Below are positions 1 to 64,000 of a stretch of 64,000 nucleotides of DNA, piece by piece. Position 1 is the first letter of the stretch; every line of letters begins with the position of its first letter. The notes below the pieces were generated by a model. That model did not search any database. It was not told the origin of the DNA and was given only the letters and a program-made list of their open reading frames with translations. The translations under genes and the position numbers were made by a program. Location of the stretch: positions 248,001 through 312,000 of the forward strand of contig NZ_JAKGTI010000001.1 of NCBI RefSeq assembly GCF_021568695.1, in the 5' to 3' direction. This stretch comes from Maritalea mediterranea (GTDB taxonomy: Bacteria > Pseudomonadota > Alphaproteobacteria > Rhizobiales > Devosiaceae).

Positions 1-1
1 G

Positions 2-598
2 ATGGCGCCGGGTGACTTTAAAGCCCAGTGCCTGACCATCAAGGAAAGTGGCGCGCAATATGTCTATCTCGGCAATTTGGGCGGCTCGGTTGTGGCGCTG
101 CTCAAATCTTGCGGCACCGTCGGTGTTGAAGCCAACTATATGGGCAATGTGTGGGCCGGTGACTATGTCACCATTGAAGCCTCGCAGGCCGAAAAAATGA
201 TCTTCCCATCGTCCACGCCTTTCTATGGCCAGGATGTGCCGGGCATGGATCTGGTGACCAAAATTGCCCAATCCGGCGAATTTGCCGATGGCGGCAAACC
301 AACCCACCACTATATCCGCGGCATTTGCTCCGCCTACTACATGATGGAAGCCATGGCTTGGGCCAAGGAAAATGGTGGCATCACCGGCGAGAACATCAAA
401 AAAGGCATGTACGCCAAGGAAAACTGGGTGCCTGAAGGACTTGAAGGCGTCTGCCTGCCCTCAACCTGGACCCCGACAGATCACCGCGGCCTGATGACTG
501 TGGCGATCAATCAGGGCTCTTATGAGGATGGCGAAGTGAAAATCGAGCGTATCGATGAAACCACACTGCCTCGTCGTGACGACTGGTTGGGCCTGTAA
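2..598 (+). CDS. Branched-chain amino acid-type ABC transporter substrate-binding protein, C-terminal part (cut by window edge)
   Basis: The reading frame is open from the first bases and ends at TAA 596-598, so only about the last 198 residues are visible; the family is usually near 400 residues. The visible part resembles the C-terminal lobe of LivK/Peripla_BP_6 periplasmic receptors (segments such as YVYLGNLGGSVVALLKSCG and the late tryptophan/tyrosine-rich ligand-lobe region). It lies 72 bases ahead of a LivF-type ATPase on the same strand, which fits a hydrophobic amino acid/aromatic acid importer whose permease genes would be outside the window. The ligand cannot be read from sequence. 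The CoA ligase two genes on suggests a carboxylic acid rather than a plain amino acid. The in-frame ATG at position 2 is internal, not a start. Confidence 0.85.
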   Translation: MAPGDFKAQCLTIKESGAQYVYLGNLGGSVVALLKSCGTVGVEANYMGNVWAGDYVTIEASQAEKMIFPSSTPFYGQDVPGMDLVTKIAQSGEFADGGKPTHHYIRGICSAYYMMEAMAWAKENGGITGENIKKGMYAKENWVPEGLEGVCLPSTWTPTDHRGLMTVAINQGSYEDGEVKIERIDETTLPRRDDWLGL

Positions 599-611
599 GA
601 TCAAACAAGAT

Positions 612-640
612 AGCGCGGGGGTGAAAAATATCCCCGCGTT
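612..640 (+). terminator. Intercistronic stem-loop after the binding-protein gene
   Basis: CGCGGGG (614-620) pairs with CCCCGCG (632-638) around an A-rich loop, and two flanking pairs extend it. There is no strong T-run after it, so it is more likely a 3' stabiliser or partial terminator that keeps binding-protein mRNA higher than the ATPase mRNA. Such hairpins are common after periplasmic binding-protein genes. Confidence 0.5.
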
Positions 641-670
641 CAAACAAGCTGACGGGAAGGAGGCATAAAA

Positions 671-1498
671 ATGAAACCACAAATGGCCGCAACTGGTGAA
701 GCGATGGGCGCGGAGACCATCCTTTCCGTCAACAATATCGAGGTGGTGTTTAACGAGGTGATCCTCGTGCTGCGTGGCCTCAATCTGAATGTGCAACGCG
801 GCAAAATCACCGCTTTGCTGGGCACCAATGGCGCGGGCAAATCCACAACGCTAAAGGCCATCACTAATCTGCTGGCCAGCGAAGATGGTGAAGTCACCCG
901 CGGCTCTATTGAGTATGAAGGGCAGGACATTACCGACATTGGCCCCGAAGCGCTGGTGCGCAAGGGCGTATTTCTGGTGATGGAAGGGCGCGGCATTTTG
1001 CAGGATATGACCGTGATCGAGAATTTGCGTCTTGGCGCCTATTCCCGTCCCAATGCGAATTTGAAAGAAGAAATTGAAGAAGTGTTCCGCTTCTTCCCGC
1101 GCTTGAAAGAGCGCACGGGCCTCGCGGGCTACCTGTCCGGCGGCGAGCAGCAAATGCTGGCCATTGGCCGCGCCCTGATGGCGAAACCGAAACTGATCTT
1201 AATGGATGAACCCTCCATGGGCCTGTCGCCGCTCCTCGTGAAAGAAGTATTCGGCATCATCAAGCGGCTAAACCGCGAGTTGGGCATCTCCATTTTGCTG
1301 GTGGAGCAAAACGCCAATATGGCGCTGCATGTGGCCGATGAGGGCTACATTATGGAGAACGGCAAAATCGTGCTCGATGGCACCGCCGAAGAACTGATGG
1401 ACAATGAGGACGTGAAGGAATTCTATCTCGGCGGCGGCGGCGAACGCCGCTCGTTCAAGGACATTAAAAGCTATAAACGCCGCAAGCGTTGGCTTTAA
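671..1498 (+). CDS. livF: ABC transporter ATP-binding protein, LivF type
   Basis: Cytoplasmic ATPase of a branched-chain amino acid/aromatic acid (HAAT) importer; 275 residues against about 235-250 for typical LivF. It has Walker A GTNGAGKST at residues 51-59, signature LSGGEQ at 155-160 and Walker B LILMDEP at 175-181. The N-terminus carries about 15 extra residues. The C-terminus ends in a basic tail (KSYKRRKRWL) seen in the LivF copies that travel with phenylacetate-CoA ligase-like genes. Start ATG 671 is supported by AAGGAGG at 657-663. The gene follows the binding-protein gene and is followed within 14 bases by an AMP-forming ligase, so the three look like one transcription unit. Substrate is inferred from context only. 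Confidence 0.9.
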   Translation: MKPQMAATGEAMGAETILSVNNIEVVFNEVILVLRGLNLNVQRGKITALLGTNGAGKSTTLKAITNLLASEDGEVTRGSIEYEGQDITDIGPEALVRKGVFLVMEGRGILQDMTVIENLRLGAYSRPNANLKEEIEEVFRFFPRLKERTGLAGYLSGGEQQMLAIGRALMAKPKLILMDEPSMGLSPLLVKEVFGIIKRLNRELGISILLVEQNANMALHVADEGYIMENGKIVLDGTAEELMDNEDVKEFYLGGGGERRSFKDIKSYKRRKRWL

Positions 1499-1512
1499 GT
1501 GGGTGGTGCGCT

Positions 1513-2748
1513 GTGAACGAACTTTATTTCGACAAAGCTGAAGCCCAGGATCCCCTGTTCCGCCAATCCGGCCTGATGGCCAAGCTGCGTAAGCAACTGG
1601 CCCACGCCAAAGCCAATTCAACCTATTGGCAGGAGGCGCTGGCCGAGATCGATCCGGAAAATATTCAATCGCGGGATGATTTGGCCAAGCTGCCCATTTT
1701 GCGCAAAAGCGATCTGGTGGCGCTGCAAGCAGAGCGCGACCTGTTTGGCGGCATCGCCACCGACAAATCGGCCATCAAACGGGTGTTCTTTTCCCCCGGG
1801 CCAATCGTCGAGCCGCAAGCCAATATTGCAGACCCCTGGCGCATGGCCACCGCGCTTTATGCCGCCGGGATGCGTCCGGGCGATGTAATCGCCAATTGCT
1901 TTTCCTATCATCTCACCCCAGCCGGCTTTATGTTTGATGAAGCAGCGGCCAAGCTCGGCGCAACCATTTTTCCGGCTGGCGTGGGCAACACCGAAACCTT
2001 GGTCGAGGCGTTCAACCATTTCCAGATTTCGGGTTATGTGGGGACGCCTGATTTCTTGCAAATCATTTTGGAAAAAGCCAAGGGTCTGGGCAAGGACATT
2101 AGCTGTGTCAAACATGCCCTTGTGTCTGGCGGCCCGCTATTCCCGGCCATGCGCGAATTCTATCAAGGCGAGAATATTGATGTGCGCCAATGCTATGGCA
2201 CCGCCGAGCTGGGCCTGATTGCCTATGAAACCCAAGGGGAGGGCATGGTGATTGCCGAAGATTGTCTGGTCGAAATTGTCCGGCCCGGCACCGGTGACCC
2301 GGTGAATGAGGGCGAAGTGGGCGAAGTGGTGGTCTCCATTTTTGACCCCACCTATCCGTTGATCCGCTTTGCTACGGGCGATCTCTCCGCCACCATGTCC
2401 GGCCAATCAGATTGTGGCCGCACCAACGGACGGCTGAAGGGCTGGCTGGGCCGGGCCGACCAAACCACCAAAGTGCGGGGTATGTTTGTGCATCCACAAC
2501 AGATTGCGCGGGTGGTCAAAGCCTATCCGCAAGTGGCGCGCGCCCGCTTGGAAGTGACCGAGCAGGAGGGCAAAGACCAAATGACCCTGCTATGTGAAAT
2601 CGAAAATGTCGCGCCAGGCTTGTTGGACGATATTGCCCAAACTATGCGCGCCGAAACGCGCCTCCGGGCCGATATTCAGGTCGTGTCGCCCAATGCCTTG
2701 CCCAATGATGGCAAAGTGATCGAGGACAAGCGGGTGCTTGGCGTGTAG
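1513..2748 (+). CDS. AMP-forming CoA ligase, phenylacetate-CoA ligase-like
   Basis: Adenylate-forming enzyme of the PaaK-like group, about 411 residues, expected to activate an aryl or fatty carboxylic acid to its CoA ester in the cytoplasm. Supporting segments are VKHALVSGGPLF, CYGTAELGLIAYE (adenine/acyl binding), PLIRFATGDLS (the conserved Asp-containing hinge region) and GWLGRADQTTKVRGMFV. The usual PaaK Thr/Ser-Gly-rich P-loop is weak here: FFSPGPIVEPQA stands where SSGTTG is expected. The frame stays open to a TTG at 1489 inside livF, but GTG 1513 (MNELYFDKAEAQDP) just after the livF stop is the more natural start. The position behind a HAAT-type ATPase suggests ligand uptake coupled to CoA activation. 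Confidence 0.8.
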   Translation: MNELYFDKAEAQDPLFRQSGLMAKLRKQLAHAKANSTYWQEALAEIDPENIQSRDDLAKLPILRKSDLVALQAERDLFGGIATDKSAIKRVFFSPGPIVEPQANIADPWRMATALYAAGMRPGDVIANCFSYHLTPAGFMFDEAAAKLGATIFPAGVGNTETLVEAFNHFQISGYVGTPDFLQIILEKAKGLGKDISCVKHALVSGGPLFPAMREFYQGENIDVRQCYGTAELGLIAYETQGEGMVIAEDCLVEIVRPGTGDPVNEGEVGEVVVSIFDPTYPLIRFATGDLSATMSGQSDCGRTNGRLKGWLGRADQTTKVRGMFVHPQQIARVVKAYPQVARARLEVTEQEGKDQMTLLCEIENVAPGLLDDIAQTMRAETRLRADIQVVSPNALPNDGKVIEDKRVLGV

Positions 2749-2884
2749 CAATGGAGTATAAACACGCATCATGCTGTAAATATTTACCGGAAATCCGCTT
2801 GTCATGCGTATAAATACTTTGGATAGAAATTGATCTTTTGTGGTTATTCGCCATGCTCTGTGCTTCGTGCAAAGGAGTTGGCGG

Positions 2885-3991
2885 ATGAAAACACCATTTA
2901 GGGCGGCTCGCCGCGCAAAATTCACTTACGCCTGTGAATTGCAGGCAGAAGCGTGCGCCGCACTGGGGTCGCCCTTCACTGCCCAATTGTGCCAATTGAT
3001 GGCAACTCATCAGTTTTCCTCTGCAATGCTGGAGGACAAGCTGGCCACCTGGCCCGGTGATTTAACCTATCGGGTGCATGCCGTGCCTTTGCGCCTGTGC
3101 GGCGCGCTCAATGCATTGGCCCGCAGTGGCCAGATGCCGGCCTTGACCGCGCTTTACCCGCCCCATCACACAAACCAACTGGATCAGGCCTTCTGGCAGG
3201 TGTTGGACAGGGCAGCCAGCGATTTTGAAGATCAAATATTGGCGCAGCTGGCCTTTGCACCCCAAACAAATGAGGTGCGTCGCGCCAGTGCTTTGATGCC
3301 GGCCTTGCTGCGTCTGGCAGCGCGTTTCAACATGCCCATCAAGCTTTATGAATTGGGGGCCAGCGCCGGGCTCAATCTTGCGCTGGATCATTTTGCTTAC
3401 CAGTTGGGCGCGCAGCATTACGGACCGGCCGCCGCCCCCTTCACCCTTAAGCCTGATTGGCAAGGGCCGACTCCCCCGGCAGCTCAACTTGATATTGTCC
3501 ACCGTGTCGGCTGCGATCTCAACCCGCTGGATTCGCACAGCCCAGCAGATGTGGCGCGGTTGATCTCCTATATTTGGCCGGACCAAACCGAACGGGTGGA
3601 CCGCACAGAACAGGCCATTGAAGTGGCGAAAGAATTGGATATTCGTTTAGACGCGGCGGACGCTGCCGCCTGGCTAGAGCACCAAATCGATCAACTGCAA
3701 CCCGGCCATATGCATGTGGTTTATAACACGGTGGCGTTCCAGTATTTTCCCCCTCCTGTCCAACAGCGGATAAGTGCTCTTCTTGCGGCAAAAGGAGCGA
3801 GTGCCACCAAAGATATGCCCTTGGTTTGGCTGCAGCTGGAAAAGGATGGTCACCAGCCCGGTTTCACCATCACACAACAGCTGTGGCCCGCCGGCGAGAC
3901 GCACATTTTGGGGCGCGCAGATGCCCACGGGCGCTGGATCACTTGGCATCAGCCCCCAAAAGTGCTTAAGCTACAAACGGTTGATGTTTAA
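2885..3991 (+). CDS. DUF2332 family protein
   Basis: About 368 residues. The layout matches DUF2332: an N-terminal segment with F..ACELQAEACAALGSPF, the VPLRLCGALNALARSG segment, then a GASAGLNLALDHFAY motif and a later HVVYNTVAFQYFP segment. The GASAGLNL loop resembles a nucleotide or SAM-binding glycine turn, but no function is established for the family. ATG 2885 is chosen because AAGGAG sits at 2872-2877; the frame is open back to a GTG at 2840 with no ribosome site. The gene stands alone between the transporter operon and the exported protein that follows, and shows no clear functional link to either. Confidence 0.8.
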   Translation: MKTPFRAARRAKFTYACELQAEACAALGSPFTAQLCQLMATHQFSSAMLEDKLATWPGDLTYRVHAVPLRLCGALNALARSGQMPALTALYPPHHTNQLDQAFWQVLDRAASDFEDQILAQLAFAPQTNEVRRASALMPALLRLAARFNMPIKLYELGASAGLNLALDHFAYQLGAQHYGPAAAPFTLKPDWQGPTPPAAQLDIVHRVGCDLNPLDSHSPADVARLISYIWPDQTERVDRTEQAIEVAKELDIRLDAADAAAWLEHQIDQLQPGHMHVVYNTVAFQYFPPPVQQRISALLAAKGASATKDMPLVWLQLEKDGHQPGFTITQQLWPAGETHILGRADAHGRWITWHQPPKVLKLQTVDV

Positions 3992-4118
3992 GAATAAGAA
4001 ACCATATGCAGGCGGATGTGTATGAACGCGCTTCAATCCGCTTGCTAAAGTGGTGTCATAATAGTTTGCTATACGCAAATTCAAGAAATATTAGATCTGC
4101 TTCAAGGGAGACCTCAAC

Positions 4119-5951
4119 ATGCCACACTTTCTAAAAAGCGGGCAGAAACCGCTGAAATCTATGCTCGTCGCCTCCGTCGCGGCCATCGCAATCGGGGCGG
4201 CCACCCCAGCGGTGGCGCAGGATGCCGCGACGGAAACCACCATGGAAAAATCGATGACGAGCATCACCCACAGGGTCGAAGTGGGCGCCATTGATCTGAC
4301 CAATGCCAATATGGATGAAGTCACCCTGCGTGAAATTCTTACCGGAAAACTGGCGGAAAATGCGGAGCAATTGGCCGGTTTGAATGCGGATCGCGTTCGC
4401 ATACCGGAGCTGCGTTTTTCCTATGAAGTGACCGTTGATGAACAGTCCACCACCAATGAGATGGTGTTCAAGGAAATTGTACTTGAAAATGTGCGCGATG
4501 GCGTAGCGGAAAAAGCTTCGGTTGGCGAAACCCTTGGCCTGTTTGGCACAGACGGTATGGGCGAGAATCCCATTGATGAAGTGGAATTCGGTTATGGCCT
4601 AAGCGAGATCACCGCGCTCAACATCCATTCGCTCTTGGGGGCGTACGGCCTGATTGATGTGGAGAAATCCGACGAATTTGAAACCATTTATCAAAGCTAC
4701 TCGCTGGCCGGGGGCACATTGAGCGCCGACATGTTTGCTTGTGAGTTCGGTGCCGCAAGATCGGGCACTTTCCGTGCGAAACCGGACGCCATGGATATGA
4801 GCAAGCTCACAGCCATGATCGAAGAAATTGACGCGGCAGAGAAGTCTGACCGGGAGCCAACGCAAGAGCAAATCGGCAACATTATCGATTTCTACGCCCA
4901 GCTCGTTTATGGCTTTGAGTCAGAAGAAACCATCATGGATGGCATTGCCTGTGCGGGTGAAGAAGACGATCAGGAATTTGCCTTCTCCACCGGTGAAATT
5001 GCTGTCGGTTCGTTCGGAAACGGCATCTATCCACGTTTCAGCGTCAGCGATATTGTGATCGCGGTGGAAGGCGAAGATGCTGGCACCATTTCGATCGACA
5101 ATTTCACCTTTAAAGAAATTGACTTTGGCCCCACCTTTGCAAAATTGGGCGAAGCTGCTGAATATTCCGAAGATTGGTTCGAGAAAAATATGCGCGGCCT
5201 GATCCCGTCGATCACCGGTTTCTCCATCAGTGGCGTGCAGTTTGATGTGCCCAACGAAGATGATCCGGAAGAGCGTATCACGGGTTCTGTTGATATGTTT
5301 GACCTCACTTTGAAACAATATCAAAACGGGATTCCAGCAGATATCCGCCTCGAGGCTAAAGCGTTGCAAGCTGATCTACCTGCCTCCAGCGAAGATGAAG
5401 GGGTGCAACAATTGATCGATGCTGGCCTCGAGCAAATCAATATGGGCTTTGTGGCCGATTTGGATTGGGACGCGGAAGCACAGGTCATCAATGTAAATAC
5501 GTTGACAGCTGCCATCAAAGAGATGGGCACCGTAGAGATCAGTGGCACCATAGGCGGGGCGACAGAAACGCTGTTCGCCAGCGATCCGCAAATGGCCATG
5601 ATGTCGGCCATGTCCTTGGCGGTGACCGATCTCAATATCATGATGGATGATGAGGGGCTGGTTCAGTTGGCCCTGGCCCAAGCCGCCGCTGAGCAGGGCG
5701 CGCCGGTCGAAGCGTTCACCAATCAGGTCACAGCCATGTCACAGGGCATGATTGTAGGCATGTTGGGCGGCACTGATTCAGCCGTTGCATTGGGCGAGCA
5801 TGTTGCAGGCTTTTTGGGCGGCAACAAAAAGATCAATGTTAATCTGACAGCCAAGTCACAAACGGGCGTCGGCATGCCACAAATTATGATGCTGCAATCT
5901 GACCCCACCAAACTTCTTGAGTTTGTTGATCTCAATTCTACGCTTGAATAG
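4119..5951 (+). CDS. Exported protein of unknown function, 610 residues
   Basis: I do not recognise a named family. The N-terminus is a clear Sec signal: basic start (KSGQKPLK), hydrophobic stretch LVASVAAIAIGAATPA and an AVAQ-D cleavage region near residue 34. The mature protein is acidic, rich in Glu/Asp/Ala/Met and mostly lacks cysteine. It has repeated short patterns of alternating hydrophobics (for example ITALNIHSLLGAYG, VEISGTIGG, VTDLNIMMDDEGL), suggesting beta-rich modules of the AsmA or lipid-binding kind; that is inference. AAGGGAG at 4104-4110 supports ATG 4119. It is monocistronic: 127 bases of upstream spacer and a strong terminator 20 bases after the stop. Confidence 0.75.
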   Translation: MPHFLKSGQKPLKSMLVASVAAIAIGAATPAVAQDAATETTMEKSMTSITHRVEVGAIDLTNANMDEVTLREILTGKLAENAEQLAGLNADRVRIPELRFSYEVTVDEQSTTNEMVFKEIVLENVRDGVAEKASVGETLGLFGTDGMGENPIDEVEFGYGLSEITALNIHSLLGAYGLIDVEKSDEFETIYQSYSLAGGTLSADMFACEFGAARSGTFRAKPDAMDMSKLTAMIEEIDAAEKSDREPTQEQIGNIIDFYAQLVYGFESEETIMDGIACAGEEDDQEFAFSTGEIAVGSFGNGIYPRFSVSDIVIAVEGEDAGTISIDNFTFKEIDFGPTFAKLGEAAEYSEDWFEKNMRGLIPSITGFSISGVQFDVPNEDDPEERITGSVDMFDLTLKQYQNGIPADIRLEAKALQADLPASSEDEGVQQLIDAGLEQINMGFVADLDWDAEAQVINVNTLTAAIKEMGTVEISGTIGGATETLFASDPQMAMMSAMSLAVTDLNIMMDDEGLVQLALAQAAAEQGAPVEAFTNQVTAMSQGMIVGMLGGTDSAVALGEHVAGFLGGNKKINVNLTAKSQTGVGMPQIMMLQSDPTKLLEFVDLNSTLE

Positions 5952-5970
5952 ATCGGGCCCATGGCTAAGA

Positions 5971-5999
5971 AAAAGGCCGCTCAATAGAGCGGCCTTTTT
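5971..5999 (+). terminator. Rho-independent terminator
   Basis: A perfect 12-bp stem, AAAAGGCCGCTC (5971-5982) with GAGCGGCCTTTT (5987-5998), AATA loop and T-run. It lies 20 bases after the 610-residue protein gene. Confidence 0.92.
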
Positions 6000-6069
6000 G
6001 GTTGAAACCGGCTGAGAAATTAGGCATATAACTTAACATATTTTTTAATTGATATTTTCGAAGGCCGTT

Positions 6070-6168
6070 ATGTCTCGATTTTTTGCCGCTTTGTTCTTGT
6101 TTGTCGCTGTGCATTTGTTGCTGCTTTTCCCCGCCATATCCAAGGCGCAGGCATTGATCCTGCTATAG
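6070..6168 (+). CDS. Possible 32-residue hydrophobic peptide
   Basis: ATG 6070 to TAG 6166-6168 encodes a peptide with a short basic start (MSRF), a long Leu/Phe/Val stretch and a signal-like end (PAISKAQA). GAAGG at 6060-6064 is placed 5 bases before the ATG. It sits between a strong terminator and the convergent end of rpiB. It could be a membrane micropeptide, the broken signal-peptide remnant of a lost secreted protein, or chance. No family is recognised. Confidence 0.25.
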   Translation: MSRFFAALFLFVAVHLLLLFPAISKAQALILL

Positions 6169-6180
6169 CAGGCTGGTGAT

Positions 6181-6615
6181 CTACACATCAGCAACAATTT
6201 TTTGAATACGCCGCGCATGCCGACCGCCATCAAATGGTGTCTCCAGCCAAGTGGTCACAATCGCTTCAAGCTGATCTTCATAGATCATGCGCTCTCCCAG
6301 CGAGAGCACATTGGCATCATTATGCCGCCGCGCCATTTCGGCGGAAAGCGTGTTCCAGCAAACAGCGCAGCGAATGCCCTTGATCTTGTTGGCCGCAATC
6401 GCCTCGCCATTGCCCGACCCGCCCAACACGATCCCGCGCTCAAATTCCCCCGACGCCACCGCCTTGGCCACTGGGAAAATAAAGTCCGGATAGTCACAAG
6501 ACTCATCGCTAAAGGTGCCAAAATCCTGCACTTCATGCCCGGCCGCGGTCAGAAAGGATTTGATCTTTTCTTTGTAGCGATATCCCGCGTGATCGGTGCC
6601 AATAGCGATTTTCAT
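6181..6615 (-). CDS. rpiB: Ribose-5-phosphate isomerase B
   Basis: RpiB/LacAB family enzyme interconverting ribose-5-phosphate and ribulose-5-phosphate in the pentose phosphate pathway; 144 residues, normal length. The N-terminal GTDHAG motif is present. The loop reads VLGGSGNGEAIAANK, with Gly where the E. coli enzyme has its catalytic Cys, and Glu71 (in GNGE) in the place used by the Mycobacterium-type RpiB. It therefore belongs to the Glu-type branch. ATG 6615 is the family start; the frame is open far upstream (to about 7044), but that extension is repeat-derived and not credible. The gene is not adjacent to the sugar locus at the other end of the window. Confidence 0.9.
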   Translation of the reverse strand: MKIAIGTDHAGYRYKEKIKSFLTAAGHEVQDFGTFSDESCDYPDFIFPVAKAVASGEFERGIVLGGSGNGEAIAANKIKGIRCAVCWNTLSAEMARRHNDANVLSLGERMIYEDQLEAIVTTWLETPFDGGRHARRIQKIVADV

Positions 6616-7021
6616 AAGGTGATTCCATTTGGTGGGGGGAGTTACATTAATAGGCAAGTTCCCTTGCCGTGCAACTCCAAGAAGGTGAGTAGGCTTTAGA
6701 ATAAACGGCATGAATGCGCAGCCGAGGTGAGGTGGCACGGTATCAGCCAGTCCGCTGGCGTCATTGCAAGACTTGATCTTGCAATCCATTTGAGCTGTCA
6801 AAATAGCAGATAAGTCTGAAAAATTCGCCTCACCTTCGGCAAGCCGACAAGTGAATTGGACCCCAAGTTCAAACGTTGGGGTGACAGTGGTGGATAGAAT
6901 GAGCCGTGCATAAAGCTTATGTGAAGCACCAATTGGCGGGGGTGCCGGGGTAGCGAACGTAGTGAGCGACGGCGGCGCAAAAAAGAGCCGAGATGCAGCG
7001 CCATCCCCACCTACCGGGCCG

Positions 7022-7042
7022 CCCTGGACTTGATCCGGGGTC
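7022..7042. repeat. REP-like element, copy 1 of inverted pair
   Basis: GGACTTGATCCGGGGTC core. Its reverse complement matches the element at 7191-7210 at 18 of 19 positions, so the two could form a long stem. Confidence 0.7.
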
Positions 7043-7190
7043 AAAACAACATCAGCAGGAGGCCAATAGGGACTCCGAGGCGCGTCGCTCCCTTTGATGG
7101 CAGGGTGTCCGCATATGAAATTGACCAGCCAAATCTAAACAAGCCGCCGGATTAAACAGCCACGTCCTAGCCGACCATTCGCTCTACATA

Positions 7191-7210
7191 GACCCCGGAT
7201 CAAGTCCGGA
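7191..7210. repeat. REP-like element, copy 2 of inverted pair
   Basis: GACCCCGGATCAAGTCCGG. It contains its own short dyad (CCGGATCAAGTCCGG) and is the inverse of 7022-7042. Confidence 0.7.
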
Positions 7211-7315
7211 GTGGCCGCGGAGGAGATAGTGCCATGAATCGCCATTGGTCACGCCAAGGAACGACAAAGAAAACTTACACTACGCAACGCAAGCCTCCAC
7301 TTTTCCAAACGCACC

Positions 7316-7351
7316 TCCCTCCCCTCTATGGGGAGGGATCGAGAGTGGGGT
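7316..7351. repeat. GGGGAGGGAT intergenic repeat
   Basis: CCTCCC...GGGGAGGGATCGAG plus GTGGGG. Related copies occur near 15364, 15501 (inverted), 15701, 29252 and 29531. Confidence 0.65.
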
Positions 7352-7404
7352 GAAGCGACACCGGGCGCCAAGGTCACTAGCGCCGCGCAGCGGACTGCGC
7401 CGTG

Positions 7405-7431
7405 GATGACCGGATCAAGTCCGACAATGCC
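7405..7431. repeat. REP-like element
   Basis: GATGACCGGATCAAGTCCGA, the same CCGGATCAAGTCC core as 7191-7210. Confidence 0.6.
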
Positions 7432-7529
7432 AACGAGAGCGCAGTAGCGCATAGCCGACCCAGACCCACGCTTCAACTCGGCCCTTCCGCATACACATCA
7501 CCCCCCTTGCCACCCACTCCAACCCATGT

Positions 7530-7555
7530 TAAATAAACAAACGTTCATTTAATTA
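7530..7555. promoter_or_regulatory. Candidate TetR operator upstream of the liu operon
   Basis: AT-rich imperfect dyad centred on ACGT at 7541-7544 (AAACAAACGT on the left, ACGTTCATTT on the right), 13 to 27 bases before the TetR start. Its place and form suit an autoregulatory TetR/AcrR operator; binding is inferred. Confidence 0.55.
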
Positions 7556-7567
7556 TTAGAGGTGAAA

Positions 7568-8173
7568 GTGGCGCGCACGCACGGCTCTAAGGGTGAGGAA
7601 ACCGCAAAGCGCATTGATGAAGTGGCGCTGAAGCTCTTTGCGAAAAAGGGCTATGCCGCCGTGTCCATGCGCGAGATTGCCTTGGAAGTCGGGGTGCAGG
7701 CAGGGGCGCTCTATAATCATTGCCCCAACAAGCAGGCGCTGCTCACAAATTTGCTGGCCGATCATATGCAGGCGCTGCTGGATGCGTGGGGCGAAATGGA
7801 GCTGCCGAAAGACCCGGCGCAACAGCTCGAAACTTTTGTCCGCTTCCATATCCAATATCACCTGAAACGGCCAGATCAGGTGTTCATTTCCTATATGGAA
7901 TTGCGCAATCTGGAGCCGGACAATTTCAAAAAAATTGAAGCCCTGCGTCGCCAATATGAGGCGATCCCGAAAAACATCCTCGCCGCCGGCCAAATGGCGG
8001 GCCAGTTCAATCTGGCCGACACCCATGTCGCCGCCATGGCCATTCTCGCCCAGCTCACCGGGGTCACCACCTGGTATCGCGAGCAGGGGCGGCTGAGCCA
8101 ACAAAAAATCGAAGATATTTATGTTCAATTGGTGTGCCAATCTGTGGGCATCACCTTAAGTGGAGGACACTGA
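7568..8173 (+). CDS. TetR/AcrR family regulator of the liu operon
   Basis: About 201 residues, usual TetR length. The N-terminal helix-turn-helix is clear: [19 protein letters not shown] followed by [19 protein letters not shown]; the C-terminal half is an all-helical ligand domain. AGAGGTG at about 7557-7563 favours GTG 7568 over GTG 7562. The stop is one base before the isovaleryl-CoA dehydrogenase start, so it is the first gene of the leucine degradation operon and probably its regulator, sensing an acyl-CoA or branched acid. The AT-rich dyad at 7530-7555 would be its operator. The analogous regulators in other proteobacteria are MerR-type LiuR or TetR-type LiuQ; this would be of the TetR kind. 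Confidence 0.88.
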
Positions 8174-8174
8174 A

Positions 8175-9338
8175 ATGTTCACAACCGGAATGAATTTCGC
8201 CCTTGGGGAGGATATTGAAGCCTTGCGCGAAATGGTGCACCGCTTTGCGCAGGATCGCATCGCGCCCATGGCGGCCAAGATTGACGAAACCAACGAATTC
8301 CCCAACGAGCTTTGGAAAGAGTTTGGTGAGTTGGGCTTGTTGGGCGTCACCGTATCAGAAGAGTTTGGCGGCGCGGAAATGGGCTATTTGGCCCACTGCG
8401 TGATCGTGGAAGAAATCAGCCGCGCCTCGGCCTCTGTCGGCTTGTCTTATGGCGCACACTCCAATCTGTGCGTCAACCAGATTTACCGCAATGGCACCCA
8501 GGTGCAAAAAGAGAAATATCTGCCCAAGCTGATCTCCGGCGATCATGTGGGCGCCTTGGCCATGTCCGAACCCGGCGCCGGGTCAGACGTGGTGTCCATG
8601 CAATTGCGCGCCAAAAAGGTCGATGGCGGCTATAGCCTCACCGGCAACAAAATGTGGATCACCAACGGCCCTGACGCAGATACGCTGGTGGTCTATGCCA
8701 AAACCGACCCTGAAGCCAATTCCAAAGGCATCACTGCCTTTATAATCGAAAAAGGCATGGACGGATTTTCCACCGCGCAAAAGCTCGACAAGCTGGGCAT
8801 GCGCGGCTCCAACACCTGTGAGCTGGTGTTTAAAGATTGCTTTGTGCCGGAAGAAAATATTCTGGGCGAATTGAACAAAGGCGTGCGCGTTTTGATGTCC
8901 GGGTTGGACTATGAGCGCGTCGTGCTGGCCGCTGGCCCAGTGGGCATCATGCATGCCGTGCTTGATGTGGCCGTGCCTTATGTGCATGAGCGCAAGCAAT
9001 TCAACCAGGCCATTGGCGAGTTCCAATTGGTGCAGGGCAAATTGGCCGACATCTATTCCACCATGAATGCCTGTCGCGCCTATGTTTATGCCGTGGCGCA
9101 AGCCTGCGACCGGGGCGAAACCACCCGTAAAGATGCCGCGGGCTGCATTCTTTATTCTGCTGAAAAAGCAACCCAATGCGCTCTCGATGGCATCCAGCTT
9201 CTGGGCGGCAATGGCTATATTAACGAATATCCAACAGGCCGTTTGCTACGCGATGCGAAGCTTTATGAAATCGGCGCGGGCACCAGCGAAATTCGCCGCA
9301 TGTTGATCGGTCGCGAGATGTTTACGGAAACAAAATAG
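8175..9338 (+). CDS. liuA: Isovaleryl-CoA dehydrogenase
   Basis: FAD flavoenzyme oxidising isovaleryl-CoA to 3-methylcrotonyl-CoA, third step of leucine breakdown, passing electrons to ETF. 387 residues with the full acyl-CoA dehydrogenase layout: [16 protein letters not shown] and [10 protein letters not shown] in the middle beta domain, and the C-terminal helical domain ending [15 protein letters not shown]. The catalytic base is in [12 protein letters not shown], the place of the active-site Glu that distinguishes isovaleryl-CoA dehydrogenases from the straight-chain family. GGAGG at 8162-8166 fixes ATG 8175, one base past the TetR stop. It heads the enzymatic part of the operon. Confidence 0.96.
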
Positions 9339-9372
9339 CGCTCTACCGTTCCTCTTTGAAGGGAGAAACGAC

Positions 9373-10119
9373 ATGACAGATCAAGATGCGCCAGAGTTGA
9401 AGTCAACCTTTGATGATTTAAAGGCGGTGTTCATCAACACCTCGCTGAAAAAATCTCAAAGCGATAGTCACACCGCTTTGTTGATGCAAGCCTCGGCCGA
9501 TATTATGCGCCAGCACCATGTTGGCGTCGACTTTATCCACGCCGCCGATCACCACATCGCCTTTGGCGTCTATCCCGATATGACTGAGCATGGCGCCGAC
9601 CGTGATGACTGGCCGCAATTATGGCCCAAGGTGCTTGATGCCGACATTCTGGTGATCGGCACGCCGATCTGGTTGGGCGAAGAAAGCTCGATCTGCCGCG
9701 TGATTATTGAGCGGCTCTATGCCATGTCCGGCGAGCTCAATGCGAAAAACCAATCCATCTATTACAATAAGGTGGGTGGCGCGGTCATCACCGGCAATGA
9801 AGATGGCGTGAAGCATTCGTCCATGACCATTCTATATGCGTTGCAACATTTGGGGCTGACCATTCCGCCTCAGGCCGATTGCGGCTGGATTGGCGAGATC
9901 GGCCCCGGCCCCTCCTATGGCGACGACAAAGAAGATGGCGGCAAGGTCGGGTTCGACAATGATTTCACCCAACGCAACACCACCATCATGACTTGGAATC
10001 TGATGCATATGGCCCGCATGCTCAAAGATGCGGGCGGCATCCCAAATTACGGCAATGATCGCAAAGCGCTGCAAGCGGGCACGCGCTTTGATCATCAAAA
10101 TCCTGGATATCGCGCATGA
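9373..10119 (+). CDS. NAD(P)H-dependent FMN reductase/flavodoxin-fold protein
   Basis: About 248 residues with a flavodoxin-like fold: [17 protein letters not shown] forms the phosphate-binding loop, [17 protein letters not shown] the second flavin loop, and [12 protein letters not shown] the third. This is the FMN_red group that also contains NAD(P)H:quinone and iron reductases. It lies inside the liu operon, 34 bases after liuA and overlapping the next gene by 4 bases (ATGA), so it is translated with the carboxylase. It has no place in the textbook leucine pathway. GAAGGGAG before ATG 9373 supports the start. Its role is unknown; possible jobs are flavin recycling or reduction of an electrophilic by-product. 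Confidence 0.8.
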
Positions 10120-11720
10120 TCATTAAATCCCAAATCTCCACCGCGTCAGAGAGCTTTAAAACCAATCAAAAAGCGCTGCTGGACCAGATGGCGCAGATTG
10201 AAGAGGCGGTTGAAATCGTCCGGCAGGGCGGCGGCGAGAAATCGCGCGAGCGTCACACGTCGCGCGGCAAATTGCTGCCGCGTGATCGGGTGGCCAAATT
10301 GCTCGATCCCGGCTCACCTTTTCTGGAAGTCGGCGCCACGGCGGCCCACGGCCTTTACAATGGCGACGCCCCCGGCGCGGGCCTGATCACCGGCATTGGC
10401 CGCGTGGCCGGGCAGGAGGTGATGGTGGTGTGCAATGATGCCACCGTAAAGGGCGGCACCTATTATCCCATGACCGTCAAAAAACATTTGCGGGCGCAAG
10501 AAATCGCCCTCGAAAACCATCTGCCCTGCGTTTATCTGGTGGATAGTGGCGGCGCCAACCTGCCCAATCAGGACGAAGTCTTTGCCGACCGCGATCACTT
10601 TGGCCGAATTTTTTACAATCAGGCCAATATGTCCGCCAAGGGTATTGCGCAGATTGCGGTGGTGATGGGGTCGTGTACCGCAGGCGGCGCTTATGTGCCC
10701 GCCATGTCGGATGAAACCATCATTGTGAAAAACCAAGGCACCATCTTTTTGGCCGGTCCCCCATTGGTGAAAGCCGCCACCGGTGAAGTGGTTACGGCGG
10801 AAGATTTGGGCGGCGGCGATGTGCATACGCGCCTCTCCGGCGTGGCCGATCATTTGGCCGAAAATGACGAACATGCCCTGCAACTGGCTCGCGAAGCGGT
10901 GGCCAATCTCAATCGGCAAAAACCGTCAAGCCTGCTCACCCAAGCGCCCGAAGACCCGCTTTATGACCCCAATGAGATCATCGGCGTTGTCCCCGGCGAT
11001 TTGAAAACGCCCTACGATATTCGCGAGGTGATTGCTCGCGTGGTCGATGCCTCGCGCTTTGAAGAGTTTAAAGCCCGCTATGGCACCACGCTGGTCTGCG
11101 GTTTTGCCCATATTCACGGTATGCCCGTGGGCATCATCGCCAATAATGGGGTGCTGTTTTCCGAAAGCGCTGTTAAAGGCGCACACTTTGTGGAGCTGTG
11201 CTCCCAGCGCAAAATCCCGTTGGTCTTTTTGCAAAACATCACCGGCTTTATGGTCGGCCGCAAATATGAAAATGAAGGCATTGCCAAAAATGGTGCCAAG
11301 CTGGTGACCGCCGTGGCCACCACCTCGGTGCCGAAAATCACCGTGCTGGTTGGCGGTTCCTTCGGCGCGGGCAATTATGGCATGTGCGGCCGCGCCTATC
11401 AGCCACGCTTTTTGTGGACCTGGCCCAACTCCCGCATCTCGGTGATGGGCGGTGAACAAGCCGCAGGCGTTCTCGCCACCGTCCGCCGCGACGGGCTGGA
11501 GCGAAAAGGCGTTGAATGGTCTGCGGAAGAAGAGCAACAATTCAAACAACCGATCATCGATCAGTTCGAAGAGCAGTCCCACCCGCTCTACGCCTCCGCT
11601 CGCCTCTGGGACGATGGCATCATCCACCCCGGCCGCACCCGCGATCATCTGGCACTCTCGCTCAGTGCTGCCCTCAACGCCCCAATTGCGGACACGCAAT
11701 TCGGCCTCTTCAGAATGTAG
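10116..11720 (+). CDS. liuB: Methylcrotonyl-CoA carboxylase, carboxyltransferase (beta) subunit
   Basis: Transfers CO2 from carboxybiotin to 3-methylcrotonyl-CoA, giving 3-methylglutaconyl-CoA. 534 residues, normal for MccB. Marks of the acyl-CoA carboxyltransferase fold: [19 protein letters not shown] at the N-terminus, [17 protein letters not shown] (substrate loop typical of methylcrotonyl enzymes), [16 protein letters not shown] and [14 protein letters not shown]. The start overlaps the previous stop (ATGATCA), so translation is coupled. It partners the biotin-carrying subunit directly downstream. Confidence 0.96.
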
Positions 11721-11729
11721 GAGTTGTGC

Positions 11730-13703
11730 ATGTTTAAGAAAATTCTGATTGCCAACCGGGGTGAAATTGCATGTCGCGTTATGCGCACGGCGCAGCAAAT
11801 GGGCATCCAATGTGTCGCCATCTATTCCGATGCGGACGCCAACGCCCAGCATGTGCAGATGGCGGACGAGGCCTATCATATTGGCCCCAGCCCCGTGGCG
11901 GAAAGCTATTTGAAGGCCGACAAGATCATTGAGATCGTCAAGCGCACCAGCGCGGAAGCGGTGCATCCGGGCTATGGGTTCCTTTCCGAAAATCCAGACT
12001 TCGTTGAGGCGCTGGAAGCCAACAATATCCGCTTTATCGGCCCCTCTGCTGATGCGATCCGCAAAATGGGCCTGAAAGACGCGGCCAAGGCTTTAATGGT
12101 CGAAGCGAATGTCCCCGTGGTGCCCGGCTATCACGGCGACAATCAGGACGCTGATTTCCTCGCGGCAGAAGCCGAAAAGATCGGTTATCCGGTGTTGATC
12201 AAGGCCCGCGCAGGCGGCGGCGGCAAAGGCATGCGCCGTGTGGACGACCCGAAAGAGTTTAAGTCAGCGCTGGAAGGGGCCATGCGCGAAGGCCAGTCCA
12301 GTTTTGGCGACCCGCGGGTGCTGATCGAAAAATACATCACCACCCCGCGCCATATCGAAATTCAGGTCTTTGGCGATGATCATGGCAACGCTGTGCATCT
12401 GTTCGAGCGCGATTGCTCGCTGCAACGCCGCCACCAAAAGGTGATCGAAGAAGCCCCCGCGCCGGGCATGACCGAAGAGATGCGCAACGCCATGGGCGAG
12501 GCGGCGGTCAAGGCAGCGAAAGCGATCAACTATTCCGGTGCAGGCACGGTGGAATTTATCGTGGATGCCGCCGACGGGCTCAACCCGAACGGCTTCTTTT
12601 TTATGGAAATGAACACCCGCTTGCAGGTGGAACATCCGGTGACCGAATTGATCACCGGGCAGGATCTGGTGGCCTGGCAATTGCGCGTCGCCAGCGGCGA
12701 ACATCTGCCCATGGCACAAGACGACTTGTCGATCAATGGGTGGGCGTTCGAAGCGCGGCTCTATGCGGAAGATGTGCCCAAGGGCTTTCTGCCCGCCACC
12801 GGCACCTTGCAGCATCTGGCGCTCGATGATCAAACCGCCCGTATCGATTCCGGCGTGGCCACAGGCGATGAAATCTCGCCCTTCTACGATCCGATGATCG
12901 CCAAAATCACCGTGCACGCCAATGACCGCGCCGAATCCCTACAAAAGCTCAACAAAGCCTTGGGCAATAGCGAGATTGTTGGGCTGGTCACCAATAAGGA
13001 CTTTTTGAAAGCCCTCACCGAGCATCAGGATTTTGCCCAAGGCAAAGTGGATACGGGCCTGATTGACCGCGATCTCGATGCGTTGATCGAACCGGCCACG
13101 CTGCCCGCCGAAACCATCGCCGCCGCGTTCATCGTGGCCAGCAATCTGGCGCAAAAACCAAGCACGGATATCTGGCAGAGCCTGCCCGCCTATCGTGCAT
13201 GGCCCGGCGAAAGCCTGCCCCTGCATCTGCACCATGCCGACCGCGAAATCATCGGCCGCATCCAGCTTCTGGAGGGCGCCTACCAAGTCGCGTTTGACGA
13301 TCAAACCGTTGAGGTGAAATCAGCCAAACTGGAGGGCGATAAATTAGTGCTGAACTTCGGTGACCACCAGCAAAAGATGCGGACCCATCAGGCCCACAAT
13401 CAGCTCACCCTGTTTGCCGATGGTCAACGCCACCAGTTCGACATTGTCGAAGTTGAACTGGCCGAAGACGCCACCAACGGCGACAATGTGATTTCGCCCA
13501 TGCCGGGGGCCATTGTCGACCTCAAGGCCAAGGCCGGGCAGGCGGTGAAAAAGGGCGACAAGCTGATCACCATCGAGGCGATGAAAATGGAACACGCGCT
13601 CGCCGCCCCGCGCGATGGGATGGTGGCCGAGGTGCTGGTGTCCCTCGGCGATCAGGTGCAAGATGGTGCCATGCTGATCACGCTGGAGCCTGAAGATGGA
13701 TAA
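11730..13703 (+). CDS. liuD: Methylcrotonyl-CoA carboxylase, biotin carboxylase/carrier (alpha) subunit
   Basis: 657 residues: biotin carboxylase N-domain (KILIANRGEIACRVMRTA), ATP-grasp domain with the glycine loop KARAGGGGKGMRRV, the FIEMNTRLQVEHPVTE-like segment, and a C-terminal biotinyl domain with the acceptor lysine in EAMKMEH about 35 residues from the end. It is charged with CO2 at the expense of ATP and hands it to the beta subunit. ATG 11730 is set by AGGAG at 11719-11723; a TTG at 11724 is less likely. Its stop overlaps the lyase start by 8 bases. Biotin demand links it to the bioYMN uptake genes at 35287-37127. Confidence 0.96.
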   Translation: MFKKILIANRGEIACRVMRTAQQMGIQCVAIYSDADANAQHVQMADEAYHIGPSPVAESYLKADKIIEIVKRTSAEAVHPGYGFLSENPDFVEALEANNIRFIGPSADAIRKMGLKDAAKALMVEANVPVVPGYHGDNQDADFLAAEAEKIGYPVLIKARAGGGGKGMRRVDDPKEFKSALEGAMREGQSSFGDPRVLIEKYITTPRHIEIQVFGDDHGNAVHLFERDCSLQRRHQKVIEEAPAPGMTEEMRNAMGEAAVKAAKAINYSGAGTVEFIVDAADGLNPNGFFFMEMNTRLQVEHPVTELITGQDLVAWQLRVASGEHLPMAQDDLSINGWAFEARLYAEDVPKGFLPATGTLQHLALDDQTARIDSGVATGDEISPFYDPMIAKITVHANDRAESLQKLNKALGNSEIVGLVTNKDFLKALTEHQDFAQGKVDTGLIDRDLDALIEPATLPAETIAAAFIVASNLAQKPSTDIWQSLPAYRAWPGESLPLHLHHADREIIGRIQLLEGAYQVAFDDQTVEVKSAKLEGDKLVLNFGDHQQKMRTHQAHNQLTLFADGQRHQFDIVEVELAEDATNGDNVISPMPGAIVDLKAKAGQAVKKGDKLITIEAMKMEHALAAPRDGMVAEVLVSLGDQVQDGAMLITLEPEDG

Positions 13704-14544
13704 GGTCACCTTGTTTGAGATGGGGCCGCGCGACGGGCTGCAAAACGAGAAAAAGCTGATCGACACCGCCGACAAAATCAATCTGGTCGATCTTTTGTCC
13801 GATTGCGGCTTCAGCAAAATTGAAGTCACCAGCTTTGTCTCGCCCAAATGGGTGCCGCAAATGGCCGACGCGGCCGAGGTGCTGGCGGGCATTAATCGCA
13901 ATCCGGCCATTGCCTATGCGGCGCTCACGCCCAATCTGCGCGGCTATGAAGGCGCGAAAGCCGCCCGCGCCGACGAAGTCGCCATCTTCGCCTCCGCGTC
14001 TGAAGGGTTCAGCCAGAAAAACATCAATTGCTCCATCGATGAAAGCCTGGAGCGGTTCGCCCCCGTGCTCGCCGCCGCCAAGGCCGATAATATCCCCGTG
14101 CGCGGCTATGTCTCCTGCGTCACCGATTGCCCCTATGATGGACCCACGCCACCGGAAAGCACCGCCCGCGTTGCCAAAGCGCTTTACGATATGGGCTGTT
14201 ATGAAATCAGCCTCGGCGACACCATCGGTGCCGCCACGCCCGAAACCACTTCTTTGATGCTGCAAGCGGTGCAACAGCACGTGCCCATCGCCAAACTGGC
14301 CGGCCACTTCCACGATACCCACGCTCGCGCTTTGGACAATATCGAAGTGTGCCTCGGCTATGGCCTGCGGACTTTCGACGCCGCCGTCGGCGGCCTCGGC
14401 GGTTGCCCTTACGCCCCCGGCGCCAAAGGCAATGTCGCCACTGAAAAAGTCGCCAACCTGCTTCACAGCAAAGGCTTCGCCACCGGCCTCGACCTTGAAA
14501 GACTCGCCAAAGCCAGCCAATTTGCCCAAAGCTTAAAGGGATAG
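13696..14544 (+). CDS. liuE: Hydroxymethylglutaryl-CoA lyase
   Basis: Cleaves HMG-CoA to acetoacetate and acetyl-CoA, last step of the leucine pathway. 282 residues. The N-terminal EMGPRDGLQNEK holds the active-site Arg/Asp, the HFHDTHARALDN segment carries metal-binding histidines, and the family signature GLGGCPYAPGAKGN includes the catalytic cysteine. It overlaps the end of the carboxylase alpha gene by 8 bases and is followed after 4 bases by the hydratase gene, so all are in one operon. Confidence 0.96.
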   Translation: MDKVTLFEMGPRDGLQNEKKLIDTADKINLVDLLSDCGFSKIEVTSFVSPKWVPQMADAAEVLAGINRNPAIAYAALTPNLRGYEGAKAARADEVAIFASASEGFSQKNINCSIDESLERFAPVLAAAKADNIPVRGYVSCVTDCPYDGPTPPESTARVAKALYDMGCYEISLGDTIGAATPETTSLMLQAVQQHVPIAKLAGHFHDTHARALDNIEVCLGYGLRTFDAAVGGLGGCPYAPGAKGNVATEKVANLLHSKGFATGLDLERLAKASQFAQSLKG

Positions 14545-14548
14545 CATC

Positions 14549-15337
14549 ATGCCCGATTACACCACCATTTCCCTAGAAACCGATGCCCAAGGCGTCGCCA
14601 CGCTCACGCTGAATCGTGCCGAAAAACACAATGCCATGAGCGCAGATATGATTGCTGAACTCACTGCCGCGACGGCTGAGATCAATCGGGATGAGACAAT
14701 CCGTGTGGTGGTGCTCACGGGCGCAGGTAAAAGCTTCTGCGCTGGCGGCGATCTCAACTGGATGCGCGAGCAGTTTGCTGCGGATCGCGCCACCCGCATG
14801 GCGGAAGCGAAAAAGCTGGCCATGATGCTGTTTGCGCTGAACACGCTGGAAAAACCGCTGATCGGCAAGGTCAATGGCAACGCCTTTGGCGGCGGCGTCG
14901 GCATGATGGCGGTGTGCGATATGGTCGTGGCGGCTGACCATGCCAAATTCGGCCTCACGGAAACCAAGCTCGGGCTAATCCCGGCCACCATCAGCCCCTA
15001 TGTGGTGGCGCGGATGGGCGAGGGCAATGCCCGTCAGGTCTTTTTCTCTGCCGCCCTGTTCGGACCAGATCGGGCGCAACAATTGGGCCTTGTGGCCAAA
15101 TCAGTGCCGTTTGAAATGTTGGATGAAGCGGTAGAAGCCGAAATCAAACCCTATTTTGCCACCTCACCGCAAGCGGTCAACGCCGCGAAAAAGCTCGCCC
15201 GCCAACTCGGCCCCCGCCTCGATGAAACGCTGATCGATGACACCATCCGCCAACTGGCCGACACCTGGGAAACGCCAGACGCGCAAGAGGGCATCGGCGC
15301 GTTCTTCGAGAAGCGCAAGGCGAACTGGGTGCAGTAG
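14549..15337 (+). CDS. liuC: Methylglutaconyl-CoA hydratase (enoyl-CoA hydratase family)
   Basis: Crotonase-fold enzyme of 262 residues expected to hydrate 3-methylglutaconyl-CoA to HMG-CoA. Oxyanion-hole segments are SFCAGGDLNWM and NGNAFGGGVGMMAVCD. The first crotonase glutamate is replaced by glycine in GGGVG, while the second is kept in LTETKLGLIP; this pattern is usual in the methylglutaconyl branch (AUH/LiuC). It is the last gene of the liu operon and is followed by a repeat-rich spacer with no clear terminator. Confidence 0.92.
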   Translation: MPDYTTISLETDAQGVATLTLNRAEKHNAMSADMIAELTAATAEINRDETIRVVVLTGAGKSFCAGGDLNWMREQFAADRATRMAEAKKLAMMLFALNTLEKPLIGKVNGNAFGGGVGMMAVCDMVVAADHAKFGLTETKLGLIPATISPYVVARMGEGNARQVFFSAALFGPDRAQQLGLVAKSVPFEMLDEAVEAEIKPYFATSPQAVNAAKKLARQLGPRLDETLIDDTIRQLADTWETPDAQEGIGAFFEKRKANWVQ

Positions 15338-15363
15338 AGTTAAGCTCAATATTGCCCCCAAAA

Positions 15364-15401
15364 CTCTTCCCTCCCCCTGGTGGGGAGGGATTGAGGGTGG
15401 G
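15364..15401. repeat. GGGGAGGGAT intergenic repeat
   Basis: CCCTCCCC-TGGT-GGGGAGGG hairpin followed by ATTGAGGGTGGGG. Confidence 0.7.
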
Positions 15402-15500
15402 GGGCGTCGGACACCCGCCAGCTATTTGCGCCACCGCGTCCAAACGGGCCGTGAAGGGGCTCGTCTTGTAGGACTGAGGAACGGAATTTCTTCAGCTATC

Positions 15501-15540
15501 ACCCGTCCCCAACCCTCCCCATCAAGGGGAGGGCAGGCCT
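15501..15540. repeat. GGGGAGGG repeat, inverted copy
   Basis: Opposite orientation to 15364-15401: CCCCAACCCTCCCC then a short loop and GGGGAGGG. Confidence 0.65.
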
Positions 15541-15621
15541 TGCCAGCGGCTAATGTTCAGGTTTCAATAGCTTTGCAGCGCGCAAAAAGTATTCTTCGTT
15601 CACGGTTTAGCCGTGGCTATT

Positions 15622-15643
15622 GGTCCCGGCTCAAGGCCGGGAC
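15622..15643. repeat. REP-like dyad
   Basis: GTCCCGGCTCAAGGCCGGGAC, nearly perfect dyad related to the copies at 29405-29433. Confidence 0.65.
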
Positions 15644-15777
15644 GGCCACATAGAGCCGGACAATAGATTGTTCCTCTCCCACTGTTCATTCCTAATATGC
15701 AGCCTCCCTCCTCTTGTGGCAGGGCGTAAGGGTGGGGTGCGGCCAAAAAAAGAGGATGAGTTCTTCTAATTGACGGT

Positions 15778-16530
15778 TCACATCTCCGTGCCGGTGGCGC
15801 GAGACTGGCTCTTTTTGCCGTCCTGTTCCCGCCGCGCCTTGTTGGCTTCAATTTTGCCTTCAAGATCGGCTTCATCGGGCCGCCCGCTAAAGTGCTCTTG
15901 AGTGGGCAAATAGTCGGCCACAATCAAATAGGTCTCCTGCGCCACATCATAGAGGCGGCGCAATTCGGCCAGTGGGTCTTCATGATCGTCAGCGCGGATA
16001 TCCAGCCACGGATAGGGTTCGCCGCGATGGATCACCAATCCGGCCGATTGCTTGCCGCGTTTGTCGCCGCCCGCCGCTTCACCGGCTTCCATAGCGGTCA
16101 TCAAGCGTTCTGCAAAAGGCTGATGCATATGGTTGCGATAGGCGCGGGCGGTTTCTTGCACCACTGCCTCTCCGGCTAACATATTGCCCGCCACCGAAAA
16201 GCCATCGCCAATCTCATGTCCGGCAAAATCAATGCAGTCATCGCCGGTAAAAGCAGCTGATTGTCCGCTTTGATCGAGCATATGGCATTGGCGGGTGGCG
16301 CGGCCTTCATCCTTGGCCACCATGCAATTGAGCACATGTTGCGCGCTTTCGCCCTGCGCCAGCATCTGCCGCCCTTCTGTGCCCCAAAGCGGGTTCACCC
16401 TGCTCTGCGACGCAATCGCGAAGTCCGCACCCATATAGGGCACCATCGCCCCGGCCGCGAAGAAGCGGCTGGCGACGATGACCCCGACCATGCCAGTTTC
16501 TTTGTCTTTTGCGACGATTGAGTAGGTCAT
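15778..16530 (-). CDS. DUF1028 family protein (putative Ntn-hydrolase fold)
   Basis: 250 residues. DUF1028 marks are the MTYSIVAKDKETGMVGVIV start, SRFFAAGAMVPYMGADFAIASQS, the MLDQSGQSAAFTGDDC segment and GFSVAGNMLAG. Family members have an Ntn-hydrolase-like fold and often neighbour peptide or amino-acid utilisation genes; the reaction is unknown. ATG 16530 is chosen because GGGGGACC precedes it and the next residues match the family start, though the frame extends upstream. It stands alone, convergent with the liu operon. Confidence 0.85.
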   Translation of the reverse strand: MTYSIVAKDKETGMVGVIVASRFFAAGAMVPYMGADFAIASQSRVNPLWGTEGRQMLAQGESAQHVLNCMVAKDEGRATRQCHMLDQSGQSAAFTGDDCIDFAGHEIGDGFSVAGNMLAGEAVVQETARAYRNHMHQPFAERLMTAMEAGEAAGGDKRGKQSAGLVIHRGEPYPWLDIRADDHEDPLAELRRLYDVAQETYLIVADYLPTQEHFSGRPDEADLEGKIEANKARREQDGKKSQSRATGTEM

Positions 16531-16686
16531 TTGGTAGGTCCCCCAGCTTTGTTTTGTTAAAACTAGCACCCCTTGTTTGATGGCCCAACGCTGATGCAAA
16601 AATTATTTTAAAGGGGCCGGAACTTTCCGACCTTATGCATCGTTGATATCGCGCATCTACAACACTGGATGAAAAGGAAAATATAA

Positions 16687-16824
16687 ATGTCCAAAGTTGA
16701 TGTGACCAAACAAGCCAATGAACGCCGCTTGAAAGACGATAAAAAGTCCAACGAACAACGCGAAGTGAACCGGAACAATCCCAACACTTCCTCAAAAGGC
16801 CCAGAGCGCAAAAAAAGCGCATAA
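16687..16824 (+). CDS. Small basic, disordered-looking protein, 45 residues
   Basis: ATG 16687 to TAA 16822-16824, with AAGGAA at 16674-16679. The product is nearly half Lys, Arg, Asn, Glu and Asp, has no cysteine and almost no hydrophobic run (MSKVDVTKQANERRLKDDKK at the start). It is divergent from the DUF1028 gene and is followed by a hairpin, which together with the good ribosome site makes it a credible gene. No family is recognised; it could be a nucleic-acid-binding or stress-hydrophilic peptide. Confidence 0.55.
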   Translation: MSKVDVTKQANERRLKDDKKSNEQREVNRNNPNTSSKGPERKKSA

Positions 16825-16854
16825 GCGCCTAATTCGTTCGGTCTAACCGAAAGG

Positions 16855-16895
16855 TCCTGCCACGTCCGCAAGATGCGGCAGGATTTAGCTTTTCT
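16855..16895. terminator. Hairpin between convergent genes
   Basis: TCCTGCC (16855-16861) pairs with GGCAGGA (16877-16883), followed by a T-rich stretch on the plus strand that overlaps the end of the crotonase gene read from the other side. Probably ends the small basic gene; it may also serve the minus-strand operon. Confidence 0.5.
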
Positions 16896-17679
16896 TGTTC
16901 ACAAACGCCGCCACCGCCTCTTTATGGGCGTTAGAATGGTGGCAGGTGCCTTGCACCAGGGCGGTATGGTCCAAAAAGTCCGACAGGTTCATCTGCTGCG
17001 CCTTGCGCATCAGCAATTTGGATTGCCGCACTTGATAATGCGGCTTTGCGGCGATTTCTTGCGCCAGGGTGGTGGCCCGGTCCATCAATTCCTCCGCTGG
17101 CACCGCATCCAGCAAAAAGCCGATTTCCTTGGCTTCTTTGGCATCAAATAGCCGCCCGGTAAAAGTCAGCTCTGCGGCGCGTTGATAGCCGACGACGCGC
17201 TGTAAGAAGTAAGCGCCGCCGTCGCCGGGGATCAGCCCCATATTGACAAAATTTTCGCCAAAGCGGGCATGGTCGGCGGCGATGCGGATATCGCACATGG
17301 CGGTGAGGTCAAAGCCAGCGCCCACAGCCACGCCATTGATCGCGGCGATCACCGGCACGCTCAGTTCGGCAAATTTCATCGGAATACGCTGGATGGTGGC
17401 TTTGTAGGCCGCCGCGATATCATCCACCCCGCCGGAAAACATGCCGGTGCGCTCGTGCATGTCTTTCACATTGCCACCAGAGGAAAAGCCCTTGCCTGTG
17501 CCGGTGAGGATCACACAGCCGACATCCGGGCTGGCCTCGGCCCAATCCAATGTGTGAATGATGTCGTCGATAAGGTTGGTGCCGGTGAGGGCGTTTAACA
17601 CGTCCTCACGGCAAAAGGTCAGCGTGGCCACGCCAGCATCCAATTCCAGCTTGGCATCGGTCAGCGTGGGCAGGCTCAT
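16885..17679 (-). CDS. Enoyl-CoA hydratase/isomerase family protein with altered catalytic residues
   Basis: 264-residue crotonase-fold protein, last gene of the minus-strand valine/isoleucine operon, starting 1 base after etfA. Oxyanion segments are GFSSGGNVKDM and GVAVGAGFDLTAMCD. Where crotonase has its two catalytic glutamates, this protein has Asp (GAGFDL for GGGCEL) and Phe (FGENFVNMGLIP for FGQPE..LG.IP), with an Asp in IPGDGG nearby. The hydratase mechanism is therefore doubtful; an isomerase, hydrolase or other crotonase chemistry is possible. ATG 17679 is preferred over an upstream TTG. It makes a second crotonase in the operon beside the canonical one at 21347-22117. Confidence 0.82.
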   Translation of the reverse strand: MSLPTLTDAKLELDAGVATLTFCREDVLNALTGTNLIDDIIHTLDWAEASPDVGCVILTGTGKGFSSGGNVKDMHERTGMFSGGVDDIAAAYKATIQRIPMKFAELSVPVIAAINGVAVGAGFDLTAMCDIRIAADHARFGENFVNMGLIPGDGGAYFLQRVVGYQRAAELTFTGRLFDAKEAKEIGFLLDAVPAEELMDRATTLAQEIAAKPHYQVRQSKLLMRKAQQMNLSDFLDHTALVQGTCHHSNAHKEAVAAFVNKKS

Positions 17680-17680
17680 C

Positions 17681-18613
17681 TTAGTCAAGCGCCGAGGTCA
17701 GTTCAGGCACCAGCTCGAACAGATCGCCCACCAGGCCATAATCGGCCACGGAGAAGATCGGCGCATCTTCGTCGCTATTGATCGCGACGATGGTGGTGCT
17801 GTCTTTCATGCCCGCCAAGTGCTGGATCGCGCCGGAAATGCCGATGGCGATGTAAAGTTTGGGCGCGACAACCTTGCCGGTCTGGCCCACTTGCCAATCG
17901 TTGGGGGCATAGCCCGCATCCACCGCCGCGCGAGACGCGCCAAGTGCGGCGCCCAGCTTGTCGGCCAAAGGCTCAAGCAGTTCGTTGAACTTCTCCTTGG
18001 AACCGAATGCACGACCGCCGGAGACCACAACTTTGGCGCTGGCCAGGTCCACCCGATCACCACCAGCCAATTGCTCGCTCTTAAAGCTGGAGATGGCATT
18101 GTTCGGTGTATTGTCCACCGCTTCAACGCTGGCACTGCCATCAGTGGCTGCCGCTTCGAAGGCCGTGGTGCGCACAGTGATCACCTTTTTGGCGTCGCTG
18201 GTCTGTACTTTTTGGAACGCATTGCCCGCATAGATCGGGCGGACAAATGTGTCACCGCTCACCACTTCCGTAATGTCAGAAATCTGCATCACATCGAGCA
18301 AAGCCGCCACGCGGGGCAGGGTATTTTTCCAGTTGGAGGTCGCCGGGGCCACAATCGCATCGTAACCATCAGCCAAGGAGACGATCAGGTCTGCAACAGG
18401 CTCCGCCAATTGGTGGGCAAAGGCCGCATTGTCCGCGTTCAAAACTTTGCCCGCACCGGCAATTTTCGCGGCTTCTTCGGCAACGGCACCCGCGCCTTCA
18501 CCGGCCACCAGAACATCAAAACCATCGCCCAGCTTTGCCGCGGCGCTGGCCGCGCGCAACGTGGCTTCGTTCAAGGCTTTATTGTCATGTTCAGCAATCA
18601 AAAGTGTCGTCAT
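17681..18613 (-). CDS. etfA: Electron transfer flavoprotein, alpha subunit
   Basis: FAD-binding half of ETF, 310 residues, normal length. The C-terminal FAD domain is clear: [50 protein letters not shown] and [23 protein letters not shown] accepts electrons from acyl-CoA dehydrogenases and passes them to ETF-quinone oxidoreductase. The start overlaps the etfB stop by one base (TAATG). Its position inside a branched-chain degradation operon suggests co-expression with isobutyryl-CoA dehydrogenase; it would also serve liuA. Confidence 0.97.
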
Positions 18614-19362
18614 TAGATTGCCCCCGCTTCGTTCTTCAACTTATCAACCAGCTCTGCAACTGAACCCACTTTAATGCCTGCCTTGCGCTTTGGCGGCTCA
18701 GTGGTTTCAAGAACGGTCAACCGGTTTTTGATCTCAACGCCATAATCGCCCGGCTCTTTAACGTCCAAAGGCTTTTTCTTGGCCTTCATAATGTTCGGCA
18801 AAGAGGCATAGCGCGGCTCATTGAGGCGCAAATCTGTGGTGATGATCGCGGGCAGGGAAAGCGATACGGTTTGCAAACCGCCATCCACTTCGCGGGTCAC
18901 ATCCACGCCATCACCGCTCAGCTCGACATCATAGGCGAAAGTGCCCTGGCCCCAGCCGAGCAATGCGCCCAGCATCTGGCCGGTCTGGTTGGCATCATCA
19001 TCAATGGCCTGCTTGCCCAAAATCACCAATTGTGGCTGTTCTTCATCCACGACGGCTTTCAGCAACTTGGCCACATCAAGAGGCTCAACCGTCTCGTCGG
19101 TCTTGATCAGAATGCCGCGATCCGCGCCCATGGCCAGGCCAGTGCGCAAGGTTTCCTGCGCCTTTTCCGGGCCAATTGACACAACGATCACTTCTTCTGC
19201 CTTGCCGGCTTCTTTCAGCTTCAACGCCTCTTCAACGGCAATTTCGTCAAAGGGGTTCATGCTCATTTTCACATTGGCGAGATCAACGCCCGTTCCATCC
19301 GCCTTCACGCGGATCTTGACGTTGTAATCAACGACCCGTTTCACGGGTACAAGAATTTTCAT
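18613..19362 (-). CDS. etfB: Electron transfer flavoprotein, beta subunit
   Basis: 249 residues; AMP-binding half of ETF. Typical features are the [20 protein letters not shown] start, [38 protein letters not shown] and the [20 protein letters not shown] segment, which matches the ETF-beta signature region contacting acyl-CoA dehydrogenases. It lies 17 bases after the thiolase gene and runs into etfA. Confidence 0.97.
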
Positions 19363-19379
19363 CTTTGGCTCTCCGTAAG

Positions 19380-20564
19380 TTAGTCGGCAATCTCAATTGC
19401 CATGGCCGTTGCTTCACCCCCACCGATACAAAGCGAGGCAACACCGCGTTTCTTAGAGGTGTGTTCAAGCGCGTGCAAGAGCGTCACCAAAATTCGTGCG
19501 CCAGAAGCGCCAATTGGGTGGCCAAGGGCACAGGCACCGCCGTGAATATTCACCTTGTCCGCATCAATCTTGAGGTCATGTATCGCCGCCAGAGTCACAA
19601 CGGCAAAGGCCTCATTGATTTCCCAAAGATCAACATCATTAACAGCCCAGCCAATCTTGTCGATCAGTTTTTGCATGGCAGGTACAGGCGCTGTGGTGAA
19701 CCAGCCTGGCTCATGCGCATGGCTTTGATGGCCGATGATCCGCGCACGGATCTTCAGCCCCTTGGCCTTGGCATCACTTTCGCGCATCAGCACAAGCGCC
19801 GCCGCGCCATCAGAGATGGAGGACGCATTGGCCGCAGTCACCGTGCCATCCTTGGCAAAGGCCGGGCGCAATTGTGGAATTTTGTCCGGGCGGGCATTGC
19901 CGGGCTGCTCGTCTTTATCCACGGTCACATCGCCCTTGCGGCCCTTGATCGTTACCGCGGTAATTTCTTTGTCGAATGCACCTGACTCTTGCGCCGCAAG
20001 TGCCTTGTTCAGCGACCCGAGGGCAAATTCATCTTGTTGTTCGCGGCTAAAGCTATATTTACTCGCGCAATTTTCAGCAAATTCGCCCATCAATTCATGC
20101 TTGTCATAGGCGTTTTGCAGCCCATCAAAAAACATATGGTCGATCACTTCCGAATGGCCCATGCGCGCGCCGCTGCGCATTTTCGGCAACAGATAAGGCG
20201 CGTTGGTCATGCTTTCCATGCCGCCCGCCACGACAATGTCACCATTGTCCGCTTTCAGCTGATCGTGTGCCAGCATCACCGCTTTCATGCCCGAGCCGCA
20301 CACTTTGGAAATGGTGGTGCAGGCGGTGCCCAGCTTCAGCCCGGCACCCAGCGCTGCCTGACGGGCAGGGGCCTGGCCGATTCCGGCATTGAGCACATTG
20401 CCCATCAGCACTTCAGAAATATCTTCTGGCGAAAGGCCCGCGCGCTCCACGGCGGCCTTGATCGCGGTGGCACCCAGGTCCGGTGCACTCGCCGCGCCCA
20501 GATCACCTTGCAGCCCGCCCATCGGGGTCCGGGCTGCGTCAACAATCACAATATGGTCTGTCAT
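19380..20564 (-). CDS. Acetyl-CoA acetyltransferase (thiolase)
   Basis: 394 residues, degradative/biosynthetic thiolase of the AtoB/PhaA type. All catalytic parts are present: nucleophile Cys in [11 protein letters not shown], the NEAFAV loop, His in [14 protein letters not shown] and the second Cys in [12 protein letters not shown]. In this operon it would cleave 2-methylacetoacetyl-CoA to acetyl-CoA and propionyl-CoA (isoleucine pathway), and it could also act on acetoacetyl-CoA from leucine. It is separated from the SDR gene by 9 bases. Confidence 0.94.
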
Positions 20565-20573
20565 GAAATGCTC

Positions 20574-21344
20574 CTATCGCGGTTGCAACCGCACCGCGCC
20601 ATCAAGCCGAATGGTCTCGCCATTCAACATGCTGTTGATGATGATATGTTCCACCAATTTGGCAAAATCTTCCGGGTGTCCCAACCGTTTGGGGAAGGGG
20701 GTGTTTTCCGCCAGTGAATCCTGAACCTCTTGCGAGAAACCTTTCATCATAGGTGTCAAAAAGATACCCGGTGCAATCGACAAAACCCGCACCCCGTCGC
20801 GCGACAAATCCCGCGCCATCGGCAGGGTCATGCCCACAATGCCGCCCTTTGAGGCGGAATAAGCGATCTGGCCAATCTGGCCTTCATAAGCGGCCACAGA
20901 GGCGGTGTTGATGATCACACCGCGTTCGCCATCACCTGAAAGCGCATCCATTTTCACCATGCCTGCGGCAGATTGCGAGGCGCAGTTAAAGCTGCCAATC
21001 AGATTGACACCCAATGTTTTGGCAAACAGGCCCGCATCATGCGGATTGCCGTCGCGGTCCACGGTTTTGGCGCCCGGCGCAATGCCGGCGCAGTTCACCA
21101 TCACCCGCTCTTGCCCCAGTTGGCCGCGCACATGTTCAAAACCGCGATCAACACTGTCGGCATCCGACACATCCACCTTGGCAAAGGCGCCGCCAATCTC
21201 GTCGGCCACCCGTTGGCCATCTTCTTCATTCAGATCGAAAATACCGACCCGCGCGCCCAAAATCGCCAGGTGCCGCGCTACGCCTTCACCCAGACCAGAC
21301 GCGCCGCCGGATACGACAACGGTCAGTTCATCATTAATATGCAT
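20574..21344 (-). CDS. 3-hydroxyacyl-CoA dehydrogenase, SDR type (HSD17B10-like)
   Basis: 256-residue short-chain dehydrogenase. The cofactor motif is VVVSGGASGLGEGVARHL, followed by FDLNEEDG (Asp for NAD preference), NCAGIAPG, and the catalytic IAYSASKGGIVGM (Tyr-x-x-x-Lys). The closest recognised group is the mitochondrial type 10 enzyme, which oxidises 2-methyl-3-hydroxybutyryl-CoA in isoleucine breakdown; the following thiolase gene supports that role. It lies 2 bases after the hydratase gene. Confidence 0.9.
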   Translation of the reverse strand: MHINDELTVVVSGGASGLGEGVARHLAILGARVGIFDLNEEDGQRVADEIGGAFAKVDVSDADSVDRGFEHVRGQLGQERVMVNCAGIAPGAKTVDRDGNPHDAGLFAKTLGVNLIGSFNCASQSAAGMVKMDALSGDGERGVIINTASVAAYEGQIGQIAYSASKGGIVGMTLPMARDLSRDGVRVLSIAPGIFLTPMMKGFSQEVQDSLAENTPFPKRLGHPEDFAKLVEHIIINSMLNGETIRLDGAVRLQPR

Positions 21345-21346
21345 AT

Positions 21347-22117
21347 TTATTCACCCTTGAAGTTGGCGTCGCGTTTTTCGCTGAAGGCCGCCATGCCTTC
21401 TTTTTGGTCGTGGCTGGAAAACAGGCCATGAAAGCTCCGGCGCTCAAACAAAACGCCCTCGGTCAAGCCGCCCTCAAGCGCGCGGTTCACCGCTTCTTTG
21501 CCGGCCATCACGGAGAGTTTGCCGAAGCCAGCAATCTCTTTGGCAATGTTCATCACTTCATCCACCAGCTTATCGGCATCAAAAACCCGCGCCGCCAAAT
21601 TGCAGCGCTCCGCTTCGGTGGCGTCCATCATCCGACCGGTCAAAATCATGTCCATGGCTTTATATTTGCCCACGGCCTTGGTCAGTCGTTGCGACCCGCC
21701 CATGCCTGGGATCACCCCAAGCTTGATTTCCGGTTGGCCGAACTTGGCGCGGTCGCCTGCATAAATCACATCGCACATCATGGCCAGTTCACAGCCACCA
21801 CCAAGGGCATAGCCGTTCACCGCCGCCAAAATCGGCGTGCGAATGCGCGATAGGCGGTCCCATCCGGCAAACCAGTCCGCGTTCAGCATGTCGGTTGCAC
21901 TCTTGTCCTGCATTTCCTTGATGTCCGCCCCGGCGGCAAATGCTTTTTCGGATCCGGTGATCACAAAGCAGCCCACATTGGGGTCGCGGTCATATTGTTC
22001 CAGTGCGGAGGCCACCGCTTCCATCACATCAAGATTCAGCGCATTCAGCGCGTCCGGGCGATTGAGGGTGATTTTGACCACCCGTTCGACCTGTTCCACC
22101 AAAATAACATCGGTCAT
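21347..22117 (-). CDS. Enoyl-CoA hydratase
   Basis: 256-residue canonical crotonase. Both catalytic glutamates are in place: [18 protein letters not shown] and [19 protein letters not shown]. The oxyanion-hole start is [11 protein letters not shown]. It is expected to hydrate methacrylyl-CoA (valine) and tiglyl-CoA (isoleucine). ATG 22117 is set by AAGGAT seven bases upstream; a TTG at 22141 is less likely. It lies between mmsB and the SDR gene. Confidence 0.94.
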
Positions 22118-22159
22118 CACGCTATCCTTTAGCTCGATCAAAATTGGAAATTGGTGCGC

Positions 22160-23044
22160 CTAACTTTTGTCAAGCGCATCCAAATCGTTGATGATGCCAG
22201 AAAAATCGTGCCCCACGCCGTGTTTTTCGACATACTTTTCATACAATGATGTGGCGTGCGCGCCAAGGGGGGTGGCACTATCCGTTTGGCTAGCCGCGTC
22301 CTGGCTCAATTTCAGATCTTTCAGCATCAGGCTGGCATCAAAACCCGGCTTATAGTCCCGGTCAGCGGGGCTTTCCGGCCCAACGCCGGGCACCGGACAA
22401 TAAGTGTTCACGCTCCAGCAAGAGCCGGATGATGTGGAAATGACATCAAATAATGCAGATTTATCGAGGTTGAGCTTGTCCGCCAGATTAAACGCTTCCG
22501 CCGTGCCGATCATGGAAATCGCCAACAGCATATTGTTGCAGATTTTAGCGGCTTGTCCGGCGCCGCCCGCGCCGCAATGCACCGCCTTTTGCCCCATAAT
22601 GTCAAACAAGGGCTTCGCCTTGCCATAGGCATCGTCACTGCCGCCCACCATAAAGGTCAGCGTGCCCGCTTCCGCGCCGCCCACGCCGCCGGAAACCGGC
22701 GCATCAAGGCTCAACATGCCCGCCTCTTTCGCCATGGCATGGGCTTCCTCGGCGCTTTTCACATCAATGGTGGAGCAATCCAGAAACACAGTACCTTTGT
22801 TCGCCAGCCCCAAAAGCTGCTTATAAACGCTCAGCACAATATTGCCGTTGGGCAGCATTGAGATCACCACATCGGCGCCTTCCACCGCGCCTTCGGCGCT
22901 ATGGGCAAGCTGCACGCCCTTGGCCGCCGCTTTTTGCGCAATCTCCTGGTTCAAATCAAAGCCCAACACCTCGTGCCCGGCGGTGGATAGGTTTGCGGCC
23001 ATGGGGCCGCCCATATTGCCCAGTCCGATAAATGCGATCTTCAT
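22160..23044 (-). CDS. mmsB: 3-hydroxyisobutyrate dehydrogenase
   Basis: 294 residues. It oxidises 3-hydroxyisobutyrate to methylmalonate semialdehyde with NAD. Cofactor loop FIGLGNMGGPMAANL at the N-terminus, substrate loop DAPVSGGVGGAEAGTL, and catalytic Lys in AAKICNNMLLA are all present. GGGAGGA before ATG 23044 defines the start; an upstream open extension of 41 residues is not credible. Together with the hydrolase upstream and mmsA it completes the valine branch. Confidence 0.95.
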   Translation of the reverse strand: MKIAFIGLGNMGGPMAANLSTAGHEVLGFDLNQEIAQKAAAKGVQLAHSAEGAVEGADVVISMLPNGNIVLSVYKQLLGLANKGTVFLDCSTIDVKSAEEAHAMAKEAGMLSLDAPVSGGVGGAEAGTLTFMVGGSDDAYGKAKPLFDIMGQKAVHCGAGGAGQAAKICNNMLLAISMIGTAEAFNLADKLNLDKSALFDVISTSSGSCWSVNTYCPVPGVGPESPADRDYKPGFDASLMLKDLKLSQDAASQTDSATPLGAHATSLYEKYVEKHGVGHDFSGIINDLDALDKS

Positions 23045-23076
23045 GCTGTCCTCCCAAAGACAAGCCGTCCCAACGG

Positions 23077-24117
23077 CTATTTTAAACTCAGCTCTTTTTC
23101 CCCAAGCGGCTTGAACATGGCTGACACCATTTGGTCGCTCACCTGGTCGAGCGTTGCGGGCACCCATTGCGGGTTGCGATCTTTTTCAATGATCGCGGCG
23201 CGAATGCCCTCGTAAAAATTCACGTCATAAAGCGATGCATCGGCGTAGCGGAATTCCTGACCTAAACAGGGCTCAATGCTGTCCATCTGCTTCGCTTCGT
23301 TGATGGCGTGAAAGGCCGATTTCACCGATAGTGGACATTGCCGCTTCAAGACCTTCAAGGCCTTTTGCGCAAACTCGCTTTCATCCGCTTCAATCGCTGC
23401 GATCGCGTCGTCAAAGCTCTTGTCGGCAAACCAGTCGGCAATTTGCGTGTGGTGCCAGCGCGCATCGCCTTCTGGCGGTGTGCCCGCATGGGCCTTGATC
23501 AATTCGTCCACATCGCCGCCTGCCAAAATGGCCTCTTTCAGCGCGTCAAACTTGTCCTCCGGTACGTAATAATCCGCAAATCCACCATAGATGGCATCAT
23601 CGGCAGTCATACGTCCGCCGGTCAACCCGTAGAAATACCCTAAGCCGCCCGGTGCGCGCGATAGCAAATAAGTGCCGCCCACATCGGGCAAAAATCCAAT
23701 GCCCGTTTCCGGCATGGAGATAATGGAATTATCGGTCACAATCCGGTGGCTGCCATGGGCAGAAACGCCCACACCACCGCCCATGATAAAGCCATGCATC
23801 ATGGCCACATAGGGCTTGGTATAATTCTCAATCAGCGCGTTCAATTCATATTCGTCGCGCCAGAACTGCATCACCCCATCATGGTCGGTGCGGCCATTTT
23901 CATAAACCGCTTGAATGTCACCACCCGCGCAAAAGGCACGGTCACCCGCGCCCTCAATCAGCACCGCATGAATGTCTGGATCGCCCTGCCATACCTTCAT
24001 GGCCTCAAGCATATCCAGCACCATCTGGTGGCTCAAAGCGTTCAGGGCTTTGGGGCGGTTGAGCACCATGTGTCCAACCCCATTCTGGCTCGAAATCAGA
24101 ACTTCTTTCTCGCTCAT
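23077..24117 (-). CDS. 3-hydroxyisobutyryl-CoA hydrolase (enoyl-CoA hydratase family)
   Basis: 346 residues, longer than ordinary crotonases and typical of HIBCH. Diagnostic segments are GDRAFCAGGDIQAVYENG, HGFIMGGGVGVSAHGSHRIV and MPETGIGFLPDVGGTYLLSR, where the Glu of PET and Asp of PDVGG are the expected catalytic residues. It releases free 3-hydroxyisobutyrate from its CoA ester, preventing build-up of toxic methacrylyl-CoA. The start overlaps the previous stop by 4 bases. Confidence 0.94.
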   Translation of the reverse strand: MSEKEVLISSQNGVGHMVLNRPKALNALSHQMVLDMLEAMKVWQGDPDIHAVLIEGAGDRAFCAGGDIQAVYENGRTDHDGVMQFWRDEYELNALIENYTKPYVAMMHGFIMGGGVGVSAHGSHRIVTDNSIISMPETGIGFLPDVGGTYLLSRAPGGLGYFYGLTGGRMTADDAIYGGFADYYVPEDKFDALKEAILAGGDVDELIKAHAGTPPEGDARWHHTQIADWFADKSFDDAIAAIEADESEFAQKALKVLKRQCPLSVKSAFHAINEAKQMDSIEPCLGQEFRYADASLYDVNFYEGIRAAIIEKDRNPQWVPATLDQVSDQMVSAMFKPLGEKELSLK

Positions 24118-25256
24118 TTTGCACTCAATAGTTGCCGCGCCACGATCAGGCGCATGATCTCGTTGGTGCCTTCCAAAATCTGGTGCACCCGCAAATCCCG
24201 CACAATTTTCTCAATGCCATAATCAGCCAGATAGCCATAACCACCATGCAGTTGTAGCGCCTGGTTGGCCACATCGAACGCCGTGTCGGTCACAAACCGC
24301 TTGGCCATGGCGCAATATTTGGTCGCCTCGGGTAATTGCTGATCGTAAGTCCAAGCTGCCTTGTAAAGAAAGGTGCGGGCCGCTTGCAGCTCGATTTCCA
24401 TATCCGCCAAGCGGAATTGCAACGCTTGAAACTGGTTGATGCTTTTGCCAAAGGCTTTGCGCTCTTCCATATAGCTCAGCGTCTTGTCGAGCGCCGCTTG
24501 CGCTGCGCCCAAGGCGCTGGCGGCAATGTTCAACCGCCCGCCATCAAGCCCCTTCATGGCATATTTGAACCCGTCGCCTTCCGTGCCCAACAGATTGGAC
24601 ACTGGCACGCGCACATTGTTCATCACCACTTCAGAGGTGGGCTGCACGTTCCAGCCCATCTTCTTTTCATTGGCGCCATAGCTCAGGCCTTCTGTGCCCT
24701 TTTCCACCAAGATGGCTGAAATGCCTTTCGGGCCTTCTTCGCCGGTGCGCGCCATCACGATATAAAGATCAGACACGCCGCCGCCGGAAATAAAGCTCTT
24801 GGTGCCGTTCAGCACGTACTCGTCGCCGTCACGCTTGGCCGTGGTTTTCAGCGCCGCCGCATCCGAGCCACAACCCGGCTCGGTCAGGCAATAGCTGGCC
24901 ACCTTGTCCATAGTGCAAAGCTGTGGGCCCCATTCTTGGCGCATCTCTTCGCTGCCAAAGCGGTCGATCATCCAGGCACACATATTGTGGATGGAGAGGA
25001 ACGAGGCCGTGGCCGGGCAACCATGGGACAGGGCTTCAAAAATCAGCGCCGCATCCAACCGCGTCAGGTCAGAGCCGCCAATATCGTCGCGCACATAAAT
25101 GCCCGCCATGCCCAATTCGGCTGTTTGTTTGATCACATCCAGCGGAAAATGCTTGGCCTGATCCCATTCCACCGCGAAGGGTGCAATGTTCTCGGCGGCA
25201 AATTCCCGCGCCATATCAAAAATGGCGCTTTGTTCTTCGCTTAATGCAAAATCCAT
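24114..25256 (-). CDS. Acyl-CoA dehydrogenase, isobutyryl-CoA type
   Basis: 380 residues. The N-terminus DFALSEEQSAIFDMAREFA, TEPGCGSDAAALKTTA, WNVQPTSEVVMNNVRVP and the C-terminal catalytic region HQILEGTNEIMRLIVARQLL match isobutyryl-CoA dehydrogenases (ACAD8 group). The catalytic Glu lies in the EGTNE loop rather than in the mid-helix position used by liuA. It is the second gene of the operon, 6 bases after mmsA. Electrons go to the ETF encoded in the same operon. A role for 2-methylbutyryl-CoA as well is possible. Confidence 0.92.
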   Translation of the reverse strand: MDFALSEEQSAIFDMAREFAAENIAPFAVEWDQAKHFPLDVIKQTAELGMAGIYVRDDIGGSDLTRLDAALIFEALSHGCPATASFLSIHNMCAWMIDRFGSEEMRQEWGPQLCTMDKVASYCLTEPGCGSDAAALKTTAKRDGDEYVLNGTKSFISGGGVSDLYIVMARTGEEGPKGISAILVEKGTEGLSYGANEKKMGWNVQPTSEVVMNNVRVPVSNLLGTEGDGFKYAMKGLDGGRLNIAASALGAAQAALDKTLSYMEERKAFGKSINQFQALQFRLADMEIELQAARTFLYKAAWTYDQQLPEATKYCAMAKRFVTDTAFDVANQALQLHGGYGYLADYGIEKIVRDLRVHQILEGTNEIMRLIVARQLLSAK

Positions 25257-25262
25257 CTCGGA

Positions 25263-26762
25263 TTACTCCATCACAGGAATGGTGAAGCTCGCGCCTTCTT
25301 TCACGCCAGAAGGCCAACGCGAGGTCACCGTTTTGGTGCGCGTATAGAAGCGGAACGCATCCGGGCCATGCTGGTTCAAATCGCCAAAGCCGGAGCGTTT
25401 CCAACCGCCAAAGGTGTAATAGGCCAGCGGCACAGGAATCGGCACGTTTACGCCAACCATGCCCACATTGATCCGGTGGGTGAAGTCACGCGCGGTGTCG
25501 CCATCGCGGGTGAAAATCGCGACGCCATTGCCATATTCATGGCGCATGGCATAGCCCACCGCATCCTCATAAGTTTCCGCCCGCATCACAGAAAGCACAG
25601 GGCCGAAAATCTCTTCTTTATAGATGTCCATGCCTTCGGTCACATTGTCGAACAGGCAAGGGCCGATAAAGTATCCGTTGGGGTTGGTGCTGTGCTTAAA
25701 GCCACGACCATCCACCACAAGGTCAGCGCCTTCTTCAACGCCTTTATCCACCAGTCCGGTCACGCGCTTCAGCGCCTCGCCGGTCACCAGCGGGCCAAAG
25801 TCCACCTTGTCGCCCTCGGTGTAAGGACCAACCCGCAGCGCTTCCACGCGGGGTTTCAAAGCGGCTACCAATTTGTCGGCGGTTTCCTTGCCCACAGGCA
25901 CGGCAACTGAAATGGCCATGCAGCGTTCGCCCGCCGCGCCATACCCAGCGCCCACCAGCGCATCCACGGCTTGTTCAATGTCCGCATCCGGCATGATGAT
26001 CATATGGTTTTTCGCGCCGCCAAAACATTGCACGCGCTTACCGTTCGCAGAACCGCGCGAATAAATATATTCCGCAATCGGGGTCGAGCCCACAAAGCCG
26101 ATGGCTTGAATATCTTCATGGTCCAAAATGCCGTCCACGGCTTCTTTGTCCCCATGCACCACATTCAATACGCCCTTGGGCAGGCCCGCTTCAATCATCA
26201 ATTCTGCCAGCATGTTCGGCACAGATGGATCGCGCTCGGACGGCTTCAAGATAAACGCATTGCCCGCCGCAATCGCCGGACAGAATTTCCACATCGGGAT
26301 CATGGCCGGGAAGTTGAACGGGGTAATGCCTGCCACAACGCCCAAAGGCTGGCGCATGGAATAAATGTCAATGCCGGTTGAGGCGGCGGCGCTATATTCG
26401 CCCTTCATAAAGTGCGGCGCACCGATGGAAAATTCGGCCACTTCCAACCCGCGCACCACGTCGCCTTTAGCATCGGGCAAGGTTTTGCCATGCTCGCGCG
26501 ACAGGGCTTCCGCCAGCTTGTCCATATCGCGATGCAACAGCTCAACAAATTTCATCATCACGCGGCCACGGCGTTGTGCATTGGTGTTGCCCCAAGCGAT
26601 TTGCGCTTCCTTGGCAATCTCGATGGCCTTGGCCAATTCGTCCTTGCTGGCCAGCGGCACTTTGGCCTGCACTTCGCCAGTTGCCGGGTTCAACACATCA
26701 GCAAAACGGCCAGATGTGCCCTTAACATGTTCGCCATTGATAAAGTGGGTGATCTCGTTCAT
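25263..26762 (-). CDS. mmsA: Methylmalonate-semialdehyde dehydrogenase (CoA-acylating)
   Basis: 499 residues. It converts methylmalonate semialdehyde to propionyl-CoA with NAD and CoA. Recognised from TPFNFPAMIPMWKFCPAIAA, IGFVGSTPIAEYIYSRG, the catalytic cysteine in YGAAGERCMAISVAVPVG and the C-terminal FYTRTKTVTSRW. GGAGGAGG before ATG 26762 fixes the start. It is the first gene of a ten-gene minus-strand operon (mmsA, acyl-CoA dehydrogenase, hydrolase, mmsB, hydratase, SDR, thiolase, etfB, etfA, crotonase) and diverges from the LysR gene. Confidence 0.96.
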   Translation of the reverse strand: MNEITHFINGEHVKGTSGRFADVLNPATGEVQAKVPLASKDELAKAIEIAKEAQIAWGNTNAQRRGRVMMKFVELLHRDMDKLAEALSREHGKTLPDAKGDVVRGLEVAEFSIGAPHFMKGEYSAAASTGIDIYSMRQPLGVVAGITPFNFPAMIPMWKFCPAIAAGNAFILKPSERDPSVPNMLAELMIEAGLPKGVLNVVHGDKEAVDGILDHEDIQAIGFVGSTPIAEYIYSRGSANGKRVQCFGGAKNHMIIMPDADIEQAVDALVGAGYGAAGERCMAISVAVPVGKETADKLVAALKPRVEALRVGPYTEGDKVDFGPLVTGEALKRVTGLVDKGVEEGADLVVDGRGFKHSTNPNGYFIGPCLFDNVTEGMDIYKEEIFGPVLSVMRAETYEDAVGYAMRHEYGNGVAIFTRDGDTARDFTHRINVGMVGVNVPIPVPLAYYTFGGWKRSGFGDLNQHGPDAFRFYTRTKTVTSRWPSGVKEGASFTIPVME

Positions 26763-26952
26763 TGCTCGGGCCTCCTCCAGATCCCTTGCGCGCAAAATCA
26801 GCTATCGCTGTGCGCTGCGCAAACTGCGCCTTAAAAAACATATCGCCCGCATCATATTGTGCGTGAATGGGCGTTCAACAACAAATCAAGCAAAACCATT
26901 GTGCAAAAATACAGTAGCTATAGTGTAACACATCAGCTAATCTCACGCCATT

Positions 26953-27843
26953 ATGCGCACCAATTGGGACGATTTTCGGTTTTTCCTCGCTGTGGCCCGC
27001 CATGGCACGCTCACTTTGGCCGCCGCCCAACTGGGCGTCGATCACGCCACCGTGTCGCGCCGCATTGCCGCGCTGGAAGACAATATCAAAACCAAGCTGT
27101 TCCACCGCTCGCCCCAGGGCTATGCTCTTTCCGATGCCGGGCTGAAAATGCTGCCCATCGCTGAGCAGGTGGAAAGCGATGCCATGCGCGCCATTGATGA
27201 ATTGAGCGACAAGCGCTCGGACCTGTCCGGCCCCGTGCGCATCGGCGCCCATGAAGGCGTCGCCAGCTTTCTTTTGGCGGAAGGCGCGGCAGAACTCTGC
27301 CGCCTGCACCCGCAATTGGAAGTGCAATTGATCACCGTGCCGCGCAACTTCTCGCTCTCCAAGCGCGAGGCCGATTTTGTGATTACCGGCTCACGGCCGC
27401 AAACAGGCCGCGTCAAAATCCGCAAAATCGCGTCCTATGCCCTGCATATTTATGGCGCGCAAACCTATCTCGACAATCATGCGGAAATCGTCACCCGCCG
27501 CGATCTAAAGCGCGTGCGCGGCATCGGCTATATCCCGGATATGATTTTCGATAAGGAGCTGGATTATATCCCCAGTGTCGACCCGTCGCTCAAAGCCCAC
27601 CTCACCGCCACCAGCCTGCATGTGCAATTGCAATTGGCGGTCGACGGGGCCGGGGTCTGCATCCTGCCTGATTACATTGCCAAAGATCACGCCAACCTGA
27701 TCCCCATCCTGCCTGATGAAGTGGAGATCAAGCGCGATCTGTGGCTCACCATCCACGAAGACTTGGCCCATTTAACCCGTGTGCGCACGGTGGCCGATTT
27801 TATCACCAAAGATGTGCAACAGCGCCTGAAAGCAAGAGCATGA
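26953..27843 (+). CDS. LysR family transcriptional regulator
   Basis: 296 residues. The N-terminal winged helix is clear: WDDFRFFLAVARHGTLTLAAAQLGVDHATVSRRIAALED, listed here in parts (FRFFLAVARHG; LGVDHATVSRRIAALE). The rest is a LysR substrate-binding domain. It is divergent from mmsA across a 190-base region, the usual arrangement for a LysR regulator and its target, so it probably controls the valine/isoleucine operon. No good ribosome site precedes ATG 26953. The next gene starts inside its stop codon. Confidence 0.92.
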   Translation: MRTNWDDFRFFLAVARHGTLTLAAAQLGVDHATVSRRIAALEDNIKTKLFHRSPQGYALSDAGLKMLPIAEQVESDAMRAIDELSDKRSDLSGPVRIGAHEGVASFLLAEGAAELCRLHPQLEVQLITVPRNFSLSKREADFVITGSRPQTGRVKIRKIASYALHIYGAQTYLDNHAEIVTRRDLKRVRGIGYIPDMIFDKELDYIPSVDPSLKAHLTATSLHVQLQLAVDGAGVCILPDYIAKDHANLIPILPDEVEIKRDLWLTIHEDLAHLTRVRTVADFITKDVQQRLKARA

Positions 27844-28292
27844 CAAAGACCCGCTATTTTGAAGATTTGACCCTCGGCGAAAAATTCGAAACCGAAACCT
27901 ACACGCTGACGGCAGAAAAGGTGCACGAATTCGCTTCAGAATATGACCCGCAATTCATCCATGTGAATGAAGAAGAGGCGAAAGACGGCCCCTTCGGCAC
28001 CATCATCGCCTCCGGCTGGCAAACCCTGTCCGCCACCATGCGCCTGATGGCGCTGATCAAGCCCTTCGGCCAAAACCCACTGATCGGCATGCGCATCGAC
28101 GACCTAAAATTCGCCGCCCCGGTCTATCCGGGCGAAAGCGTCACCGTTAAAGGCGAAATCGTCGAGCTCACCAAATCCCGCACCGCCCCGCGCGGCTATG
28201 TCGGCATTTTGCTCAACACCATCAATCTCGACACCGGCAAGCTGGTCGCCACCCAAAAATGGACCTGTTTGGTGCCCTGCCGCGAGGGATAA
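27840..28292 (+). CDS. MaoC-like hot-dog acyl-CoA dehydratase
   Basis: 150 residues. FASEYDPQFIHVNEEEAK carries the Asp-x4-His hydratase dyad of the (R)-specific MaoC family (the DPQFIH stretch), followed by FGTIIASGWQTLSATMRLM. The start ATG 27840 overlaps the LysR stop (ATGA), so it is translationally coupled to the regulator. The frame is open further upstream inside lysR, but the coupled ATG is the better choice. The physiological substrate is unknown; the neighbourhood suggests a branched-chain enoyl-CoA. Confidence 0.88.
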   Translation: MTKTRYFEDLTLGEKFETETYTLTAEKVHEFASEYDPQFIHVNEEEAKDGPFGTIIASGWQTLSATMRLMALIKPFGQNPLIGMRIDDLKFAAPVYPGESVTVKGEIVELTKSRTAPRGYVGILLNTINLDTGKLVATQKWTCLVPCREG

Positions 28293-28654
28293 TATTTCCT
28301 CCAAAGCGCCCACAAGCCCGCCCAACTCGCCTGCATAAACGACCATGGCACGTCATCAACCCCCCCCGTCATCCTCGGGCTTGACCCGGGGATCCATGCA
28401 GCATTGGCGGACGTGGAGTGGCCTGTTTGTTGCCCCAAACACGGCAGGAAATAGGCGCAACAGCGGACGCAAGCGTGCGGCCGATCAGCATGGCGGCGTC
28501 AACATAAATCGGCCCAATGCGCCAAATCAGCAACAGATTGTTTACAAGAATTCGGGCGAAATGGGCGCGAATGCCATGATCCAGAACCCGCGTCACGGCG
28601 TTTATCGGTCGTCAAACATCAATCATGGCGCTTCGCCAATTAAAGGTAAGTACA
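28293..28654. other. Spacer between MaoC-like and fasciclin genes
   Basis: Contains one REP-like element at 28367-28400. A 75-codon open frame on the minus strand (28369-28596) starts in unique sequence but ends in the repeat and has no ribosome site. Nothing else recognisable. Confidence 0.55.
28367..28400. repeat. REP-like element, CCTCGGGCTTGACCCGGGG core
   Basis: Dyad around CTTGA. The same core occurs within the two 117-base repeats at 29234 and 29514. Confidence 0.7.
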
Positions 28655-29170
28655 ATGAAATTCTTCCGCAAGATTGCCGCCACCATGGCCACAGCTTTGG
28701 CGCTCACCACAGCCGCCCAGGCGCAAACCATTGTCGAAATCGCCTCCGGCGATGACCGCTTCTCAACCCTCGTCGCCGCCGTCTCTGCCGCGGGCTTGGT
28801 CGACACGTTGAATTCAGACGGCCCCTTCACCGTCTATGCTCCGCTCAACTCCGCATTTGATGCCCTGCCCGAAGGCACAGTTGAGACATTGCTCAAGCCG
28901 GAAAACAAAGACCAGCTCACCAATGTGCTGCTCTACCACGTGGATGACCGACTGCTCCGCGCTGCCGATTTCCCCCACGGCGCCAACTATTTTAAGCCGG
29001 TTTTGACCAGCGAGCGCTTGTGCATCACCTCTGATGGCGGCAGCGTCACCATTGCCGACGGCACCGGCGATGTGGCCAATGTCGTCGTCGCCAATATCCA
29101 TGCGGATAATGGCGTGATCCATGTGATCGACAAAGTCCTCCTCCCTGGCACGCGTCCCGCCTGCCACTAA
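28655..29170 (+). CDS. Secreted fasciclin (FAS1) domain protein
   Basis: 171 residues with a Sec signal (KFFRKIAATMATALALTTAAQA) and then a single FAS1 domain: DRFSTLVAAVSAAGLVDTL, the FTVYAPLNSAFDALP box, LTNVLLYHVDDRLL and the final NGVIHVIDKVLLP box. FAS1 proteins are periplasmic or extracellular adhesion-type proteins of mostly unknown ligand. ATG 28655 is chosen over an upstream start because the signal peptide begins there and AAAGG precedes it. It is single-gene, closed by a strong terminator. Confidence 0.9.
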   Translation: MKFFRKIAATMATALALTTAAQAQTIVEIASGDDRFSTLVAAVSAAGLVDTLNSDGPFTVYAPLNSAFDALPEGTVETLLKPENKDQLTNVLLYHVDDRLLRAADFPHGANYFKPVLTSERLCITSDGGSVTIADGTGDVANVVVANIHADNGVIHVIDKVLLPGTRPACH

Positions 29171-29199
29171 GCGATAGGTTCCTCCCTCGACCTAAGCGG

Positions 29200-29233
29200 A
29201 AAACCGGCCACACTTCGGTGTGGCCGGTTTTTT
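29200..29233 (+). terminator. Rho-independent terminator
   Basis: AAAACCGGCCACAC (29200-29213), TTCG loop, GTGTGGCCGGTTTT (29218-29231): a perfect 14-bp stem with UUCG tetraloop and T-run, 29 bases after the fasciclin stop. Confidence 0.95.
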
Positions 29234-29350
29234 ATCGCCAAAAGAGCGTAAGTCCCTCCCCCTCGCGGGGAGGGATTTAGGGTGGCGGGATTAGCCTGGC
29301 CCCACGCCAGCCAAGCTACACACCCGTCACCCTCGGGCTTGACCCGAGGG
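29234..29350. repeat. 117-base direct repeat, copy 1
   Basis: Matches 29514-29630 without gaps at a constant 280-base offset; I count 10 mismatches. It contains a GGGGAGGGAT element and a CTCGGGCTTGACCCGAGG dyad. Confidence 0.9.
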
Positions 29351-29404
29351 CCCATACAGCACCACCGCCCTGCGCAGGCATATCATCTAACCAAAAAGCT
29401 TTTT

Positions 29405-29433
29405 GGATGACCGGCTCAAGGCCGGTATTGACG
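29405..29433. repeat. REP-like dyad
   Basis: GATGACCGGCTCAAGGCCGG, related to 15622-15643. Confidence 0.6.
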
Positions 29434-29483
29434 TGAGGGGAACGAACGCCAGCATCTTCAATCTGCCCTCTAGAGCCTCAACC

Positions 29484-29509
29484 ACCCCGAACCTGATCCG
29501 GGGTCGCCC
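29484..29509. repeat. REP-like element
   Basis: CCCCGAACCTGATCCGGGG, same family as 7022-7042. Confidence 0.55.
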
Positions 29510-29513
29510 CACC

Positions 29514-29630
29514 ATCGCCAAAAGAGAGTAGGTCCCTCCCCCTCGTGGGGAGGGATTGAGGGTGGGGGGAATAGCCTGGCCCCACGCCAGCCAAGCTGCA
29601 CACCTGTCACCCGCGGGCTTGACCCGGGGG
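29514..29630. repeat. 117-base direct repeat, copy 2
   Basis: See copy 1 at 29234-29350. This copy ends about 88 bases before the stop codon of the restriction-modification gene. Confidence 0.9.
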
Positions 29631-29717
29631 CATGTTGAAGTTTTACCGGTGCAGCGCCGGGCTGGGGCAGTGTGCTTTGTCTGCAAAAGATCAAGCCCCA
29701 ACCAAGGGACTAAACGG

Positions 29718-32700
29718 CTAAAGATCAATCGCCGCGTCGGACTGCCCGGCCTGCAACGCATTCATATAAGCAAGGCACAATTCGAGGGAGCGATAACGGT
29801 TATAAAGCGCGCGCTCCTGCTTTTCCACAATCGGGAAGGTGGAATAAATATAGCGCACATCCTCCCGCTCGGTGACGCCATAAAGAATGAAGAACACAGC
29901 ATCCAGCTTGGCCCGCAATTTCAGCCGCCGCTCTTCATCCCAGATAAAGGGCGGCTTCACCGCGCCCGTTTCATCCACATAGCCCATATCCTTGGCAAAA
30001 TCCGCCATATCATGGGCGGTATAGGTCAACTCCAGCACCGCCTCTTTCACGATCTCGCCGGCGCTCTTGTCCCCAAATATCTCGGTGTCAAACCGCTCGG
30101 GCGGGATAACAGGGAGTTGTTCGAGGATGTAATAAGAGAAATGTGTGGTTTGTACTTTTTGCCGCGAGACGTAGTCAAAGGGGATCGTATTTAGGTTGGC
30201 GACAACATATGCGGCGATTGTTGTATCAATACCAGCTTCATTTTTGTCCATATATAGTACCGGCAATGTATGACCAGCACCTGCTTTCGGTATGATGCTG
30301 GCAATCATTGTCCGAATATTTGTTGAAGCAGTGATGTCCTTAAAGGCGATTGTCCATTGGATAGATCCGTTTCCCCACCAATCCTCAATTTCATTGATGT
30401 AATACCTAGCTGTCGGATATCTAGTAGGATTTTGTTTTTCTATTGGTTCGATCGCTACTTGTTGGCCGGGCCTGAACACATTGGTTTCGTTTAGGATGAT
30501 ATCTGAAGCGCGATGGTCAAACGCTTTTACCATCTTACCTTCGTAAACCGGAAGCCATTGGCCTTCTGCGCTTTCAAAACGATTGTTCCCAATCGGCCAT
30601 GCACCTTCTTCGTCATTGAGCTGGTCTTTCGTTCTAAACAGAGCTGAATCTGTAGACATATTCAGCATTTGAGAGAACCTAACTGGCCACTTAGATTCAC
30701 CAACTTGTGCGTTTGAGAGTACCGGAGCAGTTTCATATATATTTGTTGTTATTTCAGCATCGCGTCGGTCGCGGAAGATCGGGGCCGTGCCTGTATTCGG
30801 GTTGAGGCGGGCAAAGTCTTCTGCGGACAGCGTGAAGCAACGATCTGGGTCCTGCAGTTCCGCTATGTTACGCACAAAGAAGGCGCATTTGGCGTCGCTA
30901 GCGGTGGCTTGTTTGCCCGCCACAAACACGCAAAACTTGAAAGAAGCATGCACATCTTTGAAGAACACCTTTTTGTTCTCAAAATCATAGAGCGCTTTTA
31001 GGCGCCCCTCGGTGGCGACTTCCTTAAAGAAGCTAGCTGCAGCTTTGTCTGAGGCGATGCCTGAGGGGACCAATAATCCTACCAAGCCGTTCGGCTTTAT
31101 GAGTTGCATTGCCCGCTCGACGAAAAGTCGGTACAAATTTAGCTTAGACTTATGGAAGTGCTTATAATCACTTCCCTTTCGTAGGACTTTAGTGCCAGCT
31201 GCGATTCGGTCGCGTGCGTTCCTGAATTCGTTCCAGAGCTTGTTGTCTTCTGCCTCCAGCTTCTTGATAAGCTTCTTGCGGACAGAATCGGTCGAAGCAA
31301 GCGCGATTTCGGAACTTCGCGCCTTAAACCAGCGTAACTCTTCAAACTCATAACTATCCCAGGGCGGATTGCCGATCACCGCATCAAACCCGCCTTGCAG
31401 CTCTTCTTCTTCCCAATTGTCCCACACGCCGGGAAAGGCCACTTGCCAGTTAAAGAAATTTTCTTCCGCCACCAGGTCGCGGGCCTCGGTCAAGATTTCA
31501 TGAAAGCGCGCGGCGCGTTCGCCCACCGTGCGAGGTGTTTCTTCGCCCGCCGCAATCTGAAACGGGTTGCCATAGGCATTGTCAAAAAAACCGTTCAGGG
31601 CCGCTTTATCCTCTTTGCTTTTGAGTTGCATCCAGTCAAAAGCATGTTGCAGCTTCATAAATTCATCGAGCGGCGCCACCATATGCTGGACGCCACGGAA
31701 AATCTTGTGTGACTCATGCGCTTCAGCAATCTCCGCATCGGCAGAGCTTTCAATCGCCTGCATTTTGGTGGCGGACCCCAGCGCCTGCTCCAGCGGTTTT
31801 TGCAAAAACATTTTTGCGCCGGCTTCTTCCATTTTTGTCACTGTGCGGTGTACCCAGCCGCCAAACAGGCTGTCGCCGCAGCGCAAATGGTGGTCCAAAA
31901 AGGAAAGCGGCGCGCCCACGGTGAAGGAGTGTAGCCAGAGCGACACTTTCGCCAGCTCCACCGCCATCTCGTTTTTGTCCATGCCATAAACACAGCGCTT
32001 GAGCACCATGCGGCGCACAATATGGCGATCGTCAAGCTGGTCGGCACTCACCGTCCAGCCTTTTTCTTCCGCATTGTCGATAATGGTGTTGCGAATGCGC
32101 TCGATCCGCTCAATCAGAGGCGAGATATAGGGGTGGTCATCATCGGTCCAGCTCACCATTTGCTCGGTGGCGCCCAACGCTTCGATCACCTTGTCGGTCA
32201 AAAAATCAACAAGACTCACCAGAAAGTGGCCGGACCCCATGGCAGGGTCGCATATTTTCAAATCAAGAATTTTTTCGGCCGGGTCCACCCGCTTCAGCTT
32301 GCGCAATTTAGTGGCCAGTTCGCCATCTGATCCCTGCAGCCGATCAACTTCCTCCTCAAACAGATCAAGACGTTGCTGCACCAGCGGGGTCAGCGTTTCA
32401 TCAAGGATCAGGCCAACAAGGTCGTCCGGCGTATAATATGACCCGGAGGCTTTGCGGGCGAAAATATTGGGGCGGATATCCACCATATCGCCCTCGCGCA
32501 CCACTTCATGCTCCAGCAAGCGCTCATAAATGGAGCCCAATTGCTGCACGGTCAGATCGCGATAGTTAATATATTTTTTGCTGTCGCCCGCACGGTCGAA
32601 GGACAACGAGTCAATCACATCCGCCATCACCTGGTCAGACAAGCGCACCTGTTGCAGCAATGGCGTGCGGCTTTCGTCAAACAAGCCACCATTATAGGGG

Positions 32701-33800
32701 GGCAAGCCAATGGAATTGTCGCCCTGATCAATCGCCCGGCTCAAATCCTGCAACACGTTCCAATAGCGCGCAGCGCTGGTGGAAAAGGTGTCGTGATTGT
32801 CCTTGCGGTTGCCCACATCCATGCGCACCTTGTCGCGCAGGCCATAATCATCATAGCGTTCATCATTTACCGGCAGCAAATTGCGGTCTTCCGCATAAAG
32901 GATAAACAGGAGCCGATAGAGCAAAATCAGCGCCGCGGCGCGCACCTCTTGAAGGTCCGCCTCGGGGGCCGCTTCGGCTAAAGAGCGTGCCAGAAGGGGA
33001 AAGACCTGGTTGAACACCAATTCTGACAAATTGGCGGCCACGCGCTCTTCGTAAAATTTGCCTTCCGCTAAAGCGCGTTGATGAAAAGTTTGCCGGTCAA
33101 CGCCGCTCAGCACAAAGCTGGGTTGACCAAATATCAGCAAAAACACTTTTAGAGCATGGCGCTTTTCTGCATCGTCCAATGCAAATAGATCAGCGCCACC
33201 CACATCAAACAGCTGCGACAAATCCATCTCGAAAAACTGCTCAGAGCGCGAGCGGGCACCGGCATAATAAAGCCGCCATTTGGCACCGTTGGTCAAAAAG
33301 CCCCAACGCAATCCCCCATCGGTCAAATCATCCACGCGGCGCAAATAACGCAGCATTTGCGTCGAGGGCGCAATCTCTTCCCCCCGCTTGCCTGATTGTC
33401 GGTCCAATGGGCGGCCCCAACGCTTGGACTCCACAACAACGGCACCAAACTGGTATTTCTTGTGATCGTCAGGGAAATCATCGGCCTTGGCTTTTGCCTG
33501 ATCGTCAATAAACAGCAACCCATCGGGCACATCCGCACGGCCGGACACGGAGAGATTTTGCTGCCGCATATGCTCTTTCCACCCTAAACAGGTGAGTATC
33601 GGCCAGATCAGATCGTCTTCAGTGCGTGACTCATTGGGCGATTGAGTGGTGGGGAACCGCGCATAAACGTCGTGCAACTGGTTAAGGAGCGTGTCGACCC
33701 TGTCGTCTTCAAGTGCTTGCCAAGCCGCACTTTGAGCGACGGACTGAGACAAAAAATCGGACGAGAATAAGTTGCCCCCAAAATATTCCTCTAAACCCAA
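29718..33800 (-). CDS. Putative single-chain restriction-modification enzyme (Eco57I-type methylase with N-terminal nuclease-like domain)
   Basis: 1360 residues. The N-terminus has a PD-(D/E)xK-like pattern: VPDGLLF (Pro92-Asp93) then VVVESKRWGR (Glu124-Ser-Lys126). The centre is an N6-adenine methyltransferase: motif I DPAMGSGHFL near residue 520 and motif IV GNPPW near residue 810; YGMDKNEMAVELAKVSLWL lies between. The C-terminal third should hold the target-recognition domain. This is the layout of type IIG/IIL enzymes that cut and methylate in one polypeptide; a methylase-only or phage-defence PglX-like role is possible. It starts with TTG (33800), supported by GGAG at 33809-33812; no other start is available nearby. 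The part at about 30120-31370 is visibly AT-richer than its flanks. No separate S or R gene lies beside it. Confidence 0.82.
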   Translation of the reverse strand: MGLEEYFGGNLFSSDFLSQSVAQSAAWQALEDDRVDTLLNQLHDVYARFPTTQSPNESRTEDDLIWPILTCLGWKEHMRQQNLSVSGRADVPDGLLFIDDQAKAKADDFPDDHKKYQFGAVVVESKRWGRPLDRQSGKRGEEIAPSTQMLRYLRRVDDLTDGGLRWGFLTNGAKWRLYYAGARSRSEQFFEMDLSQLFDVGGADLFALDDAEKRHALKVFLLIFGQPSFVLSGVDRQTFHQRALAEGKFYEERVAANLSELVFNQVFPLLARSLAEAAPEADLQEVRAAALILLYRLLFILYAEDRNLLPVNDERYDDYGLRDKVRMDVGNRKDNHDTFSTSAARYWNVLQDLSRAIDQGDNSIGLPPYNGGLFDESRTPLLQQVRLSDQVMADVIDSLSFDRAGDSKKYINYRDLTVQQLGSIYERLLEHEVVREGDMVDIRPNIFARKASGSYYTPDDLVGLILDETLTPLVQQRLDLFEEEVDRLQGSDGELATKLRKLKRVDPAEKILDLKICDPAMGSGHFLVSLVDFLTDKVIEALGATEQMVSWTDDDHPYISPLIERIERIRNTIIDNAEEKGWTVSADQLDDRHIVRRMVLKRCVYGMDKNEMAVELAKVSLWLHSFTVGAPLSFLDHHLRCGDSLFGGWVHRTVTKMEEAGAKMFLQKPLEQALGSATKMQAIESSADAEIAEAHESHKIFRGVQHMVAPLDEFMKLQHAFDWMQLKSKEDKAALNGFFDNAYGNPFQIAAGEETPRTVGERAARFHEILTEARDLVAEENFFNWQVAFPGVWDNWEEEELQGGFDAVIGNPPWDSYEFEELRWFKARSSEIALASTDSVRKKLIKKLEAEDNKLWNEFRNARDRIAAGTKVLRKGSDYKHFHKSKLNLYRLFVERAMQLIKPNGLVGLLVPSGIASDKAAASFFKEVATEGRLKALYDFENKKVFFKDVHASFKFCVFVAGKQATASDAKCAFFVRNIAELQDPDRCFTLSAEDFARLNPNTGTAPIFRDRRDAEITTNIYETAPVLSNAQVGESKWPVRFSQMLNMSTDSALFRTKDQLNDEEGAWPIGNNRFESAEGQWLPVYEGKMVKAFDHRASDIILNETNVFRPGQQVAIEPIEKQNPTRYPTARYYINEIEDWWGNGSIQWTIAFKDITASTNIRTMIASIIPKAGAGHTLPVLYMDKNEAGIDTTIAAYVVANLNTIPFDYVSRQKVQTTHFSYYILEQLPVIPPERFDTEIFGDKSAGEIVKEAVLELTYTAHDMADFAKDMGYVDETGAVKPPFIWDEERRLKLRAKLDAVFFILYGVTEREDVRYIYSTFPIVEKQERALYNRYRSLELCLAYMNALQAGQSDAAIDL

Positions 33801-34100
33801 TGTCTTGTCTCCAACCCGAAATAATCATTTCGGGCAGCTTGCACAAACACAATTGGCAATTCAAACGAAATTCGGGGCCAAATCGAATTTCCCCAACTTG
33901 TTCGTCCGGATGGGCGATCATATCTGATCGGTCCAACAGGACCGTGTCGATCGGGAGCGTCAAAAGCTGTCGCGCTGCCCACGTAAAAATCGCCCAAATC
34001 TCTCACCCAGACGGGTCGCTGGAGTTTTCTTAAAATTTCTTAGAGTTTCGCTAAAATTATAGCGCCGATTCCAGTTATTATGGAACCGATTTTGCCGCTT
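33801..34100. other. Spacer upstream of the R-M gene
   Basis: Apart from the ribosome site at 33809-33812, no gene, repeat or clear promoter recognised. 34020-34080 is AT-rich and may hold the R-M promoter. Confidence 0.4.
33809..33812 (-). promoter_or_regulatory. Ribosome binding site supporting a TTG start
   Basis: GGAG on the minus strand, 8 bases before TTG 33800. It decides the start of the restriction-modification gene. Confidence 0.6.
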
Positions 34101-34313
34101 CTAATCGCTCGATTTGGCCACCTTGATCATGCTGCCGATGATCAAAAAGGCACCTGCAATCAGCAGGAAAATAAAACTGAGCGGCAGGAAAAAAGTGTCC
34201 TGCACAATGCGGTCCGGCGTGATGCCACCATCAAAAACAAACGTTTCCACCATCAAAGAAGCGCCGGCAAAAACCAAGGCGATTAGGCCTAATATAATGA
34301 ATTTACTTGCCAT
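34101..34313 (-). CDS. Small two-helix membrane protein, 70 residues
   Basis: Two hydrophobic stretches, FIILGLIALVFAGASLMV and LPLSFIFLLIAGAFLIIGSM, separated by an acidic loop (VFDGGITPDRIVQD), and a short basic end. AAAGGAG eight bases before ATG 34313 defines the start; the frame extends upstream without support. It is divergent from the PRC-barrel gene. Shape resembles small DUF3955-like membrane proteins, but I cannot confirm the family. Confidence 0.6.
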   Translation of the reverse strand: MASKFIILGLIALVFAGASLMVETFVFDGGITPDRIVQDTFFLPLSFIFLLIAGAFLIIGSMIKVAKSSD

Positions 34314-34469
34314 TTTTCTGCTCCTTTGTCGTTCAGGCCCAACGCGACAAAGCAGCAATTGTTCCGATTCCGCCGCCGCGCGCGCCTGGCCCCGTGGGGA
34401 ACCAAACGATGCGCCCGCGCGTTTAACTGCTATCACATTTGCCATCTTTGATGGCGAAAGGAGGGTGAT

Positions 34470-34838
34470 ATGCAAATCGTACTCGACGAAACACACGACC
34501 TGATCGCTGCCGAAAAGGTAGACGGCACAAAGGTTTATGACGCGTCAGGCGAAAAGATGGGCACCGTAAAATCGGTGATGATCAACAAGCGCACCGGCCA
34601 GGTTGCGCATGCGATCCTGTCCATCGGCGGCTTTTTGGGCATGGGTGAGGATTACCACACCGTGCCGTGGGAAAAGCTGGATTATGACACTGAATTGGGC
34701 GGCTACAAGCTTGATGTATCAGAAGAAAAGCTGAAATCGGCCCCGACATTCTCGGCCGATGAAGTCACCGCACTTAATGACCGTGAGTTCGAAAATCGGG
34801 TCTATATGCACTATGGCGCGCCGCCTTATTTTATATAG
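34470..34838 (+). CDS. PRC-barrel domain protein
   Basis: 122 residues. The PRC-barrel is the central part: KVYDASGEKMGTVKSVMINK, RTGQVAHAILSIGGFLGMG and YHTVPWEKLDYD. The tail ends FENRVYMHYGAPPYF, common in stress-type PRC proteins of alphaproteobacteria. A very strong ribosome site (AAAGGAGGGTGAT) precedes ATG 34470, suggesting high expression. PRC-barrel proteins of this kind are linked to envelope or general stress; the ligand is unknown. Confidence 0.88.
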   Translation: MQIVLDETHDLIAAEKVDGTKVYDASGEKMGTVKSVMINKRTGQVAHAILSIGGFLGMGEDYHTVPWEKLDYDTELGGYKLDVSEEKLKSAPTFSADEVTALNDREFENRVYMHYGAPPYFI

Positions 34839-34934
34839 GGTCTGGCTTTGCAAATATCTTGAAGGTCCGACCCGGATAACAATGCCGCTGTGCCCCGATC
34901 AGGCGCGGCGGTGACCAAGCAATGGGAGCATGAA

Positions 34935-35120
34935 ATGCCCGCTAAATCCAAAGCACAGCAAAAGGCCGCTGGCATGGCGCTGGCGGCCAAACGCGGCGAG
35001 ATGAAGGTGAGCGAACTTCAAGGCGCGGCCAAAGAAATGTATGAGACAATGGACGAAGAGGAGCTGCGCGATTTTGCCGAAACTAAACACGATAACAAAC
35101 CAGAGCATGTAGAAAATTAG
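34935..35120 (+). CDS. DUF3008 family small protein
   Basis: 61 residues, starting MPAKSKAQQKAAGMALAAKR and containing LQGAAKEMYETMDEEEL and FAETKHDNKPEHVE, which match the small DUF3008 family of alphaproteobacteria. GGGAG at 34924-34928 supports ATG 34935. The family is highly charged and has no known function; it often accompanies general-stress genes, and here it follows the PRC-barrel gene. Confidence 0.85.
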   Translation: MPAKSKAQQKAAGMALAAKRGEMKVSELQGAAKEMYETMDEEELRDFAETKHDNKPEHVEN

Positions 35121-35286
35121 TCTGCATGCTCAATATGTTAGCTTATAGGCTGGTCCGTTATTGAGAGTCAATATCGGGCCTGCTGCCTGTCCATTTGGTC
35201 AAATAAGAATTCCCTTTTGAAATTGTCAGCGGCGGTTAAATGCGATAACACCCCTGCCATTGAATTTGGATTGAGGGAACATTCCT

Positions 35287-35829
35287 ATGACCACCCGTGA
35301 CATTGTTCTGATCGCACTTTTTGCCGCCATTATGGCCGTTCTCGGGGTGTTTCCCCCCATCACATTACCGGTTATCGCGGTGCCCATCACCGCACAATCT
35401 TTGGGCGTAATGCTCGCTGGTGGCGTGTTGGGCGCAAAGCGCGGTGCGCTGTCGATGGTGCTGTTCCTGGCGCTGGTTGCGGTGGGGCTGCCGCTACTTT
35501 CTGGCGGTCGCGGCGGCGTTGGCGTGTTCTTTGGTGCCAGCGGCGGGTTCCTGATCGGCTGGATCGTGGCGGCCTTAGTGGTCGGCCTGCTGGTCGAGCG
35601 CTTCTGGGATAATCTCAACTATATCAATGCCTTTATTGCCAGCGTCGTGGGCGGCATTGTGGTGCTCTATGCCTTGGGTATTCCCTGGATTTCGGTGGTC
35701 GCCGGCATTTCATTGGGGCAAGTCTTCACCGGCTCCATGGGCTTTATCCCCGGCGATCTGGTGAAAGCCGTGATCGCGGCGTTGGTGATCGTAACCGTTT
35801 CAAAATCCTATCCCATCATCAAAAAATAG
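35287..35829 (+). CDS. bioY: Biotin transporter substrate-binding (S) component BioY
   Basis: 180 residues with about six membrane helices. BioY marks are ITLPVIAVPITAQSLGVMLA, GALSMVLFLALVAVGLPLLS, the glycine-rich GGRGGVGVFFGASGGFLIGW and GFIPGDLVKAVIAA. It binds biotin in the inner membrane and works with BioM and BioN as an ECF-type importer, or alone at lower affinity. It is the first gene of a seven-gene operon. I saw no BioR-type palindrome in the 166-base upstream region. Biotin is needed by the methylcrotonyl-CoA carboxylase encoded at 10116-13703. Confidence 0.95.
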   Translation: MTTRDIVLIALFAAIMAVLGVFPPITLPVIAVPITAQSLGVMLAGGVLGAKRGALSMVLFLALVAVGLPLLSGGRGGVGVFFGASGGFLIGWIVAALVVGLLVERFWDNLNYINAFIASVVGGIVVLYALGIPWISVVAGISLGQVFTGSMGFIPGDLVKAVIAALVIVTVSKSYPIIKK

Positions 35830-35844
35830 AGGCTTTTGCCGCCC

Positions 35845-36507
35845 ATGATTGAAATCGATTCGGCCAGCTTGGTGAAAAACGGACGGACCATTCTGTCCGA
35901 TATTTCGGCCAAGCTGATCGAAGATCGCATTGGCATTATCGGGCACAATGGGTCCGGCAAGACGAGTCTTGCAAAGATGCTCAATGGGCTGGAGCCGTGC
36001 ACCAGCGGGCACGTGCGCGTGGGCGGCGCTGACGTAAGCGAACATCGTGCCCGCGTCGGCTTTGTGTTCCAAAACCCGGAAAATCAATTAGTGATGCCGC
36101 TGGTGGAGGAGGACATTGCCTTTGGCTTGAAAAAGTCGGGCTTGAGCAAAGCGGAGATCAAAACCCGTAGCGATGTTTTGCTTGAAAAATTCAATCTCAG
36201 TCATTTGCAAGAACGCCTGACCCACGAGCTGAGCGGCGGCGAGAAACAGCTGATCGCCCTGATCGGGGTGCTGATCATGCAACCCGCTCATATCATTCTC
36301 GATGAACCCACCACCTTGCTCGATTTGCGCAATCGCGCCATGCTGCTTTCCATGCTTGAGATGCTGGAGCAGCAATTGATCATCGTCAGCCACGATTTGG
36401 ACCTGATGGCGCAAATGGACCGGCTATTGCTGATCCATGAGGGGAAATTGCATGCAGATGGCGCGCCAGACCAAATCATTCAAACCTATCGCGACTTGTC
36501 ATGTTGA
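35845..36507 (+). CDS. bioM: Biotin ECF transporter ATPase BioM
   Basis: 220 residues. Walker A GHNGSGKTSLAK, Q-loop FVFQNPENQLV, signature LSGGEKQL and Walker B HIILDEPTTLLD define a CbiO/EcfA-type ATPase; the short length and the place between bioY and bioN identify BioM. ATG 35845 is preferred; a TTG at 35836 nearer the AGAGG motif is an alternative. The stop overlaps the bioN start by 7 bases. Confidence 0.94.
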   Translation: MIEIDSASLVKNGRTILSDISAKLIEDRIGIIGHNGSGKTSLAKMLNGLEPCTSGHVRVGGADVSEHRARVGFVFQNPENQLVMPLVEEDIAFGLKKSGLSKAEIKTRSDVLLEKFNLSHLQERLTHELSGGEKQLIALIGVLIMQPAHIILDEPTTLLDLRNRAMLLSMLEMLEQQLIIVSHDLDLMAQMDRLLLIHEGKLHADGAPDQIIQTYRDLSC

Positions 36508-37127
36508 TCAGCCTCTATAAGCCCGGCAACAGCCTTGTGCACCGCACCCCGGCGGGGTGGAAGATTGCGCTGCTGTTTGTGTTCTGCACCGTGCTTTTTC
36601 TGATTCAGAACTGGTGGTTTTTGGGCGGAGCAATCGCGCTGGTTTTGGCGAGCTATTGGCTGGCGAAACTGCCGCTAACTCTGGTGTGGCAGGCGGTGCG
36701 CCCGGCGCTGTGGGTGCTGGTGCTGATCTTTCTGGTACAGTTTTGGCTCAATGATTGGCAATTTGGCCTTTATGTGGTGCTGCGTTTCGCGATTATGATC
36801 GTGGCCGCAACCCTGCTGACCTTGACCAGCAAAACCAGCGAAATGATTGAAGGCATTGAGCGCAGTGTCAGCAAATTGTTTGGCGCCGATGTCGCAGAGA
36901 AAGTCGGCCTCGCCTTTTCACTGTCTTTACGCTTTATTCCCATGGTGCGCGAAACCTATCAGGAAGTGCGCGAGGCGCAAAAGGCGCGCGGCCTGGGGCG
37001 GAATTGGCGGGCGCTGATCACGCCCACCATGATCCGGACGCTGAAGTCGGCAGATGATATCGCCCAGGCCATTGATGCCCGGTCCGCCGGTGCGCCTTTG
37101 GGCGAGAAAGCGCCGCGTCATGATTAA
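36501..37127 (+). CDS. bioN: Biotin ECF transporter transmembrane (T) component BioN
   Basis: 208 residues, about five membrane helices followed by the coupling region with two Ala-Arg-Gly/Ser motifs of EcfT proteins (EAQKARGLGRN and AIDARSAGAPLG), which dock onto the ATPase. It overlaps bioM by 7 bases and the DUF1284 gene by 8 bases, so translation is coupled on both sides. Confidence 0.94.
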   Translation: MLISLYKPGNSLVHRTPAGWKIALLFVFCTVLFLIQNWWFLGGAIALVLASYWLAKLPLTLVWQAVRPALWVLVLIFLVQFWLNDWQFGLYVVLRFAIMIVAATLLTLTSKTSEMIEGIERSVSKLFGADVAEKVGLAFSLSLRFIPMVRETYQEVREAQKARGLGRNWRALITPTMIRTLKSADDIAQAIDARSAGAPLGEKAPRHD

Positions 37128-37545
37128 AATTCGCGGCCATCATCTGCTGTGTGCGCTGACCTTTGCCGGGCGCGGCTATAGCCGCCAATTTGAGCGTGAC
37201 TTCAACGCGATTACAAAGCGTATGCGCGCCAATGAAATGATGCAAATTATTGATCGGCCCGACGAGATTTGCCAAAGCGTGAAAGACTGCGATGGCAGCC
37301 ATTGCTATGAGCCGCGCATTGATCAACGCGATCAATTGGCGTTGGCGGACATATCGGCTCTCATTGGGCGCAAGCTGAATGTAGGCGATGAGATCGCCCC
37401 TGCAGAACTGTTCACGGATAAGGTGCGCGCCGCCTTCCGCGATAATCAAATTCGCCGCGGCTGCTTTGATTGCCAATGGCGCGACTTCTGCGATCAGATT
37501 GCGGCAGATGGATTTCAAAACACACTTTTGCTGGCAGACAAATGA
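37120..37545 (+). CDS. DUF1284 family protein
   Basis: 141 residues, starting IKIRGHHLLCALTFAGRGYS, the DUF1284 hallmark. Cysteines are clustered: DEICQSVKDCDGSHCYE and RRGCFDCQWRDFCDQIA, a pattern that could bind a metal or an iron-sulphur cluster. Function is unknown. It is coupled to bioN by an 8-base overlap and to the ligase by 4 bases, which ties it firmly to biotin or acyl metabolism in this organism. ATG 37120 matches the family start. Confidence 0.85.
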   Translation: MIKIRGHHLLCALTFAGRGYSRQFERDFNAITKRMRANEMMQIIDRPDEICQSVKDCDGSHCYEPRIDQRDQLALADISALIGRKLNVGDEIAPAELFTDKVRAAFRDNQIRRGCFDCQWRDFCDQIAADGFQNTLLLADK

Positions 37546-38933
37546 GCTCGGAAATTGTTGCGCGGATAAAATATCATCTGAGTAGCGATCCGGAACGGCC
37601 GACCCTTTTTGCCGGACAAGAGGTGCTGACTGCGGGCACGTTGTTGGCACAGATCGAAGCAACGGAAGCGCAACTGCGCGATGCAGGATCGTCTGCGCAA
37701 ATTGCGCTTGCATTGCCCACGTCAGTGGAAGCGCTGGTGTTGTTTATTGCGGCGCTGAATGTGGCGCGGAACACGATCTATTTTGATCCCAATTGGCCCG
37801 TTGAAACGCGGCAACGCATCTTGGATTTTGTGCAACCTGATCTGCTGATCGATCAATCTGCATGGACCTGTCTGCAGGGCGGCAATGCGCCGGGGGGCGA
37901 TGCCCATTATACCTGCTTCACGTCCGGCTCCACCGGATTGCCCAAAGGTTGTTTACGGCACGAAAGCTCTTGGTTGGCCAGCTTTGAAGCGGACCAATCC
38001 TTCTCTGACATTACCGCGCAGTCGGCCATTCTGGTGGCGGGCAGTTTTGCTCACTCGCTGTTCACTTATGCGGCCATACGTGGTCTGGTGGCGGGCGCGA
38101 AAATTGTGTTGTTGCCCAATTTCCATCCCGGTGCTTTGTTGCGGCAAATTGAACGGCATCAACAGACGGTGCTGTTTGCGGTGCCGACGCAATTGGACGC
38201 GCTGGTGAACGTCGCCAAAGGCACCTATCCCAAATTGAGCAAAGTGCTTTGCACTGGTTCGAAATTAGCCCCCCACCTTGCGGCAAAAGTGAAAGACCAT
38301 TTCTCAAAGGCTGCCTTGATCGAGTTTTACGGTACGTCGGAACTGAGCTATGTCGCAGCGCGACCGGTACAGCAAGACGATGCGCCAAGCCTTGTGGGTA
38401 AACCGCTTTCCCCCGTGCATATCGAAATATTGAACGATGAGGGACAGCCCGTGCCGCCCGGCGAAACCGGGCAGGTTTTTGTGCAAAGCCCCATGGCCTT
38501 TAAAACCTATCTTACCGAATCGGGACAGCGCGATATGCCGAACCGGATCAGCGTCGGCGATACGGGCTTTCTGGATGGGCAGGGGAATTTGCATCTGGTG
38601 GGGCGGGCCGACCGCATGTTCACCGTCAGTGGTCGCAATGTGGCGCCGGAGGAAATTGAAGCGGCATTGCAAAAATTGCCGTACGTTACCCATGCCGCCG
38701 TGTGGGGCAAGGAAGATGCCAAACGCGGCCACCAGATCGTCGCGGCGTTACAATTGAAATCCGCGCCATCGCGCGTCCAGATTTTGAGTGACTTGCGCCC
38801 GCATCTCACCCCCTATTTAATGCCGCAATATCTGTTTGCCGCAGACGATTGGCCGCACACCAGTTCGGGCAAAACCGATCTGCAAAAGCTGAACGCCCAA
38901 TGGCAGGCAAACCAATTGCGGGAGCTGACATGA
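37542..38933 (+). CDS. AMP-forming acyl-CoA ligase in the biotin operon
   Basis: 463 residues, adenylate-forming superfamily. The P-loop is HYTCFTSGSTGLPKGCLRH, followed by IEFYGTSELSYVAARP, VGDTGFLDGQGNLHLVGRAD and a C-terminal HTSSGKTDLQKL with the catalytic lysine. It would activate a carboxylic acid to its CoA ester. The same trio of BioY, acyl-CoA ligase and thiolase is found in the Bacillus yhfU-yhfT-yhfS operon (from memory), which argues for a biotin- or pimelate-related acid. ATG 37542 overlaps the previous stop (ATGA). Fatty or pimelic acid are candidate substrates; neither can be read from sequence. Confidence 0.85.
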   Translation: MSSEIVARIKYHLSSDPERPTLFAGQEVLTAGTLLAQIEATEAQLRDAGSSAQIALALPTSVEALVLFIAALNVARNTIYFDPNWPVETRQRILDFVQPDLLIDQSAWTCLQGGNAPGGDAHYTCFTSGSTGLPKGCLRHESSWLASFEADQSFSDITAQSAILVAGSFAHSLFTYAAIRGLVAGAKIVLLPNFHPGALLRQIERHQQTVLFAVPTQLDALVNVAKGTYPKLSKVLCTGSKLAPHLAAKVKDHFSKAALIEFYGTSELSYVAARPVQQDDAPSLVGKPLSPVHIEILNDEGQPVPPGETGQVFVQSPMAFKTYLTESGQRDMPNRISVGDTGFLDGQGNLHLVGRADRMFTVSGRNVAPEEIEAALQKLPYVTHAAVWGKEDAKRGHQIVAALQLKSAPSRVQILSDLRPHLTPYLMPQYLFAADDWPHTSSGKTDLQKLNAQWQANQLRELT

Positions 38934-40066
38934 GCAATGGGGTCTATATGGTGGCGGCAAAGCGCAGCGCGGTGGTGCCGCGCGGCGGTGCGTTCGCCAA
39001 TTTGCGCCCCCATGAGCTCGCCGCGCCAGTCGTAAACGCGCTTCTGCAAGACGCCGCGATCAAAGCCGCGCAGATCGAGCATATCGTACTCGGCAACGGC
39101 CTCTCCGGCGGGGGAAATGTCGCCCGCATGGTTGGTCTGGCGGCAGGCCTGCCCGAAAGCGTGCCCGCGCTCACGCTGGACAGCCAGTGTTGTGGCGGCA
39201 TGGATGCGGTGCAAATGGGTATGCATATGATTGGGGCCGGGGCGGCTCAATTGGTGCTGGCCGGCGGCGTTGAAAGCTATAGCACTGCACCCCGGCGCAT
39301 CGCCCGCGGACTGCACGGCGCGCCTGATCATGAATATCAACGTCCACCCTTTGCCCCGGACCCGGCGCGCGATCCGGATATGCTGGACGCAGCGGCGCAA
39401 TTGGCGGCTATGCGCAAAATCAGCCGTTCCGCACAGGAAGAATTTGCCATTTTGAGTCATCAGAAGGCGATGGATGCCTTGGCAAGGCTGCACGATGAAA
39501 TTGTGCCCATCGCAGACATTGACCAAGACCAATTCACCCGCCAACTCAGCGCCAGACTTTGCGCGAAACTGCCTGTGCTGACGGGCGATGCCGAAACGGG
39601 CCTCACCACGGCCACCACCGCCGTGGAAGCGGACGGGGCGGGGCTCTGCCTGTTGGTGTCTGAAGCCATGCTGAACGCGCAGCCGCACTGGCAAAAGCGC
39701 GCTGTAAAACTATGTGGCGGCATCAGCCGGGGCAGCGATCCGGCCATGCCGGCATTGGCGCCAATTCCTGCTATTCAACATCTCTTGCAGCAGCTTGAGC
39801 TCAGCGCTTCCGATATGTCGGTGATTGAAATGATGGAGGCGTTTGCGGTGCAGGCCATGGCCTGTCTTGAGGAAACAGAACTGCCGCTCGACCGCACCAA
39901 TCTCGGCGGCGGGGCCTTGGCGCGCGGGCATCCGATTGGGGCATCTGGCGCGATCAATCTGGTGCGCCTGTTTTATGAAATGCGGCGGCTTGAGGCTGGG
40001 GCCTTTGGCTTAGCGGCCATCGCCGGGGCGGGCGGTCTGGGATCTGCCATGGTGATGCAGAAATGA
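38930..40066 (+). CDS. Thiolase-like protein with altered active site, in the biotin operon
   Basis: 378 residues with the thiolase fold ([60 protein letters not shown]). The nucleophile Cys region and the His of GHPIGASG are present. Two expected catalytic parts differ: NEAFA is MMEAFAVQ, and the C-terminal Cys-Ile-Gly-Gly-Gly is AIAGAGGLGSAM, without cysteine. It might be a synthase, a condensing enzyme with changed chemistry or a non-catalytic partner. Coupled by 4-base overlaps to the ligase before it and the hot-dog gene after it. Confidence 0.85.
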   Translation: MSNGVYMVAAKRSAVVPRGGAFANLRPHELAAPVVNALLQDAAIKAAQIEHIVLGNGLSGGGNVARMVGLAAGLPESVPALTLDSQCCGGMDAVQMGMHMIGAGAAQLVLAGGVESYSTAPRRIARGLHGAPDHEYQRPPFAPDPARDPDMLDAAAQLAAMRKISRSAQEEFAILSHQKAMDALARLHDEIVPIADIDQDQFTRQLSARLCAKLPVLTGDAETGLTTATTAVEADGAGLCLLVSEAMLNAQPHWQKRAVKLCGGISRGSDPAMPALAPIPAIQHLLQQLELSASDMSVIEMMEAFAVQAMACLEETELPLDRTNLGGGALARGHPIGASGAINLVRLFYEMRRLEAGAFGLAAIAGAGGLGSAMVMQK

Positions 40067-40497
40067 TCGAGATAAATCAGATTGCCGATTGGACGAAATA
40101 TCTGGGCGCGACATTTGAGGACGCCTCACCGAGAGCGGTGACGCCGACTCAACTGGACGCCTTTTTGCAGGCCTCAGGCGATGCAAATGCGATTCACCGG
40201 GGAGATGAGGCGATCATTCCGGGTAATCTTCTGCTGAGCCTTGTGCCGCACTTTGTGCAGCGGCACTTGAGTTTGGCCAATACCATCATAGGTATGAGCG
40301 TTGGCTACGACAAAGTGCGGTTTAAAAATGCCGTCAAGCTTGCTGAGCCGCTATTTTATAAGGCAGAGGTTGTTCAAGTGCGAATGCACCACGCTGCCGC
40401 ATTTGTGACCTATCAGGTGGTGTGCGAAAGCGCGGGGCAAGTTGTGATGTCAATTGAGATGCGTGATCACTATGCACAAGCGAAAACAGAGATTTAG
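40063..40497 (+). CDS. MaoC-like hot-dog protein, last gene of the biotin operon
   Basis: 144 residues. LDAFLQASGDANAIHRGDE carries the Asp-x4-His pair (DANAIH) of MaoC-type hydratases, then a glycine-containing helix (IIPGNLLLSLVPHFV) replaces the usual AHGML segment. Start ATG 40063 overlaps the thiolase stop. With the ligase and thiolase it makes a small acyl-CoA processing set: activation, carbon-carbon chemistry and hydration/dehydration. Substrate unknown. Thioesterase activity is an alternative for this fold. Confidence 0.75.
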   Translation: MIEINQIADWTKYLGATFEDASPRAVTPTQLDAFLQASGDANAIHRGDEAIIPGNLLLSLVPHFVQRHLSLANTIIGMSVGYDKVRFKNAVKLAEPLFYKAEVVQVRMHHAAAFVTYQVVCESAGQVVMSIEMRDHYAQAKTEI

Positions 40498-40527
40498 TCG
40501 GGCGTTTGCGTACTGACACTCTGTTGC

Positions 40528-40950
40528 CTATTCGTCGACGAACTCTTCCAGCAAATCTAACAATTGCTCAATCCGCTCGACGCCATATTTTTCTTCCAAA
40601 GCCTTATAGATGCGGCGTTGCTCAGGGGAAATGTCGGCAATGAAGCTTTTGCCCTCTTCTGTAATCGACAGCACGGCGCGGCGGCCATCTTCATCGGCCC
40701 GACGACGCATGATAAAGCCGCGATCTTCCAAGGTCTTGATGATGCGGGTAAGGCTGGGGGCCAAAACCGAGGTGCGTTTGGCCACTTCGGTCGCGTCCAA
40801 TGGCCCGCCTTCATTCACGACGCGCAGCACCCGCCATTGCTGCTCCGTTACATTGTGGGCGGCCAACATTGGTCGAAAATGCGACATAACGGATTCTCGA
40901 GCGCGCAATAGGGCCATGGGCAATGAGCGGCGAGTGCTTTGTGGAAACAT
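40528..40950 (-). CDS. hpaR: MarR family regulator, HpaR type
   Basis: 140 residues. LPMALLRARESVMSHFRPML and NVTEQQWRVLRVV match HpaR, the repressor of homoprotocatechuate degradation, followed by the winged helix (TSVLAPSLTRIIKTLEDRGF and RRADEDGRRAVLSITEEG). ATG 40950 is chosen since GGAAAG stands six bases before it; ATG 40962 lacks a ribosome site. It is divergent from the hpaF-I operon across a 138-base region with a perfect 12-base palindrome at 41054-41065, its probable operator. Confidence 0.92.
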   Translation of the reverse strand: MFPQSTRRSLPMALLRARESVMSHFRPMLAAHNVTEQQWRVLRVVNEGGPLDATEVAKRTSVLAPSLTRIIKTLEDRGFIMRRRADEDGRRAVLSITEEGKSFIADISPEQRRIYKALEEKYGVERIEQLLDLLEEFVDE

Positions 40951-41053
40951 TGTTCTTTCCATATGGCTTTGTAAAACTTGGCGCCCTTTATTGCGGGATT
41001 GTCCAGTTGGGGCAAGTCCTTTCGACTTCATTTGACAAGGAGCATAAATATAT

Positions 41054-41065
41054 TTAACATGTTAA
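41054..41065. promoter_or_regulatory. Candidate HpaR operator
   Basis: Perfect 12-base palindrome TTAACATGTTAA, 23 bases before the hpaF start. Such AT-rich dyads are typical MarR-family targets; binding is inferred from position. Confidence 0.6.
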
Positions 41066-41072
41066 TAAAAAG

Positions 41073-41080
41073 AAGGGGGG
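41073..41080 (+). promoter_or_regulatory. Ribosome binding site deciding the hpaF TTG start
   Basis: AAGGGGGG, 8 bases before TTG 41089. It supports a TTG start that leaves proline as residue 2. Confidence 0.65.
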
Positions 41081-41088
41081 CGAAGCTG

Positions 41089-41487
41089 TTGCCGCATTTG
41101 AGCATCGAATATTCTGCCAGTCTGGCAGACAAAGCTGACATCGGGGCGCTGTGCCACGCGCTGCACAACGTGTTGATAAATGTTGGACCCTTTGAACAAG
41201 GCGGTGTGCGCGTGCGGGCTTTTCGTGCTGATCACCATGCCGTCGCCGATTTGCATTCGGAAAATGCATTTGTCGATCTCAGTTTACGCATCGGCCAAGG
41301 GCGCAGCCCTGAGGAGAAAAAGCTGGTGGGCGATGCCTTGATGGTGCGCGCCCAGACCGAATTGGCGCCGTTATTTGAAACCGAACATTTTGCCCTCTCC
41401 CTCGAAATTCGCGAAATTGACGCGGATTTGAGCTGGAAGCGCAACACCATCCATGAACGCATTCGCGCAACAGGATCAAATGCATGA
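41089..41487 (+). CDS. hpaF: 5-carboxymethyl-2-hydroxymuconate delta-isomerase
   Basis: 132 residues, tautomerase-superfamily enzyme of the homoprotocatechuate meta-cleavage pathway (E. coli HpaF is about 126 residues). The mature protein should begin PHLSIEYSASL, placing the catalytic proline at position 1 after Met removal. This requires TTG 41089 as start; the ATG at 41059 would add ten residues, bury the proline and lie inside the palindrome. VDLSLRIGQGRSPEEKK and FALSLEIREIDADLSWK match the family. The stop overlaps hpaE by 4 bases. Confidence 0.9.
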   Translation: MPHLSIEYSASLADKADIGALCHALHNVLINVGPFEQGGVRVRAFRADHHAVADLHSENAFVDLSLRIGQGRSPEEKKLVGDALMVRAQTELAPLFETEHFALSLEIREIDADLSWKRNTIHERIRATGSNA

Positions 41488-42998
41488 CCGATCTGATAAC
41501 CAATTTGGATAAGGCCCAAACCTATTTGCAACGCTTTCGCAAAGAGGGTGTGTTGAACCATATTGATGGCCAGGCGATGGCCGCTGATAATGGTGAGCAA
41601 TTTGAAGTGATCTCGCCGATCGATTTGGAGCCGATTGCCAAAGTGGCGCGCGGCGGTGCATCCGACATTGATAAGGCAGCCAAGGCCGCCAAAGCCAGCT
41701 TTGCCGAATGGGCCGCGATGCCCGGCAAAGAGCGTAAAAAACTGTTGCATCGCATTGCAGACGCCATCGAAGCGCGGGCCGAAGAAATTGCATTTGTTGA
41801 AAGCGTGGATACCGGCCAGGCGATCCGTTTTATGTCAAAAGCCGCTTTGCGCGGGGCGGAGAATTTTCGCTTCTTTGCCGATCGGGCGCCGATGGCGCGT
41901 GACGGGGAATCTTTGCGCGCCAACAACCAATTGAACATCACCGCACGTTCGCCGATTGGCCCGGTTGGGATCATTACCCCATGGAACACGCCGTTTATGC
42001 TGTCCACCTGGAAAATCGCCCCGGCGCTGGCGGCGGGCTGTACCATTGTGCACAAACCGGCGGAATTTTCGCCACTCACGGCGCGTCTGTTGGTTGAGAT
42101 TGCCGAAGAAGCTGGCTTGCCCAGAGGGGTGTGGAACCTGGTGAACGGCTTTGGCGAAGATGCAGGCAAGGCGCTGACCGAACATCTTGACATCAAGGCC
42201 ATTGGCTTTGTAGGTGAAAGCCGCACCGGCGCTATGATCATGAAGCAAGGCGCAGATACATTAAAACGCTTCCACTTCGAACTGGGCGGCAAAAATCCGG
42301 TGGTGGTGTTTGATGATGCAGATTTTGACCGCGCTGCAGATGCAGCCGTGTTCATGATCTACTCGCTGAATGGCGAGCGCTGCACATCTTCATCTCGCCT
42401 CCTGGTACAATCTTCGATCTATGATGAGTTCACTGCCAAGGTGGCGGAGAAAGCCAAAAATATCAAAGTGGGGCATCCGCTTGATCCTGAAACGGTGATT
42501 GGCCCATTGATCCACCCCGTACATGAGAAAAAAGTGCTCAGCTATTTTGACATTGCGCCGAAAGAAGGCGCGACAGTCGCTACTGGTGGCAAAAAGGCAG
42601 AAGGCTTCACAGGCTGCTATGTGGAACCAACCCTGTTCACCAATGTCACCAACGACATGCGGATCGCGCGGGAAGAAATCTTCGGCCCCGTGCTGAGCGC
42701 TTTGAAATTTGACAGCGAAGAAGAAGCGCTGAACATTGCTAACGACACCGAATATGGCTTGACCGGCTATGTCTGGACATCGGACCTGACCCGCGCCCTG
42801 CGCTTTACCGACCAGCTGGAAGCGGGCATGATTTGGGTGAATTCAGAAAATGTGCGCCATTTACCCTCTCCCTTTGGCGGCATGAAAAGCTCCGGCATAG
42901 GTCGCGATGGCGGCGATTGGTCCTTTGATTTCTATATGGAAACAAAGAATATTGCTTTTGCAACAACGGCCCACGCCATCCCGAAATTGGGCGGCTGA
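41484..42998 (+). CDS. hpaE: 5-carboxymethyl-2-hydroxymuconate semialdehyde dehydrogenase
   Basis: 504-residue aldehyde dehydrogenase. The catalytic Cys is in SLNGERCTSSSRLLVQ and the Glu in FELGGKNPVVVFDDAD; PVGIITPWNTPFMLSTWK is the NAD domain. It oxidises the ring-cleavage product of homoprotocatechuate. Position in the hpa cluster, start coupled to hpaF (ATGA) and the family-specific N-terminus support the call over other aldehyde dehydrogenases. Confidence 0.93.
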   Translation: MTDLITNLDKAQTYLQRFRKEGVLNHIDGQAMAADNGEQFEVISPIDLEPIAKVARGGASDIDKAAKAAKASFAEWAAMPGKERKKLLHRIADAIEARAEEIAFVESVDTGQAIRFMSKAALRGAENFRFFADRAPMARDGESLRANNQLNITARSPIGPVGIITPWNTPFMLSTWKIAPALAAGCTIVHKPAEFSPLTARLLVEIAEEAGLPRGVWNLVNGFGEDAGKALTEHLDIKAIGFVGESRTGAMIMKQGADTLKRFHFELGGKNPVVVFDDADFDRAADAAVFMIYSLNGERCTSSSRLLVQSSIYDEFTAKVAEKAKNIKVGHPLDPETVIGPLIHPVHEKKVLSYFDIAPKEGATVATGGKKAEGFTGCYVEPTLFTNVTNDMRIAREEIFGPVLSALKFDSEEEALNIANDTEYGLTGYVWTSDLTRALRFTDQLEAGMIWVNSENVRHLPSPFGGMKSSGIGRDGGDWSFDFYMETKNIAFATTAHAIPKLGG

Positions 42999-43059
42999 TC
43001 CGCACCCTGCCGACCTGATTAACATTGCGGCAACACGCCGTGTTGAGGAGATCCTTTAA

Positions 43060-44040
43060 ATGCCTGTACCCAAGTCTAATCTTTATCCAGACTTCAATAT
43101 TGTCCGCCTGTCCCATGTGGAATTTATGGTGACCGACCTGGCGGCCAGCAAGGCATTCTATGCTGATACGCTTGGGTTGCAGATCACATTTGAAGATAGC
43201 GAAACAGTGTTTTTCCGGGCGCTGGAAGAGCGCAATCATCACTGCATTATTTTGCGCAAAGGCACAAAGCCAGAGGCCAATGTGCTTGGCTTTAAAGTGT
43301 TTGCGGAAGAGGATTTGGATAAAGCAGAAATCTATTTCAAAGAAAAAGGCCTGCCCACCGAGTGGATTGAACGCCCACATCAGGGCCGCACTTTGCGCAC
43401 CCGTGATCTGCATGGCGTACCGCTGGAATTTTATGCGCGCATGGAGCAGCTCGATCCGATCCATCAGCAATATAAGCTTTATAAAGGCGTGCGCCCCTTG
43501 CGCATTGACCACTTCAACTGCTTCTCCACCAATGTGGATGAAAGTGTGGCCTTTTATAATGATCTCGGCTTCCGCGTCACCGAATATACCGAAGATGAAG
43601 AGAGCAAAAAGCTTTGGGCCGCTTGGATGCACCGCAAAGGTGGCGTGCACGACATGGCCTTCACCAATGGCCGTGGCCCCCGCTTGCACCATACTGCCTT
43701 TTGGGTGCCAAACCCGTTGGCCATCATCGATTTGCTCGATTTGATGTCCACCACGGGCTATCTTGAAAACATTGAACGCGGTCCGGGCCGTCACGGCATT
43801 TCAAACGCGTTTTTCCTCTATATTCGCGACCCGGATGGCCACCGGATTGAGATATATTGTTCGGACTATATGACCGTTGATCCGGATCTGGAGCCGATCA
43901 AATGGGATTTGAAAGATCCCCAGCGGCAAACCCTTTGGGGGGCGCCAGCACCGCGCAGCTGGTTTGAGGAAGGCACGACTTTCGCCAACACTGAAATCAG
44001 CGATAGCCAATTGGCGGCGCAGCCGATTGTGGCGCCATAG
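43060..44040 (+). CDS. hpaD: 3,4-dihydroxyphenylacetate 2,3-dioxygenase (type I extradiol)
   Basis: 326 residues, two vicinal-oxygen-chelate modules. The metal-binding triad is visible in the C-terminal module: His in LRIDHFNCFS, His in GPRLHHTAFWV, and Glu in HRIEIYCSDY. It resembles the Fe/Mn-dependent homoprotocatechuate dioxygenases of Brevibacterium and Arthrobacter rather than the LigB-type HpaD of E. coli. It cleaves the ring of homoprotocatechuate between carbons 2 and 3. It lies 61 bases after hpaE, the widest gap in the operon, with GAGGAG before ATG 43060. Confidence 0.93.
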   Translation: MPVPKSNLYPDFNIVRLSHVEFMVTDLAASKAFYADTLGLQITFEDSETVFFRALEERNHHCIILRKGTKPEANVLGFKVFAEEDLDKAEIYFKEKGLPTEWIERPHQGRTLRTRDLHGVPLEFYARMEQLDPIHQQYKLYKGVRPLRIDHFNCFSTNVDESVAFYNDLGFRVTEYTEDEESKKLWAAWMHRKGGVHDMAFTNGRGPRLHHTAFWVPNPLAIIDLLDLMSTTGYLENIERGPGRHGISNAFFLYIRDPDGHRIEIYCSDYMTVDPDLEPIKWDLKDPQRQTLWGAPAPRSWFEEGTTFANTEISDSQLAAQPIVAP

Positions 44041-44051
44041 GATTGGGAAAG

Positions 44052-44924
44052 ATGAATCATCGTACCCGCATCGCCACCTTTAAGCGCAACAATAAGCTGG
44101 GCTATGGGGCCATCACCGATACGGGTGTGGTGGACCTATCTGCCCGCTTTGGCGATCAATATGCCGGGTTGCGTGAAGTGATCGAAGCGGGCGCGCTGGC
44201 CGAATTGGTTGAGGCTGTAAATGGCCAGCCCGATGATTTTGGGTTGGATGAGATTTCATATGAAATTCCTATTCAAAATCCTGAGAAATTGATTTGCGTG
44301 GGCGTTAACTTCCCGAACCGAAATGAAGAATATAAGGACGGGCAAGAGGCGCCGCCAAACCCGTCACTTTTCATCCGGTTCCCACGCTCCTTCACGGGCC
44401 ACGACCAAGCTTTGGTGCGCCCCCACGCCTCGCCACAATTGGATTATGAAGGCGAGATCGTGTTGGTGATCGGCAAAGGGGGGCGGCACATTGCCGAGGA
44501 AGACGCGATGGATCATGTGGCAGCTTTATCCTTGTGCAATGAAGGCACCATTCGCGATTGGGTGCGCCATGCCAAATTCAACGTGACCCAAGGCAAAAAC
44601 TTTGATCAGACCGGCTCAATTGGCCCTTGGTTGGTGCCGTTTGAAAGCGAAGCGCAATTGGCCGATGTGCGCCTCACCACCAAGGTGAATGGCGAAGTCC
44701 GGCAGGATGATCGCACCTCGCGCATGATTTTCAGCTTTAGAAAATTGATCAATTATATTTCGACCTTCACAACATTGGTGCCCGGCGATGTGATCGTGAC
44801 CGGCACACCAACAGGCGCGGGCGCGCGGCTTGATCCGCCACAATGGCTGAAGCCTGGTGATGTGATCGAAGTGGAAGCCGAAGGCATTGGCCTGTTGCGC
44901 AACACCGTGCGGGATGAGGATTAA
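44052..44924 (+). CDS. hpaG: Fumarylacetoacetase-family isomerase/decarboxylase, HpaG-like (single domain)
   Basis: 290 residues, one FAH catalytic domain. LICVGVNFPNRNEEYKDG, FIRFPRSFTGH, QLDYEGEIVLVIGK (metal-binding Glu pair) and FSFRKLINYIST with VTGTPTGAGARL define the fold. In E. coli, HpaG is a two-domain enzyme of about 430 residues doing decarboxylation and isomerisation; here only one domain is seen, so it may do one or both. The short form is common outside enterics. ATG 44052 follows hpaD by 11 bases. Confidence 0.87.
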   Translation: MNHRTRIATFKRNNKLGYGAITDTGVVDLSARFGDQYAGLREVIEAGALAELVEAVNGQPDDFGLDEISYEIPIQNPEKLICVGVNFPNRNEEYKDGQEAPPNPSLFIRFPRSFTGHDQALVRPHASPQLDYEGEIVLVIGKGGRHIAEEDAMDHVAALSLCNEGTIRDWVRHAKFNVTQGKNFDQTGSIGPWLVPFESEAQLADVRLTTKVNGEVRQDDRTSRMIFSFRKLINYISTFTTLVPGDVIVTGTPTGAGARLDPPQWLKPGDVIEVEAEGIGLLRNTVRDED

Positions 44925-44925
44925 A

Positions 44926-45729
44926 ATGATCAGTGATGATGATGCCAAAAAGCTGGCGGCAGACCTGCACAATGCCGAGGAAACGCGGCAGCAAATTCCG
45001 CTGATCTCAAAGCGGTTTCCGGATGCCGTTTTGGCCGATGCCTATAAGGTGCAAGATGCCTGGGTGGCGCATAAATATGGGCTGGGGCGTCAACGTATCG
45101 GCTGGAAAATCGGCCTCACATCAAAAGCCATGCAAGCGGCCTTGAACATCACCACGCCCGATTCAGGCGTGTTGTTTGACGATATGGCGTTTGAAGATGG
45201 TGCGACAGTGCCAAAAGATCGCTTTATCCAACCGCGCATTGAAGCGGAAATTGCATTCGTACTGAAAGCACCGCTGAAAGGCGACAAGGTCACCATGTTC
45301 GATGTGCTGAACGCCACAGACTATCTGATCCCGTCGCTGGAGATTTTGGACACGCGGGTCGTGCGCAAAGATGCAGACACAGGCCAAATGCGCACCATTG
45401 TCGACACGGTGTCAGATAATGCGGCCAATGCCGGGCTGGTGCTGGGTGGCCGTGCCATGCGGGTTGATGAGGTAGATTTGCGCTGGATCGGCGCCATCGT
45501 GCAACGCAATGGCGTGGTGGAAGAAACTGGCCTTGGCGCAGGCGTACTCAACCACCCGGCCATGGGCATTGTGTGGCTGGTGAAGCGGCTGGCACAATTT
45601 GACATTGGCTTAGAGCCTGGTGAAGTTATCCTCTCCGGCTCCTTCATCCGCCCCGTGGAAACCAGCCATGGCGACACCATCATGGCAGACTTCGGCCCCT
45701 TGGGCACTGTCAGCACCTACTTCGAATAA
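44926..45729 (+). CDS. hpaH: 2-oxo-hept-4-ene-1,7-dioate hydratase
   Basis: 267 residues. A FAH-related hydratase: RIGWKIGLTSKAMQAALNI, DSGVLFDDMAF, RIEAEIAFVLKAPL and FDIGLEPGEVILSGSFIRP. It hydrates the dienol before the aldolase step. ATG 44926 sits one base after the hpaG stop with GAGGAT upstream. The frame is open into hpaG, but that extension is a shadow. Confidence 0.93.
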   Translation: MISDDDAKKLAADLHNAEETRQQIPLISKRFPDAVLADAYKVQDAWVAHKYGLGRQRIGWKIGLTSKAMQAALNITTPDSGVLFDDMAFEDGATVPKDRFIQPRIEAEIAFVLKAPLKGDKVTMFDVLNATDYLIPSLEILDTRVVRKDADTGQMRTIVDTVSDNAANAGLVLGGRAMRVDEVDLRWIGAIVQRNGVVEETGLGAGVLNHPAMGIVWLVKRLAQFDIGLEPGEVILSGSFIRPVETSHGDTIMADFGPLGTVSTYFE

Positions 45730-45740
45730 GGAACATCAAC

Positions 45741-46517
45741 ATGCCAGCTCCAACCAACAAATTTAAAGCCGCCATCCTGAACGGCGAAAAGCAGATTGGG
45801 CTGTGGATGGGCCTCGCCAATGCCTATACGGCCGAAATTTGCGCCGGGGCCGGCTTTGATTGGCTGGTGATCGATGGTGAACATGCACCCAATGATCTGC
45901 AATCTATTCTGGGCCAATTGCAAGCTTTGTCCAACTATCCGGTGAACCCGGTGGTGCGGGTGCCGATTGGTGAAACCTGGTTGATCAAGCAAGTGTTGGA
46001 CCTCGGGGCACAAACGATTTTGGTGCCCATGGTTGAAAGCGCTGAGCAGGCGAAAGAACTGGTGCGGGCGATTAAATATCCACCCGCTGGTGTGCGCGGC
46101 GTTGGCGCGGCGCTGGCCCGAGCATCGCAGTTCAACCGCATTGGCGATTATGTGCAAACCGCCAATGATCAAACCTGCCTGATTGTGCAGGTGGAAAGCC
46201 AAGTGGGCCTTGAGGCGATCGAAGAGATCGGCCAAATCGATGGTGTGGACGGCATCTTTATCGGCCCCGCAGATTTGGCCGCAGATATGGGCTATCTGGG
46301 CCGCCCCGGCGAGCAAGTGGTGAAAGACGCGGTGCTGAAGGGCATTGAAAAAATTGTCGCCACAGGCAAAGCCGCAGGCATTCTGAGCGCAGACAAAGCC
46401 TTTGCGCGCGCTTGCCTGGATCAAAGGGCAAGCTTTGTGGCCGTGGGCACAGATGTGACCTTGTTCTCTAGCGCCACCAGCAAACTGGCGGGAGAGTTTG
46501 TAGGAGATGATGGGTAG
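45741..46517 (+). CDS. hpaI: 4-hydroxy-2-oxoheptanedioate aldolase
   Basis: 258-residue class II pyruvate aldolase of the HpcH/HpaI family. GLWMGLANAYTAEICAGAGF and WLVIDGEHAPNDLQSIL at the N-terminus, VPMVESAEQAKELV, the metal-binding Glu in IVQVESQVGLEAIEE and Asp in GIFIGPADLAADMG are all present. It splits the last intermediate into pyruvate and succinate semialdehyde. It closes the hpa operon. The hydroxylase hpaBC and a permease are not in the window. Confidence 0.95.
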   Translation: MPAPTNKFKAAILNGEKQIGLWMGLANAYTAEICAGAGFDWLVIDGEHAPNDLQSILGQLQALSNYPVNPVVRVPIGETWLIKQVLDLGAQTILVPMVESAEQAKELVRAIKYPPAGVRGVGAALARASQFNRIGDYVQTANDQTCLIVQVESQVGLEAIEEIGQIDGVDGIFIGPADLAADMGYLGRPGEQVVKDAVLKGIEKIVATGKAAGILSADKAFARACLDQRASFVAVGTDVTLFSSATSKLAGEFVGDDG

Positions 46518-46621
46518 ACAACCCTCAGCGTAAAAAGATTAGCGGTCGATCTGCCCTGCTTTTCGGTGTCATTTAAGACCAGCTCTGTGCTCTTTGTCGC
46601 ACCCATTTATCTTGACAATTA

Positions 46622-46636
46622 GAACAAAAAGTGAAC
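46622..46636. promoter_or_regulatory. LexA (SOS) box, alphaproteobacterial type
   Basis: GAAC-N7-GAAC (GAAC at 46622-46625 and 46633-46636), the direct-repeat LexA site known for Rhizobiales and Caulobacter. It lies 63 bases before imuA and so should give SOS control of the whole cassette. Confidence 0.85.
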
Positions 46637-46698
46637 ATTTAAGGAGTCTGGCGAGAAACAGCCACTTTACGAGTCTGGCAATGAGGTGGATGATGCGC

Positions 46699-47592
46699 AT
46701 GGACAAACGGCAACAATTTGTGGATTTGCAGCAAAAGCTGCGCCGGCTGGAACAGGCAGAGACGCAGGGCCACGGGCTGCATGCCTATCGCCATGCGACC
46801 CTGCCCGATACCCTGACCCCGGCCAATGATGTTGGCGGGGGCGCCAGCTCATTAAGCCTGCCGCCCTTTGTCACCCAAAGGCGCGACCCCCTGTTGCACT
46901 GGTGGCGGCAAGCATATTCATCCGATATTTTAACCCGTCCGGCAGTGCATGAAATTTACCCCCAAATCTATGGGGACCTGGCCAGCCTGAGCTTTATGCT
47001 GCTCAGCCTTAAAATGCTGCTGCGTGACCAAAGGGAAAAAGCCCCGATTCTGTGGTGTGTCCCGCAATATGAAGTGCGAGAGATGGGACATTTATACGGG
47101 GCGGGTTTGACCACATTCGATCTGGATCCCGGCCAATTTATCTTTGTGACCCCAAAGAGCGCACAAGACACATTATGGACGCTGGAGGAGGCGGCGAACA
47201 GCAAAAGCTTTGCAGCGATTGTGGGCCATGTTGAGGACCCGAGTTTCACCCAAACCCGCCGCTTGTCGCTGGCCTGCCAGAAGGGGCTGACCCCTTTATT
47301 TCTGCATCGGCCGCATGATTGCCAGGGCACCAGCGCCGCGTTTTCCCGCTGGCGGATCGAAAGCCAGCCCAGTGCCAGAAATCCGCTGGATCAACGGGCC
47401 CCGGGCACCCGCAAAATCAAAGCCCATTTAGTGCGCGCCCGCACAGGTCAAACCGGTTCATGGAGCCTTGAATATGAAACCACGGCGTATCCTTTGTATA
47501 TGGTTTCCCAACCTGCCAATCGAACATTTGCGGATCGCGTGGCGGCAAGATCGCGCGCATCCCTCACTGGAGAGCGCGCAGGCGGCGAATAA
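46699..47592 (+). CDS. imuA: SOS mutagenesis protein ImuA
   Basis: About 297 residues. A RecA-fold-related accessory protein of the imuA-imuB-dnaE2 translesion cassette. VHEIYPQIYGDLASLSFMLL, ILWCVPQYEVREMGHLYGAG and FIFVTPKSAQDTLWTLEEA match the family; no intact Walker A is seen, as is usual. ATG 46699 is preferred because AGGTGG at 46684-46689 precedes it; ATG 46681 is an alternative. The upstream TTG at 46594 cannot be the start as it lies before the LexA box. The C-terminal 40 codons overlap imuB. Confidence 0.88.
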   Translation: MDKRQQFVDLQQKLRRLEQAETQGHGLHAYRHATLPDTLTPANDVGGGASSLSLPPFVTQRRDPLLHWWRQAYSSDILTRPAVHEIYPQIYGDLASLSFMLLSLKMLLRDQREKAPILWCVPQYEVREMGHLYGAGLTTFDLDPGQFIFVTPKSAQDTLWTLEEAANSKSFAAIVGHVEDPSFTQTRRLSLACQKGLTPLFLHRPHDCQGTSAAFSRWRIESQPSARNPLDQRAPGTRKIKAHLVRARTGQTGSWSLEYETTAYPLYMVSQPANRTFADRVAARSRASLTGERAGGE

Positions 47593-49075
47593 GACGGAAA
47601 AACCATCTACGGGTAAAAAGCCCTTTGCCTTGATCGAACAACAGGCCACTGGCCTTTATATTGCGGCCGCCAATGAGGTGGCGCGACAAATGGGGGTGCA
47701 TCCCGCCATGCGGCTGACCGACGCCAAGGCCCTGTGTCATGAACTGGAGGCGCTGTTTCACAATCCGGCAGCGGATCGGGCGCTGCTGCATCAGCGGGCG
47801 GCCTGGTTGAAAAGCTTTTCCCCCATTGTGGTGCCACACGCGGCCAATACGATTTTTCTGGATATTACCGGCTGCGATCATCTGTTTGGCGGGGAGCTTA
47901 AAATGCTAGCGCAGATCGACGCGTCTCTCAAAGCCATGGGCCATAAGGTGCGCCTCGGGCTGGGCGATACGATTGGGGCGGCGTGGGCCGTGGCGCATTT
48001 TGCCCCAAAGGCGCTGACCATTTTACCACCGCAACAGCCGCAAGAGGGGTTGGCCCCGCTGCCGGTTGAAGCCTTGCGGTTGCATCAAAATCACGTGCAG
48101 GCGCTGTTTCATCTGGGGTTGAAAACCATCGGACAACTGTTTGATGTGCCCCGGGCGGCGCTCTATCAGCGCTTTTCCGATCAACAACATGGCGAGGCGG
48201 TACTCAAACGTTTGGAGCAAGCACTAGGCCTGCAGGAAGAACCGCTGACCCATAAGGGCGCCCAGCCAGACTTTCGCTTTACCGTGGCCCCACTCGACCC
48301 TTTGATCGATCTGCCCGGCATCGCCCAACAATTTGACCATTTGCTCGACCAGCTGTTTCACATTTTGCAAAAGCGGCAGCAGGGGGTGGTGCGTCTGTCC
48401 CTGACGCTGTTTTACAGCGAGGGCAAGGTGAAGGAACTGACCATCGGCCTGGCCCAGCCCACCCGTTCCAAACCGCATATTCAGCGCTTGTTCGATGAAA
48501 AACTCACCGATATTGACCCTGGGTTTGGCATCGATATTCTGGTGCTGTCGGCCCACAAAGTCGTCGACCTTGCTCCCAGCCAATTGCAACTGGACGGCCA
48601 TAAAGACACGCAACGCCAAGACGCGCAGTTGGCCCCATTGCTGGATCGACTGGCCAATCGGCTAGGGCCGGGCACCGTCTATCGTCTGGCGCCGCTTGAG
48701 CGCCATTTGCCAGAAAAAGCGCAAAAACGCATTCATCCGCTCAAGGATAAAGAATGGCAAAGTCGGGCCTTGCATGGGCGGCGGCCCACCACCTTATTCT
48801 CCCGCCCTGAGCGGATCGATGTCATGACCAATCAGGAAGACCTGCCGATCCAATTCATCTGGCGCAAATTGTGGCACCAGATTGTTTATGCGCAGGGGCC
48901 TGAACGTATTTTACCTGAATGGTGGGAGAATTTGGCGGGTCGTCATCGCCCCCGGGATTATTATGAAGTGGAAGACCAAATCGGTCTGCGCTTTTGGGTC
49001 TATCGCGAGTTCAAACAACGCGGGGCAGCGCCGGAGGAAACGCTGGCCTGGTGGCTGCACGGGATTTACGCATGA
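47474..49075 (+). CDS. imuB: Y-family DNA polymerase-like protein ImuB
   Basis: 533 residues. The start ILCIWFPNLPIEHLRI replaces the catalytic Asp segment of Pol IV/V with WFPN, so it is a polymerase-fold protein without polymerase activity, as known for ImuB. A QLQLDG-like stretch (PSQLQLDG, near residue 368) is a candidate beta-clamp binding motif. It is thought to bridge the clamp and DnaE2. ATG 47474 has GGAG at 47462-47465 and lies 119 bases inside imuA. The stop overlaps dnaE2 by 4 bases. Confidence 0.93.
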   Translation: MKPRRILCIWFPNLPIEHLRIAWRQDRAHPSLESAQAANKTEKPSTGKKPFALIEQQATGLYIAAANEVARQMGVHPAMRLTDAKALCHELEALFHNPAADRALLHQRAAWLKSFSPIVVPHAANTIFLDITGCDHLFGGELKMLAQIDASLKAMGHKVRLGLGDTIGAAWAVAHFAPKALTILPPQQPQEGLAPLPVEALRLHQNHVQALFHLGLKTIGQLFDVPRAALYQRFSDQQHGEAVLKRLEQALGLQEEPLTHKGAQPDFRFTVAPLDPLIDLPGIAQQFDHLLDQLFHILQKRQQGVVRLSLTLFYSEGKVKELTIGLAQPTRSKPHIQRLFDEKLTDIDPGFGIDILVLSAHKVVDLAPSQLQLDGHKDTQRQDAQLAPLLDRLANRLGPGTVYRLAPLERHLPEKAQKRIHPLKDKEWQSRALHGRRPTTLFSRPERIDVMTNQEDLPIQFIWRKLWHQIVYAQGPERILPEWWENLAGRHRPRDYYEVEDQIGLRFWVYREFKQRGAAPEETLAWWLHGIYA

Positions 49076-52000
49076 GCGCCTATGCCGAACTGCAAGTCAC
49101 CTCGAATTTTTCCTTTTTGCGCGGCGGCTCGCACCCCAATGAGCTGGTGGCCTCCAGCTATATGCGCGGTCATTCGGCCATCGCCATCACAGACCGCAAC
49201 AGCTTTGCCGGCATTGTACGCGCTTTTCGCGAAGCCAAGCATATTCGCAAAGCGGATGAAAACACGCCCTTTCGCCTGATTGTCGGCGTGCGTCTTGATC
49301 TGGAAGATGGCTATAGCCTTTTGGCCTATCCCACGGACCGGGAGGCTTTTGGCCGTTTATGCACGCTCTTATCTTTGGGCAAGATGCGCGCGGAAAAGGG
49401 CGAGTGCCATCTGGATTTTGACGATGTGAAAGACCATTGCCGCGGTTCCATTTTTGCCCTGATCCCGCCCGCCAAGTTTGAAAAAGCTGAGATCACGCAT
49501 CTAGCCCAAATGGCCAAAGCCTTGCCCAAGCCGGTCTATCTGGTGGCCAGTGCTGCCTATCGTGGTGACGATCGCGCCCATATTGCGCGGCTGAACAATC
49601 TGGCTACCCAGTTGGGGGCACAACTGCTGGCCAGCAATAATGTGCTTTACCATGAGCCGGAGCGACGCGATTTGCAGGATGTGCTCACCTGCATTCGGGA
49701 AAAAACCACCATTGAAAGGGCTGGATTTCTGCTGAGCGCCAATGCTGAGCGCCACCTGAAACGCCCCGAGGAAATGGCGCAGCTGTTTAAAGGCTATGAG
49801 CATGCCTTAACCGCCACTCTAGATATCGCTGCCCGCTGCCAGTTTGAGCTGAGCGATCTGAAATATGAATATCCTGACGAGACCGTGCCTGCGGGCAAAA
49901 CACCTCAGGATTATCTGGCAGAAGAAACCTGGGCCGGGGCAAAATGGCGTTATCCCAATGGGGTGCCGGACAAGATCAAAATCAATATTGAAAATGAGCT
50001 GAAGCTGATCGCGCAAAAACAATATGCGCCTTACTTCCTCACGGTCTATGATATTGTGAAATATGCCCGCACCCCACAACCGGACAAGGGCCGGTTTGAT
50101 GAAATATTGTGCCAGGGGCGCGGGTCAGCGGCCAATTCCACCGTGTGTTATTGCCTGGGCATCACCTCGGTGGACCCCAATGAAATAGATTTATTGTTTG
50201 AGCGCTTTATCACCGAAAACCGCAATGAGCCGCCTGATATTGACGTGGATTTTGAGCATGAACGGCGCGAAGAGGTGATCCAATATATTTATGAGCGTTT
50301 TGGCCGCCACCGGGCCGGGCTGACCGCTACGGTGATCACTTATCGCTCGCGCTCTGCCATTCGTGAAGTGGGCAAGGCCATGGGGCTGACCGAAGATGTG
50401 ACCGGCGTAATGGCGTCCACCATCTGGGGCTCCTGGGGATCGGCGGGCGACAAAAATTTAAGCGAATCCGGGCTGGATTTTTCTGACCCCTATCTCACCA
50501 AAGTGGTGGAGCTGACCCGGGAACTGATCGGTTTTCCACGCCATTTGTCGCAACATGTGGGCGGCTTTGTGCTCACCCAGCGCCCCTTGATTGAAACCGT
50601 ACCCATCGGCAATGCCGCCATGGATGACCGCACCTTTATCGAATGGGACAAGGACGATATCGAAGTGCTGGGTATTTTGAAGGTGGATGTGCTGGCGCTG
50701 GGCATGCTCACCTGCATCCGCAAAGCCTTTGATCTGTTGCGGGCCCATTATGATATCGACCATAATCTCGCCAGCATTCCACAGGACGACCAGCTGGTTT
50801 ACGACATGATCTGCCGCGCCGATACGCTGGGCACTTTTCAGGTGGAAAGCCGGGCGCAAATGAGCATGCTGCCGCGCCTGAAGCCGCGTATATTTTATGA
50901 TCTGGTGATTGAGGTCGCGATTGTGCGGCCCGGGCCCATTCAGGGCGATATGGTGCATCCCTATTTGCGCCGCCGCAAAGGGCTGGAGCCGGTGGAAATG
51001 CCATCCCCCGCGCCCGAACATGGTCCGCCCGATGAGCTAAAACGGATTTTGCAAAAAACCATGGGCGTGCCTCTGTTTCAGGAACAGGCCATGCGCATTG
51101 CCATGGAGGCTGCCAAATTCCGCCCCAGCGAGTTGGATGAACTGCGCCATGCCATGGCCACCTTTCGCCGGTCTGGCACCATCCATACGCTTGAAGAGCG
51201 CATGGTGGAGCGTATGGTGAAGCGGGGGTATAGCCGCGACTTTGCCCAGCGTTGCTTCAACCAGATCAAGGGCTTTTCCGAATATGGTTTTCCAGAAAGT
51301 CACTCGGCCAGCTTTTCTTTGCTGGTCTATGTGTCGTGTTGGCTCAAACATCATCACCCGGAAATTTTCGCTACCGCACTGCTCAACGCTCAGCCCATGG
51401 GCTTTTATGCCCCAGCCCAGATTGTGCGCGACGCGAAAGAGCATAATGTTGAAATTCTGCCTGCCGATATTAATCATTCGGCATGGGACTATACGCTGGA
51501 GCCTGTTGAGGAGGTGGGCGACCCGCCGCCAGCACCGGCGCCCGTTGCCCCCGAACATTGGGGCAAGTCCATCAATCAACACTCAAAATTGTGGGCGCAA
51601 CTCTATCCCAAGCGCAAATGGGCCATCCGGGTGGGGCTACGTCAGATCGATGGTTTTCATCAAAGCTATGCCGAGCAGATCGTGGCGGCACGGCAGCAAC
51701 AGCCCTTCACCTCTATGGAGGATTTATATCACCGGGCCGGGCTACGCCGGTTTGATGTGGAGCGCCTGGCCGATGCAGACGCCATGCGCTCCATTGGCCT
51801 GGATCGTCGCCAGGCCAAATGGGCCGCGCGCGCCTTGACACCTGCCAAGCCCTTGCCCCTATTTGACCATGCCAATGCGTCAGAGCAGGGTGAAAAGCAA
51901 GCCACACAATTGCCGGCCTTGCGCCCCTCAGAACATGTATTTGCCGATTATCAATTCACCCGCTTCTCTTTAAAAGCGCACCCCATTTCCTTCCTGCGCG

Positions 52001-52455
52001 AAGAGCTGCAGCAACGCCGTTTGCACACGGCCCAGGATATTAGAAAATTGGCCCATAATAGATGGGCCAGCATGGCCGGGGTGGTGCTGGTGCGTCAGCG
52101 GCCCGGCACTGCAAAGGGGGTGGTGTTCATGACGCTGGAAGATGAAACCGGTGTCACCAATGTGGTTGTGTGGAAAAAGCTTTTGGAAAAATACCGCAAG
52201 GTGGTGATGGGCGCCAAGCTGATCGAAGTGCATGGGCAGATACAAACCGAAGATAATGTGATGCACCTGATTGCCCGCAAACTGGTCGACCGCACCAACT
52301 GGTTGGAAAAGCTCTCCGATGGCTTTGTGCGCCCGGCTTATGCCCCGGCGGATGAGGTGGTGTCCAATGTCGAATATGACAGCCGTGTCAAACCCGATAC
52401 TGCCCGCCACCCCCGCAATGTCCGCGTCATCCCGCGTTCACGCGATTTTCACTAG
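49072..52455 (+). CDS. dnaE2: Error-prone DNA polymerase DnaE2 (ImuC)
   Basis: 1127 residues, C-family polymerase. An N-terminal PHP domain (YAELQVTSNFSFLRGGSHP, AIAITDRNSFAGIVRA), the catalytic aspartates in RNEPPDIDVDFEHERR, and VLKVDVLALGML further on identify the alpha-subunit fold. The OB-fold region near the C-terminus reads AGVVLVRQRPGTAKGVVFMT, which is typical of DnaE2. It makes mutagenic translesion copies during the SOS response together with ImuA and ImuB. ATG 49072 overlaps the imuB stop. Normal family length. Confidence 0.95.
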   Translation: MSAYAELQVTSNFSFLRGGSHPNELVASSYMRGHSAIAITDRNSFAGIVRAFREAKHIRKADENTPFRLIVGVRLDLEDGYSLLAYPTDREAFGRLCTLLSLGKMRAEKGECHLDFDDVKDHCRGSIFALIPPAKFEKAEITHLAQMAKALPKPVYLVASAAYRGDDRAHIARLNNLATQLGAQLLASNNVLYHEPERRDLQDVLTCIREKTTIERAGFLLSANAERHLKRPEEMAQLFKGYEHALTATLDIAARCQFELSDLKYEYPDETVPAGKTPQDYLAEETWAGAKWRYPNGVPDKIKINIENELKLIAQKQYAPYFLTVYDIVKYARTPQPDKGRFDEILCQGRGSAANSTVCYCLGITSVDPNEIDLLFERFITENRNEPPDIDVDFEHERREEVIQYIYERFGRHRAGLTATVITYRSRSAIREVGKAMGLTEDVTGVMASTIWGSWGSAGDKNLSESGLDFSDPYLTKVVELTRELIGFPRHLSQHVGGFVLTQRPLIETVPIGNAAMDDRTFIEWDKDDIEVLGILKVDVLALGMLTCIRKAFDLLRAHYDIDHNLASIPQDDQLVYDMICRADTLGTFQVESRAQMSMLPRLKPRIFYDLVIEVAIVRPGPIQGDMVHPYLRRRKGLEPVEMPSPAPEHGPPDELKRILQKTMGVPLFQEQAMRIAMEAAKFRPSELDELRHAMATFRRSGTIHTLEERMVERMVKRGYSRDFAQRCFNQIKGFSEYGFPESHSASFSLLVYVSCWLKHHHPEIFATALLNAQPMGFYAPAQIVRDAKEHNVEILPADINHSAWDYTLEPVEEVGDPPPAPAPVAPEHWGKSINQHSKLWAQLYPKRKWAIRVGLRQIDGFHQSYAEQIVAARQQQPFTSMEDLYHRAGLRRFDVERLADADAMRSIGLDRRQAKWAARALTPAKPLPLFDHANASEQGEKQATQLPALRPSEHVFADYQFTRFSLKAHPISFLREELQQRRLHTAQDIRKLAHNRWASMAGVVLVRQRPGTAKGVVFMTLEDETGVTNVVVWKKLLEKYRKVVMGAKLIEVHGQIQTEDNVMHLIARKLVDRTNWLEKLSDGFVRPAYAPADEVVSNVEYDSRVKPDTARHPRNVRVIPRSRDFH

Positions 52456-52483
52456 GCCGCGCACCACACACCGCCACCAACTC

Positions 52484-54523
52484 CTAACGCAGGCTGGCTT
52501 CAATATTGCCGCCATCAACTGTCATAATATGCGCGGTGGTCCGTGCCGCTAAAGCCAGCGCCACAAAGGCGTCCGCCACATGGCTTGCCTCAACCTCACA
52601 CTTAAGCAAATTGCCGGCCATATAGCTTTCGGCGCTTATGTTGCGGGACTTTGAGCGGCTTTCGATGAACTCATCGGTGAGCAGGCCAGAGCGGATACGA
52701 TCGGCATTAACGCCATTGACGCGAATGCCCAATTCGCCGAGCTCAAGAGCAAATTGCTTCACCAGGAAGAAGGTGGCCGCTTTCGGCAAACCATAAGCCC
52801 CGAAATCTTTGCCCGGGTTAACCGCCTGCTTGGACACGTTGAACAAGATCTGCCCGCCGGTGCCTTGTACCTGCATAACTTTTGCGGCGGATTGGGCGAT
52901 TTTCTGGTGAGAGAAAAAGTTCAATTCAAAGCTGTTGCGCAAGGTGTCCTCATCCATGTCCAGCATGGATTTTGACCAGGCGGCACCCGCATTGCTGACC
53001 AGAATATCAATGCCACCAAACCGTCTCACCATGGCATCAATGGCATGTTGCGGGCCTTCGGCACTGCACAAATCAATCACCGCGCCATCATGATCCATGC
53101 CCAGCTCATCGAGCGCAGTCATCAGATTGTCTTGGTCACGGTCCACCAAAAAGATGTTCGCCCCTTGGTCTTTAAAGGCTTTGGCGGTTGCCAATCCGAT
53201 GGCGCCCGCGCCCCCGGTCACCAACACAGCCTTGCCCTGCAATGGCTTTGGTTTGGCTTTGCCCAATTTGGCCTGCTCCAAAGACCAATATTCCATATCG
53301 AACAAGTCATTTTCTTCGATCGGATAAAAGCCACCATTGGCCTCGGCCCAACCCATAACCTGAATAGTTTGCGTGCCCAAATCAGCCGCGATGCGTGCGG
53401 CGGATGCATTGGCACCTGCACCAATCAAACCAAGGCCGGGCACCCAGAAAAGGTTTGGTGTTGGCACCAGCATGGTTTTCTTGTCGCTCACCCGGGCATC
53501 CTGCCGCGCGAAATAGGCTTTATAGCTGTCCACAAACGCATCAATGGCAGCGTCAACGCTGGATTGATCGTCACTGGCGATGATGGTGGGGAAGCCTTTG
53601 GTGCGGATCACATGGTCCGGTGTGGCCACGCCACGCTTGGCCAGATCGCTCAAATCATCGCGGGTCAAAAAGCTCAAAATTTGATCATTGGCGCGCAAAT
53701 CCAAAAACGGTGCTGCCTGATCCTGATTGCCCGTATGTTCCTTCATGGCGCGGGCCAGGCTGGCGCGAATTTTTGGTAAAATGCTCTTCGCACTCACCGT
53801 TGGACTTGGTGCGAGTGCTGGCTGAGCGGCGCGTGCATTGAACCACGCTTCAACCGCACTCACATGCTCAACCATCAACTCATAAGAGCTTTTCGCGTCT
53901 GGCCCAAAAGTAAAGTGGCCATGATTGATCAGATGTAACCCTTCAACATTTGGGTTTTGATCAAAAATATCGGCCGCGACTTTTGCCAGCTCAAAACCGG
54001 GCATAATGTATGGCACCAGCGCGACCTTATCGCCAAAAATCTCGTTCACCACCTCTGCCACATTCGGCATATTGGCCAATGCCAACATGGCAGTGGCGTG
54101 GGTGTGATCAACAAATTTATGCGGTATATAGGCGTGCAGCAACGTCTCTACTGACGGATTTGGTGAGGTGCTGTCCAGCAAATTGGAGCGCTGCAGGTTC
54201 ACCATATCTTCATCAGACAAAGCAGGTAGTTCACGCAGCTTATTGAGCGGTTCAGTTTGCACGCCGGGCAGACCCGCCGCTTCAATGGTTTCCAGATCCC
54301 AACCGCTGCCTTTAACATGCAGCACATCAATCTCATCGCCAAAAATATTGGGCCGTTTGACCTTCACAGACGTGTTGCCGCCGCCATGCATCACCATGTC
54401 AGGGTCTTGACCAATCAATCGGGATGTATAAACCCTCAAAGCCAGTTGACGATCTGCTTCCTCTGGGCCAGCATTATCGAGAAAAGATTGCGCGTCTTGT
54501 TCGTTCCAGAGATTTTTTACCAC
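52484..54523 (-). CDS. Class II aldolase-short-chain dehydrogenase fusion (rhamnulose-1-P aldolase-like)
   Basis: About 679 residues. The N-terminal half is a class II (zinc) aldolase: phosphate loop MHGGGNTSVKV, zinc histidines in VDHTHATAML and INHGHFTFG. The C-terminal 240 residues are an SDR: VLVTGGAGAIGLATAKAF and catalytic YGLPK, ending HIMTVDGGNIEASLR. The fusion matches the RhaD/RhaE-type bifunctional enzyme of rhizobial rhamnose pathways, but the neighbours here are mtnA and mtnK, so the likely substrate is 5-deoxyribulose-1-P or 5-methylthioribulose-1-P. The frame is open to ATG 54583, but that codon lies inside the promoter palindrome; GTG 54523 (VKNLWNEQD) fits better. Confidence 0.82.
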   Translation of the reverse strand: MVKNLWNEQDAQSFLDNAGPEEADRQLALRVYTSRLIGQDPDMVMHGGGNTSVKVKRPNIFGDEIDVLHVKGSGWDLETIEAAGLPGVQTEPLNKLRELPALSDEDMVNLQRSNLLDSTSPNPSVETLLHAYIPHKFVDHTHATAMLALANMPNVAEVVNEIFGDKVALVPYIMPGFELAKVAADIFDQNPNVEGLHLINHGHFTFGPDAKSSYELMVEHVSAVEAWFNARAAQPALAPSPTVSAKSILPKIRASLARAMKEHTGNQDQAAPFLDLRANDQILSFLTRDDLSDLAKRGVATPDHVIRTKGFPTIIASDDQSSVDAAIDAFVDSYKAYFARQDARVSDKKTMLVPTPNLFWVPGLGLIGAGANASAARIAADLGTQTIQVMGWAEANGGFYPIEENDLFDMEYWSLEQAKLGKAKPKPLQGKAVLVTGGAGAIGLATAKAFKDQGANIFLVDRDQDNLMTALDELGMDHDGAVIDLCSAEGPQHAIDAMVRRFGGIDILVSNAGAAWSKSMLDMDEDTLRNSFELNFFSHQKIAQSAAKVMQVQGTGGQILFNVSKQAVNPGKDFGAYGLPKAATFFLVKQFALELGELGIRVNGVNADRIRSGLLTDEFIESRSKSRNISAESYMAGNLLKCEVEASHVADAFVALALAARTTAHIMTVDGGNIEASLR

Positions 54524-54561
54524 GAGGCCGTCCGTCCAATTTTTAGGGATGATTTTTTGTA

Positions 54562-54592
54562 ATTTGACAAATGTTAGTAACATCTGTCAAAT
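54562..54592. promoter_or_regulatory. Divergent promoter palindrome between the aldolase and SorC genes
   Basis: Two 14-base arms, ATTTGACAAATGTT and AACATCTGTCAAAT, with one mismatch and a 3-base centre (54576-54578). On the plus strand TTGACA (54564-54569) is followed after 17 bases by TCAAAT; a similar pair can be read on the minus strand. It therefore looks like back-to-back promoters covered by one operator, bound presumably by the SorC protein. Confidence 0.75.
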
Positions 54593-54610
54593 AGAAAAAA
54601 GAGGGGAATT

Positions 54611-55588
54611 ATGGCATACGGCAAAAGGCGGGCCTCTGGCCAGGTGAGTGGTGATGAAATTGTGGTCGAAGCCGCATGGCTTTATTATCACGATGGGCTG
54701 AACCAAAATGAAATTGCCGACCGGCTGGATGTCTCACGCGCCACCGTGGTCAATTATTTGCAGGAAGCGCGGGAGAAGAATTATATCCGCGTCACCATGG
54801 CCCCAGACGTGTTTATGGGCCATAAGCTCTCCCACCAACTGCGCGAAAAGTTTAAGCTGAAAGCCGCCTTCATTGTGCCCAATGGCCAGGGTGACATCCA
54901 ATCTCGCCTCAACCGTGCTGCGCGTGGTGCGGCGGAATGGCTGCCGGACTTGGTGGCGCCCGGCGACAAGCTGGGCGTGGCGTGGGGGCAAACCATTTTT
55001 GAAATGGCTGAACTATTGGTTTCCTCCGCCAATGTGACCATCCCCGATGTGGAAGTCGCCCAATTGGTGGGTTCGATGGCGACCCCCTACGGGTTTACCG
55101 CAGAAATCTGTTCGGCGCATCTGGCTCAAGGTCTTGGGGCGGCATGTATCAACTTGCATGCCCCTGCCATTGTGACAAATGTGGAATTGGCGCGGCAGTT
55201 GCGGGCCGAGCCGATCATCAAGAAACAGTTGGCCGCCTTAGAACAGTGCAACAAGGCTGTGTTTGCCGCAGGTTCGGTGAGTGCTGACTCTCACGTTGTG
55301 ATGAGTGGTATTGCCACCGAAGCCGATTTAAAAACCTATGTCGATCAGGGCGCGTGCGGCGTTTTGTGTGGTCGTTTTGTGGATCGGGCGGGCAAGCCGG
55401 TGCATGGACCACTGGACGAGCGAATGATCGGCATTGAGTTGGAAAAACTCACCGACTTGGAAATGGGGCTACTGGTCTCTGTAGGCGAAGACAAGGCGCA
55501 CGCTATGGCGGCGGTGATGAATGGCGGCTATGCCACCCATTTGGTGACAGACGCCGAAACGGCCCAGCTCATTCTGGCTCTAGATTAG
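54611..55588 (+). CDS. SorC/DeoR-like sugar-responsive regulator
   Basis: 325 residues. The N-terminal helix-turn-helix is AAWLYYHDGLNQNEIADRL with SRATVVNYLQEAREKNYI, then a SorC-type sugar-phosphate-binding domain (GDKLGVAWGQTIFEMAELL, VAQLVGSMATPYGFTAEIC). Such proteins sense a phosphorylated sugar intermediate. GAGGGG precedes ATG 54611. The gene diverges from the aldolase gene over a 31-base palindrome, so it likely controls itself and both flanking units; a related dyad lies between mtnK and the ABC operon. It converges on mtnA. Confidence 0.9.
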   Translation: MAYGKRRASGQVSGDEIVVEAAWLYYHDGLNQNEIADRLDVSRATVVNYLQEAREKNYIRVTMAPDVFMGHKLSHQLREKFKLKAAFIVPNGQGDIQSRLNRAARGAAEWLPDLVAPGDKLGVAWGQTIFEMAELLVSSANVTIPDVEVAQLVGSMATPYGFTAEICSAHLAQGLGAACINLHAPAIVTNVELARQLRAEPIIKKQLAALEQCNKAVFAAGSVSADSHVVMSGIATEADLKTYVDQGACGVLCGRFVDRAGKPVHGPLDERMIGIELEKLTDLEMGLLVSVGEDKAHAMAAVMNGGYATHLVTDAETAQLILALD

Positions 55589-55624
55589 ACCGATCTACGC
55601 CCCTCAAAACGTCACAAAGAAAAA

Positions 55625-55650
55625 GGGCGCAAACTGAGTTGCGCCCCTTT
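55625..55650. terminator. Bidirectional terminator between sorC-type gene and mtnA
   Basis: GGGCGCAA (55625-55632) and TTGCGCCC (55639-55646), loop ACTGAG, A-run before and T-run after. It can serve both convergent genes. Confidence 0.85.
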
Positions 55651-55656
55651 CCCACT

Positions 55657-56751
55657 TTATTCCTGCTCAGGGAATAGGTTTTTCAAACCTTCATTAGATG
55701 CAGCGCACACGCCCCGCTCTGTGATCAAGCCGGTGATCAACCGCGCCGGTGTCACATCAAAGGCGGGGTTGCCGCCCGGCGTTGCATCTGGCGAAATCTG
55801 CACCCAATCACGTGCGCCATTTTCCAGCTTGCCATAAACATGGGTCACTTCGCGGCCATCGCGTTCTTCAATCGGAATTTCCTTCACGCCGTCATTTACG
55901 GTCCAATCGATGGTGGGTGAAGGCAGGGCCACATAGAACGGCACATTATTGTCTTTAGCAGCCAGCGCTTTAAGATAGGTGCCGATCTTGTTGCACACAT
56001 CGCCTTGGGCGGTGGTGCGGTCAGTCCCCACAATCACCATGTCCACTTGCCCATGCTGCATCAAATGGCCGCCCGCATTATCGACGATCAACGTATGTGG
56101 CACGCCATGGCTTGCCATTTCCCAGCTGGTCAATTGTGCGCCCTGGTTGCGGGGGCGGGTTTCATCCACCCACACATGCACTTTAAGGCCCTTTTCAACC
56201 GCGTGATAGATGGGCGAGGTGGCGGTGCCCCAGTCCACAGTGGCGAGCCACCCCGCATTGCAATGAGTTAAAATATTGATCGTTTCACCAGGAGCCTTCT
56301 TCGCCGCAATCTCTTCAATGAGTTTGAGGCCATTTTGGCCAATGGCGCGATTGATCTCTACATCTTCATCGCAAATTTCTGCCGCCAATTTATAAGCAGC
56401 TGCCGCCCGTTCTGTCGGCGCGATGGCGCTCAGTTGGGCTTTAGCCCGGTTCAAGGCCCAGCGCAAATTGATCGCTGTGGGGCGGGTCTCGTGCAAGATT
56501 TCCCAAGACGCTTCAAGATTTTCATCTGATGGATCATCGGCCATGGCCAGTGCCATGCCATAGGCGGCTGTGGCGCCGATCAACGGCGCGCCGCGCACCC
56601 ACATATCTTTAATGGCGACCGCCGCATCTTCACGTGATTTAAGGTCCACCACTTTCAACTCATGTGGCAACAAACGCTGCTCGATGATTTTGACGGTCTT
56701 TTGATCTTCCCCCAACCAAATGGAGCGATAATGAGTGCCATCTATTTTCAT
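55657..56751 (-). CDS. mtnA: S-methyl-5-thioribose-1-phosphate isomerase
   Basis: 364 residues. Interconverts the 1-phospho-aldose and 1-phospho-ketose of 5-methylthioribose and also 5-deoxyribose. MtnA marks: [20 protein letters not shown], the catalytic Cys in [17 protein letters not shown] and the catalytic Asp in [19 protein letters not shown]. Its start overlaps mtnK by 4 bases (ATGA), giving a kinase-isomerase pair. No other genes of the classical methionine salvage route (mtnB, mtnC, mtnD) are nearby, so the product probably goes to the aldolase at 52484-54523. Confidence 0.96.
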
Positions 56752-58016
56752 AGGAAATTGTCCTTTCTGACCGCGCGCGCAAGCTCGGCGATTTGATGTG
56801 GGGATTTATAAGCGTCGCGTGAGATCACGATCTGACGGCCAAACTGCAAAGCCCGGGCCTCGCACGCTGCGCGCAAATCTGCGTCTTCAATGCTGTCGAG
56901 CTCCATAATGTGGGCAAGGCCCAAAATGCGGCGATGCATCTCAATACCGCCAAAGCCAAGCGCATCTGACCAGATTTGATTCAGGCGATCCGTCAGTGCT
57001 TGCTCAGATGCAAGGTTTTGGCCTTGATCTTCATAAAGCCGCTTGTCGTAAAGAATGCCGGTGCGCTCCGTACGCCACAAATGGCTGAATTCTTCTTCAA
57101 AATGGTGCCAGATGTCGCACGTGACATCCAAAATCCATTGCGCATAATCATCACGCACGCCTTTAGACGCTTCATGACCATCCTGTGCGAAGAACGCCAT
57201 ATAGAAATTGCCCAGCAACATGCCAATGTCGAAGCCGAAGGGGCCATATGTAGCAAACTCAGGGTCAATCACCACCGTGTCACTTTCGGTGACCATAATA
57301 GAGCCCGTGTGCAAATCACCATGCAACAGCGTTTCAGCATTGTTGCAGAACTTGGCTTTGAAATGCTGTGCCGCAACCTTCATATCGATGTCTGCGCGCA
57401 GGCTCGCCACAATCCCATCCAATTGCGGGCTGGTATGGCGGTTCATCTCGGCATCGAAATATGGATCGGTGAACACAAGATTTTCGGTGATGTCACACAA
57501 TTCGATATTGTCGGCGAAAAGTGCCAGATCTTTTTTGCGCTCTTTGGTGTCCATGGACAGGTCAGACCCGCGGAACAGGGTCCGGGCGCAAAATTTCCCC
57601 ATCACTTCGGCCAGATTGTCGTGCTTGATCCCATCGCGCAAGCTGTTGCGCAAGATCACATGCGGGGTCATGAATTGCATCACGATCAGCGCCTGTGATT
57701 CGTCAAAATGATAAACCTCGGGCACATCTTCGGGGGCATTTTTTGCTTGGCGAATAAGCGCGTGATATTCGAAAAACGCCCGCTTCAACGGCAATGGCCA
57801 GCTGTCGCCCACCAACCGCACATAAGGCAGTGCCTGCTTCACAATCGCCTGGCCATTTGGGCCCGTGACAATAAAGACAAGGTTGAGGTTGCCATCGCCA
57901 ACTTCTTGCGCCGACCAGTGCGTGGCATCAGGCCCAACTTTTTCTTTCAAGATCTCCAAATGGCCAAGTTTTTCGCCAATTGTGTCTACATTTAATGGTT
58001 CATATGGATTGCTCAC
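56748..58016 (-). CDS. mtnK: S-methyl-5-thioribose kinase
   Basis: 422 residues, aminoglycoside-phosphotransferase-like kinase. [13 protein letters not shown] is the catalytic loop and [19 protein letters not shown] the metal-binding loop with the MtnK-type DPEFA. ATP-dependent 1-phosphorylation of methylthioribose or 5-deoxyribose is the expected reaction. It starts with GTG 58016 preceded by GGGAGGA. It is divergent from the ABC transporter operon and shares a dyad-rich promoter region with it. Confidence 0.95.
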
Positions 58017-58120
58017 AATATCCTCCCAATGCGCTGGTCACGCTAACAAATTCAAGGGTTAGGGTGACATGGCAAGCGCAAAACGCCAAACACATATTGC
58101 CCCATGATTTGCAATTTAAA

Positions 58121-58168
58121 TGTCAAATGTCAATAACGTTTGACATTTGATGCGAAATGCATTTATCG
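58121..58168. promoter_or_regulatory. Divergent promoter and operator between mtnK and the sugar ABC operon
   Basis: TCAAATGTCAA (58123-58133) and TTGACATTTGA (58140-58150) form perfect 11-base inverted arms with a 6-base centre. On the plus strand TTGACA (58140-58145) stands 17 bases before TTATCG, a fair sigma70 promoter; TTGACA also reads on the minus strand toward mtnK. The core pattern AATGTCA-N8-TGACATT recurs with one change at 62413-62434. Confidence 0.7.
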
Positions 58169-58188
58169 TGCCGCTATCGGAGGAGTTT

Positions 58189-59724
58189 ATGGCTGGAATA
58201 CCCATCAAAATTCGCGGGCTTGAAAAGCGTTTTGCGGCCAATCGTGTGCTGCGCGGCGTGGATTTAGATATTCCTGCGGGCAAAGTCACGGTGCTGATGG
58301 GCGCCAATGGGGCAGGCAAATCCACCTTGGTCAAAATCATTTGTGGGCTTTATGCCGCCGATGCAGGCCAAGTTGAATTGAATGGAAAGCCCTTCGCACC
58401 AACCACACCTTCCGAGGCGCTGCAAGCGGGTATTGTGACCGTCCACCAAAATATCAATGATGGGGTGGTGCCGGATTTGGATGTGGCATCAAATCTGATG
58501 TTGGATTGGCTGGCCAACCCGAAAAGTGCGCCCGTGCTCAACCCCCGCAAAATCCGCCGCTCTGCGGAAGAAATCGCTGCAAAACTGGGCCTCAATTTTG
58601 ATATGAATATGATGGTGAGTGATCTCACCCTGGCGGATCGGCAATTGGTGGCCATTGCCCGCGCCATGGCCCATGAGCCAAAATTGATGATTTTGGATGA
58701 GCCGACCAGCTCGCTCTCCGCATCAGAGGCCGAGCGGCTTTTTGCGCTTGTCGACAAGTTGCGCGAAGGCGGCGTGGCCATTCTTTATATTTCTCACCGC
58801 ATGTCAGACATTCGCCGCGTGGCGGACCGCATTGTCTCCATGCGCGATGGCACGATCGTGGGCCAATATGAAACCGAGCCCCTCGATTATGAGGGCGCGG
58901 TGAACGATATGCTCGGCCATACCATGACTGATGTGGACATCACAGTGCAGAAGCCGGGCGAAAAAGTGTTGGAGCTGGAAAATGTGCAGCTCAAACCTGA
59001 AAGCAAACCGATAAACCTGAACGTGCACCGCAATGAGGTGATCGCCATTACAGGTTTGGTGGGCGTGGGCAAAACCCAGCTGACCGAAGTGTTGTTCGGT
59101 CAAACGGCTGCGGCCGGCGGCACAGTGCGCCTAAAAGGCGAAAGCTACACGCCGAAATCCGCGCGCGATGCGATCAATCAAGGCGTGTTTTTGTGTGCGA
59201 AAGACCGCGGCACAAATGGTGTGGTGCAGGATTTTGATATCAACCGCAACATCACATTGCCTTTCCTTTCAAGCCTATCAACGCTTGGCTTTGTGCGCCG
59301 CCGTGCCGAATATCGCATCACCAATGAGGCCATCAGCAAGCTGGGCATTGTGTGTCAAAGCGCCAATGATGACATCGGGACGCTCTCCGGCGGCAATCAG
59401 CAAAAGGTGATGGTGGGCCGCTGGCTATCGCACCCGAGCGATGTGTTGATTCTGGACGAGCCGTTCCAAGGCGTGGATATCGCCGCCCGGCGCGACATTG
59501 GCACCAAACTGCGCGAAACCGCGAAGGATCGGGCAACCATTGTTTTGGTGGCCGAGTTAGACGAAGCCCTGGAGATTGCCGACCGCATTCTGGTGATGGC
59601 TGAATTCACCATTGTGGGCGAGCACAAAAATGAAAATGTCGATGTCGACCTGATCTTGGAACAAGTATCAGGCGCGGCGGCACCTCAAGATCTACAAGAA
59701 CAAAAAGAAGGGGCTGCTCGATGA
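58189..59724 (+). CDS. Ribose-type sugar ABC transporter ATPase (two ABC domains)
   Basis: 511 residues, RbsA/MglA layout with two nucleotide-binding domains. First: Walker A GANGAGKSTL, signature-like LTLADRQLVAI, Walker B LMILDEPTSSLS. Second: degenerate Walker A GLVGVGKTQL, signature LSGGNQQKVMVG and VLILDEPFQGVD. GGAGG at 58179-58183 fixes ATG 58189. It energises the importer with the permease and binding protein downstream. The expected substrate is a pentose derivative, from the mtnK/mtnA context. Confidence 0.93.
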   Translation: MAGIPIKIRGLEKRFAANRVLRGVDLDIPAGKVTVLMGANGAGKSTLVKIICGLYAADAGQVELNGKPFAPTTPSEALQAGIVTVHQNINDGVVPDLDVASNLMLDWLANPKSAPVLNPRKIRRSAEEIAAKLGLNFDMNMMVSDLTLADRQLVAIARAMAHEPKLMILDEPTSSLSASEAERLFALVDKLREGGVAILYISHRMSDIRRVADRIVSMRDGTIVGQYETEPLDYEGAVNDMLGHTMTDVDITVQKPGEKVLELENVQLKPESKPINLNVHRNEVIAITGLVGVGKTQLTEVLFGQTAAAGGTVRLKGESYTPKSARDAINQGVFLCAKDRGTNGVVQDFDINRNITLPFLSSLSTLGFVRRRAEYRITNEAISKLGIVCQSANDDIGTLSGGNQQKVMVGRWLSHPSDVLILDEPFQGVDIAARRDIGTKLRETAKDRATIVLVAELDEALEIADRILVMAEFTIVGEHKNENVDVDLILEQVSGAAAPQDLQEQKEGAAR

Positions 59725-60740
59725 GCGAAACCCGTGTGAACAAAAAATCCATGTCACTGACAGATTATGCCATCCGCTATGGCTTTGTGGCCTTGCTGGT
59801 TGGCCTCGTGGTCTATTTCAGCGTCGCGGCAGATGGTTTTGCCAGTCCCTATAGCGCGGTGTTTATCTTCCAATCAGTGGCCATCACCGGCATTTTGGCT
59901 TTGGGTGTGACCGCCACTTTGGTTGTGGACGGTTTTGACCTTTCTATCGGCGCAGTCGCCACCTCGGCCTTGATGCTTTCTGCCTATGTGATGGTGGTGA
60001 TGGAACAAAGTGCATTGGTGGCGGTGGTTGCCTGCTTGCTGATGGGCGCCCTGGTGGGCTTGATCAACGGGTTTTTGATTGTGCAAATGCGGGTGCCAGA
60101 CCTGTTGGCCACCTTGGGCATGATGTTCTTGCTGATCGGTTTGCAGCGCATTCCAACCGAAGGCCGGTCAATTGCGACAGGCATGAGTTTGCCGGACGGA
60201 TCAACCGCTGCGGGCAGTTTTTCCCCTGAGTTTTTAGCGCTTGGCCGTCACCGCTTTGACTTTTTTATCGACAATTTGATCCCGGTTTCTGTGGTCTTTT
60301 TGATCGTTATTGCCATCGGCATCTGGCTGTTTCTTGAATATACCCGCTATGGCCGCGTGATGTATGCGATCGGGTCAAACCAACGCGCGGCAAGCTTGGC
60401 GGGCGTGCCAGTGAAAAAATACAAAATCATCGCCTATATGATTTCCGGCGTGCTGGCCTCTGTCGGCGGCATCTTGCTGGCAGCACGTTTGGGCCGTGGT
60501 GACATTGCTTCAGGCAACAACTTGCTGCTCGATTCCGTGGCGGCCGCGCTGATCGGCTTTGCCGTTTTGGGTGCCGCAAAGCCAAACGCATTCGGCACCG
60601 CCGTGGGCGCGCTTTTTGTTGGCATTTTGCTGCAAGGCCTCACCATGATGAATGCCCCTTACTACACCCAGGATTTTGTGAAAGGCGGCGTGCTGGTTGT
60701 CGCGCTTATGTTCACATTTGCCCTTTCAAATAGACGCTAG
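59721..60740 (+). CDS. Ribose-type sugar ABC transporter permease
   Basis: 339 residues, about ten membrane helices, BPD_transp_2 family. The N-terminus has a soluble basic part (NKKSMSLTDYAIRYG) before the first helix; LGVTATLVVDGFDLSIGAVA and the coupling-type YAIGSNQRAASLAGVPVKKY stretch are typical of RbsC. It overlaps the ATPase gene by 4 bases (ATGA). Confidence 0.93.
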   Translation: MSETRVNKKSMSLTDYAIRYGFVALLVGLVVYFSVAADGFASPYSAVFIFQSVAITGILALGVTATLVVDGFDLSIGAVATSALMLSAYVMVVMEQSALVAVVACLLMGALVGLINGFLIVQMRVPDLLATLGMMFLLIGLQRIPTEGRSIATGMSLPDGSTAAGSFSPEFLALGRHRFDFFIDNLIPVSVVFLIVIAIGIWLFLEYTRYGRVMYAIGSNQRAASLAGVPVKKYKIIAYMISGVLASVGGILLAARLGRGDIASGNNLLLDSVAAALIGFAVLGAAKPNAFGTAVGALFVGILLQGLTMMNAPYYTQDFVKGGVLVVALMFTFALSNRR

Positions 60741-60794
60741 GCCCGACCACCCTAGAGCGTTCAACAAAGCGGTCGATTAAATCGGAGGAAACAA

Positions 60795-61841
60795 ATGAAA
60801 CTAACAAGACGCGTTTTTGCTAAAATGCTTGCAGGGGTTTCCCTTGCCGCATCTAGCTTCGTAGGGCTGGCCCATGCAGCCGATATGCCTGCCCCGTTCG
60901 ACAATCCAGGTGACGTGAAGATCGCCTTGGTGCGCTATTTGTCAACCGGCGACTTTTTCCAAGCCTATTTGTCTGGCGTTGAGCGCCAAGCAGAGGCTTT
61001 GGGCGTTGATCTGCGCGTGCTCGACAGCCGCCAGGATGCAGCCTTGCAGGCAGACATGGTCGACCAGGCGATTGCCCTGGGCGTGGACGGCATTATTGTT
61101 CAACATGGCTTGACTGAATCCATGCAGGCAGCCGTGCAACGTGCTGTGGATGCCGGCATCAAAGTTGTGGCTTTTGACGTGAATGTTGAAAACCCGGCCG
61201 TACCGCAGATCGAACAGTCTGACCGCGACTTGGCCCGTTTGGCTTTGGAACAAGCGATCGCTGACAATGGCGAGAGCTGGAAAGCCGGCTATGTCTATGT
61301 GCCAGGCATCGCGCCATTGGATCGTCGTAACGAAACTTGGGTAGAGTTCAAAGAGCGCTATCCGGGCATTGAGGAAAAAGCGCAGTTCGGCACATTGGAC
61401 AACCCAATCGCCAACTCAAACGCCAACCAGGCCCGTTCAGTATTGTCTGCAAACCCAGACATCACTGTGATGTTTGCGCCCTATGACGAATTCGCCAAAG
61501 GTGTAAAAATTGCTGTTGATGAAGCAGGCATGACCGATCAGGTCAGCATCTATTCTGCTGACGTTTCAACATCTGACATCGCTGCAATGCGCGAGCCAAA
61601 TAGCGCATGGAAAGCCACCGCAGCAACCAACCCAGCGGTTGTGGGCGAAGTTTCCGTACGGGCGTTGGCCATGTTGTTGGCGGGTGAAGATCCAGGCGCC
61701 AGCGTTGTGGTGCCCCCAACCTTGATCACCCAAAAAGATCTGTTGGAAAAGGACATCAAAAACATGGAAGAGCTGAGCGAAAAACTGCCACAGTTCGCCC
61801 ATGCGCCAGTGGCGGTGCCAGACTGGATGCCACTGCCATAA
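60795..61841 (+). CDS. Periplasmic sugar-binding protein of the ribose-type importer
   Basis: 348 residues. Signal peptide with a hydrophobic core (LAGVSLAASSFVGLAHA-A), cleaved near residue 29, then a Peripla_BP_4 domain: IALVRYLSTGDFFQAYLSG, DSRQDAALQADMVDQAIALG and GVDGIIVQHG. Related to RbsB but with a different ligand pocket region, so ligand identity is open. GGAGG precedes ATG 60795, and a terminator-like hairpin follows the gene at 61881-61922. Confidence 0.93.
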   Translation: MKLTRRVFAKMLAGVSLAASSFVGLAHAADMPAPFDNPGDVKIALVRYLSTGDFFQAYLSGVERQAEALGVDLRVLDSRQDAALQADMVDQAIALGVDGIIVQHGLTESMQAAVQRAVDAGIKVVAFDVNVENPAVPQIEQSDRDLARLALEQAIADNGESWKAGYVYVPGIAPLDRRNETWVEFKERYPGIEEKAQFGTLDNPIANSNANQARSVLSANPDITVMFAPYDEFAKGVKIAVDEAGMTDQVSIYSADVSTSDIAAMREPNSAWKATAATNPAVVGEVSVRALAMLLAGEDPGASVVVPPTLITQKDLLEKDIKNMEELSEKLPQFAHAPVAVPDWMPLP

Positions 61842-61880
61842 TTTAAGGACATTACCTTAAAAAGACGCAACCCTTTGACT

Positions 61881-61922
61881 GGGGCGATCTGTCGGGCAGC
61901 ACCCGTCGGTCGCCCCATTTTT
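61881..61922 (+). terminator. Stem-loop after the binding-protein gene
   Basis: GGGGCGA (61881-61887) with TCGCCCC (61910-61916), an inner CGGG/CCCG pair, and a T-run just after. Probably partial termination that keeps the binding protein in excess over the genes behind it. Confidence 0.75.
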
Positions 61923-61936
61923 CTTTGGAGGCCAAA

Positions 61937-62380
61937 ATGCTCAAAGGCATAGATTCTAAACTGTCCGCCCACCTTGTTTACCTGATGATGCAAATGGGCC
62001 ATGGCGATGAGATTGCTATTGTTGATGCTAACTTTCCGGCGCAGTCAACCGCCCTTGAAACCGTCTCTGGCGAGTTGGTTGACCTGCCTGCCATGGATGC
62101 ACCAGCTCTCATCGAGGCAATGATTTTGCATTTTCCGTTAGATGAATTTTATGACTTTGCCGCGTGGCGCATGGAAATTGATGGCGCGCCGGACGAGTTG
62201 GGCGAGGTGCATAGCCAAGTGTTTACGCTGTTGGAAAAGGCCAAGCCAGAGGGCGCCAAATTGGGCTCGCTCGAACGTCAAACCTTTTACCAGCAGGCCA
62301 AAAATTGCTTCGCTGTTGCGCGCGTGGGCGAGATGCGTCCCTTCGGGTGCTTCATCCTGCGCAAGGGCGTGATTTTTTAG
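61937..62380 (+). CDS. RbsD/FucU family sugar mutarotase
   Basis: 147 residues. LSAHLVYLMMQMGHGDEIAIVDANFPA holds the GHGDEI...DANFPA signature (split here as GHGDEIAIVDANFPA). Family members interconvert pyranose or furanose anomers of ribose or fucose before phosphorylation. Length and start resemble FucU more than RbsD. GGAGG at 61927-61931 fixes ATG 61937. In this locus it would supply the anomer that the mtnK product requires, which argues that the imported sugar is a reducing free sugar, not a nucleoside. Confidence 0.9.
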   Translation: MLKGIDSKLSAHLVYLMMQMGHGDEIAIVDANFPAQSTALETVSGELVDLPAMDAPALIEAMILHFPLDEFYDFAAWRMEIDGAPDELGEVHSQVFTLLEKAKPEGAKLGSLERQTFYQQAKNCFAVARVGEMRPFGCFILRKGVIF

Positions 62381-62412
62381 CCATTTTGCGGTGCTTCGAT
62401 CTTTATTTATCA

Positions 62413-62434
62413 AATGTTATGTGATACTGACATT
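62413..62434. promoter_or_regulatory. Possible third operator upstream of the transketolase genes
   Basis: AATGTTA (62413-62419) and TGACATT (62428-62434), 8-base spacer, the same spacing as the AATGTCA-N8-TGACATT core at 58126-58147. One position differs from a perfect dyad. It lies 45 bases before the transketolase start. Confidence 0.5.
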
Positions 62435-62478
62435 AGTAATAATTGATGTATTCACGCCAACTTTGATTGGGGAATCTG

Positions 62479-63408
62479 GTGAAGAATAAAAAAACCACTG
62501 AAGAAGTCGCGTTGGGCATTCGCCGTCGCGTTTTTGAACATTCCATGCGCAACAATGGCGGCTATTTGAGCCAAGCTTGTTCCGCTGCCGAGCAACTGGC
62601 GTGGCTATATAATGAAGCCTTGAATTTGGGTGAACCCACCATGCCCATGATTCCGCCGCCATTCGGCGGTGTGCCCGCCCCCGGCAATGATGATTATGTG
62701 ACCGGCGCGGGCTATAACGGCCCGTTTGAACCGCAATATGATCGCCTGTTCATCGCGCCAGCGCACTATGCTTTGGTGGCCTATGCCACATTGATCGAAG
62801 TGGGGCGCATGGCCGAAGAAGGGCTGGAAATGTTCAACAAAGACGGCTCGTCAGTTGAAATGATCGGGGCGGAACACTCCCCCGGCATGGAGGTGCACAA
62901 CGGCACATTGGGCATTGGCCTTTCCACCGGCGCGGGCCTTGCCTATGGCCGGCGCATGCGCGGCGACAGCGGTGAAGTTTGCGTGTTCATGTCTGACGGT
63001 GAAGTGCAAGAAGGCCAGACATGGGAAGCCATTCAAGCCTGTGCGCACCACGGCATTGACAATGTGTGGGCCATAATGGACGTGAACGATCAGCAATGTG
63101 ATGGTGCCATGTCTTCTGTGATGGAAGTGCGCGACATCGCCACAAAAATGCGGGCCTTCGGCGCCACCGTGGTGGAAATTGACGCTCATGATCTGGACGC
63201 CATGCGTCAGGCCAAAGCTGAGCCTCATGACGGCCAGCCATTGATCATTCTTGCCCATTCTTCGCCAACCAAAGGCATGGAATTTTTGCAACGGCGCTTC
63301 CCGCGTTTGCACTATGTGCGCTTTAAGTCTGAAGAAGAACGCGATGAGATGAACCAATCTATCGCCAAAGAACTGGGCATTGATCCCGTTCAATTTGACA
63401 CGCATTAA
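62479..63408 (+). CDS. Transketolase, N-terminal (thiamine diphosphate-binding) subunit
   Basis: 309 residues. The TPP-binding region is VFMSDGEVQEGQTWEAIQAC followed by WAIMDVNDQQCDG, and the substrate-side AEHSPGMEVHNGTLGIGLST corresponds to the conserved GSLGQGL stretch. It is the first half of a split transketolase, the other half starting 14 bases later. GTG 62479 is chosen because GGGGA at 62469-62473 precedes it. Split enzymes of this kind serve special sugar pathways (for example apulose-phosphate) as well as normal pentose metabolism. It could use a keto-sugar phosphate from this locus as ketol donor. Confidence 0.9.
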   Translation: MKNKKTTEEVALGIRRRVFEHSMRNNGGYLSQACSAAEQLAWLYNEALNLGEPTMPMIPPPFGGVPAPGNDDYVTGAGYNGPFEPQYDRLFIAPAHYALVAYATLIEVGRMAEEGLEMFNKDGSSVEMIGAEHSPGMEVHNGTLGIGLSTGAGLAYGRRMRGDSGEVCVFMSDGEVQEGQTWEAIQACAHHGIDNVWAIMDVNDQQCDGAMSSVMEVRDIATKMRAFGATVVEIDAHDLDAMRQAKAEPHDGQPLIILAHSSPTKGMEFLQRRFPRLHYVRFKSEEERDEMNQSIAKELGIDPVQFDTH

Positions 63409-63422
63409 GGGAGTAAACTGAG

Positions 63423-64000
63423 ATGGTTGAAATGGTAACGCGCCCTTATGCGAGCGCTTTTGAAAAATACGCACTGGCCAATAAAGATGTGATCTGCATG
63501 TCAGCGGATTTGACATCGTCTTGCGAAATTGACGGTTTCCGCGATCGGCACCCTGAGCAATTTATGTCCATGGGCATGGCCGAGCAGAACATGATGAGTT
63601 TCGCTGGTGGCTTAGGCCTTGCAGGCTATCGCCCCTTCATTCACACCTTTGGGGTGTTCACCTATCGTCGACCCTATGACCAATTGATGGCCTCCATCGC
63701 TTATCCGCGCCGCAAAGTCCGGATTATGGGCTTTTTGCCAGGTGTCACCACACCCGGTGGCATGACCCACCAAGCGATTGAAGATATTGCCATTATGCGC
63801 GCCATGCCCAACATGTCGATTTTGGAAACAGGCGACGCGACAGAGGTTGAAAGCCTTTGCGAAGCGGCAGACTCAATTGATGGTCCGGTTTATTGCCGCG
63901 TATTGCGTGGTTCGGTGCCCCGCTTGTTCGACACGCCAATCAAGGTTGGCGAAATGCGCGAGCTTTCTGCTGGGGATGATGTGTTGGTGGTGACCGCAGG
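63423..64000 (+). CDS. Transketolase, C-terminal subunit (cut by window edge)
   Basis: The open frame from ATG 63423 runs off the window end; 192 codons are visible. The start reads MVEMVTRPYASAFEKYALAN, with the pyrimidine-domain glutamate in SMGMAEQNMMSFAGGLGLAG and the GMTHQAIEDIAIMRAMPNMS stretch that follows in transketolases and DXS. GGGAG precedes it, and it forms a pair with the N-terminal subunit gene. The Rossmann-like C-terminal domain is outside the window. Confidence 0.9.
   Translation, partial: MVEMVTRPYASAFEKYALANKDVICMSADLTSSCEIDGFRDRHPEQFMSMGMAEQNMMSFAGGLGLAGYRPFIHTFGVFTYRRPYDQLMASIAYPRRKVRIMGFLPGVTTPGGMTHQAIEDIAIMRAMPNMSILETGDATEVESLCEAADSIDGPVYCRVLRGSVPRLFDTPIKVGEMRELSAGDDVLVVTA

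Follow-up and report, generated by a model that had tools for sequence, protein, structure and literature searches.

What is a split transketolase (TK) doing among genes for the breakdown of a 5-deoxypentose? The question is raised by a locus of the marine bacterium Maritalea mediterranea at positions 52484 to 64000 of the window, the whole stretch of 64,000 nucleotides that was analysed. The locus contains an aldolase fused to a short-chain dehydrogenase (SDR), a SorC regulator, mtnA, mtnK, a CUT2 importer, a mutarotase and the split TK, all of which are real open frames matching the stated families. The original prediction named these genes, the regulator apart, and left the use of the TK unexplained. 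Every one of the genes is borne out by open frames and family profile scores, but the set is incomplete. The second TK gene, which encodes the C half, is cut by the end of the window, and a gene for a RuBisCO-like protein (RLP; window positions 64431-65552, G000:C8:312431-313552) lies outside the window, 3 bases after the TK C-half gene. The RLP gene is followed by a urease operon (named by eye) on the opposite strand.

With an RLP beside the TK, the genes suggest a branch point from which two exits lead, and not a DHAP shunt alone. We propose, with a probability of roughly 60%, that it serves the catabolism of an imported 5-substituted ribose through the known DHAP exit and an RLP-TK exit. 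The proposal is based on gene content, neighbourhood, the kinship of the RLP and residue changes in the TK, together with a substrate predicted from sequence. The same locus is found again in Maritalea mobilis, M. myrionectae and M. porphyrae, and in rearranged form in Rhizobiaceae and other Devosiaceae, a recurrence which indicates that the association of the genes is not due to chance. The TK-RLP pair extends to several alphaproteobacterial families, one Vibrio plasmid and two Bacillota MAGs.

Predicted Uptake and Activation of the Sugar

The genes mtnA (5-methylthioribose-1-phosphate isomerase; 55657..56751, TIGR00512 score 434, cutoff 279) and mtnK (5-methylthioribose kinase; 56748..58016, TIGR01767 score 488, cutoff 275) lie on the minus strand and overlap by 4 bases. 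MtnK matches the structures 2pyw (359 bits) and 2olc, a methylthioribose kinase (268 bits). The importer genes are on the plus strand: an ATPase (58147..59724, with the start probably at the ATG at 58189) and a permease (59721..60740), both assigned by family profiles, and a periplasmic binding protein, probably for 5-methylthioribose (60795..61841). The best solved relative of the binding protein is 4ry8 (226 bits, 119 of 316 aligned residues identical), the title of which opens 'Crystal structure of 5-methylthioribose transporter solute binding protein TLET_1677'; the RbsB model gives 51 bits against a cutoff of 337. The mutarotase (61925..62380, plus strand) belongs, as predicted, to the RbsD/FucU family (PF05025, RbsD_FucU, 100 bits, cutoff 25); the FucU model scores it higher (59 bits) than the RbsD model does (36 bits), and neither score reaches its cutoff.

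Import, 1-phosphorylation, isomerization and aldol cleavage of a 5-deoxypentose, as originally proposed, are thus supported as predictions from homology. The sugar is most likely 5-methylthioribose, the candidate best supported by the binding protein, an MtnR-like regulator, the presence of MtnN in the genome and the single copy of mtnA found there; 5-deoxyribose is perhaps a further substrate. An arsenosugar (X = dimethylarsinoyl) was considered on chemical grounds and dropped with nothing supporting it.

Regulation

The regulator (54611..55588, plus strand; SorC/DeoR type, PF04198, 186 bits) is homologous to MtnR (YjhU) of E. coli; aligned with the MG1655 protein, it has the identical residue in 117 of 326 columns (E 2e-73). 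In E. coli, according to PMC12632272, MtnR keeps the DHAP shunt repressed in the absence of substrates such as 5-deoxyribose. Two operator-like palindromes accompany the divergent genes: ATTTGACAAATGTTAGTAACATCTGTCAAAT between the fusion and the regulator (54562..54592, 10-base arms with 1 mismatch), and TCAAATGTCAATAACGTTTGACATTTGA between mtnK and the importer genes (58123..58150, perfect 10-base arms). The MtnR-like repressor would act at both divergent promoters, with its sites presumably at the two palindromes. A genome scan with a pattern from the second palindrome, allowing up to 3 mismatches, returned that palindrome (0 mismatches), the first (3) and one other site (3), and none with the reversed control; the first palindrome thus fits the pattern no better than one unrelated genomic site. 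A third operator, suspected by eye before the gene for the TK N half, gave no match there in palindrome or pattern scans.

The Aldolase-Dehydrogenase Fusion

The fusion (52484..54583, minus strand) consists of Aldolase_II and adh_short domains, scores 880 bits with NF006192 (cutoff 639), and carries HTH/HGH and TGGAGAIG/YxxxK motifs, which we take to be those of aldolases and SDRs, respectively. The mechanical start at 54583 is probably too early, as judged by the NF006192 match, which begins at residue 22, by the corresponding offsets among the 26 nearest plasmid homologues listed (21 begin at residue 15-22 and 5 at residue 3-7) and by the palindrome that overlaps it; the true start is probably near 54520, about 20 codons downstream. 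A profile search of the whole genome found no PF00596 protein other than the fusion, and hence no MtnB-type gene.

The original prediction had placed the fusion with mtnK and mtnA in spite of its likeness to rhamnulose-phosphate enzymes, and its neighbourhoods agree. Among the matches listed, beyond which there are another 246 records, 26 plasmid homologues have at least 48.8% identity, and 19 of these lie within 5 kb of mtnK, 3 within 8 kb of RLP/TK genes and 1 beside mtnA, 3 not being examined; two were examined of the 34 listed at no more than 45.1% identity. Six neighbourhoods from the group of 26, read with their annotation (L034-L036, L040, L158, L159), name no rhamnose gene. A role in rhamnose breakdown is disfavoured by these neighbours and by a score of 451 bits with the RhaD model TIGR02632, under its curated cutoff of 567.75.

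The RuBisCO-Like Protein

By both sequence and fold, the nearest solved structure to the RLP is 3qfw, an RLP of R. palustris (207 bits; TM 0.82-0.88 with the predicted model, pLDDT 82). Two RLPs, R. palustris RLP1 and that of R. rubrum, have been shown to be 5-methylthioribulose-1-phosphate 1,3-isomerases of the MTA-isoprenoid shunt (PMC5893883), and sequence comparison relates the RLP of the locus to these. In a tree in which the order of branching among groups is not settled, and which has no sequence labelled R. rubrum RLP or R. palustris RLP1, 3qfw belongs to a clade of cupin-associated RLPs (100/100), which holds the tested type of isomerase; none of the 44 TK-associated RLPs is in this clade. 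The cupin- and TK-associated RLPs nevertheless have in common KP, KxDH, PNxGGRF and PxPxGG, positions at which MtnW differs; no position has more than a single exception within a group, and the Vibrio RLP reads KEDD. The RLP of the locus is well under the cutoffs for MtnW (TIGR03332, 137 against 513.6 bits; NF007095, 186 against 409 bits) and for OiaX, the apionate RLP (NF042437, 66 against 700 bits).

The Split Transketolase

The N half of the TK, which binds ThDP (62467..63408, plus strand; PF00456 score 52, cutoff 22), matches the split transketolase 6yak with 116 bits; the C half begins at 63423 on the same strand and runs past the end of the window, at 64000, to position 64427 (PF02779 score 90, cutoff 27, for the part within the window). 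The residues were compared in an alignment of 48 N and C pairs from 44 distinct loci, second copies (L050-L052, L060) included. Equivalents of TktA H66, E411, H473 and R520 are kept in all 48 pairs. The H26 column has Y in 47 pairs and a gap in one, the D469 column has G in all 48, and no His is found in the H100 or H461 columns. Judged as canonical TKs, these proteins retain the catalytic Glu and the ThDP-proximal His, and lack the four residues H26, H100, H461 and D469 of the TktA substrate site. DXS, the product of which has no C1-OH, is also without the H100 residue in the same alignment. Part of this signature recurs in a split TK of Variovorax with unrelated surroundings (Y at H26, FLPG, no D469), so that the TK residues are no proof of a substrate of the 5-methylthioribose type.

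Linkage of the Two Enzymes

The TK C-half gene adjoins that of the RLP in 44 of 62 RLP loci, 43 of which also have the N half; the extrapolated gaps range from -4 to +60 bases. These 62 loci are an uneven sample, drawn from 8 plasmid records out of 346, each of the 9 loci of one further set, longer stretches of DNA from 14 of 25 additional genomes with a match (every one with at least 45% identity), and 8 of 16 and 26 of 33 from two more match sets, with the own genome and one earlier locus uncounted; one genome contributes an additional RLP place, and the second copies were dropped. A homologue of the cupin of locus L038 is present in none of the 44 TK-RLP loci, as against 12 of the 18 other RLP loci. 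By cutoff, MtnA is present in 29 of the 44, MtnK in 26 and the fusion in 18 (22 on closer inspection); the counts for the fusion and MtnA are lower bounds because of short stretches or broken genes. The fusion missed the cutoff in 12 of the 29 loci with MtnA, 4 of which do have it (L039, L041-L043) and 8 of which are without it in the stretch examined, suggesting that the RLP-TK exit can stand without the aldolase exit. Seven loci without the fusion have a BisC-family S/N-oxide reductase, and substrate chemistry may therefore differ between variants; in the genome under study, a scan for such reductases gave partial matches below cutoff only.

TK and RLP do not always occur together. Three of the clusters examined (L161, L162, L174) have the TK and an FGGY kinase but no RLP. 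Conversely, L123, L134 and two Megasphaera loci have an RLP from outside the cupin clade but no TK. L174 is one of three TK clusters (L174-L176) outside the 62 loci, of which the other two have an RLP.

A Proposed Pathway with Two Exits

The CUT2 importer would take up a 5-X-ribose (X = SCH3, perhaps X = H), the FucU-like mutarotase would provide the right anomer for MtnK, and MtnK and MtnA would produce, in turn, the 1-phosphate and 5-X-ribulose-1-phosphate, the predicted branch point. In the first exit, which follows known DHAP-shunt chemistry, the fusion's aldolase domain would cut the branch-point compound into DHAP and X-acetaldehyde (X-CH2-CHO), and the SDR domain may dispose of the aldehyde by oxidation or reduction. 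To this extent, from uptake to aldol cleavage, the original reading as a DHAP shunt stands, but the RLP and the TK suggest a second exit that makes it incomplete. Here the RLP would act as a 5-X-ribulose-1-phosphate 1,3-isomerase and shift the carbonyl to give 1-X-xylulose-5-phosphate, for example 1-(methylthio)xylulose-5-phosphate. The altered TK would then cleave this between C2 and C3 into glyceraldehyde-3-phosphate and an X-CH2-CO unit on ThDP, which may be handed to an acceptor or lose X. The second exit is a new combination and seems to be undescribed: among the papers listed from the open-licence literature searched, judged by title and start of abstract, neither an RLP-transketolase pathway nor a biochemical precedent for the TK step was found.

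A more specific suggestion, which we make tentatively and consider rather unlikely, is that the TK is a ThDP-dependent carbon-sulfur lyase, expelling methanethiol from the enamine after C2-C3 cleavage of 1-(methylthio)xylulose-5-phosphate. The products would be glyceraldehyde-3-phosphate, an acetyl unit (acetate or acetyl-phosphate) and methanethiol. From a sulfoxide, methanesulfenate would be expelled instead, and a BisC-family reductase beside the TK, where present, might prepare such oxidized (methylsulfinyl) forms. Parallels are phosphoketolase, which expels water, and sulfoacetaldehyde acetyltransferase, which expels sulfite.

Alternative Explanations

The locus could encode a plain DHAP shunt for 5-methylthioribose or 5-deoxyribose, in which TK and RLP are passengers or have another role. 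Shinella sumterensis has mtnK, mtnA, importer and fusion, Ruegeria mtnA and fusion, and S. meliloti importer, mtnK and mtnA, all without TK or RLP in the stretch read. The tight packing of the two TK genes and the RLP gene, together with MtnA in 29 of the 44 TK-RLP loci and across several families, and the eight MtnA-bearing loci that have the pair and lack the fusion, make this explanation unlikely. It is also conceivable that the sugar is ordinary or nucleoside ribose (X = OH), the RLP converting ribulose-1-phosphate to xylulose-5-phosphate, the normal TK donor. Such a product would suit a standard TK, the importer is of the 'ribose-type' CUT2 family, and in Ponticoccus a purine nucleoside phosphorylase gene adjoins MtnA-TK-RLP. 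We regard this as quite improbable in view of the replaced substrate-site residues of the TK in the sampled loci, a binding protein nearest to that of a 5-methylthioribose transporter and far under the RbsB cutoff, and a regulator homologous to MtnR.

Still less probable is direct action of the TK on 5-deoxyribulose or its 1-phosphate, yielding lactaldehyde for oxidation by the SDR domain, with the RLP employed elsewhere. The SDR domain of rhamnulose fusions handles lactaldehyde. A promiscuous TK reaction had been suggested earlier for later steps elsewhere, as stated in PMC8102628, but the ketose-1-phosphate has its phosphate on the carbon that a TK would transfer, and the TK accompanies the RLP more than it does the fusion (18-22 of the 44 loci). 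Least probable is a role for the RLP as an MtnW-type enolase in universal methionine salvage. Its best NCBIfam match is indeed an MtnW model, at 186 bits. This reading is disfavoured by the sub-cutoff scores, by a tree and motif positions that set it apart from MtnW, and by the sole PF00596 protein found in the genome being the fusion, which leaves no MtnB to make the enolase substrate.

Implications and Comparison with Known Systems

If correct, the two-exit pathway would be a new fate for 5-methylthioribulose-1-phosphate and a new use of both an RLP and a TK. It would account for the disposal of the sugar by organisms that have MtnK and MtnA but neither the methionine-salvage dehydratase nor the cupin, and would tie the breakdown of a common SAM by-product directly to central carbon metabolism, possibly with release of methanethiol; were the TK a carbon-sulfur lyase, this would be a third route of sulfur salvage from MTA, independent of oxygen and glutathione.

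The locus resembles the DHAP shunts (MtnK-MtnA-Ald2, DrdK-DrdI-DrdA) in its clustering of MtnK and MtnA, both over cutoff, with a class II aldolase, and in its MtnR-homologous regulator. Sugar transporters are drawn in four DHAP-shunt clusters and a fucose-mutarotase homologue in one in PMC6079011. The locus differs in that the aldolase is fused to an SDR and not a stand-alone Ald2 or DrdA, and in having an RLP and a split TK in addition. The fusion shares domain order and family with the rhamnose enzymes RhaD/RhaEW, but is below the RhaD cutoff, and all 23 that were examined of its 26 nearest listed plasmid homologues have mtnK, mtnA or RLP/TK genes nearby. With the MTA-isoprenoid shunt of R. 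rubrum and R. palustris (MtnP, MtnA, DeepYkr RLP and cupin methylsulfurylase), the locus has in common MtnA and an RLP with the motif set of the cupin-linked RLPs. The cupin methylsulfurylase is not in the locus, and a search with one query, a weak negative, gave no match in the genome; a split TK is here in the place of the cupin, and MtnK rather than MtnP is the feeder. The split TK of Carboxydothermus hydrogenoformans (6yaj/6yak) is likewise a TK of two genes and is alike in the equivalents of E411, H66, H473 and R520, but those of H26, H100, H461 and D469 are replaced in the group to which the TK of the window belongs.

Gene content and surroundings

Every gene that the original prediction listed for the locus was found as an open frame. 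The window ends within the gene for the C-terminal half of the split transketolase (TKC), which is complete in the downstream sequence. A gene for a RuBisCO-like protein (RLP) of 373 residues starts 3 bases after it, beyond the window, and is followed by an opposite-strand operon recognized by eye as urease. The same locus is found in three Maritalea species (family Devosiaceae), M. mobilis, M. myrionectae and M. porphyrae, with protein identities of 77-100%.

Directly before the locus lies a probable imuA-imuB-dnaE2 SOS mutagenesis cassette (46594-52455). Its DnaE2 scores 1431 bits against model NF004225 (cutoff 939); ImuA and ImuB were named by eye, an NCBIfam search at 1e-20 giving no match. 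Adjoining the cassette is an HpaI-type 2-oxo-acid aldolase gene (45741-46517; TIGR02311, 379 vs. 368.8 bits).

Linkage of transketolase and RLP genes

TKC is present in 44 of the 62 RLP loci examined, in 43 of them together with the N-terminal half (TKN), and the extrapolated gap between TKC and RLP is -4 to +60 bases. The remaining 18 have a homologue of the L038 cupin (12 loci) or neither cupin nor transketolase (six). This cupin, taken as the methylsulfurylase of the MTA-isoprenoid shunt because of its position beside an RLP gene, has no homologue in the 44 transketolase-RLP loci. The sources of the 44 are several alphaproteobacterial families, two MAGs from Bacillota and one plasmid from Vibrio. 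Among 398 genomes sampled evenly across the phylum, seven, including the genome studied here, have TKC at E 1e-70 or better.

By the cut-offs used, the 44 loci contain MtnA (29), MtnK (26), the periplasmic binding protein (29), the SorC regulator (29) and the class II aldolase-dehydrogenase fusion (18, or 22 once L039 and L041-L043 are counted). The modules upstream of transketolase-RLP differ: the window has an importer, MtnK and MtnA; Ponticoccus has a nucleoside-type importer, a purine nucleoside phosphorylase, an amidohydrolase, MtnA and a BisC-like reductase; and L112 has an FGGY kinase, a Zn-dehydrogenase, a class II aldolase, a PfkB kinase and a BisC-like reductase. BisC-family S/N-oxide reductases occur in seven of the 44 loci, none with the fusion within the stretches examined; those of L033 (9785-12061, 901 bits) and L112 (13745-16048, 848 bits) score below the cutoff of 1018. 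Their place next to transketolase-RLP hints at methylsulfinyl substrates.

Three clusters (L161:4472-13005, L162:4441-13005 and L174) have the transketolase halves with no RLP within the stretch, accompanied by an FGGY kinase, a SorC regulator and a BisC-like reductase; L161 and L162 additionally have a Zn-dehydrogenase, an AraD-like class II aldolase, a sulfonate-type ABC importer and a sulfatase. These clusters perhaps reach the same transketolase substrate directly through a kinase. Conversely, RLPs outside the cupin clade occur without transketolase in L123, L134 and two Megasphaera loci. The L123 RLP (stretch 6918-13900) is of the transketolase side (59% identical), and a PfkB kinase and a ribose-type importer adjoin it. 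The Megasphaera RLPs (L047:9466-10569 and L048) are 41% identical to the window RLP, with transketolase and cupin undetected; the gene after the L047 RLP resembles LarE by eye.

Identity of the RLP

The window RLP falls below the model cutoffs for MtnW (186 vs. 409 bits) and OiaX (66 vs. 700 bits). Its closest solved relative by sequence is an R. palustris RLP (3qfw, 207 bits), which is also the nearest solved fold to its predicted structure (pLDDT 82). A 66-member RLP tree places 3qfw with the 12 cupin-linked RLPs and one unlinked entry in a fully supported clade; all 44 transketolase-linked RLPs lie outside it and MtnW lies further off, the branching order among groups not being fixed (unsettled bootstrap and a long-branch warning that includes the Vibrio RLP). 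Transketolase- and cupin-linked RLPs share KP (136-137), KxDH (161-164), PNxGGRF (288-294) and PxPxGG (320-325), which differ in two MtnW sequences; neither group has more than one exception at any position, and the Vibrio RLP carries KEDD in place of KxDH. The RLPs that partner the cupin in R. rubrum and R. palustris are shown in PMC5893883 to be 5-methylthioribulose-1-P 1,3-isomerases; the R. palustris enzyme need not be 3qfw.

Transketolase residues

We aligned 48 TKN-TKC pairs (44 distinct loci, including the window) with TktA of E. coli, with DXS and with a split transketolase of solved structure, and confirmed the TktA residue numbers on the MG1655 sequence. The H26 column holds Tyr in 47 pairs and a gap in one, D469 is Gly in all 48, and no pair has His at H100 or H461; H66, E411, H473 and R520 are retained throughout. 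DXS, whose product is a C1-deoxy ketose, likewise lacks the H100 residue. The changes at these substrate-site residues would suit a donor without the normal C1 hydroxyl. A split Variovorax transketolase from an unrelated context has part of the signature, so the signature alone leaves the substrate unfixed.

The fusion as a probable separable module

The fusion scores above the NF006192 cutoff (880 vs. 639 bits) and below that for RhaD (451 vs. 567.75 bits). Of the 26 plasmid matches listed at 48.8% identity or more, 23 were examined: 19 have mtnK within 5 kb, one sits beside mtnA and three others have RLP/transketolase within 8 kb. Two examined homologues at 44-45% identity sit in different contexts. 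The stretches read include mtnA with the fusion, separately an importer with kinase and isomerase, and one with regulator, fusion, importer, mtnK and mtnA without transketolase-RLP. Because such partial sets exist, cleavage by the fusion and the RLP-transketolase route look like separable modules. VapBC toxin-antitoxin genes lie between fusion and binding protein on three Rhizobiaceae plasmids (L034, L039 and L159), the L034 annotation giving VapB alone.

Substrate and regulation

The periplasmic binding protein has as its top solved relative 4ry8 (226 bits, runner-up 134; 119 of 316 aligned residues identical), titled a 5-methylthioribose transporter solute-binding protein. The genome encodes an MTA/SAH nucleosidase (238 bits, cutoff 152) and a single MtnA. 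The fusion is the one class II aldolase found in it; since MtnB belongs to that Pfam family, the universal pathway's MtnB dehydratase was not detected.

The SorC regulator is 36% identical to E. coli YjhU (E 2e-73), which PMC12632272 shows to be MtnR, the DHAP shunt repressor relieved by substrates such as 5-deoxyribose. Palindromes lie in two divergent intergenic stretches (54562-54592 and 58123-58150). A genome scan with the pattern of the latter found itself without mismatch, the former at three mismatches and one other site at three; the reversed control had no match. The 58123-58150 palindrome recurs between mtnK and importer in the Maritalea relatives and L108, and its half-sites occupy the same place in L034, L035, L062 and L109. 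In the importer-mtnK-mtnA locus of S. meliloti Ak57 (L160), an unannotated region at about 5101-6201 gives two separate SorC-like matches, possibly a broken regulator gene.

Proposed pathway and relation to known systems

Gene content, family membership, linkage and residue changes are established at the level of sequence. From the known families, a 5-X-ribose (X being SCH3 or H) would be taken up, phosphorylated at C1 and isomerized, and the product would undergo either aldol cleavage by the fusion, as in the DHAP shunt, or 1,3-isomerization by the RLP. For the rlp1 and ald2 genes of R. palustris, loss of either one is reported to have a mild effect and loss of both a severe one (PMC5893883). 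We further infer, in this analysis only, that the transketolase may accept the RLP product, cleave it to G3P and handle the X-CH2-CO unit, which would be transferred to an acceptor or lose methanethiol. Searches aimed at this RLP-transketolase branch in an open-licence library, outside which most subscription papers lie, turned up no description of it. The parts of the locus are already known, and we class it as a variant of methylthioribose/5-deoxyribose salvage.
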